DNA of 64,000 nt from Isoetes taiwanensis. Its lineage: Eukaryota; Streptophyta; Lycopodiopsida; Isoetales; Isoetaceae. Location of the stretch: the NCBI GenBank assembly GCA_021234155.1, contig JAJEKV010000114.1, forward strand, positions 1,005,654 through 1,069,653, written 5' to 3'. The translations under genes were made by a program, and so were the position numbers. The notes beneath the pieces were generated by a model, which had not been told where the DNA came from, did no database searches, and saw only the letters and a program-made list of their open reading frames with translations. Below are positions 1-64,000 of this stretch, piece by piece (the first letter of the stretch is position 1; each line of letters begins with the position of its first letter).

Positions 1-186
1 AGTTTGAAAACTCAATGTGGCTAAACAATAACATGAGTAGGAGCAAGGCACTTAGTACGTCTTTAAATGTACAATTGCATCTTTGTCACCTAAATGCTAT
101 TTTGTGACAATTTATAATCTTTACTAATTAACACTCCACACGTAGATGTGTTTACTTTTTTTGTTCTCTATGATAAATTGGAAATG

Positions 187-1937
187 CTAAGAATAAGGAA
201 CAGACAACCAGCTACCACCCCCAATGAAGCTTCCAACATTGAATTGTGATGCTTCACTTGCACTGAGTATCTTACTCCAACTCACACGACCAGAAGTACT
301 CGCTCCAGGACCGGTGTTTGCATATTCACCATAATACACAAGTTTGTTCCTATAGGAGGCGCCAGCCCATTCAAGCCAACCAGCTGGATTAATAGCACCA
401 CTAAGTTGACATTGCATAAATACTGTCCTAGCATAATCATGCCATGGCCGCCCCAAGTATGTATTAGAGGCTCCACCAACCGAACAACCTTGAAAAGACA
501 ACCCAGTATTTTGGTTTGAAAATTTGCGACCTTGTGCTGTGACTGTATTCCAAGCTCTCCCACCAAGACTATATATTGAGCACGATTGGAGGACTGCAGC
601 TGCATTACCAAATATAAAATCTACAGTGCCATGGATATCACATTGTCTATAAAATTGACGATTTGTATATGTATAGAGAGTATCTTGGTATCCATGAAAG
701 GCAGCTTGATAGAAAGCAACCCTATCTGCAGTGACTAGCAAGGCAACTGCTTGTTGTGCATTAGGGCCAGCTGTGTTTTGTATGGTAAGGTATTTACCCA
801 CGAAACCTGCTCCTTTGATGGCTGCACATGGAAGGTAAGACATGGTTAGCAGCATAGATAGGGTTTTAAAGTTCATGGTTGCCATAATAAAAGTCAAATC
901 CTCTTCGCCTAAACAACTTATTAAAGAATATGTTATTTTTTTTTTTAAGGGAACTTTCCATCGAATTGAAGAAGAAAAGAAGAAGCAATTTTTACGTCAT
1001 ACCACACAGACTTACCAACGGTTGGGCTACGGAGGGTGGTTCCAGCTTGAGCCTTGGAGGTACTGGCAGTAATGATGGTCTTACCAATACCATCACCCAC
1101 AAGAACCAAGTTAGTTTTAGACTTAGGAACCAAAACACGTTCAGAGTAAGTGCCACTTTTGACATAGATAACATTGCCAGGAGAAGCAGCATTGACAGCA
1201 GCTTGAACACTCTTGAAGTGGCCACTACCATCTTGAGCAACAACAATGTTGGCAGAGGTGGTCTGGAGGAGGCGGCGGCGCTGCGGCGGCGGCATCCAGG
1301 CAGGGAGCTCATCAGGGGTAAGCAGGTAAGGGAAGGGCTGAAGGAGAGGGTCGTGATGGGCGAGAAGTTTTCTGCCATGCAGGGACTGGTGCTTCATGGA
1401 AACAAAAAGGTCAAGGGCATTGCTCAGTTCCTTTTCCAGGCCCTCAGCAGTTTGGAGCAATTGCTGAGGACATGAAGAGCCTAGAGTCTGCAGGGATTCT
1501 ATGCATGTTGAATGGCCTGTCAGTGATGCACTCATCCATGTCCATATGTCCTCACTGGTTCCATCCCTGAGCGAACTATCCGAAAAGAATTGCATCTTGG
1601 AAATTGAGGAATCTAGAGAATCCAACGACTGCCCAATTGTGTCCTGGCAATCCTCCAACACTGCCTTCATTCTGCCCTCGTGATCAGACGCCAGGGAATT
1701 CTGTATCAGGCTCAGTGTGGTTTGGATTTTTGGCGCTGCTGCCTTCATCCCTGCCTCGCATATGCTTGAGGGATTCTCATTAATCTGGGCTTTGTAGGCT
1801 GTGAGAGATGAAATGCAGAGGTCTGGATGGCTTGTTTCGCCACATGCATTCTGAATTCTTGTCAGAGTATCCGCCTCTGCCAAACAAAATGAAAGCACAA
1901 AGTGAAAGCACAGCAGCAGAACAGAGATTCTCGACAT
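187..1937 (-). CDS. Pectinesterase with N-terminal PMEI domain (pectin methylesterase, group with pro-region)
   Basis: Removes methyl esters from homogalacturonan in the cell wall. Two exons, 1937-1016 and 821-187, join across an intron at 1015-822 that has a GTAAG donor and a TGCAG acceptor. This gives 518 residues, normal for this family. Residues 1-20 form a hydrophobic secretion signal. Residues about 25-185 are the inhibitor-like pro-domain with paired cysteines. RKLL (189-192) and RRRLLQ (220-225) are the subtilase-type processing sites that usually separate pro-region from enzyme. The catalytic domain follows: QDTLY 353-357, the GTVDFIFG block with catalytic Asp375, and LGRPW with Arg432. 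All expected active-site residues are present and the frame is open, so the gene looks functional. The start is the only Met ahead of the signal peptide. It points away from the transposon-rich remainder of the window. Confidence 0.95.
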
Positions 1938-2036
1938 GGGTTCGACTTCAAAGGTGCACTAAAAATAAACCCAAAACGACTTAACCAATCAAAAGCAGAT
2001 TCCTAGAAGGCATAATATACCTACTCCATAGGGGCC

Positions 2037-2044
2037 CTTTTATA
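2037..2044 (-). promoter_or_regulatory. TATA box of the pectinesterase gene
   Basis: TATAAAAG on the minus strand, about 100 bp upstream of the ATG at 1937. Spacing and sequence fit a plant Pol II core promoter with a leader of about 70 bases. Confidence 0.65.
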
Positions 2045-2917
2045 CCCAAGAAAAAGTAGCAGCCCACATGTTACCATCGCTATGGAGCCCCCCTTGGGGC
2101 CTGCCCTTAAATGAGATATAACTTCGCACCACGTTACTCTCTATGTGTGACCACAAAAGGAAGACAATGTTTTCTAAATTCAATCTATGTTTGAGCTCGA
2201 ATACTCTGCAAACCCCACATGTTGTAACGTCATTCTGGTGGCACTTCTCTTTCTACAATGACTAGCCTTCTCAAGACAAAACACGAAGCATCGATCCAGC
2301 TTCTGGGAGAGGGTTACATTCTGACCACATACATATCTTTTGTGGGCGTAGCATTTAGTGTCTGCAATTGCACGGCCAGAATTGAATTGAATTGACTTCA
2401 TTTATTTCTTGTGAGGATTAAGTGATACTTTAACCTTTGCTAAATACCAAATACTAGAAATGACCCTTGCAATTCAAATTTCCCTATCAACTTTGGCTTA
2501 CCCTTCCTTTTGCACAAAAGAATGCTACCTTTTAAATCTTACAATATACAATTGACTTTTGTATATACCCAGACCCCACATATATCCTCAACTTACAACT
2601 ATCTCCAACAATAATTGGCATTAATATAAGCACATGCATTTGTTCCTTCTTCATTCCATCATGCGTGCACATCAAATGGCCCCAGTTTGGGGTATTGTCT
2701 TAGCTTTGACTATTTTAGCAACCCCTATGCTATGCATCCTTCCTACATATCTTGCTGGATCCTCCTAACTTCTTGTATTGCATTTATTGGCATGTCTACT
2801 TCGCTAAGTTTTTTGGAAAAATATTTACGATAATACATTTGAAGGTCCTCATATTAAACCGAAGATTGTCCCCTTCTTCCGTTCTTGTAATGCATTTACT
2901 ATGTCTAGATGAACTTC
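2045..2917. other. Intergenic DNA upstream of the pectinesterase
   Basis: AT-rich sequence holding the presumed upstream promoter of the pectinesterase. No coding pattern or repeat structure was recognised. Short open frames here have no protein-like composition. Confidence 0.4.
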
Positions 2918-3310
2918 TCCATCATTCTCCAAACAGATTGAGTGTCAAGGTCAAGACATGACATATAGTATTGTGTCTCTTGTAATATCTTGTTGGCATC
3001 CCTTTCTTTGTTCAACTTTATAGAGACATAATCTTTCTACAACCCCTTTCAATGTAGCCTATATATGACATTTTCATACAAATATACAGATCTAAACATG
3101 GAGTAAATACAATTTAATAGGACAAGACCATGCCCTAGGATTTGTTGCACACCTTGTCATGTCCAAGATTTCCTTCAACTAATGTGACTTCAAAGAAAAA
3201 GAATAAGAAGAATAGAACTGGTTCATTTTTTTGGAATGTGAGAGCTCATTAAAAAATGTACAAAGGCTCGCACTAATTCTTTGAAGCTCCTCTAGTGGGA
3301 TTTTTTTTTT
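2918..3310. repeat. Dispersed repeat, pieces recur at 25.99-26.10 kb and 29.79-30.01 kb
   Basis: The stretch about 2918-3010 (containing ACAGATTGAGTGTCAAGGTC) recurs at about 25988-26100. The stretch 3088-3310 (containing GATCTAAACATGGAGTAAAT) recurs at about 29789-30012. Both copies end at long T tracts. These are fragments of one interspersed element of unknown class. No coding potential. Confidence 0.7.
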
Positions 3311-3464
3311 TTTTATACAAGAAACTTATCGCGGCGGCACGTTTCTCTTCCCCAACTCGTCTATACATGCTAGAACATGCAGGATTTGAACCTGCATTTT
3401 TTTTGCCGTGTGTTTAGTGCCCGCACGATAGAAGGATGCTGACCATAACGACTATAGGATTCCC

Positions 3465-3489
<25 letters not shown>

Positions 3490-3504
<15 letters not shown>

Positions 3505-4150
3505 TCAATCATGTCATGCAATGATAGCCAGTGGGTTTTGAACCTGGGCAGGGGAACACCCGTATCCAATGGTCTGACCACCAGGCCATGATCACCATGA
3601 ACATAGATCATTCATGCCACCCAATAATAGCCAAGTTCAATCATGATTTGAGCTTGATTGGGCGGGGGCACCCGTATCCAATAGCCTAACCACTAGACTA
3701 ATATTGCGATAAGCCTTTATAGTTCAATCATGCCACCCAATGATGGCCAATTGGGGTTTGAGCCCCGGCGGGGAACACCTCGAACCCGAGCCTAACCACT
3801 AGGATCGTCATCGATGAGCATTTCTTTTATATATGTAAGCAAAGGGAATCCCATAGTAGCTATGTAGCACGTCGCCTATTGAACGGGCTAGATATGTATA
3901 TGTATGTACATGTACTTGTTGGTTTTATAGGAATATATATTAGAAGGAAGGAAGGAAGTATGTTAAGAAAAGATAACAATCATGATTGTATACTATTCCA
4001 AATTTGAAGATTCATATGCTCTCCCACCATATCATGCAATGATAATACAAACCGTATTGCTACCCAATAATAGTGAGTGGGGTTTGAGTCTGGGAGGGCA
4101 CACCTGCAACCATTAGCCTAACCACCAGACTATTACTGCGATAAACATCC
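3490..4150. repeat. Cluster of related ~110-bp repeat units
   Basis: At least four diverged units share a core: an ATCATGCCACCCAATGAT-like start, then a GGGGTTTGAG segment, a G-rich stretch with ACACC, then AGCCTAACCACTAGAC. They lie at about 3505-3610, 3630-3720, 3727-3830 and 4040-4150. They look like a locally amplified short interspersed element. A tRNA ancestry is possible, but no A/B box pair was established. Confidence 0.55.
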
Positions 4151-4470
4151 TATTTAAACTTGCAAGCAAGAAAACTCCATTAATTATATATGTGACTATT
4201 TCCTTTTTTTTTTTTTTTTTTTTAATTCCAAAGACAATATACCTTCATGCATTGCATGCAAGCTAGATGTACTGGTGCTGGTGTTCATTTGATATATCTA
4301 AAAACATGTTGGTCTCCTTCGATGGATAAAGGCATGCCTGCATGAATGGTAGATGGATTTGAGTTTGGACGAATTGTGTACTGAAAGCAAGAACCACGTA
4401 CCGTTTGGACAAATTGCCTTCCCTCGTGAAGTTTTATTTGATGAATAAACTGGGGATACGTACCTTAATG
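4151..4470. other. AT-rich spacer downstream of the Helitron helicase
   Basis: Contains a T19 tract near 4204 and no coding pattern. The 3' terminus of the minus-strand Helitron should lie here or further left. I found no convincing GC-rich hairpin plus CTRR end. Confidence 0.35.
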
Positions 4471-6556
4471 TCAAAGTAGTTCCTTATAGACAACATTCAC
4501 TGTACTTTTTGTTGTGTTTTCGGGAGAGAGGAGTATCAATACATCTTGCCTGTTCCGCACACGAGTAAAGGCCGTATACAATTGCCCATGTGCAAAGACG
4601 TTTGTGCATAGATCAATGACAACTCGGTCTAATGTTAAACCCTGACAACTATTAAAAGTGGTCGAGTACGATAGACACAATGGTAATTGCCGTCTATGGA
4701 TACTCCACGGACGATTTTCTGGTTGATAGAAGAAATCTGCCCTAGAGATTGGATATGTGTTTCCTTCTAGATCACCAAGGAGTCTCACCATTACAAACTT
4801 CGCATGCATTGATTCAATCATGACCCTAGCATTCTTCACAAGGCCCTTCTCCATGTCTAATTGTTTCATCACGTGGCATATTGCCCCCACTTTAAGCCTA
4901 AGCTCATGGTTAGGAATCCCGAAATGTGTGAAATTGTTCAAGAAATCCGAAGTTGCATACGGATGCTCGTGGATAAGTTCGTCCTGCTCGGTTATATGAT
5001 CGTGGCTGTAATAAGATTTATCCTGGTTGGGAACATCATCTAATATACGACCATTGAACTCGTCAACGTGTTTGTTGATCGGAGCAAGGGATATCTGCTT
5101 GTCACATTCCACTGGGTTGCGAAGGATATCCGGGGGATAAAGGAATTCTGCTATATCTAAGATGTTTGTAGTTGTATTGAATAAATCCAACGACACCGTG
5201 GTTTCTTCCCAATTCTCCCCAAGGTTGTCAACAAACATCATTAGCTCAGGATCTCCTGCATTTCATATAGGCTGATGCAACCTCAACACACGGAACATTC
5301 TCCATAATGACGAGGATTTTATAGACACATTGAATGCCGCAATCCTCCCTCCTTCCTTCACGACAGGGGCGACTTGCCTGAAATCACCAGTAGCTATGAA
5401 ATGTTTTCCACCAAATGGAAGATCGTTTCTACACAACCGCTGAAGAACATGATTCACGCTTTCTATAACGGCCTTATTGGACATTGGGAACTCATCCCAA
5501 ATAATGACTTTGGCCTCAACGATGAGTTGTGCCACTCCTGAATCACATTCTAGCATCGAGTGAAGTCCCGCATTGTTTTCAACCACAGGGATTTGGAATA
5601 GGGAATGTGATGTTCGTCCGCCTGCATACAATCGAGCTGCCAGAGCCGTCGTACCACATGGAAGGACTATGCCTCCATTGCTGCGTATGAGAAAGCATAT
5701 GCAATTCAATAAAAACGTTTTTCATGTACCTGCTTTTCCATCTATAAAGATAGGTTCGCTCGCTCGGAAAGATTCTAGCCATTGTCTTATGAAATTGTAT
5801 AATTCCAATTGGTTGTCATTCATCATACTCGACATTTGCAATGCAGAGTTTAGATATGATGCATGGTCAAAAAACTTCTCTAGCTCGTGCATCACATCCC
5901 TTCCGACACGGTGCTGCAGTTGTAGGCCAAATACCACGATGTTAGTGCCATGCTGGACTAATATATTATTGACTAGATGAAGAGCTTCATTGAAGGCAAT
6001 TACATCGTTGTTTGGATATTCGTCTAATAGATCAAGGCTCATAGGCACTTGAAACTTAGTCCATAATTCAGTTGCTGGTCCTTGGTCGAGTAACAACATG
6101 GCAAATAGGAAACGCAATTGTGTAGGGCTCAACGATAAGGAAATTGCCTCCTCCATAACTAATGTTGCCTCGTTGTGTGCTGCGAGCAAACCCGTTGCTT
6201 CTGCAGCCTGTTGATATGTCTCATATAGGCTCATCAACGATCTTTAATTCATCCCATGATCTTGCAGGACGATGCAGTAGAATCTGTCTTAAATAAAATG
6301 CCTCGCCAACCTTAGGTAATAATAGACGGATTCTACATACTGATTGCCTTGTCTTCTTTCTCACGATGTTGCATGCAAATCCTGATCGCTCTTGTTCCAT
6401 GTAATATCCAGGTTCAAATGAGGATGATGGATTATATGCCACCAAACTGTATTGCTCATAGTATTGGATATATGTAAGCGTATCGAACACGTGGTCAAGT
6501 GGCCGCAGGAAGTATCGGTCCAACAACGACCTCGTATTTGACCGCAATAGATGCAA
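4471..6556 (-). pseudogene. Helitron PIF1-family helicase domain, broken
   Basis: SF1 helicase region that would unwind DNA during rolling-circle transposition. Walker A reads GKAGT, then a TGA stop (5722-5724) where the motif needs Gly, then KT. Walker B is VIIWDEFP, followed by GDFRQVAPVV. The C-terminal motifs are TFNSCQGLTLDRVVIDL and YTAFTRVR near 4560-4680. Another in-frame TGA lies near 5260, and a frameshift near 6230 separates the linker (HRPARSWDEL, FYLRQILL) from the helicase. Apart from these lesions the whole helicase is present and matches the family in length, so decay is moderate. Confidence 0.85.
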
Positions 6557-8343
6557 AGGTAGACATTTAACAGAGGGGTTTTATTTGTTATGCCGTATGA
6601 CATTATTCTCCAAGATGCCTCCATGGCTGATAGATAGCGTGCCTTTACATATTCTTGTATCTCATTCCTATGGCCTGCTCCAGCAATATGCCCTTGTGAG
6701 GTGCGTTCAGGAGCTTGCCCTGTGTCATGGGTTGCATGCTCACCACTAACATGTGCATCTCTCCCATGCTGAACTCCTTGTTGGCCAGGAACTGACGACA
6801 ATTCCACACGTGTTTGCCTCTCTTGGGTTATTGAGAACCTTGCCGTATCAAATCCCTTATATATATAATCGTAGAGGTAAGAGAAGACATGCACGGTGGA
6901 TGCGATGTCAACCATAATATGACAGTCGAGTTCATGGAGCAGGAAAGCATTGTATGGAACTATCCACGCATCATCCACACTCCTTCTTCTATATTGCACA
7001 TAGCCCTTTGAGTCAAGGTGCGTCGTTGGATTGACTAGTTTTGGATACTCGTAGCAGCACGGAGAACTACATGGGGAGCACCTAGTAGAATGTCTATGGA
7101 CCGTAAATTTTTGGACCTGTCCCCGAAGAATTGGATCACTTGGTAGCGCTATCATCAACACATTCTATTGGTATATCTGGTTCTGTACGTAACACGAGAT
7201 GCGCGTGAGGAAGTCCTTGCTTTTGAAACTCTACTATTGTGATTATATATGACACCCGTTGAAAAAACTTATGTAAGAGTTCTTTTAGCCGTTGTAACCT
7301 TCCATGAAAACATCGTACAACAATCATAGGACCATTAGAGGAAATATGAGATCACATTTTGTCCCATTAAGGGATGCTTAAAATGCCACGTCAGCTTTTT
7401 AAACTGTCCAATAAGAGAAGAGTTCCAGTGTATCTCATTCCAGTATTATGTGGCAGCCTGTAATTAATGCAGTTGCAACTAACTTCCGTAGTATCATTTT
7501 TTCATTATAACTTTTGATCCAGAACTCCGATTCAAACACTTTTTGTAGCAATGGGTTCGTCTTCTCAAAATTTATCTAATGATAACCCACTCATATACCT
7601 TTCTTGATATAAATATACAAGAAATAACTAAAAAATCGTATTTTTTTAAGGTTAACGCATATCACCATATTGAAATACATCATAACCATATATCATTAGA
7701 AAGATCTTTTCATTTCGCATCAAATGCAACAAACGCCGCAGCATTTTGACGAGTGGATCAAAAGTTATGGGGGAAAAACAAAAGCAATGAAGTTGTTGGT
7801 GCTGCATTAATTGCAGTTTATAGAGGGTAGCCATTCTATTGGAGGATTCTTATGGGGATGAAATGAGATCTCAAATTGCCTCTAATGTATCAGATGCATT
7901 TTGGTCAGGTCTAAGGGCAGCCCTTTTTCTGGCCAATCCGTATTCGTCGTCATTGTAATGAATAAAGTTGGACGACCCTTTGCCCTAGAGAGTGCTAACG
8001 CATCAGCAACCTGTACAGAACACCATCTCTGGCAACCAAGGAACGATGAAGGCAATATAATATCACTCTAGTTGTCATTTTCTTGCTCGGAATAATCTTC
8101 GTCAAATTGAGCCCTCCTATTTTGGAAGGCAGGTGTCCTAAAGTAATTCAGACGTGCATCCTCAACCCTTGAATACATGTCAACTAGGTACTCCCCACAC
8201 AAACGTCCTAGTCGAAGGACCCTATCCTCATGCAATAACCTTGCCCTATACCATTGGAGTTGCGTGAGACCATGATCATTCATGGGCCCCCATCCCACTG
8301 TACCATGTGGAAAAAGCAGTGGATACTGCAGAGGTTCATACAT
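6557..8343 (-). pseudogene. Helitron Rep (HUH endonuclease) region with inserted foldback element
   Basis: The N block YPLLFPHGTVGW is followed by an in-frame TAG (8068-8070). It continues with ILPSSFLGCQRW and LFITMTTNTDWPE, then is cut at 7887 by a foldback element and resumes at 7332. The HUH motif is in EFQKQGLPHAHLVL, followed by a cysteine and RRR segment. The YLYDYIYKG segment carries the candidate catalytic tyrosines. The stretch after this, with low-complexity residues near 6700-6830, leads to the helicase. The function would be strand nicking and joining at Helitron ends. Confidence 0.85.
7333..7887. mobile_element. Foldback/MITE-like element inside the Helitron Rep gene
   Basis: The ends are inverted repeats: CATTAGAGGAAATATGAGAT on the left matches the reverse complement of the right end. 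Imperfect inverted similarity extends inwards, including ATTAATGCAG and ATAACTTTTGATCCA on both arms. The element is 555 bp and non-coding. It splits the Rep reading frame cleanly between NASD and the MIVVRCF segment. No clear target-site duplication was found. The superfamily is unknown. Confidence 0.75.
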
Positions 8344-10105
8344 GGGATCGAGGATGTTTACGAAGGTCGGCTCACCCTCACTTCAAGCCCAAAATCCTGC
8401 AACCCGGGATCCAATATCAGCCGTGTTACTAACCTCTGCAATCGCTGCCATTTCATCACTTCCAACTACACCTTTGATTGTGATGTATGCTGAAGGTATA
8501 CGCATACTCCCCATTGTCCGAAGATGTCTAATGTATGGGTTCACTTGATCAAGTATCGACCCGATTGCTGCAATTCATTGGAATGGCACCTTCTGGAGCC
8601 CCGCTTGCGCATAACGCTGTGAATCATCATATATATACCAGTGTATGGGATTCCCCGTTTCTCTTGTTGGAAGCAAGCGATGATACGTACGGCCCATGAT
8701 AGTTACAGATGAGAGGAAGTCCAAGTTGACAAACTCTCCGTCCACTCCAAGCACACTAAAGCAAAAGAGCTTATTTATCCTTCTACATACCTTATTGAAA
8801 TCTGCGGCGTCGTATAAGTTAACCAATGCAGTCGGCAAGGGAGGTAATCGTGGTAGTAACCACCTACCTTTATTACAACAGAACCCATTTTGTTCAACGT
8901 TTAGCAATGGAATATGGCAATACGTGCATTGCTTATTCCATGTGCACATCGTAAATGTTTGATTAATTGCTGTTCTCATGTGTTGTGCACGAGTGTGCCA
9001 GTGTTCATGTGCACTCACCATTGAGTCCTCACCCACAGTGTTTGCCTGCATATTGACATTGCGAGAGGACGTACTTGCAGCTCTTACATTTGCATGATGT
9101 TCTCTGTCTAGTAGGCGTATACGATCTCTCCCCTCAGAAGATAGGTTCGCATAACGTTCCCTCCGCATATTGCGCACTTCCTCCCGACCTTCATCACCTA
9201 ATCTTGCGTACCATCTTGCTCCATATCCAAGTTGCTCACCCACAGCTGCCGGTGACCCGTCATATAACTCACCCCCACCAGTCGACGACACACTTGGAGT
9301 TGGAGCATTTTCATCTGCTAGAACTCCATCTATTCCGACCATATGTGTGTTTATCGTCCTAGCCCGAAGCTGTCTCGATCGTTGTCTCGCTCGCTCATGC
9401 TCTAGTTCTCGAGCACCCTCGCTTAGACTTGCGTATCGTACTCTTGCCCTCTGTCGGTGCCTCTCCCTATCATCTACCACTGGTATGTGTATCTCCTATC
9501 GATTGAAACAGGCGCTGTCTAGCATGCTCTCTTGCCAATGCTCGCAAATGTACATAACGCCCCGACCCTCTCACACCTATCTGACTTTCGGCTGGATTCG
9601 ATGCACTCACCATTGAGTCCTCACCCACAGTGTTTGCCTGCATATTGACATTGCTAGAGGACGTACTTGCAGCTCTTACATTTGCATGATGTTCTCTGTC
9701 TAGCAGGCGTATACGATCTCTCCCCTCAGAAGATAGATTCGCTCCATATCCAAGTTGCTCACCCACAGCTGCCGGTGACCCGTCATGTAACTCACCCCCA
9801 CCAGTCGACGACACACTTGGAGTTGGAGCATTTTCATTTGCTAGAACTCCATCTATTCCGACCATATGTGTGTTTATCGTCCTAGCCCGAAGCTGTCTCG
9901 ATCGTTGTCTCGCTCGCTCACGCTCTAGTTCTCGAGCACCCTCGCTTAGATTTGCGTATCGTACTCTTGCCCTCTGTCGGTGCCTCTCCCTATCATCTAC
10001 CACTGGTACAACACGTTGTGTATCTCCTATCGATTGAAACAGGCACTGTCTAGCACGCTTTCTTGCCAATGCTCGCAAATGTACATAACGCCCCGACCCT
10101 CTCAT
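8344..10105 (-). pseudogene. Helitron N-terminal region with CxxC zinc finger and internal tandem duplication
   Basis: Arg-rich repeats of the RARVRYASLSEGARELE type precede a cysteine cluster (CTWNKQCTYC, then CCNKGRW), which is typical of plant Helitron proteins. This leads to YHRLLPTRETGNP and IYDDSQRYAQAG. Stops interrupt it near 8573 and 8385. The segment 9012-9571 is duplicated at 9603-10105 with very few substitutions. The second copy lacks about 60 bp and has a short insertion, so the region coding for the Arg-rich module was recently doubled. Confidence 0.75.
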
Positions 10106-10835
10106 GAGTTATCATCCATACTCCTTGATCCACTAAATTTAACACACAAACTCAGTGCATAAGCCAGGGTAGAAGAATAACTCACATGTTATATGTTTTT
10201 CCAAAGCGCGATCCACCACACAATTTGAAGAACCATTGAGATTAATTATCTGTGTTTGTAACCGAAGGAAGGACAACATTAGCACCAACTATCATATATC
10301 CACATCAATGGCATGACTTTTTTAATGTCACCATAACTCATCCCACGAATTTAGTGTAACGAGGTTATATAGGTGATATCTATTCCAAACAACTATAAAT
10401 ACGTAAGGAGACATATGCATGCAGACGTGTATGCATGTAGACGGCTAGAACATCTACAACTTTCTTGTCATCATCAGCATAGTTCATTATGCACTCACAT
10501 TTCCACATCAATGGCATGTTTTCTTTCTTAACACAAACCATAACCCATCCCACACATACATTTTACGATAAATTTAATGTAATGAGACTATGTAGATAGC
10601 ATGTCTCCCAAAAAAATATAAGCATCTTATAACGTGTCCAAAGCGATAGCATAATTATCTAACTACGGAAGGAGACATATGTATGTAGACGTTCATAGCG
10701 CTATGACATCCACAACTTTCCTCCCATCTCAGAAGCTTATGTACCTTATAGCCTGTCCATAGCGAGAGCATAATTATCTATACATAAATGCAAAAAGCAG
10801 ACGTCACTATATAGTCATTCAGAGTGATAGGCCAT
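10106..10835. other. Non-coding AT-rich spacer with imperfect internal repeats
   Basis: Two diverged copies of a segment (GGAGACATATG...TAGACG...ACATCCACAAC) lie near 10405-10470 and 10670-10730. A GTCCAAAGCGATAGCATAATT-like motif also appears twice, near 10638 and 10755. No coding pattern was seen. Confidence 0.4.
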
Positions 10836-11242
10836 CTATAGCTCTCCCCCCAGTATTGCATCCATGATAGCATCTTTAGCCTCGATAACTTGTAATAGCC
10901 GATGAAGACGGGTTAACTGAGCGACAAGCCTCTTAATACTAATTGAGAGCGTTGTATGATCCTTAGACATTTTATCCAACTCATCAGAGAGCCTATCCAA
11001 TTGCAATTCCATCTTGTCATTGTAACAGGAGCGCATCTTCTGTAGGATGCTATATGTAAGGCAATCTGGTTTCGCCTGTACTTCCGAATGTTACCTTTTT
11101 TGGCAACAATCAACCCAGAGCCCTTGCGACATTTTTGCTCGTTGTTCAAATGCACACCCGTACCATGAATGACTGAGGATTCACCGACAACGTTGTCTAC
11201 TTTGGCAATGGCCTCACTTGTCTCCTCACCCAATTTCGCCAT
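10836..11242 (-). CDS. Unrecognised coding stretch with coiled coil
   Basis: Two overlapping minus-strand frames look like one protein broken by a frameshift or joined by splicing. The first starts MAKLGEETSEAIAKVDNVVG (11242) and carries a basic KKGNIRKYRRNQ patch. The second (11036-10836) has heptad-like spacing (MELQLDRLSDELDKMSKDH) and would form a short coiled coil. I do not recognise the family. It lies between the Helitron and the next minus-strand stretch and may be a passenger of the Helitron or an older gene fragment. Confidence 0.35.
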
Positions 11243-11510
11243 ATACTACAATGCAAGTGACAAACACCAGATTAAATAGTAGCAAACACACATCGTATAC
11301 TCTGGCAATATCCCCACTCCTCTTCCAACCAATTCCAATATTTAATACAATGCAAAATACAAACACCAGATTGAATAGTTTAAAAAACACATATAGCGAG
11401 CTCCATTGACATCCTAGCAGTATTTATATGGTAATCTTATAATCTGATAGTATTAAAGCAAACAAAGGTACAGTCGGTTATTTAAACTTGATCAACGACT
11501 AAATAGAGTT

Positions 11511-11960
11511 TCAGGTGTCACTAAATATCCCCACTTCAATTCTACCATCCACCATTTCAGTCTCCACCTTGAAAATTCCTGCAGGGCCAAGAGAGCCACA
11601 ACCCATATACTTATCAAGGTAGTAGAATATCACGCCTGATCATGGGTAGTTTGTCTCCATTATTTCTAGTTTATTGAGAAGAGACTTAGGGAGAAAACGC
11701 TCGACAACTAAGGTGTCAAAAAGAACCTTCGAGGATCCTTGGATCCAACGACATTCAACATGGTATAATTCATCCCCATGCCCTTTAATTGCTATATATA
11801 GGAATCGCTTTATATTAGATGTCCCCATGACAATGGACTCCGGCAATGGGATGCCCATCTGAAATGAGGGGACGTCGTCAATCCAAAAAGTATCGTCTAT
11901 AGAATAAATCGAGAGAATAAAGAACACCATAGACCAACAGTTGGCATAACAAAAGTCCAC
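11511..11960 (-). CDS. Unrecognised protein, one in-frame TGA
   Basis: Protein-like sequence runs from a likely acceptor (AG at 11898-11897) through VPSFQMGIPLPESIVMG and ELYHVECRWIQGSSKVLF to ETNYP. There a TGA (about 11639) interrupts it. The same frame continues with FYYLDKYMGCGSLGPAG to a TGA at 11511. A TATA box at 12151-12159 and a likely donor near 12060 (AAG|GTATCC) suggest a spliced transcript. The family is not recognised. It lies on the same strand as the Helitron, so an accessory or captured gene is possible. Confidence 0.4.
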
Positions 11961-12150
11961 TCAATAAAACATATGTGGTGAAACGAAAACATAGGAGTGC
12001 ATTGCATGACTTATATAAAAAAAAATAAAAAGAGCAAGGATAATGCTGGGATGGATACCTTAGGAATGGAAGGGCTGCGGAAGAGCTGAGCGCCAGAAGA
12101 GTTGCTCGAATGAGTTGCTCGAATGAGTTGCTCGAAGCACAAAAGGCCCC

Positions 12151-12159
12151 CTATTTATA
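12151..12159 (-). promoter_or_regulatory. TATA box (minus strand)
   Basis: TATAAATAG on the minus strand. The presumed leader downstream carries two tandem copies of CGAGCAACTCATT. It fits as the core promoter of the unrecognised minus-strand gene ending at 11511. Confidence 0.5.
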
Positions 12160-13020
12160 CGTGCATGGGGTGGGCACATTTTCAAATTAGCCATGCACGT
12201 GATCATATACCCTTGATTCTAAATCTTAAGAAATATTTGGAATCTAAATCTTGGATACGATAAGGGGCAATATAGAAGGGTTGACGTTTAATAAAAAAGA
12301 CATCATATATTTATAACCATTAATGCTCCAGCGGATTGCATTAGAAAAATATTGCCTCATAAATGCGGTTCGCATACAGTTCAGCTGACTACAATTCCTA
12401 TGTGTTAGTTCAGCTGACTACAATTCCTCTGTGTTTGACGGGCAAGGGGCCGTGATGGCATAGCCACGACCATTCCTTCGCATCAGACCTAGAATAAGAA
12501 ATCCCAAGAGGAGCAGGATGAATGTCTTCCCTGCTACCCTGCTGGATGAAGATTGAAGGCCATAGCTGCTTTCAGACAATCGGTCGGGCTGATGAATTGG
12601 GTGCCCTTGTTAGCCATCATAAGATAATAATCGTTCCTATTGAAGCTGGAATCTCATATTTTGGGAAGATTGCAGGGAATAAATGTCCGCATTGCTCAGA
12701 TTTGAAGGTCCGGTATGCATTATAATAATAGATATGGTAGTTTCCTATTCGCATGAGGATCAGCTAACTTGTTTAGAACTTTCAATTTTTTCTAAACTGT
12801 GGCTTGGCAGTTCCAATGAGTTGGGTCTTTTAATGAATGCAGGCTCTCATATTGTGGGCATAGATGTTACCGTTTGCATTTTGAGCAATGTAGAAGTAAT
12901 ATAAGAAGTAATGAATTGCAGTGCCAGGAAATTTCAGGATTTGTCATACCGTAGTTTGGCATTATCTTATCTTATTCTTGGTAGCCTTTTAATATTTGGT
13001 TATTGTGTTTGGTGATGGTT
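12160..13020. other. Spacer with one exon-like plus-strand stretch
   Basis: 12522-12715 reads as a plausible exon (contains KIAGNKCPHCSDLKV) followed by GT near 12712. No family was recognised. It could be an upstream exon of the hydrolase pseudogene, but the link is not established. Confidence 0.3.
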
Positions 13021-13123
13021 CTTATCTTATCTTATCTTATCTTATCTTATCTTATCTTATCTTATCTTATCTTATCTTATCTTATCTTATCTTATCTTAT
13101 CTTATCTTATCTTATCTTATCTT
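13021..13123. repeat. (CTTAT)20 microsatellite
   Basis: Twenty perfect tandem copies of CTTAT plus CTT. Three to four degenerate copies lie just upstream, near 12963. Confidence 0.97.
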
Positions 13124-13840
13124 TAAGTGATATCTGCATGTTGGCAACATACCTTCTCATAGGACTCAGGTAGTGCATCTCCTCCAAGTGGTTTTTCTCT
13201 GCATTTTTCGTTCCCCAACACAAGAAAAGTACCAATTTAAACACTCGTGTTCCTCCATTAAAATTGCTTTTTCCTATTACCTAAACCTTCTATGCCCATA
13301 GATGGAATGACTTGAGCATAACCCTTTTGGATTCAATGAAAGCTTTTTGCAGTAAATGGTACTGATCTGTCAGATGTTAATGTATGCAACTTGTGCAAAC
13401 TAAGCTAACAATACATAATTTGAAATTGTTGCATAAGCCTGTTGTGTTCCTGCAGGTTCCATTCCATAATTGTGAGGCAGGAAGATAATGCCATGCAAAT
13501 GCATTTACCTATTGCATCGTTCCAGTTCTTGATTTGTGTAAGCCCATGTTTGCTAGAGTGAAGAAATTTACTGGATTATATTTCTCAAAATTGAATAGTA
13601 TTGGTACTAAGCATCTAAACTATTGCAAGTTTTTCATGTCTCCAGATCCAGACACTCCTTTTACACAAATGAATGGTAGTAACCCCAGCCCTTAACCCCA
13701 GATGCCATATTATTAGCTGAAGCCTCAACATTTTTTGAATGCATTCAGAGTCCATATAGCTGCTCCAAACAACTCAAGATTATCTTCTTGCTGCTTGCTA
13801 CAACTCCAAAATGCATGCTTCACATGTGCAACAAGCAGAG

Positions 13841-14438
13841 TGATCCAATTCATGCCGGAATTGGATCATATTCTGCTTGGGCTTCCATGAAATACATTCC
13901 TAACAGGTACATTCTCAAGTCTTTTTTCCTAAAAAAATAGACCTTTATTAAGCTTTGTTCTTGAAACAGGCTTGCCGGAGTAGCTATGGTGGAGCCAATG
14001 ACAAATGTTTGGTGGAAAATTATACCTTTGTCGGCAGCGCACAAGGCAATTTCTGCTCTTCCCAAACCAGAAAGCATGCAGTGCTATTGGCACATCATGC
14101 TCCATGGCTTCTGCATTGGTGGATGACTGACAATTTGATTCCTAAGAATGATTCAAGCAGGGTACATTAAGCATCAAATTCGTTCTTTGATGCAAATTGA
14201 ATTCTGTTTTCTACAGAGATGAGAATTCTCTTGAAATAAAACATTTGCAGGTACAAATGGGCATAAGAAGGCAAAGATTGGAAGACTCCATGAGGAAGGA
14301 CAGGATTTTACAATTTGGGAATTGGAATTTTGAACCAGAACAACTGCATGGTTATTTTAAGGATGAAAGTCGTGCAAAAGTCCATATAATGCAGAAGTCA
14401 ACTACCACCTCTTGTGGAAATCCCAACCCTCTTGTGAG
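13841..14438 (+). pseudogene. Alpha/beta-hydrolase superfamily pseudogene (C-terminal exons)
   Basis: Three exons match the plant alpha/beta-hydrolase family with the KYIPHRLAG block. The first ends at 13906 with YSAWASMKYIPN. The second is 13970-14161, with LAGVAMVEPMTNVWW and then HHAPWLLHWW. The third is 14251-14438, with QFGNWNFEPEQLHGYF and VHIM. Splice sites are GT/AG and the phase is kept between the first two exons. The second exon changes frame near 14085, between the two conserved blocks, which marks a frameshift. The N-terminal nucleophile region was not recognised. The assignment rests on remembered family motifs. Confidence 0.65.
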
Positions 14439-14611
14439 GTTTTATGGCATTTTGATCAAATATATTCCCTTAGCTTTAAAAGACTTCAGAGTGAAGATAA
14501 TCCACATTTTACAGTTTGCTACCATTAAATGCTTCACTTCGCAATTTTTGCAACCTGACAATGTTTGAAAGGAAATACAGTTAAGAGCAATGTCTATGAT
14601 CATCCATTCAG

Positions 14612-14689
14612 GCTAATGCACTAATAAAACAAAGTAGGCTGATTCAACTGCAAGTTGAAGCTCTTGGGTTAATCTGGCAACGTAGCTGG
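14612..14689 (+). other. Isolated exon-like segment
   Basis: A 78-bp open segment bounded by TTCAG and GTAAGT. It encodes 26 residues containing QLQVEALGLIWQ. The splice signals are good, but no family is recognised and it does not fit the hydrolase C-terminus. Confidence 0.35.
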
Positions 14690-15432
14690 GTAAGTGGATT
14701 TAAAAGCTGCTTGTCTGCTTGTGACTTATATAGAAGAAACTACTCTAGTTAGTGCATTTAAATTACTCTCACATTACTTCTTGAACATCCCCTAAATTTT
14801 TCGTTAGGTGGAAAAAAACTTCAGATAGATAAGGAAACAACGATTCCCTACGAGGTTTAATGCTGTAATATAGTGGTGTACGGTGCCATGCATGCTTTCC
14901 TGAGTAAGATTGTTCTTTTGGGTTTGATTTTTGAATTTCAATTTGTTTTTTCGGGTTGATACTGTTGAATTAAGCATGGGGGTATTGTCGATTGAAAGCA
15001 CAAGAAGAGTGATGATGAGGAGATTTAGTATCTATTCTGTTCATCAGTGGGAGAGAAGGGATGATCAGATGCACAGCCAAGAGTTGCATTTTTCAAAGTT
15101 TTTTTTACAACCGTGGAGAATGTACATCAAATAGCTGCCTAGCAAGTAGCTGCATTTTAGTTATATGGGCAGGTCGGTAGAGACTCATTGCAGTCTCATG
15201 CTGCCATCCTATCACCGTAATTGCCATATTTAGAGTAATAACATATTTAGAGTAATGTACAAAACATCTTTTACTGCTGCAAAACACCCACTGTTACAGA
15301 AAACCATGATCAAGAAGCTCAAATAGCGGCCACCTGCACAACAAAGCCAATGTTTAGTGGGCTGCAAGTAGGTGTTCCAATTAAGCCAATGTAATTGCAA
15401 ATTCACAAAGAGACACTCTTCACAAACCTTCA

Positions 15433-16032
15433 CTATTCCATAAACCACAAGAAGCTTTCATCCATCGAGTTCTTTAGGCAGGGCTTACACCGTCCGAATT
15501 CATCTACCTCCCCCTCAGTAACAAAACAAAGGCAGCTCTTGCAAAGGAACGTATTATCAATCCCAAGCATGTATGGCAGAATGGCAAGCTCAGGATCCTT
15601 TTCCACCAGAATGTTGGTCAGTTGAAACGGTGGTTCAACCTCAGTATTTTCTTGTAGATCTCCGGGTAAGTCAAAAAAGCAGTCTAATTCAAAGAAATCA
15701 TCATTTTCAGGCAAAGCAAACTCGAACTGAGGCAAATCCAAGCCATCACACGACCCTTCCATTGCATTAGAAACAAAGGTATCAGACCCATCACCCATTT
15801 TTGCAGTGTTAGCCACCTCCATACCGCCACTGTCATGAATTCCCTGTTCACCATCATCCAAAATCCAACTATCGACCATCACTAGTATGTCGATCCTGAT
15901 CCTCTTATGCAATGGAAGATGATCTTCCAGAGAACCAGAGATGGTCTCATGGAATTTTCTCTTCTTTGAATCCATAGCACACAAAGAGCCCAGCCGTTGC
16001 TGGGTTTTATAGAGACGTTGCCCATCAGTCAA
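15433..16032 (-). CDS. Unrecognised small nuclear-type protein with C-terminal Cys pairs
   Basis: Intact frame of 199 residues, or 180 from the second Met (MDSKKRKFHE). Features seen are a KKRK basic patch near the start, an acidic Phe/Leu-rich middle (DDFFELDCFFDLPGD), and a C-terminal CxxC...CxxC arrangement (CKSCLCF, then CKPC) that could bind zinc. Composition is protein-like throughout. I do not recognise the family. The downstream sequence shows no further exon I can defend. It is a candidate host gene wedged between repeats. Confidence 0.5.
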   Translation of the reverse strand: MTDGQRLYKTQQRLGSLCAMDSKKRKFHETISGSLEDHLPLHKRIRIDILVMVDSWILDDGEQGIHDSGGMEVANTAKMGDGSDTFVSNAMEGSCDGLDLPQFEFALPENDDFFELDCFFDLPGDLQENTEVEPPFQLTNILVEKDPELAILPYMLGIDNTFLCKSCLCFVTEGEVDEFGRCKPCLKNSMDESFLWFME

Positions 16033-16265
16033 TCAATGATCAGCTTGCAATTAAGCCGTATATTCCTCTAAGATCAGTACGAGGCTCCAATCTCATTCAA
16101 TCCCATCCACTATATCCAATATGACATCCGACCAGATTATTACGGGGATTAGCTGCCTACCATTCCTTTCCTGTCTCAGTCATTTACAGTTAGCAATCAT
16201 TTAGACCATCAAGGCATTATTATTTAGCATAATGCAATCATTTATTTTTAGCATAAAGGTGTAAT

Positions 16266-16357
16266 CCACGTGTCGCCCCCAAAATTTTTGCTGGCGAAAA
16301 AATATTAGCATCCACGTGTCGCCCCCAAAATTTTTGCGGGCGAAAAAATATTAGGAT
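16266..16357. repeat. 46-bp tandem repeat, two copies
   Basis: CCACGTGTCGCCCCCAAAAT units start at 16266 and 16312 and differ at a few bases. Each contains a CACGTG core. Confidence 0.9.
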
Positions 16358-16388
16358 CAAACAAAAATGGCATTTGCTTTATATATGT

Positions 16389-16790
16389 AGTGATAAGGAT
16401 GAAAAAAAGTTTATTCATCAATAGTATATATTAGAAGATGCACATATCTCGTCTAGCTATGTTAGCACAAGAAAATGCTCCTGAAATAATAATCATACAT
16501 TAAATACAAATAGTTCATTTTTTAATGCATGTGTAGTTGCCTCTTAAGGGATGCCCAAATGACATGAACTTTGATCAATTAATACATAACAAATAAAGAT
16601 AGTTCTTTTTTCATGCCCGGTTAGTTGGTTCTCAAGAAGTTCCTAAATGACATGAACTGCCTCTCCCTAAACAAGAAACCCATAAAAACAAAGAGCTAGA
16701 GGGGGGAGAGCAAGGGAATGATGCCTCTTTTGATATGTTATGGTATCTTGGCTTAGACACTACATACCTATATATCCAGGAAAAGGTTTT
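16389..16790. repeat. Dispersed repeat copy (partner at 32376-32770)
   Basis: About 400 bp closely similar to 32376-32770, including AAGTTTATTCATCA, CACAAGAAAATGCTCC and GACACTACATACCTAT. A third diverged tail occurs near 34370-34480. This copy abuts the LINE poly(A) tail. Confidence 0.75.
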
Positions 16791-16807
16791 TTTTTTTTTT
16801 TTTTTTT

Positions 16808-16890
16808 TGGGGGAATAGGATAGGATAGGATAGGATAGGATAGGATAGGATAGGAGGATAGGATAGGATAGGATAGGATAGGATAGGATT
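16808..16890. repeat. (GGATA)n microsatellite at LINE 3' end
   Basis: About fourteen GGATA units, with one imperfect unit, sit next to a T21 tract. On the LINE sense strand this is (ATCCT)n followed by poly(A). Confidence 0.93.
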
Positions 16891-18424
16891 CTTGAGTCGT
16901 TGTGGTCCCATTGCTACTGCATAAGCCAAGTGCGGTAGACGATCATCATCCATATTTACCACCTTCTGGAAATACACGATGTGTCTATCAAGGGTCGTTA
17001 CCGGCGGCGGAAACCCCGCTCTCCCCGCAACAAAATTTGATAGGGGACCGTGGATTTCACTCCGAGTGCCTGTGCTAAGAAGGTTTTCTGCACCTGTTCT
17101 AAGTCGCTCCAAGTAGCAAGGGACACCACTAGGCCCCAAACTTCAACCCCGTACAAAAGAACGGGCTCTACCAATACCCTGAACAGATGTGCCTGATGTC
17201 CCCAATCATAAATTCTGCTCTGTGGTTATTGTTTTGCATTACATAAAGTGCTTTCCAGCCTGCTTCTACACGCAATCTTATGGAAGTGTCCCAGCATAGT
17301 GTAGAAGGAAACTCCACTCCCTGATACTTGTAGGTGGGTGTCACCTCCACTTGTTGCCCTCGATAAGTGAATGAAGGGGGCCTTGGATGGCGCGAGGATG
17401 AGATTAGGACCACCTTAGTCTTGGCAGTTGACGCTCATGTCTGCGGGCTCTCGCGTAATATATCCGAGCATCTAGGTGAGACTGCATATCCTTTGGAGTG
17501 TGAGCTAAGAGGTCAACATCATCTGCATAGATGAGTTGCCTGATGACATAATGCAAAAGTTGGGTCCCGCCACCCCCATTGTCCATGAGCCAGTGTTCCA
17601 ACTGGTCAATGTACAGACCAAACAATGTTGGGGAAAGAGGACATCCCTGGAGGACCCCAATACTGCTAGTGAATGGTTGTTCCGTCATCCGCATCTGACC
17701 TGAACAACTCTCATACAATCTGTATACTGCATTTTGCATATCCACAAGAACCTCCAGTTGCCGCAGTCTTTCCCATAACTTTTCCCGAGGCACAGTGTCA
17801 AAAGCCTTCGCAAAGTCAACAAAGCAACAATACAGGTCCCGCCGACGGTTTCTGCTATCCTCAACCAAGTCCTCAATGTGAAGATATGATCAATGGTTGA
17901 ATGCCGGGGTCTGAACCCCGCTATGCGAGAGCTCGCGACACCTGTTTTCTTCGCCCACCGGTCAACTGTTGCTCAATAATGCCAGCTAGCAGTTTGGCAA
18001 ACACCGAACTGACCATGATTGTTCGGTAATTGATTGGACTATGTGGATCTCCTGCCTTGTAAATGGGGACAACTCTGCTTGTGGTCCACTGCTAGGGGAA
18101 TCCTTCCTGTAGTGCTCTGTTGAACATAGCGGTTAGGACTGGTACCATAGGCTCCCCTGCCCACTTGAGCAACTCTGCCTGCATACCATCCAGGTCCGTT
18201 GCTTTCTCATTGGCCAAACGCTGCAGACCCTGGGTAATATAATCCTCTGTGATTTCTAATGTCGGACCATTCTGTGGGGGTATGAGTGCTCGTGTCCCTT
18301 GAGGATCAGCTGCAAGTATTGTTCCCACTGAAGAAAGCACGATACTGTGTGGTGGCATTTGGGCGCATTGCAGGATCTGTGATCTGGCAGAGCCGGCATT
18401 TGTATTCCTTACACTCAGCATCAA
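16891..18424 (-). pseudogene. LINE reverse transcriptase, broken
   Basis: Copies LINE RNA at the target nick. Motifs in order: ATDLDGMQAELLKW, FVDFAKAFDTVPR, GVLQGCPLSPTLFGLYI and the catalytic LIYADDVDLLA near 17510-17540. The post-RT region YKYQGVEF and GWKALYVMQNN follows. Frames switch near 18090, 17870 and 17410-17170, so the copy is inactive. The C-terminal Cys/His finger present in the family (see 52.05 kb) is absent. Confidence 0.85.
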
Positions 18425-19496
18425 ACCCCTGATTATGCAAGAATGTTGCAGTCCCCGTGATACTTCTCGGGCATGCTATCCCAAAACATCTTTCTGCGAC
18501 AGTACCAAGTAGCTCAATCAGCTGACCCGTTTGTTTCTCTAGCGTGGGGGCCTGCAAAATTCCTGAAAGGTCATCTATGAGCATATCAGCATAATCCTTT
18601 GCCTGCTCATAATCCAATCGCAAGTGAGGTATACGAAGAGCTGCCGTAGAAGGGGTTCTAGCAGCCTGCCAAGCCAACTGCAGGTAGAGTGGAAGGTGAT
18701 CTGAGTCGGTCTCCTCATCTCTACTGTCTGTGCCTACCCAAAAGTGGTTGATCAAATGTACATCCTGCTCAGCGACTAATAGATAGTCCACCACACTAGA
18801 TCCTCCACCCTGATTCTCTTGTCTGCAGGTGCACTTACAGGAGGAAGGCCACTATGCCAGGCCATTACAAATTACCAAGTCAAAGACACCACATAGTAGA
18901 AGCAACTGCCTGCCAAAGCGCATGACCTGACTATCATCTGATGTTCGTTGCCAAACCGCCTCCGCGGGGCGCAGCTGTAACACATGCTGAGCCAAAGGAT
19001 CAAGTCTCATGGGCTGCTCTACTCCTGTTCGTGCATTGAAGTCTCTAAGGAGTATCACACTACCCAACTGTCTATGTTGCTGTATGTCATCATATAGATC
19101 GATATATGGAGCTAGCCTGTCCACATCTGAGTGGGCATGGTAAAAGTTGCTTTCTGCATGTGGAAAGTAGCAAGCAACCAAGAAGAGAGGGTTGCCACTA
19201 CAATTCTGGACCCGCACCCACAAGTACCAGTTGTGTCTGTCAATCTTGTGCAGGAAGACCGACTGTGCCAAAGACTCCCGGTAATAACAAGCAACCCCTC
19301 CATGTCCCCTCTTGCCTGTGCAGCTATTGAAGACTGAGAAATGTTGATAGCCTAGAAGATCGGGTAGCCTGTGTCCCGCGTGCTCCCATGTCTCCATGAG
19401 GAAGATGAGATCCATATCTGCAGCAACAGAGTTGAGACTATCCCCCTTCTGCCATGGGAAACCTCGACAATTCCAGGAGACCACCCGAAGGCACAT
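18306..19496 (-). pseudogene. LINE APE-type endonuclease, broken
   Basis: Nicks target DNA for target-primed reverse transcription. The start VVSWNCRGF, LMETWEH, GHGGVACYYRE, ILLRDFNARTG (LGDFNAR-like) and the catalytic SDHLPL are all visible. A frame change near 18800-18850 separates the last motif from the others. Confidence 0.85.
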
Positions 19497-19499
19497 TCC

Positions 19500-19947
19500 C
19501 TATTTGTTAGTAGCAGAGGCATGCGCAGATTGAGTTGTGGGGGGAGAGTGGGAAGTGGTAGCAGACTGAGTCATGCAGACAGAGTGAGAAGCAGTAGGGG
19601 TTGGGGCAGAGTGAAAAGCAGTAGGAGTTGGGGGTGGCATATGACTGGGGAGTAGTGGCAGTGGCAGCAGGGCGTGGGGCTGGAGCAGACGGTGGAGGAG
19701 CATGATCAGAGGAGGTGGGGGCTGCAGCTGAATGGCCCGGAGGGTCTGCAGCAACATTCGGTGAGCGAAAAATGTGCATCTTGCCTCGAACTAGTCCCGC
19801 AGCTCCTACTTGACAGCGGATGCCTCGAACCTTGGTGAGCTCACGCCCGCGGGACTCTTGTTGTGCTGGGGTGAGGTCTCGGTCCACATACAAGGATGTT
19901 CTCTTCAATTGCTTGCCCTGGCGCAGTATGGCATCCCATACTTGCAT
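19500..19947 (-). pseudogene. LINE ORF1 C-terminal fragment
   Basis: Contains DAILRQGKQLKRTSLYVD and DLTPAQQESRGREL, the pattern of LINE ORF1 RNA-binding domains, then a Pro/Ser/Ala-rich tail. It ends four bases before the endonuclease ORF starts on the same strand. The N-terminal part is missing. Confidence 0.65.
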
Positions 19948-20060
19948 ATCTGCTACTGTGAATATGACAATACGGTTGTAGGCAGAACGTCGAGCACCAT
20001 GACGGCTAGCTCATCCCAAAACTTATCCTTTTTCCTATATTAAATTGGAATCTATACAAG

Positions 20061-21959
20061 GTGCTGCGCACGGAGGGTTGCCCTCCATGGCCGGAGAGTG
20101 AAGTGGCTTAAGTTGTAGTTGTAGACAATAGAGTGTTTGAATCGAAATTGCTATTTTAAGACATTCACATTTTGTGAAGGTGATGGTTCGCATTTGCATT
20201 ACTAAGTTCTGCTTAGGTGTTGAGGTGTTGTTGGAGTAGGATGCAGTTGGACATATAGGGTAGAATTACCCTATATTTCCAAAAATTGTCCCAAGAAGCC
20301 TCTAGATTCTCCAAGATTCTATGTGATTTTATGAGACTTAGCAAGATTCCATGAAGGCTTCCCCGAATTCCCTTAGGTTCTCCAAGATATTATGTATATT
20401 CCCATAGATTGACTTAGATTCTCTTAAATTTTATGAGATACCTTTAGGTTCGCTTACATTCTTTTAGATTTTGTAAGATTTTCTTAGATTTTATGAAGGT
20501 TGTAAGAATTTGTGCATTAGAATGAAGTTATAGTTGTTGCATGGAATTCAAGCACCATTGGGTTGATGCACATGTAAGAGACCATGTGAGAAGAGTTCAT
20601 GGTTTATTAAGTATATTTGTTCTATCTATAATAATGTGTGAGAATAGTAGGGTGGGTGGTTGTTTGTCTATCATTAATGTTTCTTCAAGTTTCATGATGC
20701 AAATAGAAGGAAGGAAGGAAGAAATGTAAGTGGGCCAAAAGAGTGTACATTTAAGACGTTTTTTATGGTTCATGGTTATAGTGAAGGTTGTTTATTGTTT
20801 AAAGCAGTATTAAATAACCTAAGGTGACTATTCATGGCTGTAAAAATTCTACAATTATACTCAGAAAACCCAAGGTAATTATTTATGATCCTAGAAATTC
20901 GATCATTGAGTAAATAGGTGGGTCGCCGCTAGGAGATCTAGTTGTTGTATAGGGTTTATTATTCGGAATTATATTGTTCTTGTGATGCAAGTGCAAGTAA
21001 CGATCCAAAGAGATTTATTTTAGATGTAACGGGGCATAAGTTGCAGAATATGCAACGCTCAGCAGCATCTCTCCATGTTGGGCTCCAATAACTAAAGTCT
21101 ATCCCCAAATAACATGCATAACCACAGGGAAAATGAGCCCAACAATAACTAGTCACCCTAAATTTGCCAACTTAGATGCATTTCAATTTGATCTCAAACC
21201 CTGGATAAGTTACAAAGAACAATATCTTCGCCCATGTAGTAATGCATGTCAGAAGAAAAGTCTGAGCTCAAGAAACATGCATGACCGTGGGAGACAAAAC
21301 ACCCAGTTTATTCAACTGTGTCACCTCCATAAATTCCAAATCATTACCATAGCTAGCAAGCAAGCAAGTTCCATAATATGCACAATGCGAACATTCCCAG
21401 ACTGTTCCCCTGCAATAAATCAAACCATCACATTAAACAACGTGCAAGCAAGCTACACAACTTAATTTCATACCAAACCCTCCATAAGTTACATCTTCCT
21501 CTCATTAATGTGAATGAAATGACTAGATGTGTGTGTTAACCTTCAGGCCTGCTACGCAAAAAATAACACTTTGCACCATGGTTACGCAAAAAATAATGAA
21601 CTTTTTTAAACACCTGGGCACAGAAAGAACAAAGCACATCATTATGCAAGTACCTGATCCATGAAAGAACCCTGAAATTCTTATAATAGCCTTGTAGCCG
21701 TATGCCAATACCATTAGCCTTGCTACAATCTTATACTCTTGAGTACAAGGAGGACAAAGTCGTTAAGAAGTTACCCATTTTATTTTATCAGGTGAGAAAG
21801 GTACAATCCCATGTATACACTATTGCATGCAGCAATCAACCAACCGATTTTATCAAGCGAGAAAGCTACAATCCCAGGTATACGCTATTGACATGGCTCT
21901 TCAGGATCAACAAATCTACTGAGCGCATGCAAGCAAGTTATTCGTTGCGTATCTATACA
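20061..21959. other. Non-coding spacer with degenerate repeats
   Basis: 20270-20510 is a degenerate array of TTAGATT/CAAGATTCTATG-type units. A possible minus-strand coding scrap at 21530-21640 (KKVHYFLRNHGAK) is unassigned. Nothing else was recognised. Confidence 0.4.
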
Positions 21960-23111
21960 GTAAGATACTTCATATCAGCTTCCGAATGGTCCATCTGTGC
22001 ATCGATATTAACATTGACACTCCCTCTAAGCTCATTGTCTGTTATTTCATCATCATTTTCAGTGTCAATGTCGTCATTACCCTCATCAATATCACTTTGC
22101 ACATGTTCACCATGAGCAAAACTAATGGAGTCTCATGTTCTTTTCACATGTCAAGCTCAATTTTTGTTGAATCATCAATTAAGCGCATAGATTGTTGTCC
22201 TTCTGTAGTCATAGCATCAATATCAGCAGTATAGCTTCTGGTGATATTTATGTCAAAAAATGCAGCAACAACTTATCAGTGCCCAACAATCAACCATTTG
22301 CATACCACAAAACATGGTAATTTGATACCTTGGCTGTGTCAAGCAATGGCTCTTGTTTTGCATAACTGGAGTGTTGGAAACAGGGCCCATATATTTGTAC
22401 CAAACTCTTAAGGTCTTTGAACTGATGTTCTGGTGACAAAACCAAACCTGCACTGTAGAGATTATTAGGCAAAAGAAAGCATGTAATTATTACGAAAGAA
22501 CAACCACTGATCTTCATACATTTGACCGTGGTTTGCTAATGGGTGCAAGAAACAGCCTTCGTGGTTCATCTTCAAGAGCCTTTGAAGGCAAATGCATAAA
22601 ATACTTATCCATACACTCGACTACATCAATGCCAAAACACCTGACATCTCAGACAGTTTCTTTATACTTGTACTTCGCAGCACATTTCTTATCATATCTG
22701 CATAACTACAGGTCTGGTAAGACTTTCCAACATAAGCAAGACGGGAAAGAAGTTAAATAACACTATGTTGCAATTTGATGTGAGAGGCTATAACAAGTTC
22801 TGCTGGCATAGTTATCAGATAACTTACTCCCAAAAAGGGCTCCCTTTTTCATCTGCACCCCTTCGGAATTCGAGGTCAGTTGTGTCATAGAGCTCCATAT
22901 ATCCATATCTATGGAACTTGTGAATGGAGTAATAACATAGACGTCTTGCTAATCCATGTGCATGTGTCATTTGATTTGCTGGATGACGTAATATTCCTTC
23001 TTCAGAAGCTTGCATTATCCTCCACCAGTATTCAAATTCCTGGTGACGGGCATGGGGCACAGGCTTGAGGCAAAAACTCAAGGAAACAGATGATGGAACT
23101 TTCCTTGACAC
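21960..23111 (-). pseudogene. Unrecognised multi-exon gene, damaged
   Basis: Four coding-like blocks lie in order on the minus strand: 23111-22828 (EFEYWWRIMQASEEGILRHP...YGYMELYDTTDLEFRRG, GTAAGT donor); about 22640-22510 (CFGIDVVECMDKYFMHLPSK, ALEDEPRRLFLAPISKPRSN); about 22455-22333 (GLVLSPEHQFKDLKSLVQIY); and about 22250-21965, an acidic tail (DIDEGNDDIDTENDDE) with a TGA and a frameshift. The second block faintly resembles DUF3504/tyrosine-recombinase-derived proteins. That is a guess and the function is unknown. A downstream-exon relationship with the methyltransferase gene is unlikely. Confidence 0.4.
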
Positions 23112-23328
23112 GCATTTTCCTTAGGCTTCAGCTTTCTTGAAAAGCATTATATGTTCGCATTTTTCAGCAGGTCATTGTAAGAGACGATAATCTAAGCTCC
23201 TGAATTTAGGCTTCCAGCTCTGTTAGTGAATATTCACTTAATAGACGTCATGTATGTTGCTATCCAGACAAAGAACATACAACGTGCATGTACCTACAGA
23301 AAGCAGAGAAGCTATGGAGGCTCCTTAC

Positions 23329-24990
23329 CAGCAATGGGGATTCAAGAAGACTCTGCATTAAGCTACCATCTTAAACTACAGATTTTAGAGAACCTATTAA
23401 CGAGAACAGCACCATCAGAAAATAAGTCCACAACAATACCTGCATACGCATTTACCATCTAAAAGCATTATTGTTTGTCAATGGTGTAAAGCATGTATTA
23501 ATATCTGTGCTGTTTTAAAATACCAGATTCCAAAAGAAATGAACCAAGCTTGGTCTAATTAACAGTAAAAATCTACAGAGATTGTGGACATCACTGAATT
23601 GATAATAATCGCAAGTGTTCAAAAAGAAAGCAGCAGCTAATACCAGCAAAACCATCTTCGACATCAGCACAAAATGCATCACCAATATGAACAGAAAGTT
23701 CACCACCATGCTCATTAGGTCCTTCAAAATTCGAGAGCCCTAGATGCATTCAAACATGGTCTACCAGCTGGATAAATAAGAAAAAACACAGTTTTAAGAG
23801 ACAAAAATGATATCCATGATGATCCCAACATGAAAGTGAAGAACAACAAAGCATTATGCAAAATGATGGGGTCTTCCCTATAGAAGTGACCACCTGGTAG
23901 CCATCACCTCAGGAAAGATCTTTGCTGATGCCATATTTCTACACTATTCAACACAAGGGTGAAAAGGCAGAAGTCTCAGAAGTACATACAATTTTATCGA
24001 TCTCCCAGCCTTCCAGTTTTCGAGAAGGCCATAAGTCTAGCATTAGGCGGGCTGCTGTCCCAGCTCCCTGGAAACAACAATGCCTTGACTTTTAAACAAT
24101 AGAATGAGCAAGTAGAAAGCATCTGTTATGCAAAAAAGTGCATCTTCTATAGACTTAAACACGTATAACGAAATTTTTTATCTATTCCATTTTCATCCAG
24201 AAGTACTGTTTTACCAGACCAAGAATGGCAATAGGACCTTCTGGTATAATTGGAGGCAACGTCGAAAATTCATCCTGGAAAGCCACCACGAGTAACCAGT
24301 GTGAAAACCTGTGCAGACTGTATCAGCACAATGCAAATTAATGCCAATAAGACTTTGCATCGAATTAAGATACTCATCACATATATCAATGCTCCCTTTC
24401 CTATCTAGTGAACATAGATTTAAAAGAACATTTATGGTGTCTCACCCAATAAGAACCTGTCCATTTGGAGTCCTTCTTATATACACTATGAATGTTCCCT
24501 GCAAAACTTTCATAACTATTTCAATTTAACCAATTTAAAATGAAATCAATCATCAATAGGCAATTAATTATGCTAGCCATATGCCAAACCACTTGATCAT
24601 AATAAACCTGGTGAACAGCTTCTCTAAGAAAATAATGCAAAGAATCTAAACAAATTTTACAACAATTGCCTCAGACTTCCTAGACTGGACTAAGAATTCC
24701 CATTACAAAAGTAGCTGCCACACAAAGACAATTTCAATTCATGTCATAGTATAACAATATATTCTGTACAGTACAACAAGCCACAAGTTTTACTGATGTC
24801 ACATATCTAATTCTTTATATATTTGATCCTACAAACTTGGTGAAGATAAGTATAACAAGCTTTTCTTTTTTCACGTTTGTGGTGTTGCAAGAAAATTTGA
24901 CTCATTTACTGACTTGTCCAATCGAGTAAAAGTAGTCAAGCACCAGTGTAAATCGACTTGGATTCCTTGGGTATCTCTACAATATTAATG
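23329..24990 (-). pseudogene. Spermidine-synthase-like SAM-dependent methyltransferase, probably broken
   Basis: Exons on the minus strand: about 24990-24914 (NDINIVEIPKES...LLLLDW); 24498-24446 (NIHSVYKKDSKWTGSYW); 24274-24215 (DEFSTLPPIIPEGPIAILGL); 24067-23990 (GAGTAARLMLDLWP, EGWEIDKI); 23739-23644 (GLSNFEGPNE, VHIGDAFCADVEDGFAG); and about 23375-23329 (DGSLMQSLLESPLL). GxGTAAR is the SAM-binding glycine loop and EGWEID the acidic end of strand 2. Exon phases agree at most joints. An in-frame TGA (24936-24938) and a TAA (23371-23373) argue for a pseudogene or unusual splicing. The C-terminal part was not found. The family call comes from remembered plant homologues. Confidence 0.65.
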
Positions 24991-24999
24991 TCATTGTAC

Positions 25000-26182
25000 A
25001 AACTTGCAATGCTAAGTACTCAAGGTAACAAGTTCAATAATGGGCTGGACCTCTGCGTCGTTTTTACCAGAATGGAGAGCTTCAGCTTTTGTTCCGGCAT
25101 TAAATATGTCTTCGAAATTGGGAGAATCTTCCGTGCCATCACAAAGCAGGGCTTGCAATGGCTCTAAAACAGGCAGCTACGAAGAATCGAGAGTGCACGA
25201 AAAAAAAAAACCGCCCGGTTTCGAGAGCGGTTGCCCACCAACAGAAGTGACCGAGAGTTTACAGCCAATCATAAGTTTGGAGCAGTCATTAGCATATCCT
25301 AAAGATATTCTAGCATATACCTAGGATATGCCAAAAGCCCACATAAACAAGGGTTTACCCCCCTAGGGGCAACCACTTCTTATCACTATCACTACATATA
25401 TAAGTCAGTTTCATTTTTTATTTGATGTAATATTTCCGTTCCAGGAAAGCACTTAATGGCGACGCATGCCCCTAAAAAATAATAACTCGAATTAAAAAAA
25501 AAAAGGTGGCATCATAGTATAACTAGGAATTAAAAAATAGTCAGCAGAGTCTCCACACATTTCTTGCTCTGCAAGCAATCCCAGCTCTACTCGGTTCTGG
25601 ATCCACAAGCTCCGCAAGCTTTACTCCGGCACTCCAGTATATCGCCATTGTTGCACTAGAATGCTCATGCCTTTCTTTCTCTGCAAGCAAGCTCTGGCTT
25701 ATTAATCTAGAGCACTGGAGGAAGCCCCAAATTGCCCAAGATATGGCTATGGCAGCCCATTTCTTTTTCCTTCCCTTTGTTTCTTCATCTAGGTTTTGTA
25801 TTTTTGGAAATGAAGGTCTGAGATATGGCGGATTTGCATGGTGACCTAAGTCTATGGCACTACATCTGTTAATTAGAAACAGGGCCAGATATGATCCTGT
25901 CCAAAGCAAATGGCCTGTGTGTAGGTCAAATTTTAACTAAGTGTTGGACTATTTTGCGCCCTGTGCTAGCGGCCACGTCAAGACTGATTCTCCATAATTC
26001 TCCAAACAGATTGAGTGTCAAGGTCAAGACATGACATATTGAGTATTGTGTCTCTTGTAATATCTTGTTGGCATCCCTTTCTTTGTTTCTACTTTAGAGA
26101 TACAAGAAATTTATCACTGGGCGACTTAGAGATACAAAAATTTATCAAGGCCAAGGCAACATTTCCTGTCTCCCAAAAAATA
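25000..26182. other. Spacer upstream of the methyltransferase-like gene
   Basis: A minus-strand stretch at 25060-25140 reads as protein (DGTEDSPNFEDIFNAGTKAE) and is followed by a possible GTAAAA donor, so it may be the first exon of the neighbouring gene. The rest is AT-rich. 25988-26100 is a copy of the dispersed repeat at 2.92 kb. Confidence 0.35.
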
Positions 26183-26773
26183 GGAAGCCTATGTGTACCC
26201 AACTGAGTCAAACAAAAAAGATTATTCGCAATCCCCGAGTTGTTCTAACGACTCACTTATAGATGATCTAGTTGTGTGCGTTGTGTTATAGTTTAGATAA
26301 GAGGGAGATTTAGATGTTTTCTAAAGGTCTCAATCTAGAGGAATCAATTCAGATAGGTTAAAGGCCTCCTTTCATGAGAACCAACCCAAAGAAGACGAAT
26401 GACCTTGTAGCTAGAAATGTGCATGTGGACGTCTTCAATATTTGCAATGATGTTTGCAAGGCCGCCGATAAATTTCTCTCCCCCCAAAAAAAAAAAAAAG
26501 GAAGCCTATGTGTACCCAACTGAGTCAAACAAAAAAGATTATTCGCAATCCCCGAGTTGTTCTAACGACTCACTTATAGATGATCTAGTTGTGTGCGTTG
26601 TGTTATAGTTTAGATAAGAGGGAGATTTAGATGTTTTCTAAAGGTCTCAATCTAGAGGAATCAATTCAGATAGGTTAAAGGCCTCCTTTCATGAGAACCA
26701 ACCCAAAGAAGACGAATGACCTTGTAGCTAGAAATGTGCATGTGGACGTCTTCAATATTTGCAATGATGTTTG
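26183..26773. repeat. 274-bp direct duplication
   Basis: 26183-26456 is repeated at 26500-26773 with no difference seen, at a period of 317 bp. The 43-bp linker contains an A14 tract and sits exactly at the junction. Non-coding. Confidence 0.92.
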
Positions 26774-28855
26774 ATTCCTTCAAAAAGGATTATGCATAGT
26801 GCTCCTTGCTGAAAGATTTTAAAGGATGTCCTTTTCAAAGTCATTTTGAGCATATGACCATCACATCAACATATGCCAACGAGCTCAGGAGTTACCAAGC
26901 GAGAGGCAACATAGCTTGCAATGAAACACCATTGAAATGGTTGTAAAATGAAGATACATGGCAATAAACATTGTTTTTTGGGCAAAAACAGACCAATTTT
27001 TTACAATATCTAATGGCAAGTAACGACTTGCCAAATAATCTTGGATGGATTTAAATGAGTGTAACGAATAAGGTTTATGGCATTAAAAAAAAAAAAGACT
27101 GGGGGAGCACCAAAGTTTTATCATGTAGAGCAACTTAATTTTTTTTTATGGCTTTTATTATGTGGACCAACTTAAAGATCATTGCACAATTGTTCACTAT
27201 TAATATCAGATCATAGGTTTAGAACCAAACCATGGTGCAATCTTTCCCGCAAGCTCTCTGCAAGTGAGACCATTTATGACCTTCCTCAAATACTTGTGAG
27301 ACCATTTATGACCTTCCCCCAAATACTTGCAGCTCAAACTCCACAAAGTATCACCTTCCTCAACCCCTCCCCAAATTTCCTCTCTTTCCAAGTAAACAAC
27401 ATCCCTCTGTTCAGCCACACTGCAACAACCACATCTGAAGGAACTTGTCTAACAAATATTAAGATCATCTACAAGAAACAATACATAGCAAGACCACAAG
27501 TATACCATGAAAACATCTCGAGCATGCAAAATATCAAAAATGCATGCCTGATAACATCATAGTACTGTGTAAGCAAGGTTGACCTTTTTAGGTAAACAAT
27601 GGTGTAATTTAGTAAAAAATATTAAAATAAGGTTAATCCATGTTCTGCCAAAACGTATTCCATAGTCATCCATTCTGTTCATATATCTATAGTAACAAAT
27701 GCTGCAAGACATAATGCAGCTATGGGTCATAATCATATGCATTATTCTCGCCCAAAGATGCTGGCGCTGTTATCAACACATTAACAACCCTCTAAAGTTT
27801 TTCCAATCATCCATTGTATGCCTTCTTATATCTTCAGAATTATATCTCGAAATCCACCCCATCATATCTGCTTCCCACAATTTTAAAAGATCCTGATTTC
27901 TGAAATTAAGAAACATAACTTATAGGGGTTGTATTTCAGCTAAAAAATTCATTGTGTAGATCTATAACTGCCTGCAACCCTGGCTTCTGGAATTACCGTA
28001 CCCTAATGGAACACAAGCAGGAGATGATGCATGAAACAGGTGCAAGAACATAACGTAAATATAATGACATCATCATATATCTTGAGTAATTTCCAAAGTC
28101 CGTATAGCTTAGGAGCCATGTAAGTCACATTTAGGTTGCAAGTAGACCTCGGTTCTCAATTGTGCAAATTGCATAGGTGCAATCAATTCAAGAGAGCAAT
28201 AACAAAATCAAGTAGAATCATGTAGTAACCCACAAGAGGATGATTACCTAAGCTCCATATCCTTGTGATTGCTTGCTTTTGGCATGATAATGAGTGAATA
28301 CACATTTTTTTATGAAGATACCTTTGATGGAAGAACAAATCTGCGGGGAAAAAACGACTTCGGCTATGCCCATCCCGATCCGATACTAATTGTTCAATTT
28401 GAAGCAAAAAGAATGTAGCTCTCTTTAGAATAATGATGGAGGAATCAAAGTAGAAGCGCATACACTTTATTGAACAAAACTCGAGATTTAAGAAAGGTCA
28501 AGCAGAAATGAAAGATTGATCATGGTTACCAGCAAATATAGGCTTGTAAGGGTGCATCTTTGAACACATCTTCTGGATTATATTTGTTGTTTGACGTACA
28601 GAGAGCAAAGCCAATGCTGACGCCACTGTAAGAAATCACAAACATTAGTCCTAACATTGAGCCATAGAGTCACAAAACAAAAACACTTAGGGAATACCTG
28701 GGTTACATCAACAACAGCAACAATGTTCTTGAAATACACAGAAAAAAACCTGGTTTTATCTTGCAAATATCATAACCATATCATCCACCATCACCAGATT
28801 TTGTCTACTCTTCCATTCCCGCATTTGTTTTGGCTCCATATTCATAAACAACTAA
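26774..28855. other. Non-coding stretch
   Basis: AT-rich sequence with short A/T tracts and a 30-bp unit repeated twice near 27263-27325 (GTGAGACCATTTATGACCTT). No exon could be defended on either strand. Confidence 0.4.
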
Positions 28856-29410
28856 GACCTGTATCATGTGGCCATTTACTGAGCACAAGCATCCAAGAAA
28901 AGGAGTATGCCCCAAAACTGTAACCCATCACGGTTGTAGAGAAATCGAAATGCCATGGCCAAATCCGGCGCCATAGCTAAGAGTTCAGGTGGACGATGGT
29001 ATTTGAACCGGTGTAACCATGGATCCGGTAAAGAGGTTCACAAAAATTATACCTGAGCTCCAAATCCTTGACATAGATATGAAATTCGAATCCCTGCAAA
29101 TAAACATATGAGTGTTTTAAGCAAAAATCACAAGCAAAATGTATAGGGGGAAAGACCTGTATCCTGTGGCCATTTACTGAGCACAAGCATCCAAGAAAAG
29201 GAGTATGCCCCAAAACTGTAACCCATCACGGTTTTAGAGAAATCGAAATGCCTTGGCCAAATCTGGCGCCATAGCTAAGAGCTCAGGTGGACGATGGTAT
29301 TTGAATTGAACCAGTGTAACCGTAGATCCGGTAAAGAGGTTCGCAAAAATCATACCTGAGCTCCAAATCCTTGACATAGATATGAAATCCAGATCAGCTG
29401 CAAATAACCG
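28856..29410. repeat. ~250-bp direct duplication
   Basis: About 28856-29097 and 29155-29398 are near-identical, including GTGGCCATTTACTGAGCACA and CATCACGGTT, with a few substitutions and a short GAATTGAACC insertion in the second copy. The period is about 300 bp. Non-coding. Confidence 0.85.
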
Positions 29411-29788
29411 ATGCAAGAAAACTTATAGATAGATGCAAGAAAACTTACGGACTGGACTGATGCAGAGCAAATCCGAGCACAATTTTAGAATTATTCAGAG
29501 TTATAGGTGCACAAGATCTACCGAAAGATATACAGCGCCAAGGCCAAATAACTGCATTAAATCCATGACTATCCACCGCCATAGCCTGTGGACATAGATT
29601 ATACACCGCCATAGCTTAGCTTGTGAACACCATAACGACTTAGAAAAAACATGGCAACAAAAGCAACAAATCGATTGCGGCGCAGAAAAAATACCCACGA
29701 CAAAAACAGAAAATAGAAATTTGAAACTCACTTATATATGTGTAGATAGATAGATAGATAATCTTTCTACAATCCCTTTCATTTTCAT

Positions 29789-30012
29789 ATAATATATATA
29801 GATCTAAACATGGAGTAAATACAATTTAATAGGACCCTAGGAATTGTTGCACACCTTGCCATGTCCAAGATTTCCTTCAACATATGTGACTTCAAAGAAG
29901 AAGAAGAATAAGAATAAGAATAAGAATAGAACTGGTTCATTTTTTTGGGAATGTGAGAGTTCAAGAAAAAATGTACAAAGGCTAGCATTAAGTCTTTGAA
30001 CCTCCTCTAATG
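29789..30012. repeat. Dispersed repeat copy (partner at 3088-3310)
   Basis: Same sequence as 3088-3310, with an added (AAGAAT)n stretch near 29897-29930. As in the other copy it ends in a T-rich tract. Confidence 0.75.
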
Positions 30013-30045
30013 GTTTTTCGTTTTTTTTTTTTCTTTTTTCTTTTT

Positions 30046-30134
<89 letters not shown>

Positions 30135-30136
30135 CT

Positions 30137-30168
<32 letters not shown>

Positions 30169-30270
30169 TTTTTTTCTTTTTTCTTTTTTTTTTTTTTCTT
30201 TTTTCTTTTTTCTTTTTTCTTTTTTCTTTTTTCTTTTTTCTTTTTTCTTTTTTCTTTTTTCTTTTTACGA
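30013..30270. repeat. Long poly(T)/(T6C)n low-complexity tract
   Basis: About 258 bp of T with regular C interruptions, mostly TTTTTTC heptamers at both flanks. Assembly length here may be unreliable. Confidence 0.95.
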
Positions 30271-32375
30271 ATTATCTTCACCTAGACTACTAACTATTAC
30301 ATGCAGCTGAAATCACATGAACATCGTTTGTTCAAGATAAAGACAATGACACTCACATATCCACCCTAGATTTTACTCTAGGCCACAACCAGTGCCACTA
30401 ATTCTCTTTTTGTCTTTTTAACATGTCTTTGTATCAGCGTAAAGAGTTCAAGCGTAATATTTTTCTTCAAAATTTTGTATATTTTGTATTATGGTAAATC
30501 TGTTCATTGTATATGATAGACAGAATGTAGACACTTTAAACAAATAACTTTCCCATAGTAGAACTCGTATTTCCCACTTAAAGCTTTTACAAGTCATAAC
30601 ATATTATGCAACATGCAGTAAATTTCGTTCAATACTATGTTACCACTGTTTTTCTTAACAGAAATACATCTATTAGTTTTACTGCCGTGTTCAACATTTT
30701 AAAACAATGTATCCCATTCTGGATATCCTTCCAAAACCACTCAAGAGTAGACAGATCTCACCATTGGGTCCACCATTATGCAATATTCTTCACCAAAGTC
30801 AGAATGATTTGTATCATTCCATCTTTTGACCAAACAACCAGGAGATGTGATCGTGGTTACCTGCACCCAAACAGACCAACATTAGCAAAAATTTGGTAAT
30901 GAGGAAAGGAGTGACAGGTAAGCTATACAATCACATGGCTCTTCGCCCTTCACCTATTGTTGGGTAAGGAAATATTCAAACTTACGCAAAAGCATCACTG
31001 GAGCTGCCCACTAACAACATTCTTACATCATCAAGACTGCTTACCTCAGTCCCAATTTTAGTAATACAAATCTGCCTACTATAATTATATGGTGTATCCA
31101 TTATGCCTTATCTATCTCTACCATTTGTATCTCTATTCAACATCAAATTTTACATTTCCAGGTTAAATGCCATGCATCTACTGCTGGCATCCTACATTAT
31201 GCACCTTTTAAGGCCCTGCAACACCTGTTAGAATGCGAATAAAACCTTGCTTATATGGACATTTCCTCATGGCATAAATATTTTTTCCAAGATAATATCT
31301 TCTAGAATATCAAAGCTTTAAACAAACTTGTATGGTGTCGCTCCCAGCAACAGCAACAGCATGAGATGTTGTTTTTGTTCATTCTGTATTTCGGCCAGGC
31401 ATATAAGATCCTTCTTCAACTTTGTCATGCAACTAAGGAAGTACTCATGTAACAATGCTTACCAGCCAGGAGTATGTTTGTGTGCATCATTGATCTGCCA
31501 TATGGCCATAGATTACTGTAGCAGAGTCATGGGCTGCATAAAATAGGGCATTCGGCCATAGATTACTGTAGCAGAGTCATGGGCTGCATAAAATAGGGCA
31601 TTCAGCACAGACCAAGGCCTTCGCTGCTCCAAATTCGGTCCAGACCATTTTTAGACCAAAGCCACTTGATTTGCAGCTATCATCAAATTTGCATTTGCAG
31701 ATGCAGGTTCCAATTCAATCAGGCATCATGGAAGTCGATAATGGCTTCCATTACCACTGTATTCTAACCCAAAACGCTTGAAGGCGCTAGAGGAACTTGG
31801 GCATGATAAAATCGGCTATGAAGCAATCCGTAACCAAAATGCTAAACCCTAACTTTTAGGTTAAGCATAGGTATTTGTGTCTTCCACAATATCTCTTTCC
31901 AAATCTATCAATCGCCTTTATTAGCCTCGATTTTGTGCCTTTATCAATAAAAGTCTAAGAAATGCATATACGTCTTAAAACATATCCATATCACTATAAT
32001 TTCCATACACTATCTCCAAGGTACTTTAAACCACTAGTCAAAATAGTCTTAAATGCATTTGGTGCCCATGCACCAACATTGCGCATGCACCAAATGCTGG
32101 CGTACCATTAACTATTTGCAGCCACCGCCTGCTCTAGTTCTTGATTTCTGAAATATTTTCTATCATTCCATTCTGTCTAGTAGCCAGACAAAGATAAAAT
32201 GCTAAAGATGAAGTACCAAAGCCATATGTAATATTCCATCTTTTAGTTGCTTTTTATTCTTGCCCCAATGCTGCCTTTTGTAATGTTCCCAAAGTTAAAA
32301 TGCCTTTTGTAATTTCTCCATCTACAACTATAACCAGTCACCCATGTCTCCTTCTTCTTTTTCTTTTTTCTTTTT
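30271..32375. other. Non-coding stretch with one 2 x 50-bp tandem repeat
   Basis: 31504-31553 and 31554-31603 are identical 50-bp units starting GGCCATAGATTACTGTAGCA. No coding exon was recognised elsewhere in the stretch. Confidence 0.45.
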
Positions 32376-32770
32376 ATAAGGACGAAAAGTTTATTCATCA
32401 AAAGTATGCATTACAAGATGCACATATCTCATCTAGCTATGTAAGCACAAGAAAATGCTCCCGAAATAATAATTATACATTAAATATAAATAGTTTATTT
32501 TTTAATGCATGTGTAGTTTCCTCTTAAGGGGCGCCCGAATGACATGAACTTTGATCAATTAATACATAATAAATATAAATAGTTCTTTGCTTCATGCATG
32601 GTTAGTTGGCTCTCAAGAAGTTCCTAAATGACATGAACTATCTCTCCTCAAACAAGAAACCCATAAAAACAAAGAGCTGGAGGGGGGAGAGCAAGGGAAT
32701 GATGCCTTTTTTGATATGTTCTGGTATCTTGGCTTAGACACTACATACCTATACATCCAAGGAAAAAAAA
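32376..32770. repeat. Dispersed repeat copy (partner at 16389-16790)
   Basis: About 395 bp closely matching 16389-16790 in the same orientation, ending at an A-rich stretch. Confidence 0.75.
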
Positions 32771-32924
32771 AAACGGGGAAAAGAAAGAGAGGAAGAAAAG
32801 ATATAGGTCGATGTTATATGGTGGTATGTTGCCTTGAATTGAAATCCATCTGAGGTCATACACATCCATATACCTATGCATTCACAAACCTATAAACAAA
32901 GTAAAGAGAAGCTTTGACCCCAAT

Positions 32925-32925
<1 letters not shown>

Positions 32926-32966
<41 letters not shown>
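32926..32966. repeat. (CA)n microsatellite
   Basis: About twenty uninterrupted CA dinucleotides. Confidence 0.97.
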
Positions 32967-32970
<4 letters not shown>

Positions 32971-34660
32971 TGATCACAGCATATGATGGACGATCTATAC
33001 AATAATGCTCTGAATTCATGATCCAGCATTATCAGAACAACAACAACAATATAATTAGTGATTTTCTGTTACGTAAGTACCGCAACAGAGTCCTCAAATA
33101 CAAAGCATAATTACGATTTTTAAAGGCAATAATCCACGAAAGAGCTTTATACACCCATGGATGTCTCAATGTTATAATTGAACATCGAAACATGGATATT
33201 CTATATATCGACCCAGTGCTGAGCATTTGTAGCAACCTGCTATATCTTGTTCTGCTTTGAGCTATCTTTTGTTTTGTGCTGCTTCTTTGCTTGGTTGAGC
33301 GTGTTTTTCGTAAATATAAATTTTATCCTTTAATATCTTTATTTTCTTTATTTTCTTAATTTTTTCCTTTATTTTCTTATTCTCATAATTATTTTTCTTA
33401 GCCAATTTTCGTTTTTGCCCTTTCTCCTTCGTCTTCCCTCTGTCATTTCGGTTCCGCTTCCCTTGCCCTTTTTTTTTATTGCTTCTCATGGCTGCTTTCT
33501 TCGTGCCTGGTGCTTCTTCGGTCGGTGTTCTGGCGTCCTCTTCTTAAGGTTCGATCTCAGTTCCTGGTCTGCTTTTTTAGTCTTGGTTCCTTCTTGATTG
33601 TCGGTTGTTGGTGGTGTTTGCTCTTTGCTTCTGATAGCTCAATGCATAGCAGGTTCTCTTGAACACAGAATTAATACAGAATTTAGCATTAGTGAGTACA
33701 ATAAGCGACTCACAATTTGTCGAAAAGTTTTTTTTGAGCTTGGTATTCTCTTATCCTGAATTGCTTCACTAAATAGGAGGATACTGGTGGATGAGAATCG
33801 TTAAACATATGCTAGGAATAGTAGAAATGCTGAAGCATTGCAAAATTAACCATTTATTATTAGCATAGCAAATGAAGCGCATTATATCATGTCTATAAAT
33901 CTGGACATCGATAACAAGTGGGTCTTTGTGTTGACGCCTGCAGTTCCCAAGTCTTGTTACGGTTTCTTCTCTAACATATGCTCTTGGATGGATGCAGGTA
34001 TGAGCATTGACCCTTGGATTTATGGAGTTAATGTAATGTGCTCCAAATTGTTATTCAGGGAAGTACTTTTTCATAGTTCATACTTTGGAACACCTTATAA
34101 TCACACTGCTACAATTTTGTGCACAAATTATTGCACTAGAATTAAATGCTATATGGGCATACTTTGCAATAAAATCTTGCAATATATTTCTTTTACTGAT
34201 ATGAAATCAATTGCATGACATGTTACAAAGTTTCTGAAATGTTTGGATTCTATAATGTTTCTTTTCGTTTCATTATGTTCTCTCTCTCACACACACCCCC
34301 CCCCCCAACCACCACAAATTTGGGGGTGTTTTTTTTGGGGAGGGGGGCGGGTAGAAACAAAAAAGTCACAAAGTGTAAAAACAAGGGAATTATGCTCTTT
34401 TGTGACATCTATTAATACCTTGGCTTAAGTGGAGATCATACACACCATATACCTATACATCGAGGGAAGAAAACAACAAAAAGGGAGACAAAATAAAGGT
34501 ATCTCCTAATATCTACCCATCTCAAGGTCGAAAGCATTATAAATCCCAAAATTTATCCTTTTTCCTATATTAAATTGGAATCTATAAAATAACAAATAAA
34601 CCACTTCCTATCACTCATATCACTCTTATATAATGCATATATTCATTTTCTGTCCTTTCT
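32967..34660. other. Non-coding stretch, TTTTCTTTATT-rich
   Basis: 33300-33480 is T/C-rich low complexity. 33990-34060 reads weakly as an exon after CAG (MSIDPWIYGVNVMCSKLL) but is unassigned. 34370-34480 resembles the tail of the 16.4/32.4 kb repeat. The segment CCTTTTTCCTATATTAAATT at about 34557 also occurs at 20027. Confidence 0.35.
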
Positions 34661-34663
34661 ACT

Positions 34664-35182
34664 GACATGCCCTTAACCAACTAGGCAAAATCGTCTAGAC
34701 GTTTATGAGTAGTCGCTTCTACCCATTTATGCCGGTGTCTCGGGAATGAAACACCAAGATCTACTCAAGCGGCCTCCCATGGGTCTGTTGCAACCTCTCC
34801 CACTAGAACTATGCTCGTCCTCGAGCACCATAGAGGATCTACTCAAGCGGCCTCCCATGGGTCCGTTACAACCTCTCCCACTAGAACTATGCTCGTCCTC
34901 GAGCACCATAGACCAAGTCATGACCTACCATTCAACGGTATTTCGGGTCATACTTGCCCCCATGGAGATTCGAACTCGAGCCCTACTCTGATACCAAATG
35001 TAACGTTTCTAACCGACATGCCCTTAATCAACTGGGCAAAACCATCTAGACATTTATGAGTAGTCGCTTCTACCCATTTATGCCGGTGTCTCGGGAACGA
35101 AACACCAAGATCTACTCGAGCGGTCTCCCATGGGTTTGTTGCAATGCCAGTGCACACTACCAGCGCCACATAAATCCCACAT
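34664..35182 (-). repeat. LTR-retrotransposon remnant with primer-site-like sequence (minus strand)
   Basis: A segment (GACATGCCCTTAACCAACTA ... GGTGTCTCGGGAATGAAACA) at 34664-34800 recurs at 35019-35155. Just left of the second copy, CTCTGATACCAAATGTAACG is the complement of the common TTGGTATCAGAG tRNA-Met primer site next to an LTR edge. A 76-bp unit (GGATCTACTCAAGCGGCCTC ...) is also doubled inside. It is probably an LTR end plus leader in reverse orientation. Confidence 0.5.
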
Positions 35183-35418
35183 TGGAACGGGGCCTGCAAT
35201 GCTACCTCCATACCCATTTGCCATGAAAAGGCATAGACTTATTGCCTCCATTCGCACAGGTGCGCACCCTCTTTGAATTAAGATGGGCAGACGGATTGGA
35301 GAGCCATGCCAGAATAGGCTTTGTCAATGTTGTTAAATGGGAGCTGTTGAGGATGAATGCCATGCCCTTCGAAGATGTCCAGTATATGATCAAATTTGGA
35401 CACGCCATGCTGAGTTGG
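35183..35418 (+). other. Short protein-like stretch beside an LTR
   Basis: 35245-35418 is open and protein-like (FAQVRTLFELRWADGLESHA, FEDVQYMIKFGHAM) and is cut by the LTR starting at 35419. The family is not recognised. Confidence 0.25.
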
Positions 35419-36655
35419 TGTGACATTCCAACATAACATACAGTTTGAATACATATATTATACTGCCACGTCAAGCGTACATGTCACCATGATAAGTACT
35501 TGAGAGCCGTAAAGAATTGCGCCTAGGGGGTAACCTCGTATGTTGCGCATGTACATTAAACATATGCAATTAAAACCCTTTCCCAAGTGGCAAAGCCCCA
35601 TTGGTCCCTTCTAACCTAAACCTAAAAGTTCATGTAAAAGGAACAAAAGGGGAAACCCTAAACCCTTTCCATTTTCGCATTTTAGCTTCCTTGGGCCATT
35701 CCGGCCAAGCCAAGCTACTATTCCGCATTGCCAGGCACCGTCGAGCCGCATTTGCGCAACAGTTCTTTCATGAGCAGCTGTCTTCAACAAGAACGAAGGC
35801 ATGGATGCGATTCGGGGAGCTGGAGCAAGCCAGGGATCAGGTAATCCGCGATTACTCTTAGTCTGACAATGAGCTAGGATAGTATGTCAGATCAGTCTTA
35901 GCAGCCTTGTAGATCCTAAGATCACAAGCCATAACGAATGAACCTAACTATAGATGTTTAGGTAGATAGGTTAGATATTCTTTAGTATTTCAGCTCTTTT
36001 ATGATGATGGTGTTCCATTCTATGAACTCCTGTGTATGTGGGAAGGGGGGTAGAGGCCCTGAAACCTTTAGTAGCAGATGATTCTAGATAACCTCATTAA
36101 TTCCCAATTAATGCGGCCCATGTACAAGAGCTCGTCTGGTTGTGAGTGGCGAGATTAGATCGGTAGAATAAAGAGGACTTATCCCATCACTGATTGATCC
36201 CTCTCGTGTGTAAAGCCTACCAGGGATCTTAGCGGGCTAGGCTTAATGGTTTGCCACTGCATGTGGGCAAGGCATGAGCTCGACACCTCTTGGGTGATGC
36301 ATCACCTTCAATGAGGTTAAAGTCGAATACGGGCAGTGGCCCTCTACCGCCTGTGATGGGCATGCATGCCTCTGGAGGGGGTGACTCTCCTTCTGCCTCA
36401 TCGGGACTGGGGAGATGCAACCCAGCAATAGCCCCTTTGGCTACGTACCCGGCAGGCTACGATCCAGTTCCTAGACTCTTCAACCTACTCTGCAAAGTGT
36501 GCATGGGAGCGGCGGATGGAGCGGACTACCCAACAGCCATGTTTCTATGTCAGCCCAATCCATTCTTATGAACTCTGTCTGCAATGACTTCTGGAGACCC
36601 AAGCCGTCATTCCATACCCTGGAGTCTGAGTCTTGGGTAGGATCTCCCATGTGAT
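35419..36655 (+). mobile_element. Old LTR of the H3-carrying gypsy family, left part
   Basis: Begins TGTGACATTCC, matching the TGTGACGTTCC edge of the LTR at 53703. It then follows that LTR through TACTGCCACGTCAAGCGTAC, the GGTTTGCCACTGCATGTGGG block and TGGAGACCCAAGCCGTCA. Divergence is high, with indels. It is interrupted at 36655 by a younger LTR element and resumes at 40276. No internal region of the family follows, so it is a solo or truncated LTR. Confidence 0.8.
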
Positions 36656-37011
36656 TGTTAACCACCTAGTGGTTAACATTGTGCATGCACATGTTAGGTG
36701 CATGCACATGTTAGGTGTCAGTGGTGGCAGACTGACACTTGGCATGATTAGGTTAACATAAGTGTAGGGATTAGATTTAGTTAGATGTACGGCTCAGATT
36801 TGCGGTCTACACTATATTAGACCGGAGCCTCTTCAGATGTACTGAGGTTTATCTCATATTTGGAGAGCCTCATTTAGCCACGTTCCCCTTCATTCTTTGT
36901 ACATATTTCTTTGTCTTGTTCTTGTTTTGTGATCATGAGCATGGCAGCTTTGTAGCATCCGGCAGTCATGGACTGCTGCTGCAGGGTGTATGCCAAGAAC
37001 TCAAACTAACA
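36656..37011 (+). repeat. 5' LTR of the young element
   Basis: 356 bp. It opens with the palindrome TTAACCACCTAGTGGTTAA and includes two GCATGCACATGTTAGGT units. It is followed after one base by the primer-binding site. Confidence 0.92.
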
Positions 37012-39291
37012 CTGGCGCCGTTATGCCGGGTTCGCTCGTGATCACTTGCTTCAGCCTTGCTGTTTTGCTGTTGTTCTTGCTGCTCTCATCATCATCAGTT
37101 CTTGAATACTTCTTGTACACTACTCTCAACCCTTCAATCCCTTTATTTGGCCCAACCAGTTGTTGAAATGGTCCGGCTGGAGGCCCCTTTGTTAAATCCT
37201 TTCGTTTGCAATTACTCAGTTATGAAAGAGTTTTCAAACCTCTGTTTTTTCTGGTGCAGCAAGCGCAGTTCTACAGCAAGCGCAGTTCTGGAGTGGTGAC
37301 AGCACTCCTCTTTTTGCAAAAAAAACAAAAAAGCTTATCAGAAAAACCTCTTGATTCGTTTTATTATCTTCTATTATGGCAAAATTGTGCCCTCTGTTTG
37401 TTTCTGCACAGCAAAAAGCTTTTCTATTTTTCACGTTTTTTTGCGTATCAGCAAGATGGGAAGAGGCCCAAACGGCTCTTCTTGTCTTTTCGCATCATTT
37501 TTGGGCGAGTTGAGCTCTGTTTTCTCAGAGTTCTTTCCAGACTTCATCTATAGGACCGATATTTGTTCTTTATTGGCATATTTTCCAGTGGCAAAACTCG
37601 TTTTGACAGCATCCTGTTATTCATGGTGGATAAAGCTCTATTTTTACCACACAAGCTGTGATGGGAAGGCCTTTCTTCAAGTATTCGGGCTCAAATTTGT
37701 CTCACTTCTTCTTCAATTTTTTAAGAGGGCCAGCTCTATGGCTAGCCCCCATCTCTCATTCATGAGCAAATGGGCAACAGTCCTCTGGTGCTTGTATCTA
37801 TCCTGCATCACCCACTGTGTTAGTATATTGCATATCAATCTTCAGCATATTTGGAACAGTTAATCTCCAGCAAAGCACTCATATTCGTGCCTTAATACAG
37901 TCGAGATCTGCATGCAATCAAGGACAAATCATGGCTACCGCTTCAATGCATTCTGTTCTAGCAAATCTGGCAAGTTCCTATCTATGGCAGCTCAAGTTTC
38001 GGCACCACCTCAGGGCTTCTATCAGACCACCCGAAATCTATGGTGGCCTAGCTCTATTGCAGCTCTGCTCTGTTTTTCAAAAAAAAAAAAATGCCAGACA
38101 TCTTACAAGCAATAGAAGCAGATTCAGGGGCAGCGTTACATATTTTACCTATCCCAGCTGTGCATCACAAGATTCCAAGCTATTCCAGCTTTATCCCAAA
38201 TCGTGCTCTGTATCCAAGCTAACACAGAAACATCTTTATGGGCTACATACTGTTATTTAATTTCCAGAGGGCCAGCCCTTTTTGGCCAGGCCCCATCCTC
38301 TGCTAAGCCTAAACAGCCATGCCAATTCCCGTATCATCTGCTATCCGGAAGCATCTGTCAACACAAGAAAGGTTATCAACGAAAGAGCACATTTTAGACA
38401 GATTCTGGCCCAAGTCTTCATATTCAGTGTTCAAAGCAACCTTGACGCCGATTTGCCAGCATTGAAGCCTCTCTTCCTCAGTTTAGAATGCCGAAATCAC
38501 GCTGCCATAACCTCTTCTGGCTCCAAACTTTCTTCTTCACCGTTTCTTTATCAGGCCAATCCGGCTGCCAGCTTGCCAATTCCATCCAGATCCGGATCAT
38601 AGGCCGAGATTCTGACCGCTTCTTGCAATAGAGGAATGCAGCACTGCCATAGCCGGCCGTTTGTACAGGTTCATACCCTATTTTGATCCTCACGCTCTCA
38701 CGCTCTGTTTTGAGACACATGGGCCACGGTGAGACAATTGCAATTTTTATGGCCACGCGACGCCCACGCCCACGCCCACGGTCCACGCCACGGGCACGAT
38801 ACTGGTTGATAACCTCCCACGGCCACGGCCACGCTCTTCATGCTCATTTGGTTATGGCCCACGCCCACGCTACTATCAGAGGATCCACGCTCATGCTCAC
38901 GCACGGCCACGCAAAAAAAAAAAAAAAAAAAAAGAAAAAAAGAGGAGGGCTGATCACGGGGTCTGCATTCTAGTGTTTATTCTTTATGGCCCCCATAGCC
39001 CATAGTCCTATTGCTTTGAAGTGGGATTTTTTGTTATTGTTTGACTTACCCATATGAAGGGTAAGTTATTATATCTTTTAGCCCACTTACTTATGGCCCA
39101 TCAACATCGACATTATTTGGGACCTCAATTTCGACATCACGCGCTCACGCTCATCTTTCGGCAACACAACAAACCATTACCAATACCATCCTTTCTGTCC
39201 CTAAAATTTTTGGCACCATGTTGTAATTGTCAGACTTGTCTTATAAAAGTCTGTACATATTTTTGTGCTAAAAATTTTTAGGGGGAGGCAG
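37012..39291 (+). other. Interior of the young LTR element, no recognisable genes
   Basis: No gag, protease, RT or integrase motif in any frame. 38750-38915 is a C-rich minisatellite of CCACGCCCACGC-type units, with a second one at 39430-39560. Open frames such as 37351-37863 lack protein family signals. Confidence 0.6.
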
Positions 39292-39420
39292 TGTTAACCA
39301 CCTAGTGGTTAACATTGTGCATGCACATGTTAGGTGTCAGTGGTGGCAGACTGACACTTGGCATGCTTAGGTTAACTTAAGTGTATGGCTTAGATTAGTT
39401 AGATATACGGCTCAGATTCA
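39292..39420 (+). repeat. Internal partial LTR copy within the young element
   Basis: Repeats the first ~125 bp of the LTR, with substitutions, directly after a second polypurine tract (TTTTTAGGGGGAGGCAG). The ~300 bp before it also resemble the ~300 bp before the true 3' LTR (GGCACCATGTTGTAATTGTC). The interior 3' region is therefore duplicated in tandem. Confidence 0.85.
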
Positions 39421-39914
39421 CGGCCCATCTCCACGGCCAACCCACGCTTTGTCACGCCACAGCCACGCTCGTCACGCTTTTTGTTCCTCTGATCACGCAC
39501 ACCCACGCTCGTCACGCCCATGCTCACGTCCCACGCTGCTGCGACAAAAAAAGTTCACGCTCCCCTATGGCTGATCACGGGGCACGCTTTTATGGTGCTT
39601 ACCTTTTTAAGCCCCCTATAATACTTGTTTTTAAGTAAAATTTTGGGCATTGTTTGTTCAAATGGACTTCTCCATGATATAAGGGGATAGTCTTCATGTT
39701 TTTCTTGCCCCAGTTCCTATGATCCAGGTTCTGCATCGACATTCCTTCGGATCCTAGTCATCAATGCCTTCATGAAGATCTTTCGGCGACACAACAAACC
39801 ATTACCATTACTATCATTTTTACCCCTACTTTTTGGCACCATGTTGTAATTGTCAGACTTGTCTTATAAAAGTCTGTACATGTTTTCGTGCTAAAAACTT
39901 TTAGGGGGAGGCAG

Positions 39915-40270
39915 TGTTAACCACCTAGTGGTTAACATTGTGCATGCACATGTTAGGTGCATGCACATGTTAGGTGTCAGTGGTGGCAGACTGACACTTG
40001 GCATGATTAGGTTAACATAAGTGTAGGGATTAGATTTAGTTAGATGTACGGCTCAGATTTGCGGTCTACACTATATTAGACCGGAGCCTCTTCAGATGTA
40101 CTGAGGTTTATCTCATATTTGGAGAGCCTCATTTAGCCACGTTCCCCTTCATTCTTTGTACATATTTCTTTGTCTTGTTCTTGTTTTGTGATCATGAGCA
40201 TGGCAGCTTTGTAGCATCCGGCAGTCATGGACTGCTGCTGCAGGGTGTATGCCAAGAACTCAAACTAACA
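39915..40270 (+). repeat. 3' LTR of the young element
   Basis: 356 bp, apparently identical to 36656-37011, followed by the GTGAT target duplication. Confidence 0.92.
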
Positions 40271-40275
40271 GTGAT

Positions 40276-40436
40276 GATGATATTGTTGATGCGTTTATAC
40301 ATGTATGCTATGGTATAGTCATCCTTCGAGGTGATTCTGTTCACATTTGATATCATGTGCTTATGTTTACTCACGCTTTCGTAGCTAGGACAGTCCCGAG
40401 GGAAGACGGGACAAATGACCCATCCATTCTTCCTCA
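40276..40436 (+). mobile_element. Old gypsy LTR, right part (truncated)
   Basis: Continues the LTR from 36655 and aligns with 54995-55130 of the H3-element LTR (CATCCTTCG, TGTTTACTCACGCTTTCGTA, GGGACAAATGACCC). It stops short of the expected TCACA edge. Confidence 0.7.
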
Positions 40437-40689
40437 TCGATCCATTGCCAAAGGATTGGTGTCAGGTGGATAGTAGCAAGAGGGATAAGTGATGATGAGC
40501 TGAAATTATATGGCAGTAAGAGGGATTCTAAGGATCGGTAGTGACTAAATCTGGTAGGCAATTTCTCAGCCTGTGTAGCAGCACAAATCTCATGATCTGT
40601 AATGGATTATGTAGGTTCCCAGACACTTTAAAGAATACATGCAGAGCTAAAAGCACAGTGGACTAGCAAGGATATTAGATTTTGTAGTC

Positions 40690-42850
40690 AGTGATGAAGA
40701 GCTTGAATCAGATCACAGTCGATTGTCCTTTAGTCTACGGATCAACCATCCAAGGGTTGTTTCCCCCATTGCGCAGATGCCTTATGTGTTAAGGCCATTG
40801 TTACATGCCAACTATCAAGCCTGTGTTGAATTGAAAGTATCTTGCTTGCATTGGGATGGGGATTTGGCCATTATAAGTAAGCAATTACACACGGTGTTGG
40901 AAGAGGCAACACAAGAAACTTTCACATCTCACAGAGTTAGGAAGGGATTACCATGCAAATCTTGGTTTGACCAGGAATGCCATGAGGCAAAATTCAGACG
41001 GAAGAAAAAGTGGTTTAAGTGATAAAGACTTATTTAAGCATCAATATAAGCGTATTGTGGGTTTAAGAAGCGACAGTTCAATAAAAGTCGGCAACAACTC
41101 TTATGCCTGCGATATTTTGATGAGCCAAAGCTCTTTGGTCAGAACTGGTCATTACAGAAGAGGAGGTGGCAGAGAGCATAATTTATTTGGCTAATGGTAA
41201 AGCACATGATATTTTTGGATTAAGCGCAGAGCATCTAAAATGCGTAGGTACTTGTATTTATCCTTTAGTTGCAAAAATATTTACAATGGCTATGAGACAT
41301 GGGTTTCCACTTGATTGGTGTCAGAACAGGATGCCATATATAAAAGTGGGGCGAGGCATGATGCAAACAATTAGCGAACCATTATAGTATTGCCACTATC
41401 TTAGAAAAAAAAGATAAGTATTTGGGCAGAGCACAATCAAAAGCGTGCAAAGTCAAAAGCAGGTTTTAGAGCAGGAAGGGCTACTTTAGACCATCTATTA
41501 GTGTTAAAAACTATATTTGACATGGTTAAAGGTACTAAAACACTAGTTTACATGGCATTTGTAGAATTTAAGAAAGCATCTGATAAGGGGCCACGTCACC
41601 AATAGTGGGAAAGGTTGGATAAGTTGAAGGTGCCCAAGGAGCTTAGAGATGCAGTTCGAGTTCTGTATGAAAAAGTGCTTGTGCAATTATCTTTACATTT
41701 TTCATTGGATATCCAAGACCATGTTGAAAATAATCTTGGGGTGAAACGGGGATGTCTGCTATCCCCCACATTGTTTGGACTTTTTATTGATGGTTTAGAG
41801 GATTGGTTGCTTAACACTAGATTTGTTCCGGGGACCACCAGAAATGGTCCACCATACCCCCTGCCACTTAAACCCATATATCTCACAAAAGAAATTTTAA
41901 TTTTAAAATATACCACCACTATTTGAGTCTTCACTTGATTCTTAACGATCTGTGAGAAGTTTATGACTACTGGATTCATCTTTATATTGGTATGATTGTT
42001 CAAACTTTGGAGAATTTGGCAGTTTTTACATCACTCTAGAACTGCATTCTTCAATTTTCTATCATAAAATTGTCTAAGCCTTGCTAAATATAAAATTAAT
42101 AGATATATTATAATAAAACATATTGATTTGCATGTTTCCATGTTTAGCTGCAATCATTTTATATCAATTGAAGTCGCCAAACCCTATTTTGCTTAAAAAT
42201 GCTGCCCGAGGTTCAAGAATTATTTCTCGCTTACTATTACAAGTTTTGGCTTAATTTTTGTGACAATGAGTCCTTAACTAGACAAGCTATAGTTCAAGGA
42301 ATTTTCTATATGTTTATATGTCAATCTTTTTAATTTGGGATTATCCGGTATGGCCAAAAACGTTTTTGGAATTTTTTTACGATTGATTTTCTAAGGTTTT
42401 CAAAGTTTTAGCTGTCGGAAAAAGTTTCTGACACTCCAAAAATCGTGAAATATTTTGTGCTTTGGGGTTTTTGTAGATAGAAATGCATAAAATGGGCAGG
42501 AGAGGTGGTGCCAGATTCGGCATGCATGCCACGATTGGTCAAGAGCTCGGCATCTTATGAATCGGGCAAATGAATGTCTTCTCTGCGGCATGTCTGCGAT
42601 TGTTGCTTAGATCATCAGGGTTTCCATGGTATTCCGACCAAGTAGTGGCATCTGCATGCACTGCAGAAGACGATTCATGCACTGCATAAACGAGTTAGGG
42701 CTTAAGGCTGAACTACGAGGAAGGAAGACCGTTGCTTATATTCAAAGTTTATTATCCCCGCCAAGTCCCAAATTATGGAAATCAAAAATCCTTGGCGGGT
42801 TTTGTTTGTATATAGTCGTTTGTAGTTTCATAGTTTAGATTTTGTGAAAG
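40690..42850 (+). mobile_element. LINE fragment, plus strand, interrupted
   Basis: The post-endonuclease linker (SWFDQECHEAKFRRKKKW), RT region (GLSAEHLKCVGTCIYPLVAK; GVKRGCLLSPTLFGLFIDGL) and a C-terminal scrap near 42510-42830 are collinear. Stops and frameshifts are frequent. Sequence at about 41833-42480 has no LINE character and separates the RT from the C-terminal scrap, so another element has inserted or replaced that part. It is diverged from the 16.8-kb LINE. Confidence 0.7.
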
Positions 42851-45800
42851 TTTCATAGATTATTTTGATCTTATCTCCTATTGTTTTGTATATGTAAATG
42901 CCTGTAATAGACCTGTATGATTGCACATCATCTTTTGTTGAAGCAGGAAAGCCAAATCATGAGCATGTTTGTTCTATTTGAATCAAGTTTTCTATGGCTG
43001 TCTCATTCTATTTTGACCATTTAACATTCACGGGGCATTCATAAATCGCCATATCTGAAACCATATAGCTTACAAACCATATAGCTTACAGCTTTCTAAT
43101 CCTCATTGGATGTTTGAGCAAGATGTTGGACCTATTTGTATGTGCAGATGCCTATTTTGGATCCTTATGGTTGTTGCAACAGGTTGTATTCAGGGAGGAT
43201 AATCAAATCACAAGGCACAGGTATACTTTCATTTGCAGATCTTCAGTATTGATAGCATGATAATACATAGACTAAGAGTTTTATTTCGTATGTTTTCTCT
43301 GACAAGTCTTAGATGTGGCAATTGCAAACCATTAATGCCTCATTTCACGATATATTTACATGATATAGCAAAGATAGTTAATATATCAAACGTTATACAT
43401 GACATAGCACCACAGGGCATACATGAACAACAGTTTATTGAGAATGTGGTTTCACACTTTTTGGGCAAGACTAACATTATTATTGTCAAGATACAGTCCT
43501 GAAGCAAATTGCCAAGCTTTCTTCTAAACAATCTAGAATGACGTGCCCATGCATAGTTAAAAGCTCAGAGATGAATCGATAGAAGAAGCTTGATGTAATG
43601 ATTGTGCATATATTTGAACAGGTTTGCCAACTTTCCATAGTTATTGATCATTGCTTTGTTGAAGGTTACACATTATCTACCTACAAGTCGCATGCGTATC
43701 ATGTCTTATATCGGCTTTTCATTTTTGTTGAGAATCTATTCAAATTGTATCACAAATACCTTTTGTTTTACGTTGACTTTGCGGGTTGTATGCATAAGGA
43801 GCATTTGCCTTGCTGAGCTAATTTTGTAAGTTCTCAATGCCATTAAAGATGGGGCTGCAAATTCATGTGAGTTTCCAAGAGATTTATATCAATGCTAGCT
43901 TTGACAAAGTCAAATGTTTAAGAAGTGCTCTTCATTTGGATCCATCTTACTTTCCTTTTGAATTTTCAAAGCAAACTTTTTGTCAAAACTACAGCTTTCA
44001 CTCTCCCAAGGCCTCATGAAGGGCGTTATTCAGTGAATACTCAAGATTTGGACATAGTTCAGTCTCTGATGCTAAGGGTAAGCCTCTTGATTTCTGTGTT
44101 GGAGAGGCAGATCGCATAAAAAGGAAATTTGTAATGTAAATTTGCATGCCTTTCCTCAAGATTTATCTTCCCCTGCTTTTGCTATGCATTTAAACACATA
44201 CAACACATGTATCCATCCCTTCTACAGTAGCTTATCTGCTAGATAGAACACATGTATCCGTCACTTCTAGGCCAGCTTCTATCAGTTAGGAAGGAATATT
44301 TTCATTTGAACAGCATTATCAAGTCCTAAAAAGTCATGTACTTCCAAGTTCTAAATGTGGCTCTTTTGTTTTTAAGACACGGCAGATTGCTTAGCAGTTG
44401 CAGCAGAGTATAGGACCATGTTGGTGAACAGTGTAGTTTTGTCAAGATCTGTTTCGCCCTGCTTTTGCCATGCATTTACTCACCATTTGTTAAGTTTCTA
44501 GCATTACTTTCACTTTCCTTCGGAGAGGATAAGCATCTATTCAATCTTCACAAAGGTGAGCATCAAGAAACACATGTATACGTCCCTTCTAGGCCTGCTT
44601 CTATCAGTTAGGAACATTTTCAATTGAACATCATTATCAAGTCCTAAAAAGTTAATGTACTTTCAAGTTCTAAATGTGGTTCTTTTGTTTTTAAGACTTG
44701 GTAGATTGCTTAGCAGTTGCAGGCCTTTTGATGATTTCGTTGCATTCTGTCAGAATACATTCTCATTTAACTAATTTGCAATTTGCAATTGTAATTCTTG
44801 ATTGAAAATATGATGTTTTCTCTTTGTAGACTGGAGAAAGAACGAAATTACTGATGTTTGTGCCATCATGAACCCATGGTGCTCCTTGCTGATCTTATCA
44901 GGTAACAACATGTCAATGATGGAATTGTGGACGCTTGATGTCTATGGACATATACATAATTGCTCCTTGGGTTATTTATCGCCGCTCGCCGCCCGTTTAG
45001 TCACTACAAAGTGGAAGTAAGCTGTGATGGAACTAGATATTGTAAATCAATACATGTGAATCATGATAACTGCCATAAATTTAGTTCCCATTGTAATTCT
45101 GATATTTGAATGATAAAATTGATAACTGCCATAAGTTTAGTTCCCATTGCAATCCTGATAATTGAAGGATAAAATTGCTATGTAAATTATGCCATCAAGA
45201 TTTCTGTCTATCTTGCATTTTGTCCTATGTCGAAGAGGCCATGCTGAACCCAAGCTTGAGATCTTCTTCCAGAAATTTAAAAATTGATAGGCTGTATCAT
45301 GGGGTCTTTGGCTTCATTTCCTTTGATGTGCTTAATTTCTTCAATCTCATTCTGCTTTCATTGACATCATTTTGTAAGCTGCAGAGGGATTTATAAGGAA
45401 CACGTGTGTTCGTCCAGACTCCAGGTGTTTCCCAACATCTTCTCACTAGGTGCGATTTAGATCTAGCTAATCAAATTAAGATGATGGATATATTACTGTG
45501 TGCACTTAAATCTCTCTTAATGAAATCCTTTTCCACGTAGTCATGTGTCTTCAGAATGCTGGCTAATTCCTATGGGACAAATAGATGAAGTGACTTTTAT
45601 ATCCTCTATGCCATTCTTTATGTGAGTTGATAATCATGCCAGTTGTCAAAATTTTATATATCATGCAATAATGATGCATTGCTTGAATGTACTGCTTTGA
45701 CATTCCTAAGCCTCTTTTCTTTTCAAGCATATTTGCTCAGCTTCTAATGCAGGGCATCTCAGTTCATCGAAGCAGTTTATATCACTTGAATCTATCTGAG

Positions 45801-46432
45801 GGATTTAAATGTTGGGACGCGTTTACCTGAGTCAATTTCAAGAAGGCACCTGAAGATTCAATTCCAAACAGGCATCTGAAGATATCCTTTCCGTTGCAAA
45901 TTTGACTCAGAGAAGTTGTAGTGCTGACAGTTCCATCCAAATCTGAAGAATGTCAAGGCATAAAAATTCATTGTGGTAAGGTTCTAGCCCTGCACATTAA
46001 GCTTAGAGCAATAAAGAAAAATTGTGGGTTTATGGATCATGCATGTGCTCTGAATTTTCTCTCCCATTTGATAGTAGTTTGCTCTCTTGATTGACGATTT
46101 GTTATAGGTGCACACAAAATCCAAAGAAAGACGAGCCTTCCAGGAAGGTTAATTGTTGGAGTCTCTTACAGACTAATAGCACGATAGCCATTTAAGATAT
46201 AGCAATGCTTGACTCGAAGATGACAAGTAGAAGTTTGCAAAAGCATAGATATTGTATATGTTTCGGATGTATGCTCAATTTGATGTCTATTACAAGTTGT
46301 AGTTATATAGGAGGATATGACACGTTTGATATTGAAATATGAAAATGACCTATATATTTCTAAATATGCAATAAATAGCTTTATCATTTTTCTAAGATCT
46401 TGGTAGGCAAATGAGGCCGGACGTAACAAGAT
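42851..46432. other. Long stretch without a defensible gene
   Basis: Plus-strand scraps look faintly coding. 43300-43500 has RCGNCKPLMPHF, a CxxC that recalls thioredoxin-fold proteins. 45175-45260 has LCKLCHQDFCLSC. Neither is backed by a full domain. Two similar ~100-bp segments occur near 44150-44350 and 44460-44700 (CCTTCTAGGCCTGCTTCTATCAG-like). Confidence 0.3.
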
Positions 46433-46932
46433 TAATGGCTATGGTAACGCTTTATAATTGCCCTTTACTTACGAAGTTTGGACCTAGCGAAATTAAAGGC
46501 CATGATAACAAATTTATTTATAGATTGAAGGAATGTATACAACACACAATATCTCTCGAAGTAAATGGGAATTCCAGTAGTCTATAATGTAATTATGCTT
46601 GGCATTGTTGGAATACTTATATTCAAGAACCCTATCCCAGTAGTGCCATATGCATATCTACCTTCGACATAATAGAAACCATCTTCTCTCTTTGATATAA
46701 AGCAACCAACCATATTACACCAAATAAATCCTATACGCAATAAGCACAACATAGGGCATCTTCGGCAAAATGAATCCTTGAGTAACTATTACACCTTTGT
46801 TTTATTCTCATCTACAAATATTGTTTTCATGCATGCTACACCTTCATTTTGGAGCCATGTTCTTGCATAATAGAGCTGATGTTGAGAATGATGGCCAACA
46901 ATCAAACAACCACCCTGTCAAATTGTACTAAA

Positions 46933-46960
46933 GCCCGGCAACGCCGGGCACCATAACTAG
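46933..46960 (+). mobile_element. 3' terminus of a non-autonomous Helitron
   Basis: A GC-rich hairpin (GCCCGGC, AAC, GCCGGGC) is followed 7 bases later by CTAG at 46957-46960 and then a host T. This is the classic Helitron end. The body lies upstream. The 5' TC end was not identified. Confidence 0.75.
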
Positions 46961-48179
46961 TTATATATTAGTTCTCGTTATTAACTAAAGAAATTATTGT
47001 ACAAAATTCAAATAAAAATAAAGGTTAAAGTGCTCCAATAAACCCCATCTATAAGTCTCATAAGGATAGTAAATGATGCATTCTAATTAACTCTATATGG
47101 AAATTTACTTTATCAGCATAAATATAGTGTAACCAGGGTATAACCATGCATTATCTAGATCTAAACAAGATCTAATATAACAGGATGAACACAAAGAAAG
47201 GTTCCAAAGTGTGCTGATTATAGCCTTATAGGTCTAAAACTCAACAATGATGTAGGTAGTGATGGTTATTGATGAATGGAGGACAATATCACGAAGTTTA
47301 GTCATGACTATAAATAAATAGATCAAAAGACTTTCCGTACCTGTTTTTCTAATTCATCTAAATATTAACTTATTGCACTATATTTCTCCCACAACCTTTT
47401 AAATGGCATAATATATGATAAAAAGGGATATTGAGGTGCTTGGTGTGGTCTTATTAGAAAAAAAAATGAAGAAATCTACGTACTTTCCACTATTATAAAG
47501 TTAGCCAATGTATAGCTGCTTCAAAGTGTTGTAGTCTAAGTAGAACCATAGTACATGTAGATCAACTTTTATGATAGACTATAATTTTTGTAAATTTGAA
47601 CCTTTGTTGGCAATATATATCTCAAATTTCATGTTAGAATAATATATTATATACAAGATTTGAATATAAATAAGCATGTACTATTTATAGGTTCAGGATT
47701 AAACCAATTGGATTGAGAAAATTTCTCTATTTATTTGCGTTGGCTCTATTCATTTTATCCCATACAATGATATTATGATTTCTCATCGTTTATAAGATAA
47801 TCTTTGAAATGTGTAAGTGGACTTTCTCATACATTCAAAGTAGCCCTTAACTACTTAATGTTTGTGCTTCGATATCATCTTTTAGATAGACAATCCTCCC
47901 TAATCAACTAATGTTATCATATATAACGTGGTATAAACTATATTCTAAAGAATTGATTAAGATGGTGATGTTCTTGATAAGAGGAGCTAATGGAATACTA
48001 ATATCCTAAAATTCAGCTTGCGATCGACTAAGGTAAAGAAGTTATTGATTTAAAATGAACCTATGGACCAGTAATGGTCTTAGATACAAAAACCTTTATT
48101 GATTTATCATGATCGTGCCTTTTGCTTTTTTTCTTTACTTGTTTTTTCATTGGTTTCATAACTATACAAGCATTCATAT
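46961..48179. other. AT-rich non-coding stretch
   Basis: No coding exon or clear repeat seen on either strand. Confidence 0.4.
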
Positions 48180-48830
48180 ATGACTTTTTCAATGACATAT
48201 GTTGCTAACTGTATAAGGCCTGACATTGCCTTTGCAGTAAATCTTCTTAGCGGATATAATCATAATCCTGGAAGAGCACACTCGGTTGCAGCAAAGAGGA
48301 TCTTAAGATATTTAAATGGTACAATGTGTTTTGGCATTATGTATAAGACATGTAATTTGAATTTAAATATTGTGATGCTGACTGGGGAGGGGATCTGGAC
48401 CAAAGGAGATCCACATCAGGGTATATAATAATTCTGGGAGGTGCACCAGTTGCTGGAAAGTGTAAAAAACAAGGTAGCATTGCATTATCAAGTGCAGAAA
48501 TAGAATACAATTCTGCTTCATTGGCAACAAAGGAGATTCTGTGGGAGATAAGACTTATAAATGAGCTTGGATTAATCAGACAAATCTTATTGTGATGTAT
48601 TGTGATAGCACTAACTGCATAGCTATGTCAAAAAATCCAATATTACACGAAAGATCAAAGCATATAGAAATGGAGGTTCATTTTATAAGAGATGTAGTTG
48701 AAAAAAATCTTTTACATTTGACATATATCAGTACAAAGAAGCAATATCTGATATATTAACTAAGGTATTGCCAGTGAGGAGATTTGAAGAGCTAAGAAAT
48801 ATGTTGAAATGTTGCAATCGGAGAATATTA
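48180..48830 (+). pseudogene. Ty1/copia RNase H remnant
   Basis: Copia RNase H motifs in order: YVANCIRPDIAFAVNLLS, AAKRILRYLNGTM, GGAPVAGKCKKQGSIALSS, AEIEYNSASLATKEILW. A decayed end (SKHIEME-like and ADILTK-like codons) runs to about 48800. Frames change near 48430 and stops follow. No LTR was recognised around it. Confidence 0.8.
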
Positions 48831-49053
48831 CATGAAGGGGAGAATGAAGAACGTTGATCATGTAATATTGCGATAGCTAGACAGTGACAGAAAGTACAAG
48901 ACTGCATTTGGTTTTGATACACGGAATACATATTGAAGATGGAGCAAACACACAATCGATTATAGGTTAAAGGGGAGATACTTTGAGCAATGTTTAATTA
49001 AGTTAGAGACCTACGTCATAACTACCAACACATAACCAACCAACACATAACTA

Positions 49054-49490
49054 CCAACACATAACTACCATTCACATTAATAAACACAACCATTGGATCC
49101 AACACATTTAAATTAAAATCCCCCTTAAACCCCCTTTGGTTTGGGTGCATATTCACACGGGGTGACTCCGCACCGAGTCGTTGGATAGGCATATTCATCC
49201 CTTATTCCTCAATCTACACCGTACGTAAAGTTCCTCGTTTTTGGGGTATGCAAGTACAAAATTTGCTATACTGTATAACAAGATTCACAAAATACTATAA
49301 GATTTCAAGCGGAATACTATATGGTGTTGATTTCATACGTGCAAAATACAATTATGAGGGCTCTCACTGCCCTACGTCACCCCCTGTGTGAATATGCACC
49401 AAAACCAAAGGGGGTTTAAGGGGGATTTTAATTTAAATGTGTTGGATCCAATGGTTGTGTTTATTAATGTGAATGGTAGTTATGTGTTGG
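49054..49490. mobile_element. 437-bp foldback MITE
   Basis: Left end CCAACACATAACTACCATTC and right end are reverse complements. The inverted repeat continues for roughly 110 bp (through CATTGGATCCAACACATTTA and the CCCCCTTTGG block) with few mismatches. The middle is unique and non-coding. A short CCAACACATAACTA minisatellite lies immediately to the left. Confidence 0.85.
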
Positions 49491-51655
49491 TTTTTATACT
49501 AAAATTTTTTTGGGCCCTTTGGGCCCTAAAAAATACAAGTAGACATAAGAACATGTAAGACATGCAAAACATGTAGCAATATGTGTTATGTAAAATGTAG
49601 CATTAAGAATAAAAAGGAAATATAGTAATATGAAACTTGAGTAACTATAACAACACGTTCGTTGATTTGCGCCTCTTGAGCTTCGGCGACATCTTCTTGT
49701 GCAGGATGGTTTATCTCATACGTGATGCCGTCTGCTTGCATAACTCCCATTCGTGATGTTGAGCCTGAGCCTCGTTTGTTTCGTGTCATTCGTCTCATTG
49801 TAATAGCTGCAACTAATATCTACCATTAAAAAAACAACACAACGTTAGAAGAATAGTAAGATTAACACAAGCTTGTAATTCTAATTGCATATTAACTTAA
49901 GCAATGGTCAGCTTAAAGCATAATGGTGGATTTTGAGAGGACGGGTTACATTTTTTTTTTTCCAGGAATAAAGGATGGTTAGGAAGGGCGTGATTTCAAA
50001 GTTTAAAAAAAAAAAAAAAAAAAAAGCAAATTTGTTAGGGCAGGGTTAGGGTTTTCGACATGGCTTCTGATGGCCGGATTATCTTGAGCATGGTCGAATC
50101 TGGTGGATTGAGCTGCCAGCCAACTATCATGAAGCTTTATCTTGTTAGGGTCCCGGTTGTAAAATGCTGATTCTGGCAGGAGTCTCGGTTTGAAGAGTAA
50201 TACAATTGTGGATGTAATGCTAGATTTCGGAGTCCAGAAGTCCCGGATTTTGCTGTCCAGAAGTCCAGAAGTTTCGGAACATGCAGATTCTAATGCTAGG
50301 TGTAATGCTAGATTTCGGATTGGCCCTGCCATGCAGGTTTTTGCTGTCCAGAAGTCTCGGATTCAAGAAAAGGATTGGGTAAATGCTAAGCAGAGGGGAA
50401 GTTGAGGATGTTATGATGAATATGTAGCATTATAGATATAGTCAAAACTGCCAGATCTCTCTCCATCTGCACTTCACCATGCTAGAAATTTCCCTGCACG
50501 TTTCGAATCCTGAAAACCAACACCAAATAACACAACACTTTGTCTAGAATGTTTTAAGAAGATGAATATGTAGCATTATAACAGCCAAAACACAATAACA
50601 CCGTATCATGCATTGTTCCAATTTCTGCCATGAAAGATTCTCTGTAACATTTCTGCCATGAAAGATTCTCTGTGTTACAGAATGAAGAACGGATTCTCTT
50701 GTGAACGGATTCTCTTGTGAATGTTGGTTAGCCATGCTGATGCTATATTCCATGCTCATGCTATATTCCAAATAAGATTTAAACAGAAAACATTGTTAGC
50801 AAACAAAAGAGCACAAACTTCCATACCACAACTGTTGGATGAGGATAGAGGGAGACGGATCAACAGGACGGGTAATATCACCACAAGAGCTTCTGAGAGA
50901 ACAGCTAATATCACCACAAGAGCTTCTGAGAGAACAGAGCTTTGCTGGATTCATGCAAATGAATGAGGAGCTCAAAATAAGAACCGTTAGATTGTTAAAG
51001 CTAATCCACATCAACGCTCCAAAAAAGCCGCACTCTAGAAATACTATTTAGTATGGCCCAATGAATACACCACTGAAATCATAGGAAAACCATGCCAAAA
51101 AGCGTACAAAATCACAAAAGAAACCCCCTGTTATAATGCTACATATTGGACTAGGTTGTTAATTTGGGCTTGGAGTTAAATTGGAAAGATATGAACTATA
51201 TAAGGAAGAATTTGAACCAAAAAAGAAGAATTTGAAACTTAGAGGTTGTTTATGCAACACGAAAAGAAGAGATCGGTCCGGCTAATCAGTTGGATCATGA
51301 GCTATAAAACAAGAAGTAATGATCAAACTGTAGTATTCGGAGTTGTTAGTGGTTTTATTGCAGATCAAAGAAATCAAGCTTGTGCTCTCGGAGGATTTAG
51401 TCAAAGATGCTACAGTAAATGGGTCAGATCCAAATGAACAGTGTAATCTACATTGTAGAAATTTGAAGGTTCGAAATATTTCATGATTGGCATCTAATAT
51501 TGTTGACCATTGTTAAAATCAATAGTATTGCATTGAAGTGTTAGAAAATAAAAAATTTTCTAGTCTAAATTTCTTCACTTACAATTTCTGTAGTGGGTAA
51601 AAATCTTGCGACTATGGTGCATCAGCTGGTTTCTCTATTAGGGTTTAGAAGAACG
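49491..51655. other. Non-coding stretch with short tandem repeats
   Basis: Contains 33-bp units repeated twice near 50872-50937 (AATATCACCACAAGAGCTTC). Repeated CCAGAAGT / AGATTTCGG motifs lie near 50210-50350, and there is an A21 tract near 50006. No gene recognised. Confidence 0.4.
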
Positions 51656-51659
51656 GAAG

Positions 51660-52920
51660 GAAGGAAGTATATTTTAACGTCCAGGAGGCCAATTGGCCTA
51701 TGAGATGGTTACAGACATACAATATATCAGATAGTATCCAAACACAAAAGAAAACCACAAAAGCCCTATACAATGTGTCTCTACCACTGGGACGAGAAAA
51801 CCCCCCATGTGGGAGGAAAAACCCTTGTAGTAGGCGTTCAAATTCCCTATCTGGGCGCTCAAATTCCCTGTGCTATAAGGGACTCTCTGACAGTCGAGAC
51901 TTGCAGAATGTAGGATGCGAGACGTGCAACCATTGGCGAAGCCAGCAGTTGATGAATTGCTATCTCAGAGCATCTGAGATCGGCATGAGCGGCTCAGATG
52001 TGTGCATATGCCGGACACTCCTGTAGAGCATGGTGTTCATCTTCTACTATCTGCATGTGACAGCACTGGCATAATCTCTCATGCCAGGGGATTCCCTGCC
52101 CTCCATCCACACCCCAGCAGCCTGTCTCAATTCTGAGATGGTGGGACCCTGTTCTTATTGTAGCTATGGCTCTCCGTTTCTTGGTAGAGATGTGTGCCTT
52201 CAAATATTGGTGGGGGCCATGTTCAAACGACAGATTAATCTGCGTGTGGTAGTGCTCTATTTTGGGCTTTGCAAGAGTGGGCACATCCCACAGAGAGGCA
52301 GCAAAGTGCTCATTCAAATGCAGTCCTGTTCTGCGATATCCGGCATATCCATAATCTAACGATAGTCTATGGACCATCTTGCGAACCACCCCTTACAATG
52401 CTCCTGCCACACTCTCTTCAGTCGTTGCGGCCCTTGTGCCAATAACAGAGCCCGGGGAGGGAGACGTTGTGCATCCATTCTGTCAACCTTATGGAAATAC
52501 GCAAGGTGCCTGCGCATAGCAGAATGCTGCAAGGGCCAAAAGCCAGTCTCATACAGCAAAATTGGATAAGGCACCGTGTCCTTGACGCCTAGGCTGTATG
52601 TCAGGAAGGCCTTCTGTACCCTCTCTAGCTTATCCCAAGTGCTTTTGCTAATCGCTGGCCCCCAGACCTCTACCCCATACAACAATACCGGTTCAACGAG
52701 TGCTTGGAACAGGTGTGCTTTGCGTGCCCAATCGCAGAGATCTATTCTGTAACAGCTATTCTGCATTGCATACATGGCTTTCCATCCCGCGCTGACCCTT
52801 CTTTCTACACGGTCATCCCATAGCATGTTAGCCGAAAAATCGATTCCCAGATACTTAAAGGTCCTTACAACTTCCATCCTTTGTCCTCTGTAATAGAAGT
52901 CTGGGATATCATGCTGCGTA
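51660..52920 (-). mobile_element. LINE 3' fragment, minus strand
   Basis: The C-terminal RT region (FKYLGIDFSANMLW, GWKAMYAMQNSCYR, LAQGPQRLKRVWQEHC) runs into the Cys/His finger (CQCCHMQIVEDEHHALQECP). The frame shifts once near 52370. The 3' end carries a (TTCC)n-like tail near 51655-51665. It is related to the 16.8-kb LINE and 5'-truncated near 52920. Confidence 0.8.
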
Positions 52921-53084
52921 GACAGGATTTAGAGCAAATATGGTGGATTGGTAGTGGTGAGCGTTGGTTGGGACTGTTGTTCCGGCATCTGTGGCTTGCT
53001 ATGTCCTCAAAAATAATAAGGAGATGGAATTGGGTGTAACATTATAGTGGCAGAAGGAGCTGGGGAGAGCAATTTTCAATGAAT

Positions 53085-53665
53085 ATCGAAGATGCTTCTA
53101 CTTTGGATTTCAATATGTTTCCCACCCCGTATACCCACTTGAATGCGTAGGCACCAATGGCAGATAATGTCAGGTACAGGCCACAACATTCAGGAAGGAA
53201 ATTAGAGCATTCTTAGGTTGTGGATCTGCTCAAGGTTGTGGACTTGGAGCCTTACTTTGCAGAGAAGCTAGGAAATGAACTTTCTGTTGGCCACGCACAA
53301 AGAGTTGCTTTACCTCGGGCACTTGTTCCATATAAGATTTTGTGTTAACATGGGTTAGGCATTTTTATAGGTCCTCCTGCTTGATGAACCAACTAATGCA
53401 TTGGACCCAATGTCCTCCCAATATATAGAAGAATCAATTCTCCATTTGAGTAAAGAAATAGGCTTGACGATCGTGCGGGTCTCAAATAGCATGAAATAAA
53501 TTCAAAGGGTCGCAGATATAATTTTATATTCTAGTAAACGGCGAAATAGTAGAAGTTGTTAAGCCTGCTAAACTTTGTTCTGCATTTCACCCTTTGGCAC
53601 AAATGTTTTTAGCATCCAGCTGATTATATCAATGCAGCAGCTTGCTGATTCTTACTATCAAAGGG
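53085..53665 (+). pseudogene. ABC-transporter ATPase pseudogene (ABCI/STAR1-like)
   Basis: MADNVRYRPQ, a TAG stop, then VVDLLKVVDLEPYF and the signature-like LSVGHAQRVALPRAL (family LSxGQ). After an apparent intron ending TTTTTATAG at about 53370, Walker B LLLDEPTNALDP follows, then LTIVRVSNSMK. A frameshift precedes GEIVEVVKPAKL. The Walker A exon was not found. The gene stops about 40 bp before the LTR at 53703, so the retrotransposon landed just behind it. Family call from remembered motifs. Confidence 0.65.
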
Positions 53666-53702
53666 CTTTGGCAAATAGTATAAGAGCGGCACAAATGGGG
53701 AG

Positions 53703-55249
53703 TGTGACGTTCCAGCACAGTATACGGTCCCAGAACATATATTGTACTGCCTCGTCACGCGTACACGCCACTCTGACCGACGTGTACGCCGACGGATAGC
53801 CAGGTAAGTAGCCCTAGGGGCAACTTGCTAGGTATGTTCATATGTTATTAATGTGCACATGTGCACATTAATGTGGGCACACCTTTCCATGTAGGCACAT
53901 TTTGCCACCTAGCCATTAAAGGCAAGTGGGGCCTTTCCAATTATCCCACATGGAAACCCTAGCCCTAACCCCCATGTCTATTTAGAGTAGGAAAACCCTA
54001 ACTTTCTAATTTCGTCCATAGGGTTTTAGAGCTCAGTTTTGGCTGCCCCAGGAGCCAAAACCGCCTCCCAGACGCTGCCCAAGCGAATCGCACCATTAGT
54101 TTCCCTGGATTCGATCAGCTCAGCAGGATGGTTGAACTCAGGTCAGGAGGAGCCACCCAAGGATCAGGTATTTGGTCAATTTAATAGCTTAAACCGTCTT
54201 CTAGTCATAGAATCAGTAGGTTTAGCCTATTAAATTGCCCATAGCAGCTATCTAGACCTCTAGATCCCAGACACTAACTAAAGAACCTAACTCTATGATA
54301 TAGATTAGATCTAGTTCTTTAGTTCTTCTGTGATGTATATGGACGATGTATCTCTGTGAACTCCTTGTATTGGGAAGGGGGGTAGAGGCCCTAAGGCTTA
54401 GTAGTTGATGCTCCTAGAGTAGCCTCTCTAGCACCCTGTAGATGCGGCCTGTGCACAAGAGCCCCACCTGGTTGTGGGTGAAGGGGCCAGACTGGCTTAT
54501 AAGGAGATTCGTGTCCTGACCCTTGAACGATCCCTCTGGTGTGTAAAGCCTACCAGGGATCACTGTGACTAGGTCTAATGGCTTGCCACTGCGTGTGGGC
54601 AAGGCATGGGCTCAACACTCGTGGGGTGGTGGTTATGACCTTCCAGTGAGTTCAAGTCGAATATGGGCAGTGGCCCTCTAGTCACCTTGAGTCAGCATGT
54701 AGATCTTTGGAAGGAGTGATCCCTACCTGCCCCATTGGAACTGGGGAGATGAAACCCAGGAGTAGCCCCCGTGGCTACGCATCCGGCAGGCTACAGTCAG
54801 GTCCCAACACTTTTCAACCTATTCTGCAAAGTGTGCACAGGAGGGGCGGATGGAGTGGACAACCCAATGCCATGTTCTTATGCCAGCCAAATCCATTGCC
54901 ATGAATTCTGTCTGCAATGAACTCTGGAGACCCAAGCCGTCAGTCATCCCCTTTGAGTCTGAGCCTTAGGTAGGATTCCCTATGTGATGTGCTGATCTTT
55001 GTCTATGCAGATATGTGGAGGACCATCCTTCGTGATGGTCATATGATGTTGTTGTATGTACTACTGACATGTATGTTTACGCTTCCGCAGCTAGGTAGGC
55101 CCTGAGGGAGACAGGGTAAATGACCCCTTCATTCTTCCCACTGGAACTCTTCAAGGTTGCAGGGCCCTATATTGGCGTGGAGCTGGTATGGGGAATGAAC
55201 TCCTGTTTGTATACGGTGAGTGCACCGTATATGAGTAGGGGACGTCACA
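53703..55249 (+). repeat. 5' LTR (1547 bp)
   Basis: Starts TGTGACGTTCC and ends GGGGACGTCACA, an inverted terminal match. The end is fixed by the primer site beginning at 55251. The same start occurs at 63227. A related old LTR is at 35419. Confidence 0.9.
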
Positions 55250-55250
55250 G

Positions 55251-55262
55251 TGGTATCAGAGC
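55251..55262 (+). promoter_or_regulatory. Primer-binding site, initiator Met-tRNA type
   Basis: TGGTATCAGAGC, one base after the LTR. This is the standard complement to the 3' end of plant initiator tRNA-Met used to prime minus-strand DNA synthesis. Confidence 0.9.
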
Positions 55263-55454
55263 AATGTTCTTGGAGACCAAGAGCAAAGCACTGGCCATGC
55301 TCCCAGTAGTACTAACTTGATAGGATCCTTAAGCCTCGAAAAGTGGGAAATTTTTTTTCTCATTTTTGTAGTTTATGCTAAGCTAGTAACAATTAAGAGA
55401 ATTGGAACTTAATAAGACTAAAAAGAATGAGCCAAAAATTTGCCAAGTGAGGTG

Positions 55455-55521
55455 GTCTCACAGCTCGCGCCTGGTCGAAGAACTAAACTTTAGTTTTTGA
55501 GCGAGGCGCAAGCTGTGAGAC
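55455..55521. repeat. Hairpin 1 (67 bp)
   Basis: Near-perfect inverted repeat. GTCTCACAGCT opens and AGCTGTGAGAC closes, with about 26 of 32 stem positions paired and a minimal loop inside ACTAAACTTTAGTT. It lies 200 bp after the primer site. Confidence 0.9.
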
Positions 55522-55645
55522 ATCGAGCCAAGATCACTTAAACATGATGAATTTGGGAAAAATAATGTGGTAAGGCTAGTTCTAAGATAGGAATTAATTA
55601 GAATAGCATGTTTTAATTACTTAAATTACTTAAAAATGTGTGAGA

Positions 55646-55723
55646 TCTCACAGCTCGCGCCTGGTCTAAAAACTAAACTTTAGTTTTCGAGCGAGGCGCG
55701 ACCTGCTTGGCGACCTGTGAGAC
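55646..55723. repeat. Hairpin 2 (78 bp, with internal insertion)
   Basis: Same repeat as hairpin 1. The right arm has an extra partial duplication (GCGACCTGCTTGGCGACCTG), which weakens the stem base. Confidence 0.85.
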
Positions 55724-55824
55724 CAATAAGTAGGAAAAGTCTGAAATAAGTATAAATTTTAATTAAGTAGGTGCTTTAGCATGTTAAATAGAGCAACTTG
55801 GATTTGACCTAAAATTTCCCAACC

Positions 55825-55833
55825 TATAAATAG
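55825..55833 (+). promoter_or_regulatory. TATA box upstream of the H3-like ORF
   Basis: TATAAATAG, 102 bp before the ATG at 55935, followed by a C-rich leader. This suggests the H3-like gene has its own core promoter inside the element rather than relying only on the LTR. Confidence 0.6.
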
Positions 55834-55934
55834 ATGTAGACCCCCCTTCATTTCCACGTCCCAGCCCTAGAAATCCGCTCTCCCGCACTTAGGCGATCTT
55901 TGGGCGCTGATATCCGATCGACGAACCGAAAAAC

Positions 55935-57206
55935 ATGGCCCGAACCAAACAGACCGCCAGGAAGCGTCGCCCAGGCGAAACCACCAGCGCCACAGACACT
56001 GACATCATTCGGCAGATGCTCCGTGAGAGGCTCGCGAAAGGGGGTCGTTCGCCTTCGAGCGATGAAGACACCTCAAGAGATCAAGATACATCTGATCTGA
56101 TTGATGTCTTCAATCAGCAGGTGGATCAGGATGAGGCCACATCACCAACCTCCATAGACGAGGAGACAAGGGAGGCGTACGAGGAAATAGAGAGGGAGAT
56201 TAGAGAGCAAGAAAGGGCAGAGGACCACTCTGATGCAGCAACAGAGATCCTCCAAGATGAAGAGGGGGCGGCACATCGGAAGAGGAGGAGGAAAGAGCAC
56301 CAAGAGCACAACGAGCCGAGACTTGAGCCGGCAGAGGAAGCAGATCTCGCGAAGTTCATCAGGAAGTATGAACGCCGGGAGAAAAAGAGGAAGAGGGAAG
56401 AGGAGGAACAGAAGGCGGCCGAAGAGAAGAGGAAGGCGAAGGGGAAATTCGTGGACGGCCCAAGGAAGCTGAAGGACGTCCCACCAAGAAGGAGGCCCAA
56501 CCCCAAGGTCGTCATCAAAGAGCGGCAAGCCGACCAACCTCCGAACCCCTCCGACGACTCCTCCGACGAGGACTTCAACCCTATCACTGAAGGTGGAAGT
56601 TTTTCTAAACCCCCAGGTGACGAGCAGGTAGTACCTGAGCAGCCAGCGTCTGAGCAGCCCCAGCAGGATCAAGTGTAGAAGCCCCCTGAGTACCCGGCTT
56701 GGGACAGGAAGAAACAGCCGCGGCCTGCCCGAGAAGCCTATGTCACAGACCGGGTCAAGATATACGAAAGGAAGATGAGGGAACACGAGGTGTATATGAA
56801 AAAGTGGGAGGCCTACAGTAAGTACTATGAAGAAAACAGGGTTGCATTCGTCGAGGGAGGGCGACCAACGAAGCAACAGACCTTAAAGCCGCCACCACCA
56901 AAGCCCAAGGCTCCCAAGCCGCCACCCAAGAGGAGAGCGCTGAGGGAGATTAGGCACTTCCAGCGCAGCTACGGTCTCCTAATCCCCCGTGCCCCCTTTG
57001 CTTGGCTAGTTCGGGAGGTGATGCAAGACTTCAGGACGGACTACAGGGTCACAGATGAGGCGCTGCTGGCAATGCAAGAAGCGGCTGAGGCAAAGACAGT
57101 GCAACACTTTGAAGACTCAACAGCTTGCACTGTTCACGCCAAATGGGTAACCCTCATGAGACAAGACATGCTTCTTGCGAGTCGCATTAAGGGAGAACGC
57201 CCTTAG
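55935..57206 (+). CDS. Histone H3-like protein with giant charged linker, encoded in a retrotransposon
   Basis: 424 codons with one in-frame TAG at codon 248 (56676-56678). Residues 2-10 are ARTKQTARK, exactly the first nine residues of mature H3, including Lys4 and Lys9. Residues about 11-332 are a Glu/Lys/Arg- and Pro-rich linker with KKRKREEEE and SDDSSDED patches. Residues 335-423 align without gaps to H3 positions 47-135, about 50 of 89 identical by my count against remembered H3. ALREIR, LVRE, QDF, QEAAEA, FED, HAK and GER are kept. Loop 1 has canonical length, so it is not CENH3-like. The dimer-interface Cys, His and Asp (H3 C110, H113, D123) remain. DNA-contacting Arg63, Arg69 and Arg116 are Pro, Trp and Trp. 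The role is unknown: a chromatin mimic, a reader recruiter or a cDNA-packaging protein. If the TAG is real, only the tail-bearing 247-residue half is made. Confidence 0.88.
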
Positions 57207-57350
57207 AACCTTTTGTAAATAATTAAAAATTTTGTAACATAGAGCAATTTTGTGTACTTTAATTGCATGAACTTGATTAATTAGGACAAGCTAGCAGGTT
57301 TTAGCTTTTATTTCAGCAAAATAGGACATTTGCAGACCGAAAGGCGTGAT

Positions 57351-57417
57351 GTCTCACAGCTCGCGCCTGGTCAAGAAACTAAACTTTAGTTTTTGAACGA
57401 GGCGCAAGCTGTGAGAC
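57351..57417. repeat. Hairpin 3 (67 bp)
   Basis: GTCTCACAGC ... GCTGTGAGAC. Same hairpin family as 1, 2 and 4, located 145 bp after the stop of the H3-like ORF. Confidence 0.92.
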
Positions 57418-57550
57418 CTTGCCCAAACTTGCCCAAAACAGTTCCAAATTGACCAAATAAGGGGTCAATTCTACCTGATTTGATGAGCCCATCATCCTTA
57501 CACCCTTAGTTCACCCAAATTGGACACGTTTTGATCAAAATGGGACTGAT

Positions 57551-57617
57551 GTCTCACAGCTCGCGCCTGGTCAAAGAACTAAACTTTAGTTTTTGAGCGA
57601 GGCGCAAGCTGTGAGAC
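57551..57617. repeat. Hairpin 4 (67 bp)
   Basis: Almost identical to hairpins 1 and 3. Spaced exactly 200 bp from hairpin 3; hairpins 1 and 2 are 191 bp apart. Confidence 0.92.
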
Positions 57618-57808
57618 CTCCTACCATTTCTTCACCAGAACTTGCCCAAGTGATCTTCAACCTGTTGTATAGCATCTTTAGGTAATCCAGCCACGCTCAA
57701 ACACTTGAACTAGTTTTCAAATTCCCATTTTGACCTCAGTATAGACTAGAATTGCCCAACCCCAGAAATTTTCAAAGTCATCCAAAAATTAGGGTTTTCC
57801 CATTTTTC

Positions 57809-57818
57809 TATAAATAAG
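57809..57818 (+). promoter_or_regulatory. TATA box upstream of ORF B
   Basis: TATAAATAAG about 95-120 bp before candidate starts of the next ORF (57905 or 57930). It repeats the arrangement seen before the H3-like ORF. Confidence 0.5.
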
Positions 57819-57904
57819 TCCCTCATTTCTCAAATAGCACCCTACAAGTCTGCTCCTGCCTTCTTAGCCGATTTTCCAACTCCCTGAGGCGCTCTTGCAA
57901 CCGT

Positions 57905-59401
57905 TTGATACCCTCTTCCGCATTTAACCAATGGCAACCTCTCGATTTTTCGATGGTACAGCGCCAACAATATGTTGCCGAGGCCGACATCGACCAAATT
58001 TTCCATGTCTTCGTGAAGGAGGTAGATGTCCAAGCAACTTTGCACGCAACCCCAGCTTACAAAGAGAGTCCCCGTCAATTCCAAGCTAGGGTAGAACCAG
58101 CATTAGTGCAACTCCCACCTTGCATAGGTTACTTTGTTCCTAGGCAATCCCTGCAAGCAGCCTTAGGCGATGTTCCAAACATTGCCAAGTACCTCACAAA
58201 CAAGGCCCACAAGACGCCTCGAGCCAATGGTTCTAACCGGCAATAGGACCAAATATTTCTTTTTAACACCGCCTTTGGCAATCTTTCTTACCCACCGCGT
58301 CGAAACACCGTGGGAGAAACCTCCATTCCTCCCATGGACGTGGACCCATTAGCCATAGCAGCAACAATAACTCCCTTACGCAATACCTAACAGAGCAGGA
58401 AGGAAAAGAAGAGGAGGACTTCGTAAGAAGAGGAATCGAAGAGGAGGAGGACTACGCCGAGCTCGACCCAACAGAAGAGCTGCAAGCGTAACAAGAGTGG
58501 CAAGACTTTGAAAGAAGCCGACAAACTCTTAGAGTCGCTGCCACTTTGGGCTAGGCATTACAAGCCTAGCCCCCATCATTATCAAGGGCTTAAGAGTTTT
58601 TGCTTCTAAGCGACATCCAAAACCTCCCGAGTGCGGGAAAGGAGTACCGACTGAAGAATTGCTGCACCAACTCCGGAACGAACGGACCTCGACGACTTCA
58701 TCGTCCCGAGGAACATCCGACGCCCCACTCCAAGTAAGGGAAGCCGACATTGCATACGGGGAGAGTCGACCTCCGACATCCAAGCCTACAGCAGCATCAG
58801 GCAGATTATGGAGGCAGACAAGGCCGCGGACACACTACCGACGGAGGAAGAGTTCCTTGCTTTACAGGAACAGATGGGGATCCGACACGCGACCTCGAAC
58901 ATCCTAACAGCAAGCTCTTCGGCAATGCCTCCTCGGGAGAGAAGAGGCGAGTTCGACCGAGAGAGCTTCAACAAATGAGACTACGTGGAGCCCATCACAA
59001 AGGGAGGTAGATGACTTTGGCGCGCATTACGAGCTGGATACCGAAAGTGGCCGAGGATCACCACGCAATCCATTGTGTCGCTATGGGTATTATCCCCGCC
59101 GATGGATGGAAGAATAGCGGTAATTCACCGCAAATTCACCCCCAGAGGTGAGGAAGGAGTATTGATGGTAATTGCGCTCTCAGGATTTGGCCGGCATGCG
59201 CGGTTACCCCTTAACACCGAGTATGCCATCCTGGTGAAGAGAGCGGTAGCACTCGATGTTTTCGACTTCGCCATACCTTACAGGCGGCATGGAAGACTGG
59301 CGGTAACCGCAGCTTATACCTCCGACCGCAGAGTGGAAGACTTGGCGAGGGCTTTGCAGGGTGGATCTTCAGTCAACGTCCTTAGGAACTTGGGTCATTA
59401 A
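57905..59401 (+). pseudogene. ORF B, decayed second accessory ORF of the element
   Basis: Protein-like blocks in order, across changing frames: 57905-58245 (VAEADIDQIFHVFVKEVDVQ, then VPRQSLQAALGDVPNIAKYL); a TAG; 58246-58388 (DVDPLAIAATITPL); 58390-58490 (acidic, EEEDFVRRGIEEEEDYAELD); about 58660-58978 (SIRQIMEADKAADTLPTEEE, FLALQEQMGIRHATSNILTA); and 59075-59401 (IAVIHRKFTPRGEEGVLMVI ... RRVEDLARALQGG). The original protein would be near 490 residues. I recognise no family. It lacks a histone fold. It shares the two-hairpin plus TATA layout with the H3-like gene. Confidence 0.5.
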
Positions 59402-59688
59402 GGGGAAAACCCAAGTGAAAAAGTTCCTAGAGGATAATCCATCCTACCGGCGGCATCAAGAATACTTAGCAATCTTGATCCCAGAACTTTTAAATTTTGT
59501 ATTAGCATATTATAAAACATGAATATAATTTCTTTTGCAGCTTAAATGTTTTGTGATGTATTGTGCGCCACAACTATATCAACAAACATAAATAATGCAA
59601 GAGAACAAGTAAAACTAACCATATAGCCATGAACTACTTGTGTATGCAGCTAGAGGCCTAGGCTCAGGGGAACGACAACACCGAACAT

Positions 59689-60982
59689 ATGGAAGAACAG
59701 AGTCCGGCCGAGGCCACGTCCCAAAGGAACCCGCTTCAAGAATTTGGACCCATGACCCTTAAGAGGAATTATCCCGTGATGAGGATGGACCTTGAGCGTA
59801 TAAAGGCTTTGCTAGCCGCATGCTGTGAGCTGGTTCGGTGGGCAACGCCAACCGCCACAAGCATCACCTCGAAACAGAAGGGACAAGAAGAGGAGCAAGA
59901 GAGGAAGGTCCCCAGCACGGACTCCTCCGACTCAGCTCGTGATTCGACTCCACCCGGAGGAAGAAGAAAAGCAGAACCAGGACCGAACAGATGGAAGGCA
60001 GAGGAACACTCCAGATGGAAGACAAAGGGACACAAGAACCTCTGATTACCAGAAGAAAGTAGACTCTGCATTGGGAAATGTTTGGAAGGCCAGGAAGCTC
60101 GAGCAATTCTCAGGCGAGAATAGGTCAGGCATGGAGGCAGAGGCTTGGCTTGACGAGATGAGTGAATATGGCAACGCCTATGGTATGAAGGATAAGGATA
60201 AAGGTAGGGTGGCAACAACGAACCTGAAAGGAGCAGCACGCATTTGGTGGAAGGGTTATGCCAAGGCTCATGGCTTAAGCAGGGATGCTTGCAGGTTCAA
60301 GAAGTTTGCTAAAGCCTTCAAGCGCCATTACGTTCCAAGGGAGCACAAGTCCACCATGATGCAGCAGTTCTATAGGCTCCAACAGGGAAACAAATCAGTC
60401 CAGAGATATACAGAGGAATTCATGAGGCTAAGACTCTATGTGCCAAAGTTGGGTGAGAAGCATGCAGTAGAAAGCTACATTGAGGGCCTGAATGATGAGA
60501 TCCGTAAGCTTGTAAGGGCAATAAACCCTAAGACAGTATCAGAAGCAGAGTCCAAGGCAATAAGCTTGCAAGGAACGGGACCACAGAATAGCGGGCAGAG
60601 GCAGCAGTATTACCAGGATAAAGGCAAGGCAACAGGGAGTTATAGCCCTAGAGCAGCCAGTCCAGGCCCAGCTAAAGCCCCATATGGGGGCAACCAGGGG
60701 AAGTAGCAGGAGAAGAAACAGGTGTCCTTTAAGGATAAGCAGGAAGGGTCAAACTACTCCAAAGCGGTGCGATCCTTTTTGCAGGCTATGCCCAAGGAGA
60801 AGAGACAGGAGTGCATAGATAAGCAGCTTTGCTTCAGGTGCTTCCAGACAGGCCATAGGACAGCGAACTGCCCCTATGTCATGAGTGCAGCACTAGCGGA
60901 GTTGGGAGATTGGGACACTCTGTCTGACGACGACGGCGAGGAAGCCCGCGATAGGGTGAGTGTCATATCTTTGCCGCAATAG
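59689..60982 (+). pseudogene. Gag (capsid plus CCHC nucleocapsid), broken
   Basis: The start MEEQSPAEATSQ (59689) opens an acidic Ser-rich N-terminus. A frame change near 59980-60040 leads into the main capsid frame. Capsid motifs of the retrotransposon gag family are GAARIWWKGYAK, FKRHYVPREHKS and QRYTEEFMRLRLYVPKL. An in-frame TAG (60704-60706) precedes the nucleocapsid, whose zinc knuckle CFRCFQTGHRTANC fits CX2CX4HX4C. The frame ends at 60982 and overlaps the pol frame (open from 60952), which lies at -1. No canonical slippery heptamer was seen in the overlap. Confidence 0.82.
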
Positions 60983-63226
60983 ATACAGAGCAAGCAGAGA
61001 GCCAGTATAAGGTAATTTCCACAGTAGGCAAGGCCAAGGCCAAGTCATTTATAGTCCTGATAGACTCGGGAAGTAGCCATAACTTTGCATCCCCCATAAT
61101 GGTTCAAATGTTGAAGTTGAAACCATTGAAGTCGAACCCGAGGCCCGTTGTGCTAGCAAGCGAAGCAGTAAGGCAGACGGCAGGCAAGAGAATCAACTTC
61201 GACATCGAATTACCAGGGATTAACATCCAAATGGGGGCAGAAGTAATAGGCATTGGCAAGTACGACTTGATCATAGGATTGGAATATCTTGGACCGGCAG
61301 GGGCCATCATTGATTGTGGAAAGCGGAAAGTGACCTTCCCAACGCCCGACGGCAAGATCATTGAGATCACAGGTAAAGAAGTTGTTCCCATCATGCAGTG
61401 TATGTCTTCTAAGCGGCTATTCAAGTGTATCAAGAGTGAGCAAGTAGCATACATCTTTAAGCTTGAGGCTGAGGAGCCGGAGTCCGAAGAAAGCAAAGAA
61501 GACAAGGTGCTCAACAAGCTGCCCAAGCAGATAGCTAGTTTGATCACGGAGTTCCACGAGCTGTTCCCGGATGAGATCAAGCAGCTCCCTCCTTATAGGG
61601 GAGTCGAGTGCGAGATAGCACTCGAACCGGGAACAAAGCCGACAAGCAAGGCTCCATATAGAATGACGACGCAGGAGTTGACGGAGCTAAAGAAGCAGTT
61701 GCAGGAGCTACTCGACCTAGGTTTCATTAGACCTAGTGTCTCACCGTTTGGAGCGCCCATTCTTTTTGTCAAGAAGAAGGATGGATCTTTGAGGATGTGC
61801 ATAGACTATAGGCAGTTGAATAAGCACACCATCAAGAACAAGTATGCGCTCCCAAGATCAGATGACTTGATGGATCAGCTTCAAGGAGCAAGGGTCTTCT
61901 CCAAAATCGACTTAAGATCAGGTTATCATCAGATCCGGATAAAGGAAGAAGATATCCATAAAACCGCCTTCAGGACGCGGTATGGGCATTATGAGTTCAC
62001 GGTAATGCCTTTTGGCTTATCAAATGCCCCCGCGACGTTCATGAGGCTCATGAACGACATCTTCAGGGAGTTCTTAGACACCTTTGTGATTGTATTCTTT
62101 GACGATATTTTGGTGTATAGCAGATGCCTTGAAGAGCACGTACAACACTTAAGGAGAGTGCTTGAGAAGCTGAAGAGGCACCAGTTGTATGCCAAGTTGT
62201 CGAAGTGCCACTTCGCAACGGAGAAGGTGGAATATCTTGGTCATGTGATCTCAGCAGAAGGCATTGCGATGGACCCCGCAAAGATTGAAGCAGTAATTCA
62301 GTGGCCGGCGCTGAAGAATGTGCATGAGGTCAGGAGCTTTCTCGGGCTAGCAGGGTACTATAGGAAGTTCGTAAAGAACTTTGCTAAGATAGCGGCCCCG
62401 TTAACAGACCTGACGAGGGCAGAGAAGGTGAAAGATTGGGCAGAGCATTGGCACAAGAAAGCCCAAAAGGGGTTTGAATTGTCGTAAGAAGCTCTGACGA
62501 CAGCCCCTGTCTTGACCCTGCCGGACCCGGAGAAAGATAAGCTTGTAGCAACAGATGCGAGTAAGATAGCTACAGGTGCGGTGCTTATGCAAGAAGAGCG
62601 TGTAGTAGCGTATGACTCCAGGAAGATGAACGACGCCGAAACGCGCTACCCCACGCATGATCAAGAATTGCTTGCGGTTGTCAGGGCGTTAAGAATCTGG
62701 AGGCACTATCTCTTGGGAAGGAAGTTCCAATTGGATACCGACCATCAGAGCCTCCAGTATGTATTCATGCAACCACACCTTAATCTAAGGCAGCGGAGGT
62801 GGATGGAGTTCCTCGAGGAATATGACTTTGATATAGTCTACAAGCTGGGGAAGCTCAATGTGGTAGCAGATGCGCTTTCAAGGCACCCCCTGACAACTAG
62901 AGTGCATTGCAATGCAATTTTGACGCTCTCCAACGACTTTGGTAAGAAGATTGAAGAGATCTTGCCAACGGATGTGGATTTCAGGGAAGTATGGGAAAGC
63001 CTCTCTAGGGAGGCTAGAACAGATAAAGAACGGGAAGCCTTCAAGCATTATAAGAAGGAGGGCAACCTGTTATACCACAAGAACAAGTTGTGCGTGCCCC
63101 AATCATCAGGTGTAAGGAAATTGATCCTCCACGACACGCACAACGGCCCAATAGCTGGCCATGCGATATTCATGAAAACATATTTCAAAGTACGCAGCAG
63201 CTATTATTGGCCAGGAATGAAGAAGC
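60952..63226 (+). pseudogene. Pol: protease, RT, RNase H and start of integrase, interrupted
   Basis: The aspartic protease DSGSSHNF has its catalytic Asp at 61063. RT runs about 61600-62400, with [40 protein letters not shown] and catalytic FFDDILVYS (62095-62121). An in-frame TAA (62485-62487) falls just before RNase H (VATDASKIATGAVL, TDHQSLQY, VVADALSRHP). The integrase zinc domain begins (HDTHNGPIAGH, YYWPGMKKL) but the sequence turns into an LTR at 63227 before the second Cys pair. The catalytic core and any chromodomain are absent. Order and motifs indicate Ty3/gypsy; a chromovirus affiliation is plausible but not testable here. Confidence 0.9.
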
Positions 63227-64000
63227 TGTGACGTTCCAGCACAGTATACGGTCCCAGGACGTATATAGTACTGCCCCGTCATGCGTACACGCCACTCCGA
63301 CCGACGTGTACGCCAACGGATAGCCAGGTAAGTAGCCCTAGGGGCAACTTGCTAGGAGTGTTCATATATTATTAATGTGCACATGTGCACATTAATGTGG
63401 GCACACCTTTCCATGTTGGCACATTTTGCCACCTAGCCATTAAAGGCAAGTGGGGCCTTTCCAATTATCCCACATGCCAAAATGGGTAATTGGAAACCCT
63501 AGCCTAAACCCCATGTCTATTTAGGGTAGGAAAACCCTAGCTTGCTAGTTTTTCGTCCTGAGGGTTTTAGAGCTCGCCTTTGGCTGCCCCAGAGCCAAAA
63601 CCGCCCCCGTGACGCCCAAGCGAATTGCGCTTATCGGTTCCCCGAACTCGATCAGCCCAGCCAGATGGTTGAACTTCGTGTCGAGGAGCCACTCAAGGAT
63701 CAGAGTTTGGTCAATTTAATAGCTTAAACCGCCTTCTAGCCATAGAATCAAAGAGGTTTAGACTATTAAATTGCCCATAGCAGCTATCTAGATCTTAGAT
63801 CTCGGACACTAACTAAAGAACCTAATTCTATGATTAGATCTAGTTCTTTAGTTCTTCCGTGATGTATTTGGATGATGTATCTCTCGAACTCCTTGTATTG
63901 GGAAGGGGGTAGAGGCCCTAAAGCTTGTAGTTGATGCTCCTAGAGTAGCCTCTCTAGCACACCGTAGATTCGCCTGTACAAGAGCCACACCTGTTGTGGG
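63227..64000 (+). repeat. LTR (3' LTR, or 5' LTR of a nested copy), cut by window end
   Basis: Starts TGTGACGTTCCAGCACAG, as at 53703, and matches that LTR for all 774 bp visible, with scattered substitutions and a short extra segment near 63475-63490. It joins directly to integrase coding sequence. A usual polypurine tract is not evident just upstream, which leaves open a nested insertion instead of a true 3' LTR. Confidence 0.88.

What the first reader, a model, noticed from the sequence alone, without database searches (positions are those of the whole stretch)
55935..57206. A gypsy-type retrotransposon carries a histone H3 gene
Between the primer site and gag lies an ORF ending in an ungapped 89-residue H3 histone fold (residues 335-423; about 50 identities to canonical H3 by my count). 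Flanking LTR, primer site, gag and pol place it inside the element. I know of no retrotransposon family described as encoding a histone H3. Such a protein could place the element's cDNA or integration complex in chromatin, or interfere with silencing.
Basis: partly seen in the sequence, partly recalled or inferred. Interest (0 to 1): 0.96.

Follow-up and report, generated by a model that had tools for sequence, protein, structure and literature searches.

The report
Retrotransposon lineage carrying a histone gene
A family of jumping genes in what looks like a quillwort genome carries its own version of histone H3, the protein that packages DNA, and natural selection has kept it working, which suggests that the element manipulates its host's chromatin.

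Summary
Window 55935-57206 is, apart from one in-frame stop, a 423-codon frame ending in a histone H3 fold (PF00125 E 6e-25; 50/89 identities to canonical H3). It lies between LTR/primer site and gag-pol of a chromovirus-like element. It is not a chance insertion: the genome (size fits Isoetes taiwanensis) has 1051 exact MARTKQTARK-coding sites, mostly not host H3 among those listed (reversed control 0). Of 20 copies chosen for open H3 frames, 18 show the LTR, 20 H3, 20 ORF2, 18 gag, 16 RT, in that order. A second lineage with near-canonical H3 has the same order; one complete copy has both LTRs, a GTGAA duplication and a chromodomain. The fold is under purifying selection (median dN/dS 0.06-0.08 in lineage A, 0.002 in B; RT 0.02). 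H3 is not universal: about 15 of 100 listed LTR-primer junctions have it close by, and of six others fetched one did. Fungal hAT transposons with H3 are published; my literature listings showed no histone-bearing LTR retrotransposon. Function (deposition with H4, anti-silencing or targeting) is inferred. The window copy is decayed.

The parts
53703..55249 (+). 5' LTR, TGTGACG...CGTCACA
   Evidence: matches the LTR at 63227 and LTRs of 18 of 20 fetched copies; ends read from sequence
55251..55262 (+). primer binding site TGGTATCAGAGC (tRNA-Met type by recall)
   Evidence: sequence; exact in 17 of 20 copies; LTR-primer junction motif 3856 times in the genome, reversed control 0
55455..55521 (.). 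palindrome 1 (about 67 bp)
   Evidence: folding z -7.1
55645..55721 (.). palindrome 2
   Evidence: z -5.8
55825..55832 (+). TATAAATA, putative promoter of the H3 ORF
   Evidence: its surroundings align with those of the one at 57809 (local score 46, 0 of 500 shuffles)
55935..56675 (+). H3 ORF, part 1: MARTKQTARK tail (55935-55964) and charged linker
   Evidence: tail exact in 20 of 27 distinct A copies, this one included
56676..56678 (+). in-frame TAG, lesion of this copy
   Evidence: frames of several relatives are open here
56679..57206 (+). H3 ORF, part 2: linker helix and H3 fold (fold 56937-57203), stop 57204-57206
57351..57417 (.). palindrome 3
   Evidence: z -8.0
57551..57617 (.). palindrome 4
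   Evidence: z -8.2
57809..57816 (+). TATAAATA, putative promoter of ORF2
57905..59401 (+). ORF2, decayed here by stops and frameshifts; pieces scanned have no Pfam match
   Evidence: relatives in 20 of 20 copies; 484-codon stop-to-stop frame in a B copy
59825..60982 (+). gag (Retrotrans_gag, Ty3_capsid; zinc knuckle below cut-off), one in-frame TAG
60979..63226 (+). pol: protease, RT, RNase H, integrase H2C2; in-frame stop at 62485; cut at 63226
63227..64000 (+). LTR of the same kind, runs off the window: own 3' LTR after a deletion, or LTR of a nested copy
   Evidence: lesion arithmetic

Best explanation
This is one decayed copy of a chromovirus (Ty3/gypsy with an integrase chromodomain) lineage that has carried a histone H3 variant gene between primer site and gag long enough for it to diversify over hundreds of copies or more, and that keeps it by purifying selection. 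SHOWN: H3 fold and tail; position inside the element; many copies; constraint on fold and tail. INFERRED: the gene is transcribed from its own TATA promoter with paired palindromes; the protein enters the nucleus, pairs with host H4 through the conserved fold and is deposited as an H3 replacement whose tail keeps only the K4/K9 stretch (lineage A) while the rest is replaced by a long charged linker. I think the likeliest benefit (about 0.5) is nucleosomes over element or target DNA that the host cannot mark or read normally, that is anti-silencing and/or a foothold for integration; a link to the element's own chromodomain is possible but not shown.
For: Histone fold by profile, PDB sequence and model. 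Own-genome search: the 150 hits scored (of 10880 first-look candidates, window included) all have E at or below 1.6e-75 and 75-100% identity. Of 20 copies chosen for open H3 frames: H3 20, LTR 18, exact primer site 17, ORF2 20, gag 18, RT 16. Lineage B: same order in the one copy followed, with two LTRs, GTGAA on both sides, purine tract and chromodomain PF00385 E 1.2e-8. Median dN/dS of the fold: A1 105 pairs 0.079, A1 v A2 120 pairs 0.062; B1 6 distinct pairs dS 0.54, dN 0.002. Tail: 1051 exact sites, host H3 included, 359 more with one mismatch, so about 0.016 change per constrained site (22 by my count), against a four-fold-site distance of about 1.5 among 94 listed non-host spellings. Changes from canonical H3 avoid conserved columns: 2 of 26 v 37 of 63, 0 of 2000 neutral simulations as low; with shared words masked 2 of 13 v 37 of 64, p 0.005. 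12 of 35 non-host tail sites in C1-C154 have the exact LTR-primer junction 584-989 bp upstream on the same strand; two control intervals 0.
Against: Copies for dN/dS were picked by similarity to H3 and mostly for open frames, which lowers dN. The H3 fold is less constrained than RT (0.064 v 0.021; close pairs 0.143 v 0.068), and the small A3 group gives 0.20 (3 pairs). Freedom from stops in the fold alone is unremarkable (P 0.18 in the neutral simulation). Most LTR-primer junctions listed have no H3 close by (5 of 6 fetched from these showed none), so the gene is dispensable or limited to sub-lineages. The three other tail sites fetched have broken frames. Lineage B lacks MARTKQTARK (starts MANTK, MANNK or METPK), so a tail-based role cannot be general. 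No expression, H4-binding or localisation data.
Confidence: 0.85

Rival explanations
1. A host H3 gene or retrocopy landed in this one element copy by chance.
For: The window copy is decayed; gene capture by plant LTR retrotransposons is reported as common (PMC7264820, passages).
Against: Same slot in the chosen copies and in lineage B; 1051 tail sites; fold 50/89 like canonical H3, while the ten host H3 genes read are 86-87/89.
Confidence: 0.01
2. Passenger: the H3 gene was captured once or twice and hitchhikes without helping the element (transduplication as in fungal hAT elements).
For: Known in fungi (PMC3538342, PMC6710886; passages). Most listed junctions have no H3 close by. The three tail sites of other spellings that were fetched have broken frames (L047-L049). 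The fold is less constrained than RT.
Against: dN/dS far below 1 on fold and tail; promoter module shared with ORF2.
Confidence: 0.08
3. Host exaptation: individual genomic copies of the H3 ORF serve the plant (for example as an H3 variant), and host selection keeps them.
For: In the complete B copy the LTRs differ by K 0.096, yet its H3 and ORF2 frames are open and its fold is amino-acid identical to L040 and L041, where my arithmetic from LTR age expects about 10 changes; gag-pol pieces of that copy lie in several frames.
Against: I chose that copy for its open H3 frame and from a similarity-ranked list; hundreds of dispersed loci are an odd host gene family; a centromeric role is not favoured, as loop 1 has canonical length unlike the one plant CENH3 compared.
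Confidence: 0.06

Closest known systems
Chromoviruses (Ty3/gypsy; PMC6317226, passages)
   Same: Gag-pol order, tRNA-Met type primer site, integrase chromodomain and 5-bp duplication (B copy)
   Different: Two extra ORFs, each behind a TATA box, between primer site and gag, the first an H3 variant; the passages of that survey that I saw mention no histone ORF
Fungal hAT transposons with a histone H3-like gene (Pyrenophora PMC3538342; Mycosphaerellaceae PMC6710886; passages)
   Same: Mobile element amplifying an H3 gene to tens or hundreds of copies
   Different: DNA transposons with terminal inverted repeats; Pyrenophora copies nearly identical, Mycosphaerellaceae copies inactivated by RIP; the passages I saw describe no long N-terminal extension
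Orchid Ty3/gypsy elements with a 2-ODD m6A demethylase domain (PMC9289625, passages)
   Same: Plant gypsy family that captured and kept a regulatory domain as an extra ORF
   Different: Tat-related by that paper, other domain, other target (RNA methylation)
CENH3 / CENP-A
   Same: Long non-canonical N-terminus; 48 of 89 identities to one plant CENH3; 8 of 34 diagnostic positions CENH3-like
   Different: Loop 1 has canonical length, 10 of 34 positions H3-like, 16 neither; does not group with P0158 in the trees
Giant-virus histones (best: Clandestinovirus H3)
   Same: Histones on selfish DNA
   Different: 23% identity in the fold search; DNA viruses

Membership tests
Chromovirus (Ty3/gypsy LTR retrotransposon) | two LTRs and target site duplication | tested here: met
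   one complete B copy: LTRs in L044 and L046, GTGAA on both sides; in the window only the 5' LTR and a related LTR are visible, no duplication could be checked
Chromovirus (Ty3/gypsy LTR retrotransposon) | gag, protease, RT, RNase H, integrase in Ty3 order | tested here: met
   (Ty3 RT 4ol8 E 2.8e-75)
Chromovirus (Ty3/gypsy LTR retrotransposon) | tRNA-Met primer site | tested here: met
   TGGTATCAGAGC; that the motif fits tRNA-Met is recalled; PMC6317226 passage: tRNA-Met in most chromoviruses, not used by non-chromoviruses
Chromovirus (Ty3/gypsy LTR retrotransposon) | chromodomain in the integrase | tested here: met
   PF00385 in L046:221-718 of the B copy; that part is not present in the window copy nor in the 10-kb A stretches, so not tested for lineage A
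Histone H3 | H3-type histone fold | tested here: met
Histone H3 | ARTKQTARK N-terminus | tested here: met
   lineage A; not met in the five B copies read
Histone H3 | pairing with H4 and assembly into nucleosomes | not testable with these tools
   needs complex prediction or biochemistry
CENH3 | lengthened loop 1 and place in a CENH3 clade | tested here: not met
   (few CENH3 rows; long branches)
hAT transposon with H3 (transduplication) | hAT transposase and terminal inverted repeats around the H3 gene | tested here: not met
   in 55253-59700 only the four palindromes and weak inverted pairs; no hAT domain among the frames scanned

The most novel reading that the evidence does not exclude
A chromovirus lineage builds its own chromatin: its H3 variant, deposited with host H4, exposes a minimal K4/K9 tail that host writers can methylate while the other tail marks are removed, and the element's integrase chromodomain reads or is freed by that self-made mark, so the element controls its own silencing and landing sites.
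Probability: 0.2. Interest if true: 0.98.

Novelty: new variant of a known kind. Interest (0 to 1): 0.93.

Why it matters
Retroelements are silenced through histone marks, above all on H3 lysine 9. An element family that encodes and preserves its own H3, with the K9-bearing tail in one lineage and a near-canonical fold in the other, would show the arms race reaching the nucleosome itself. It makes testable whether a selfish element can rewrite chromatin by supplying a core histone, and it gives natural H3 variants with extreme tails and selection-filtered folds.

Tried and rejected
Rejected: a genetic code with TAG read as Gln (the frame ends at TAG exactly where H3 ends, and related copies end there in TAG, TAA or TGA). 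CENH3 origin. Host pseudogene insertion. Led nowhere: homologues of the linker, none among 3294 candidates; viral contigs and genome-contig scans, no relative; plasmids, no match; Pfam and PDB on ORF2 pieces, nothing convincing. One or two captures: the tree puts B next to host H3 (that place weakly supported) and A apart, but one A+B clade is not rejected (p-AU 0.205). Overlap between the 150-row lists was not computed. The H3 state at RT-ascertained copies could not be tested (search unanswered).

Dropped rows: six of 100 listed tail sites were left out as host H3, five because they are's host-type rows and one (C445:238575) by its spelling alone; pairs with dS of 0.02 or less or with saturated dS were left out (6 of 210 for the fold, 80 of 210 for the linker, 1 of 55 for RT), and only copies with a full ungapped block were used (RT 11, ORF2 15, H3 21 of 21).

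Full report
CHECK. Window 55935-57206 holds 247 codons, a TAG, and 175 more codons in the same frame. Residues 1-10 are MARTKQTARK, the start of canonical H3. The last 89 residues match H3 without gaps, 50 of 89 identical, with PF00125 at E 6.4e-25 and H3 chains as best PDB hits. The model has helices 83-96, 104-115, 126-153 and 161-171 of the 175-residue part; block pLDDT is 57-59 around the first and 84-93 over the other three; it matches nucleosomal H3. Between tail and fold lies a charged linker for which no homologue was found.

ELEMENT. The 5' LTR is 53703-55249, the primer site 55251-55262, gag from 59825 or earlier, then protease, RT, RNase H and integrase H2C2 to 63226, where a related LTR starts. 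That LTR and the 5' LTR differ by K 0.107 with 14 gap events in 755 aligned sites. At that rate the H3 ORF should hold about 12 indels; it has no frame-breaking one, though it lacks 10 codons that relatives have. So the second LTR may belong to a nested copy; this is not decided. Four palindromes of about 67 bp stand in two pairs, one before the H3 ORF and one before ORF2, each pair followed by TATAAATA; the promoter stretches are alike (score 46, 0 of 500 shuffles). This suggests two internal genes with sister promoters.

HOST. The assembly has 1,658,258,908 bases in 1110 contigs. PMC8566536 (passages) gives 1658.30 Mb in 204 scaffolds plus 909 contigs for Isoetes taiwanensis, so I infer that species; 'histone' does not occur in that paper's text.

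COPIES. The protein search of the own genome scored 150 of 10,880 candidates, the window included; all 150 have E at or below 1.6e-75 and 75-100% identity. I fetched 20, chosen for long open H3 frames, 10 kb each: H3 20, LTR 18, exact primer site 17, palindromes 20, ORF2 20, gag 18, RT 16, RNase H/integrase 15 of 20. A search with a normal-length H3 (P0129) scored 150 of 8,907: 15 host-type H3 (86-87%) and 135 others at 66-85%, many in frames of 400-567 aa. Five of the 135 were read (L039-L043): stop-to-stop frames of 471-491 aa ending in a fold 75-76/89 like canonical, starting MANTK, MANNK or METPK. One was followed on both sides: primer site, H3 ORF, 484-codon ORF2 frame, gag 55%, protease part 47%, RT 80% and RNase H 77% like the window element, chromodomain, two LTRs (K 0.096, 27 gap events), purine tract and GTGAA duplication.

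TAIL. A degenerate pattern for MARTKQTARK hits 516 + 535 = 1051 places, reversed control 0; allowing one mismatch 1410. Of the 100 places listed I took six as host H3. The other 94 show 50 spellings; four-fold sites differ by about 1.5 changes per site, while 359/1051 gives about 0.016 per constrained site. In C1-C154, 12 of 35 non-host tail sites have the exact LTR-primer junction 584-989 bp upstream on the same strand, none in two control intervals. Three tail sites of other spellings, fetched without knowledge of what follows, all had H3-fold remains about 0.87-1.26 kb downstream, with broken frames.

SELECTION. Nei-Gojobori on the fold, median ratios: A1 105 pairs 0.079, A2 28 pairs 0.055, A3 3 pairs 0.203, A1 v A2 120 pairs 0.062, A1 v A3 45 pairs 0.075, A2 v A3 24 pairs 0.067, window v A1 15 pairs 0.104; B1 6 distinct pairs dS 0.54 and dN 0.002; host H3 45 pairs 0.006, 18 of them saturated. 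Blocks compared in one script: RT 11 copies 54 pairs 0.021, H3 fold 21 copies 204 pairs 0.064, H3 linker 130 pairs 0.069, ORF2 15 copies 105 pairs 0.098; among close pairs (dS below 0.35) pooled pN/pS is RT 0.068, fold 0.143, linker 0.255, ORF2 0.195. So H3 is constrained, but two to three times less than RT. RT was not used to choose copies, but only ungapped RT blocks were counted. Ratios mix selection before insertion with decay after it. Against the H3 family, the window copy's changes avoid conserved columns (2 of 26 v 37 of 63; masked control, which is significant at cut-offs 0.7-0.95 but not at 0.5); absence of stops in the fold alone is not telling (P 0.18). Its two exceptions are kept in 26 of 26 and 25 of 26 distinct relatives.

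AGAINST. The LTR-primer motif occurs 3856 times. Of 100 listed junctions 15 have an exact tail or a scored H3 hit close by. Six further ones, taken on the plus strand from those without, were read at +1000 to +2200: one had an H3 fold, one was A-type sequence with the H3 region apparently deleted, one held LTR sequence, three were not recognised. H3 is therefore not general among elements with these ends; whether the others are the same family is open.

ORIGIN. In a tree of the fold, A is one group (100/99) and B one group (100/97); B lies next to host H3 with weak support (83/54), A apart on a long branch near a metagenomic H3, P0125 (94/74). A single A+B clade is not rejected (p-AU 0.205). 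One old capture with a fast A branch, or two captures into the same slot, both remain.

PRIOR WORK. Nine text searches bear on this (listings, some showing only the best of more hits; one search found nothing, one search failed, one search was for the genome). None listed an LTR retrotransposon with a histone. Passages of PMC3538342 and PMC6710886 describe H3-bearing hAT transposons in fungi. 'Histone' does not occur in the review of extra ORFs in plant LTR elements (PMC7264820) or in the rotifer paper PMC5408684. Subscription papers and preprints are not in that library.

MECHANISM. Shown: fold, tail, slot, copies, constraint. Inferred: own transcription, nuclear import, pairing with H4, deposition. 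The A lineage keeps the K4 and K9 contexts but replaces the rest of the tail; B keeps a near-canonical fold and, in four of five copies read, an internal ARKS stretch. I favour a replacement histone that spoils or reshapes host marking of element chromatin, at about 0.5; a decoy for K9 writers or readers, and packaging of cDNA, are alternatives that I cannot separate here.

Noticed in passing
window 55455-55521, 55645-55721, 57351-57417, 57551-57617: Four similar strong palindromes, paired before each of two TATA boxes; at least two palindrome sites in each of the 20 fetched A copies. Function unknown.
   Followed up: partly
L045:84-1535: ORF2 of the B copy is an open 484-codon frame without convincing Pfam match although gag-pol of the same copy is broken; weakly related to ORF2 of the window element.
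   Followed up: partly
L044, L039, L045, L046 (C1078:1546176-1561175): LTRs differ by K 0.096, yet the H3 fold is amino-acid identical to two other copies: better preserved than LTR age predicts, with the caveat that the copy was chosen for its open H3 frame.
   Followed up: partly
window about 55217 and 59650: Splice-donor-like GTGAGT in the LTR and acceptor-like TATGCAG before gag would remove H3 and ORF2 from a gag mRNA; by eye only.
   Followed up: no
L039-L041, L043: B-lineage linker holds ARKSGSQYKEKLK, an ARKS stretch like the H3 K9/K27 context (by eye).
   Followed up: no
window 187-1937 (-), 4471-7161 (-), 17404-19496 (-), 52356-52877 (-): By eye from translations: pectinesterase gene; Helitron-like helicase remains; LINE-like endonuclease/RT remains.
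   Followed up: no
window 35418-36655 and 40362-40433: Pieces about 75-77% like the element's LTR, split by an insertion with 359-bp repeats 99.7% alike (36656-37014, 39915-40273).
   Followed up: no
G000:C217:120970, 126779, 132560: Three identical tail spellings spaced 5.8 kb apart on one strand: a possible tandem array.
   Followed up: no
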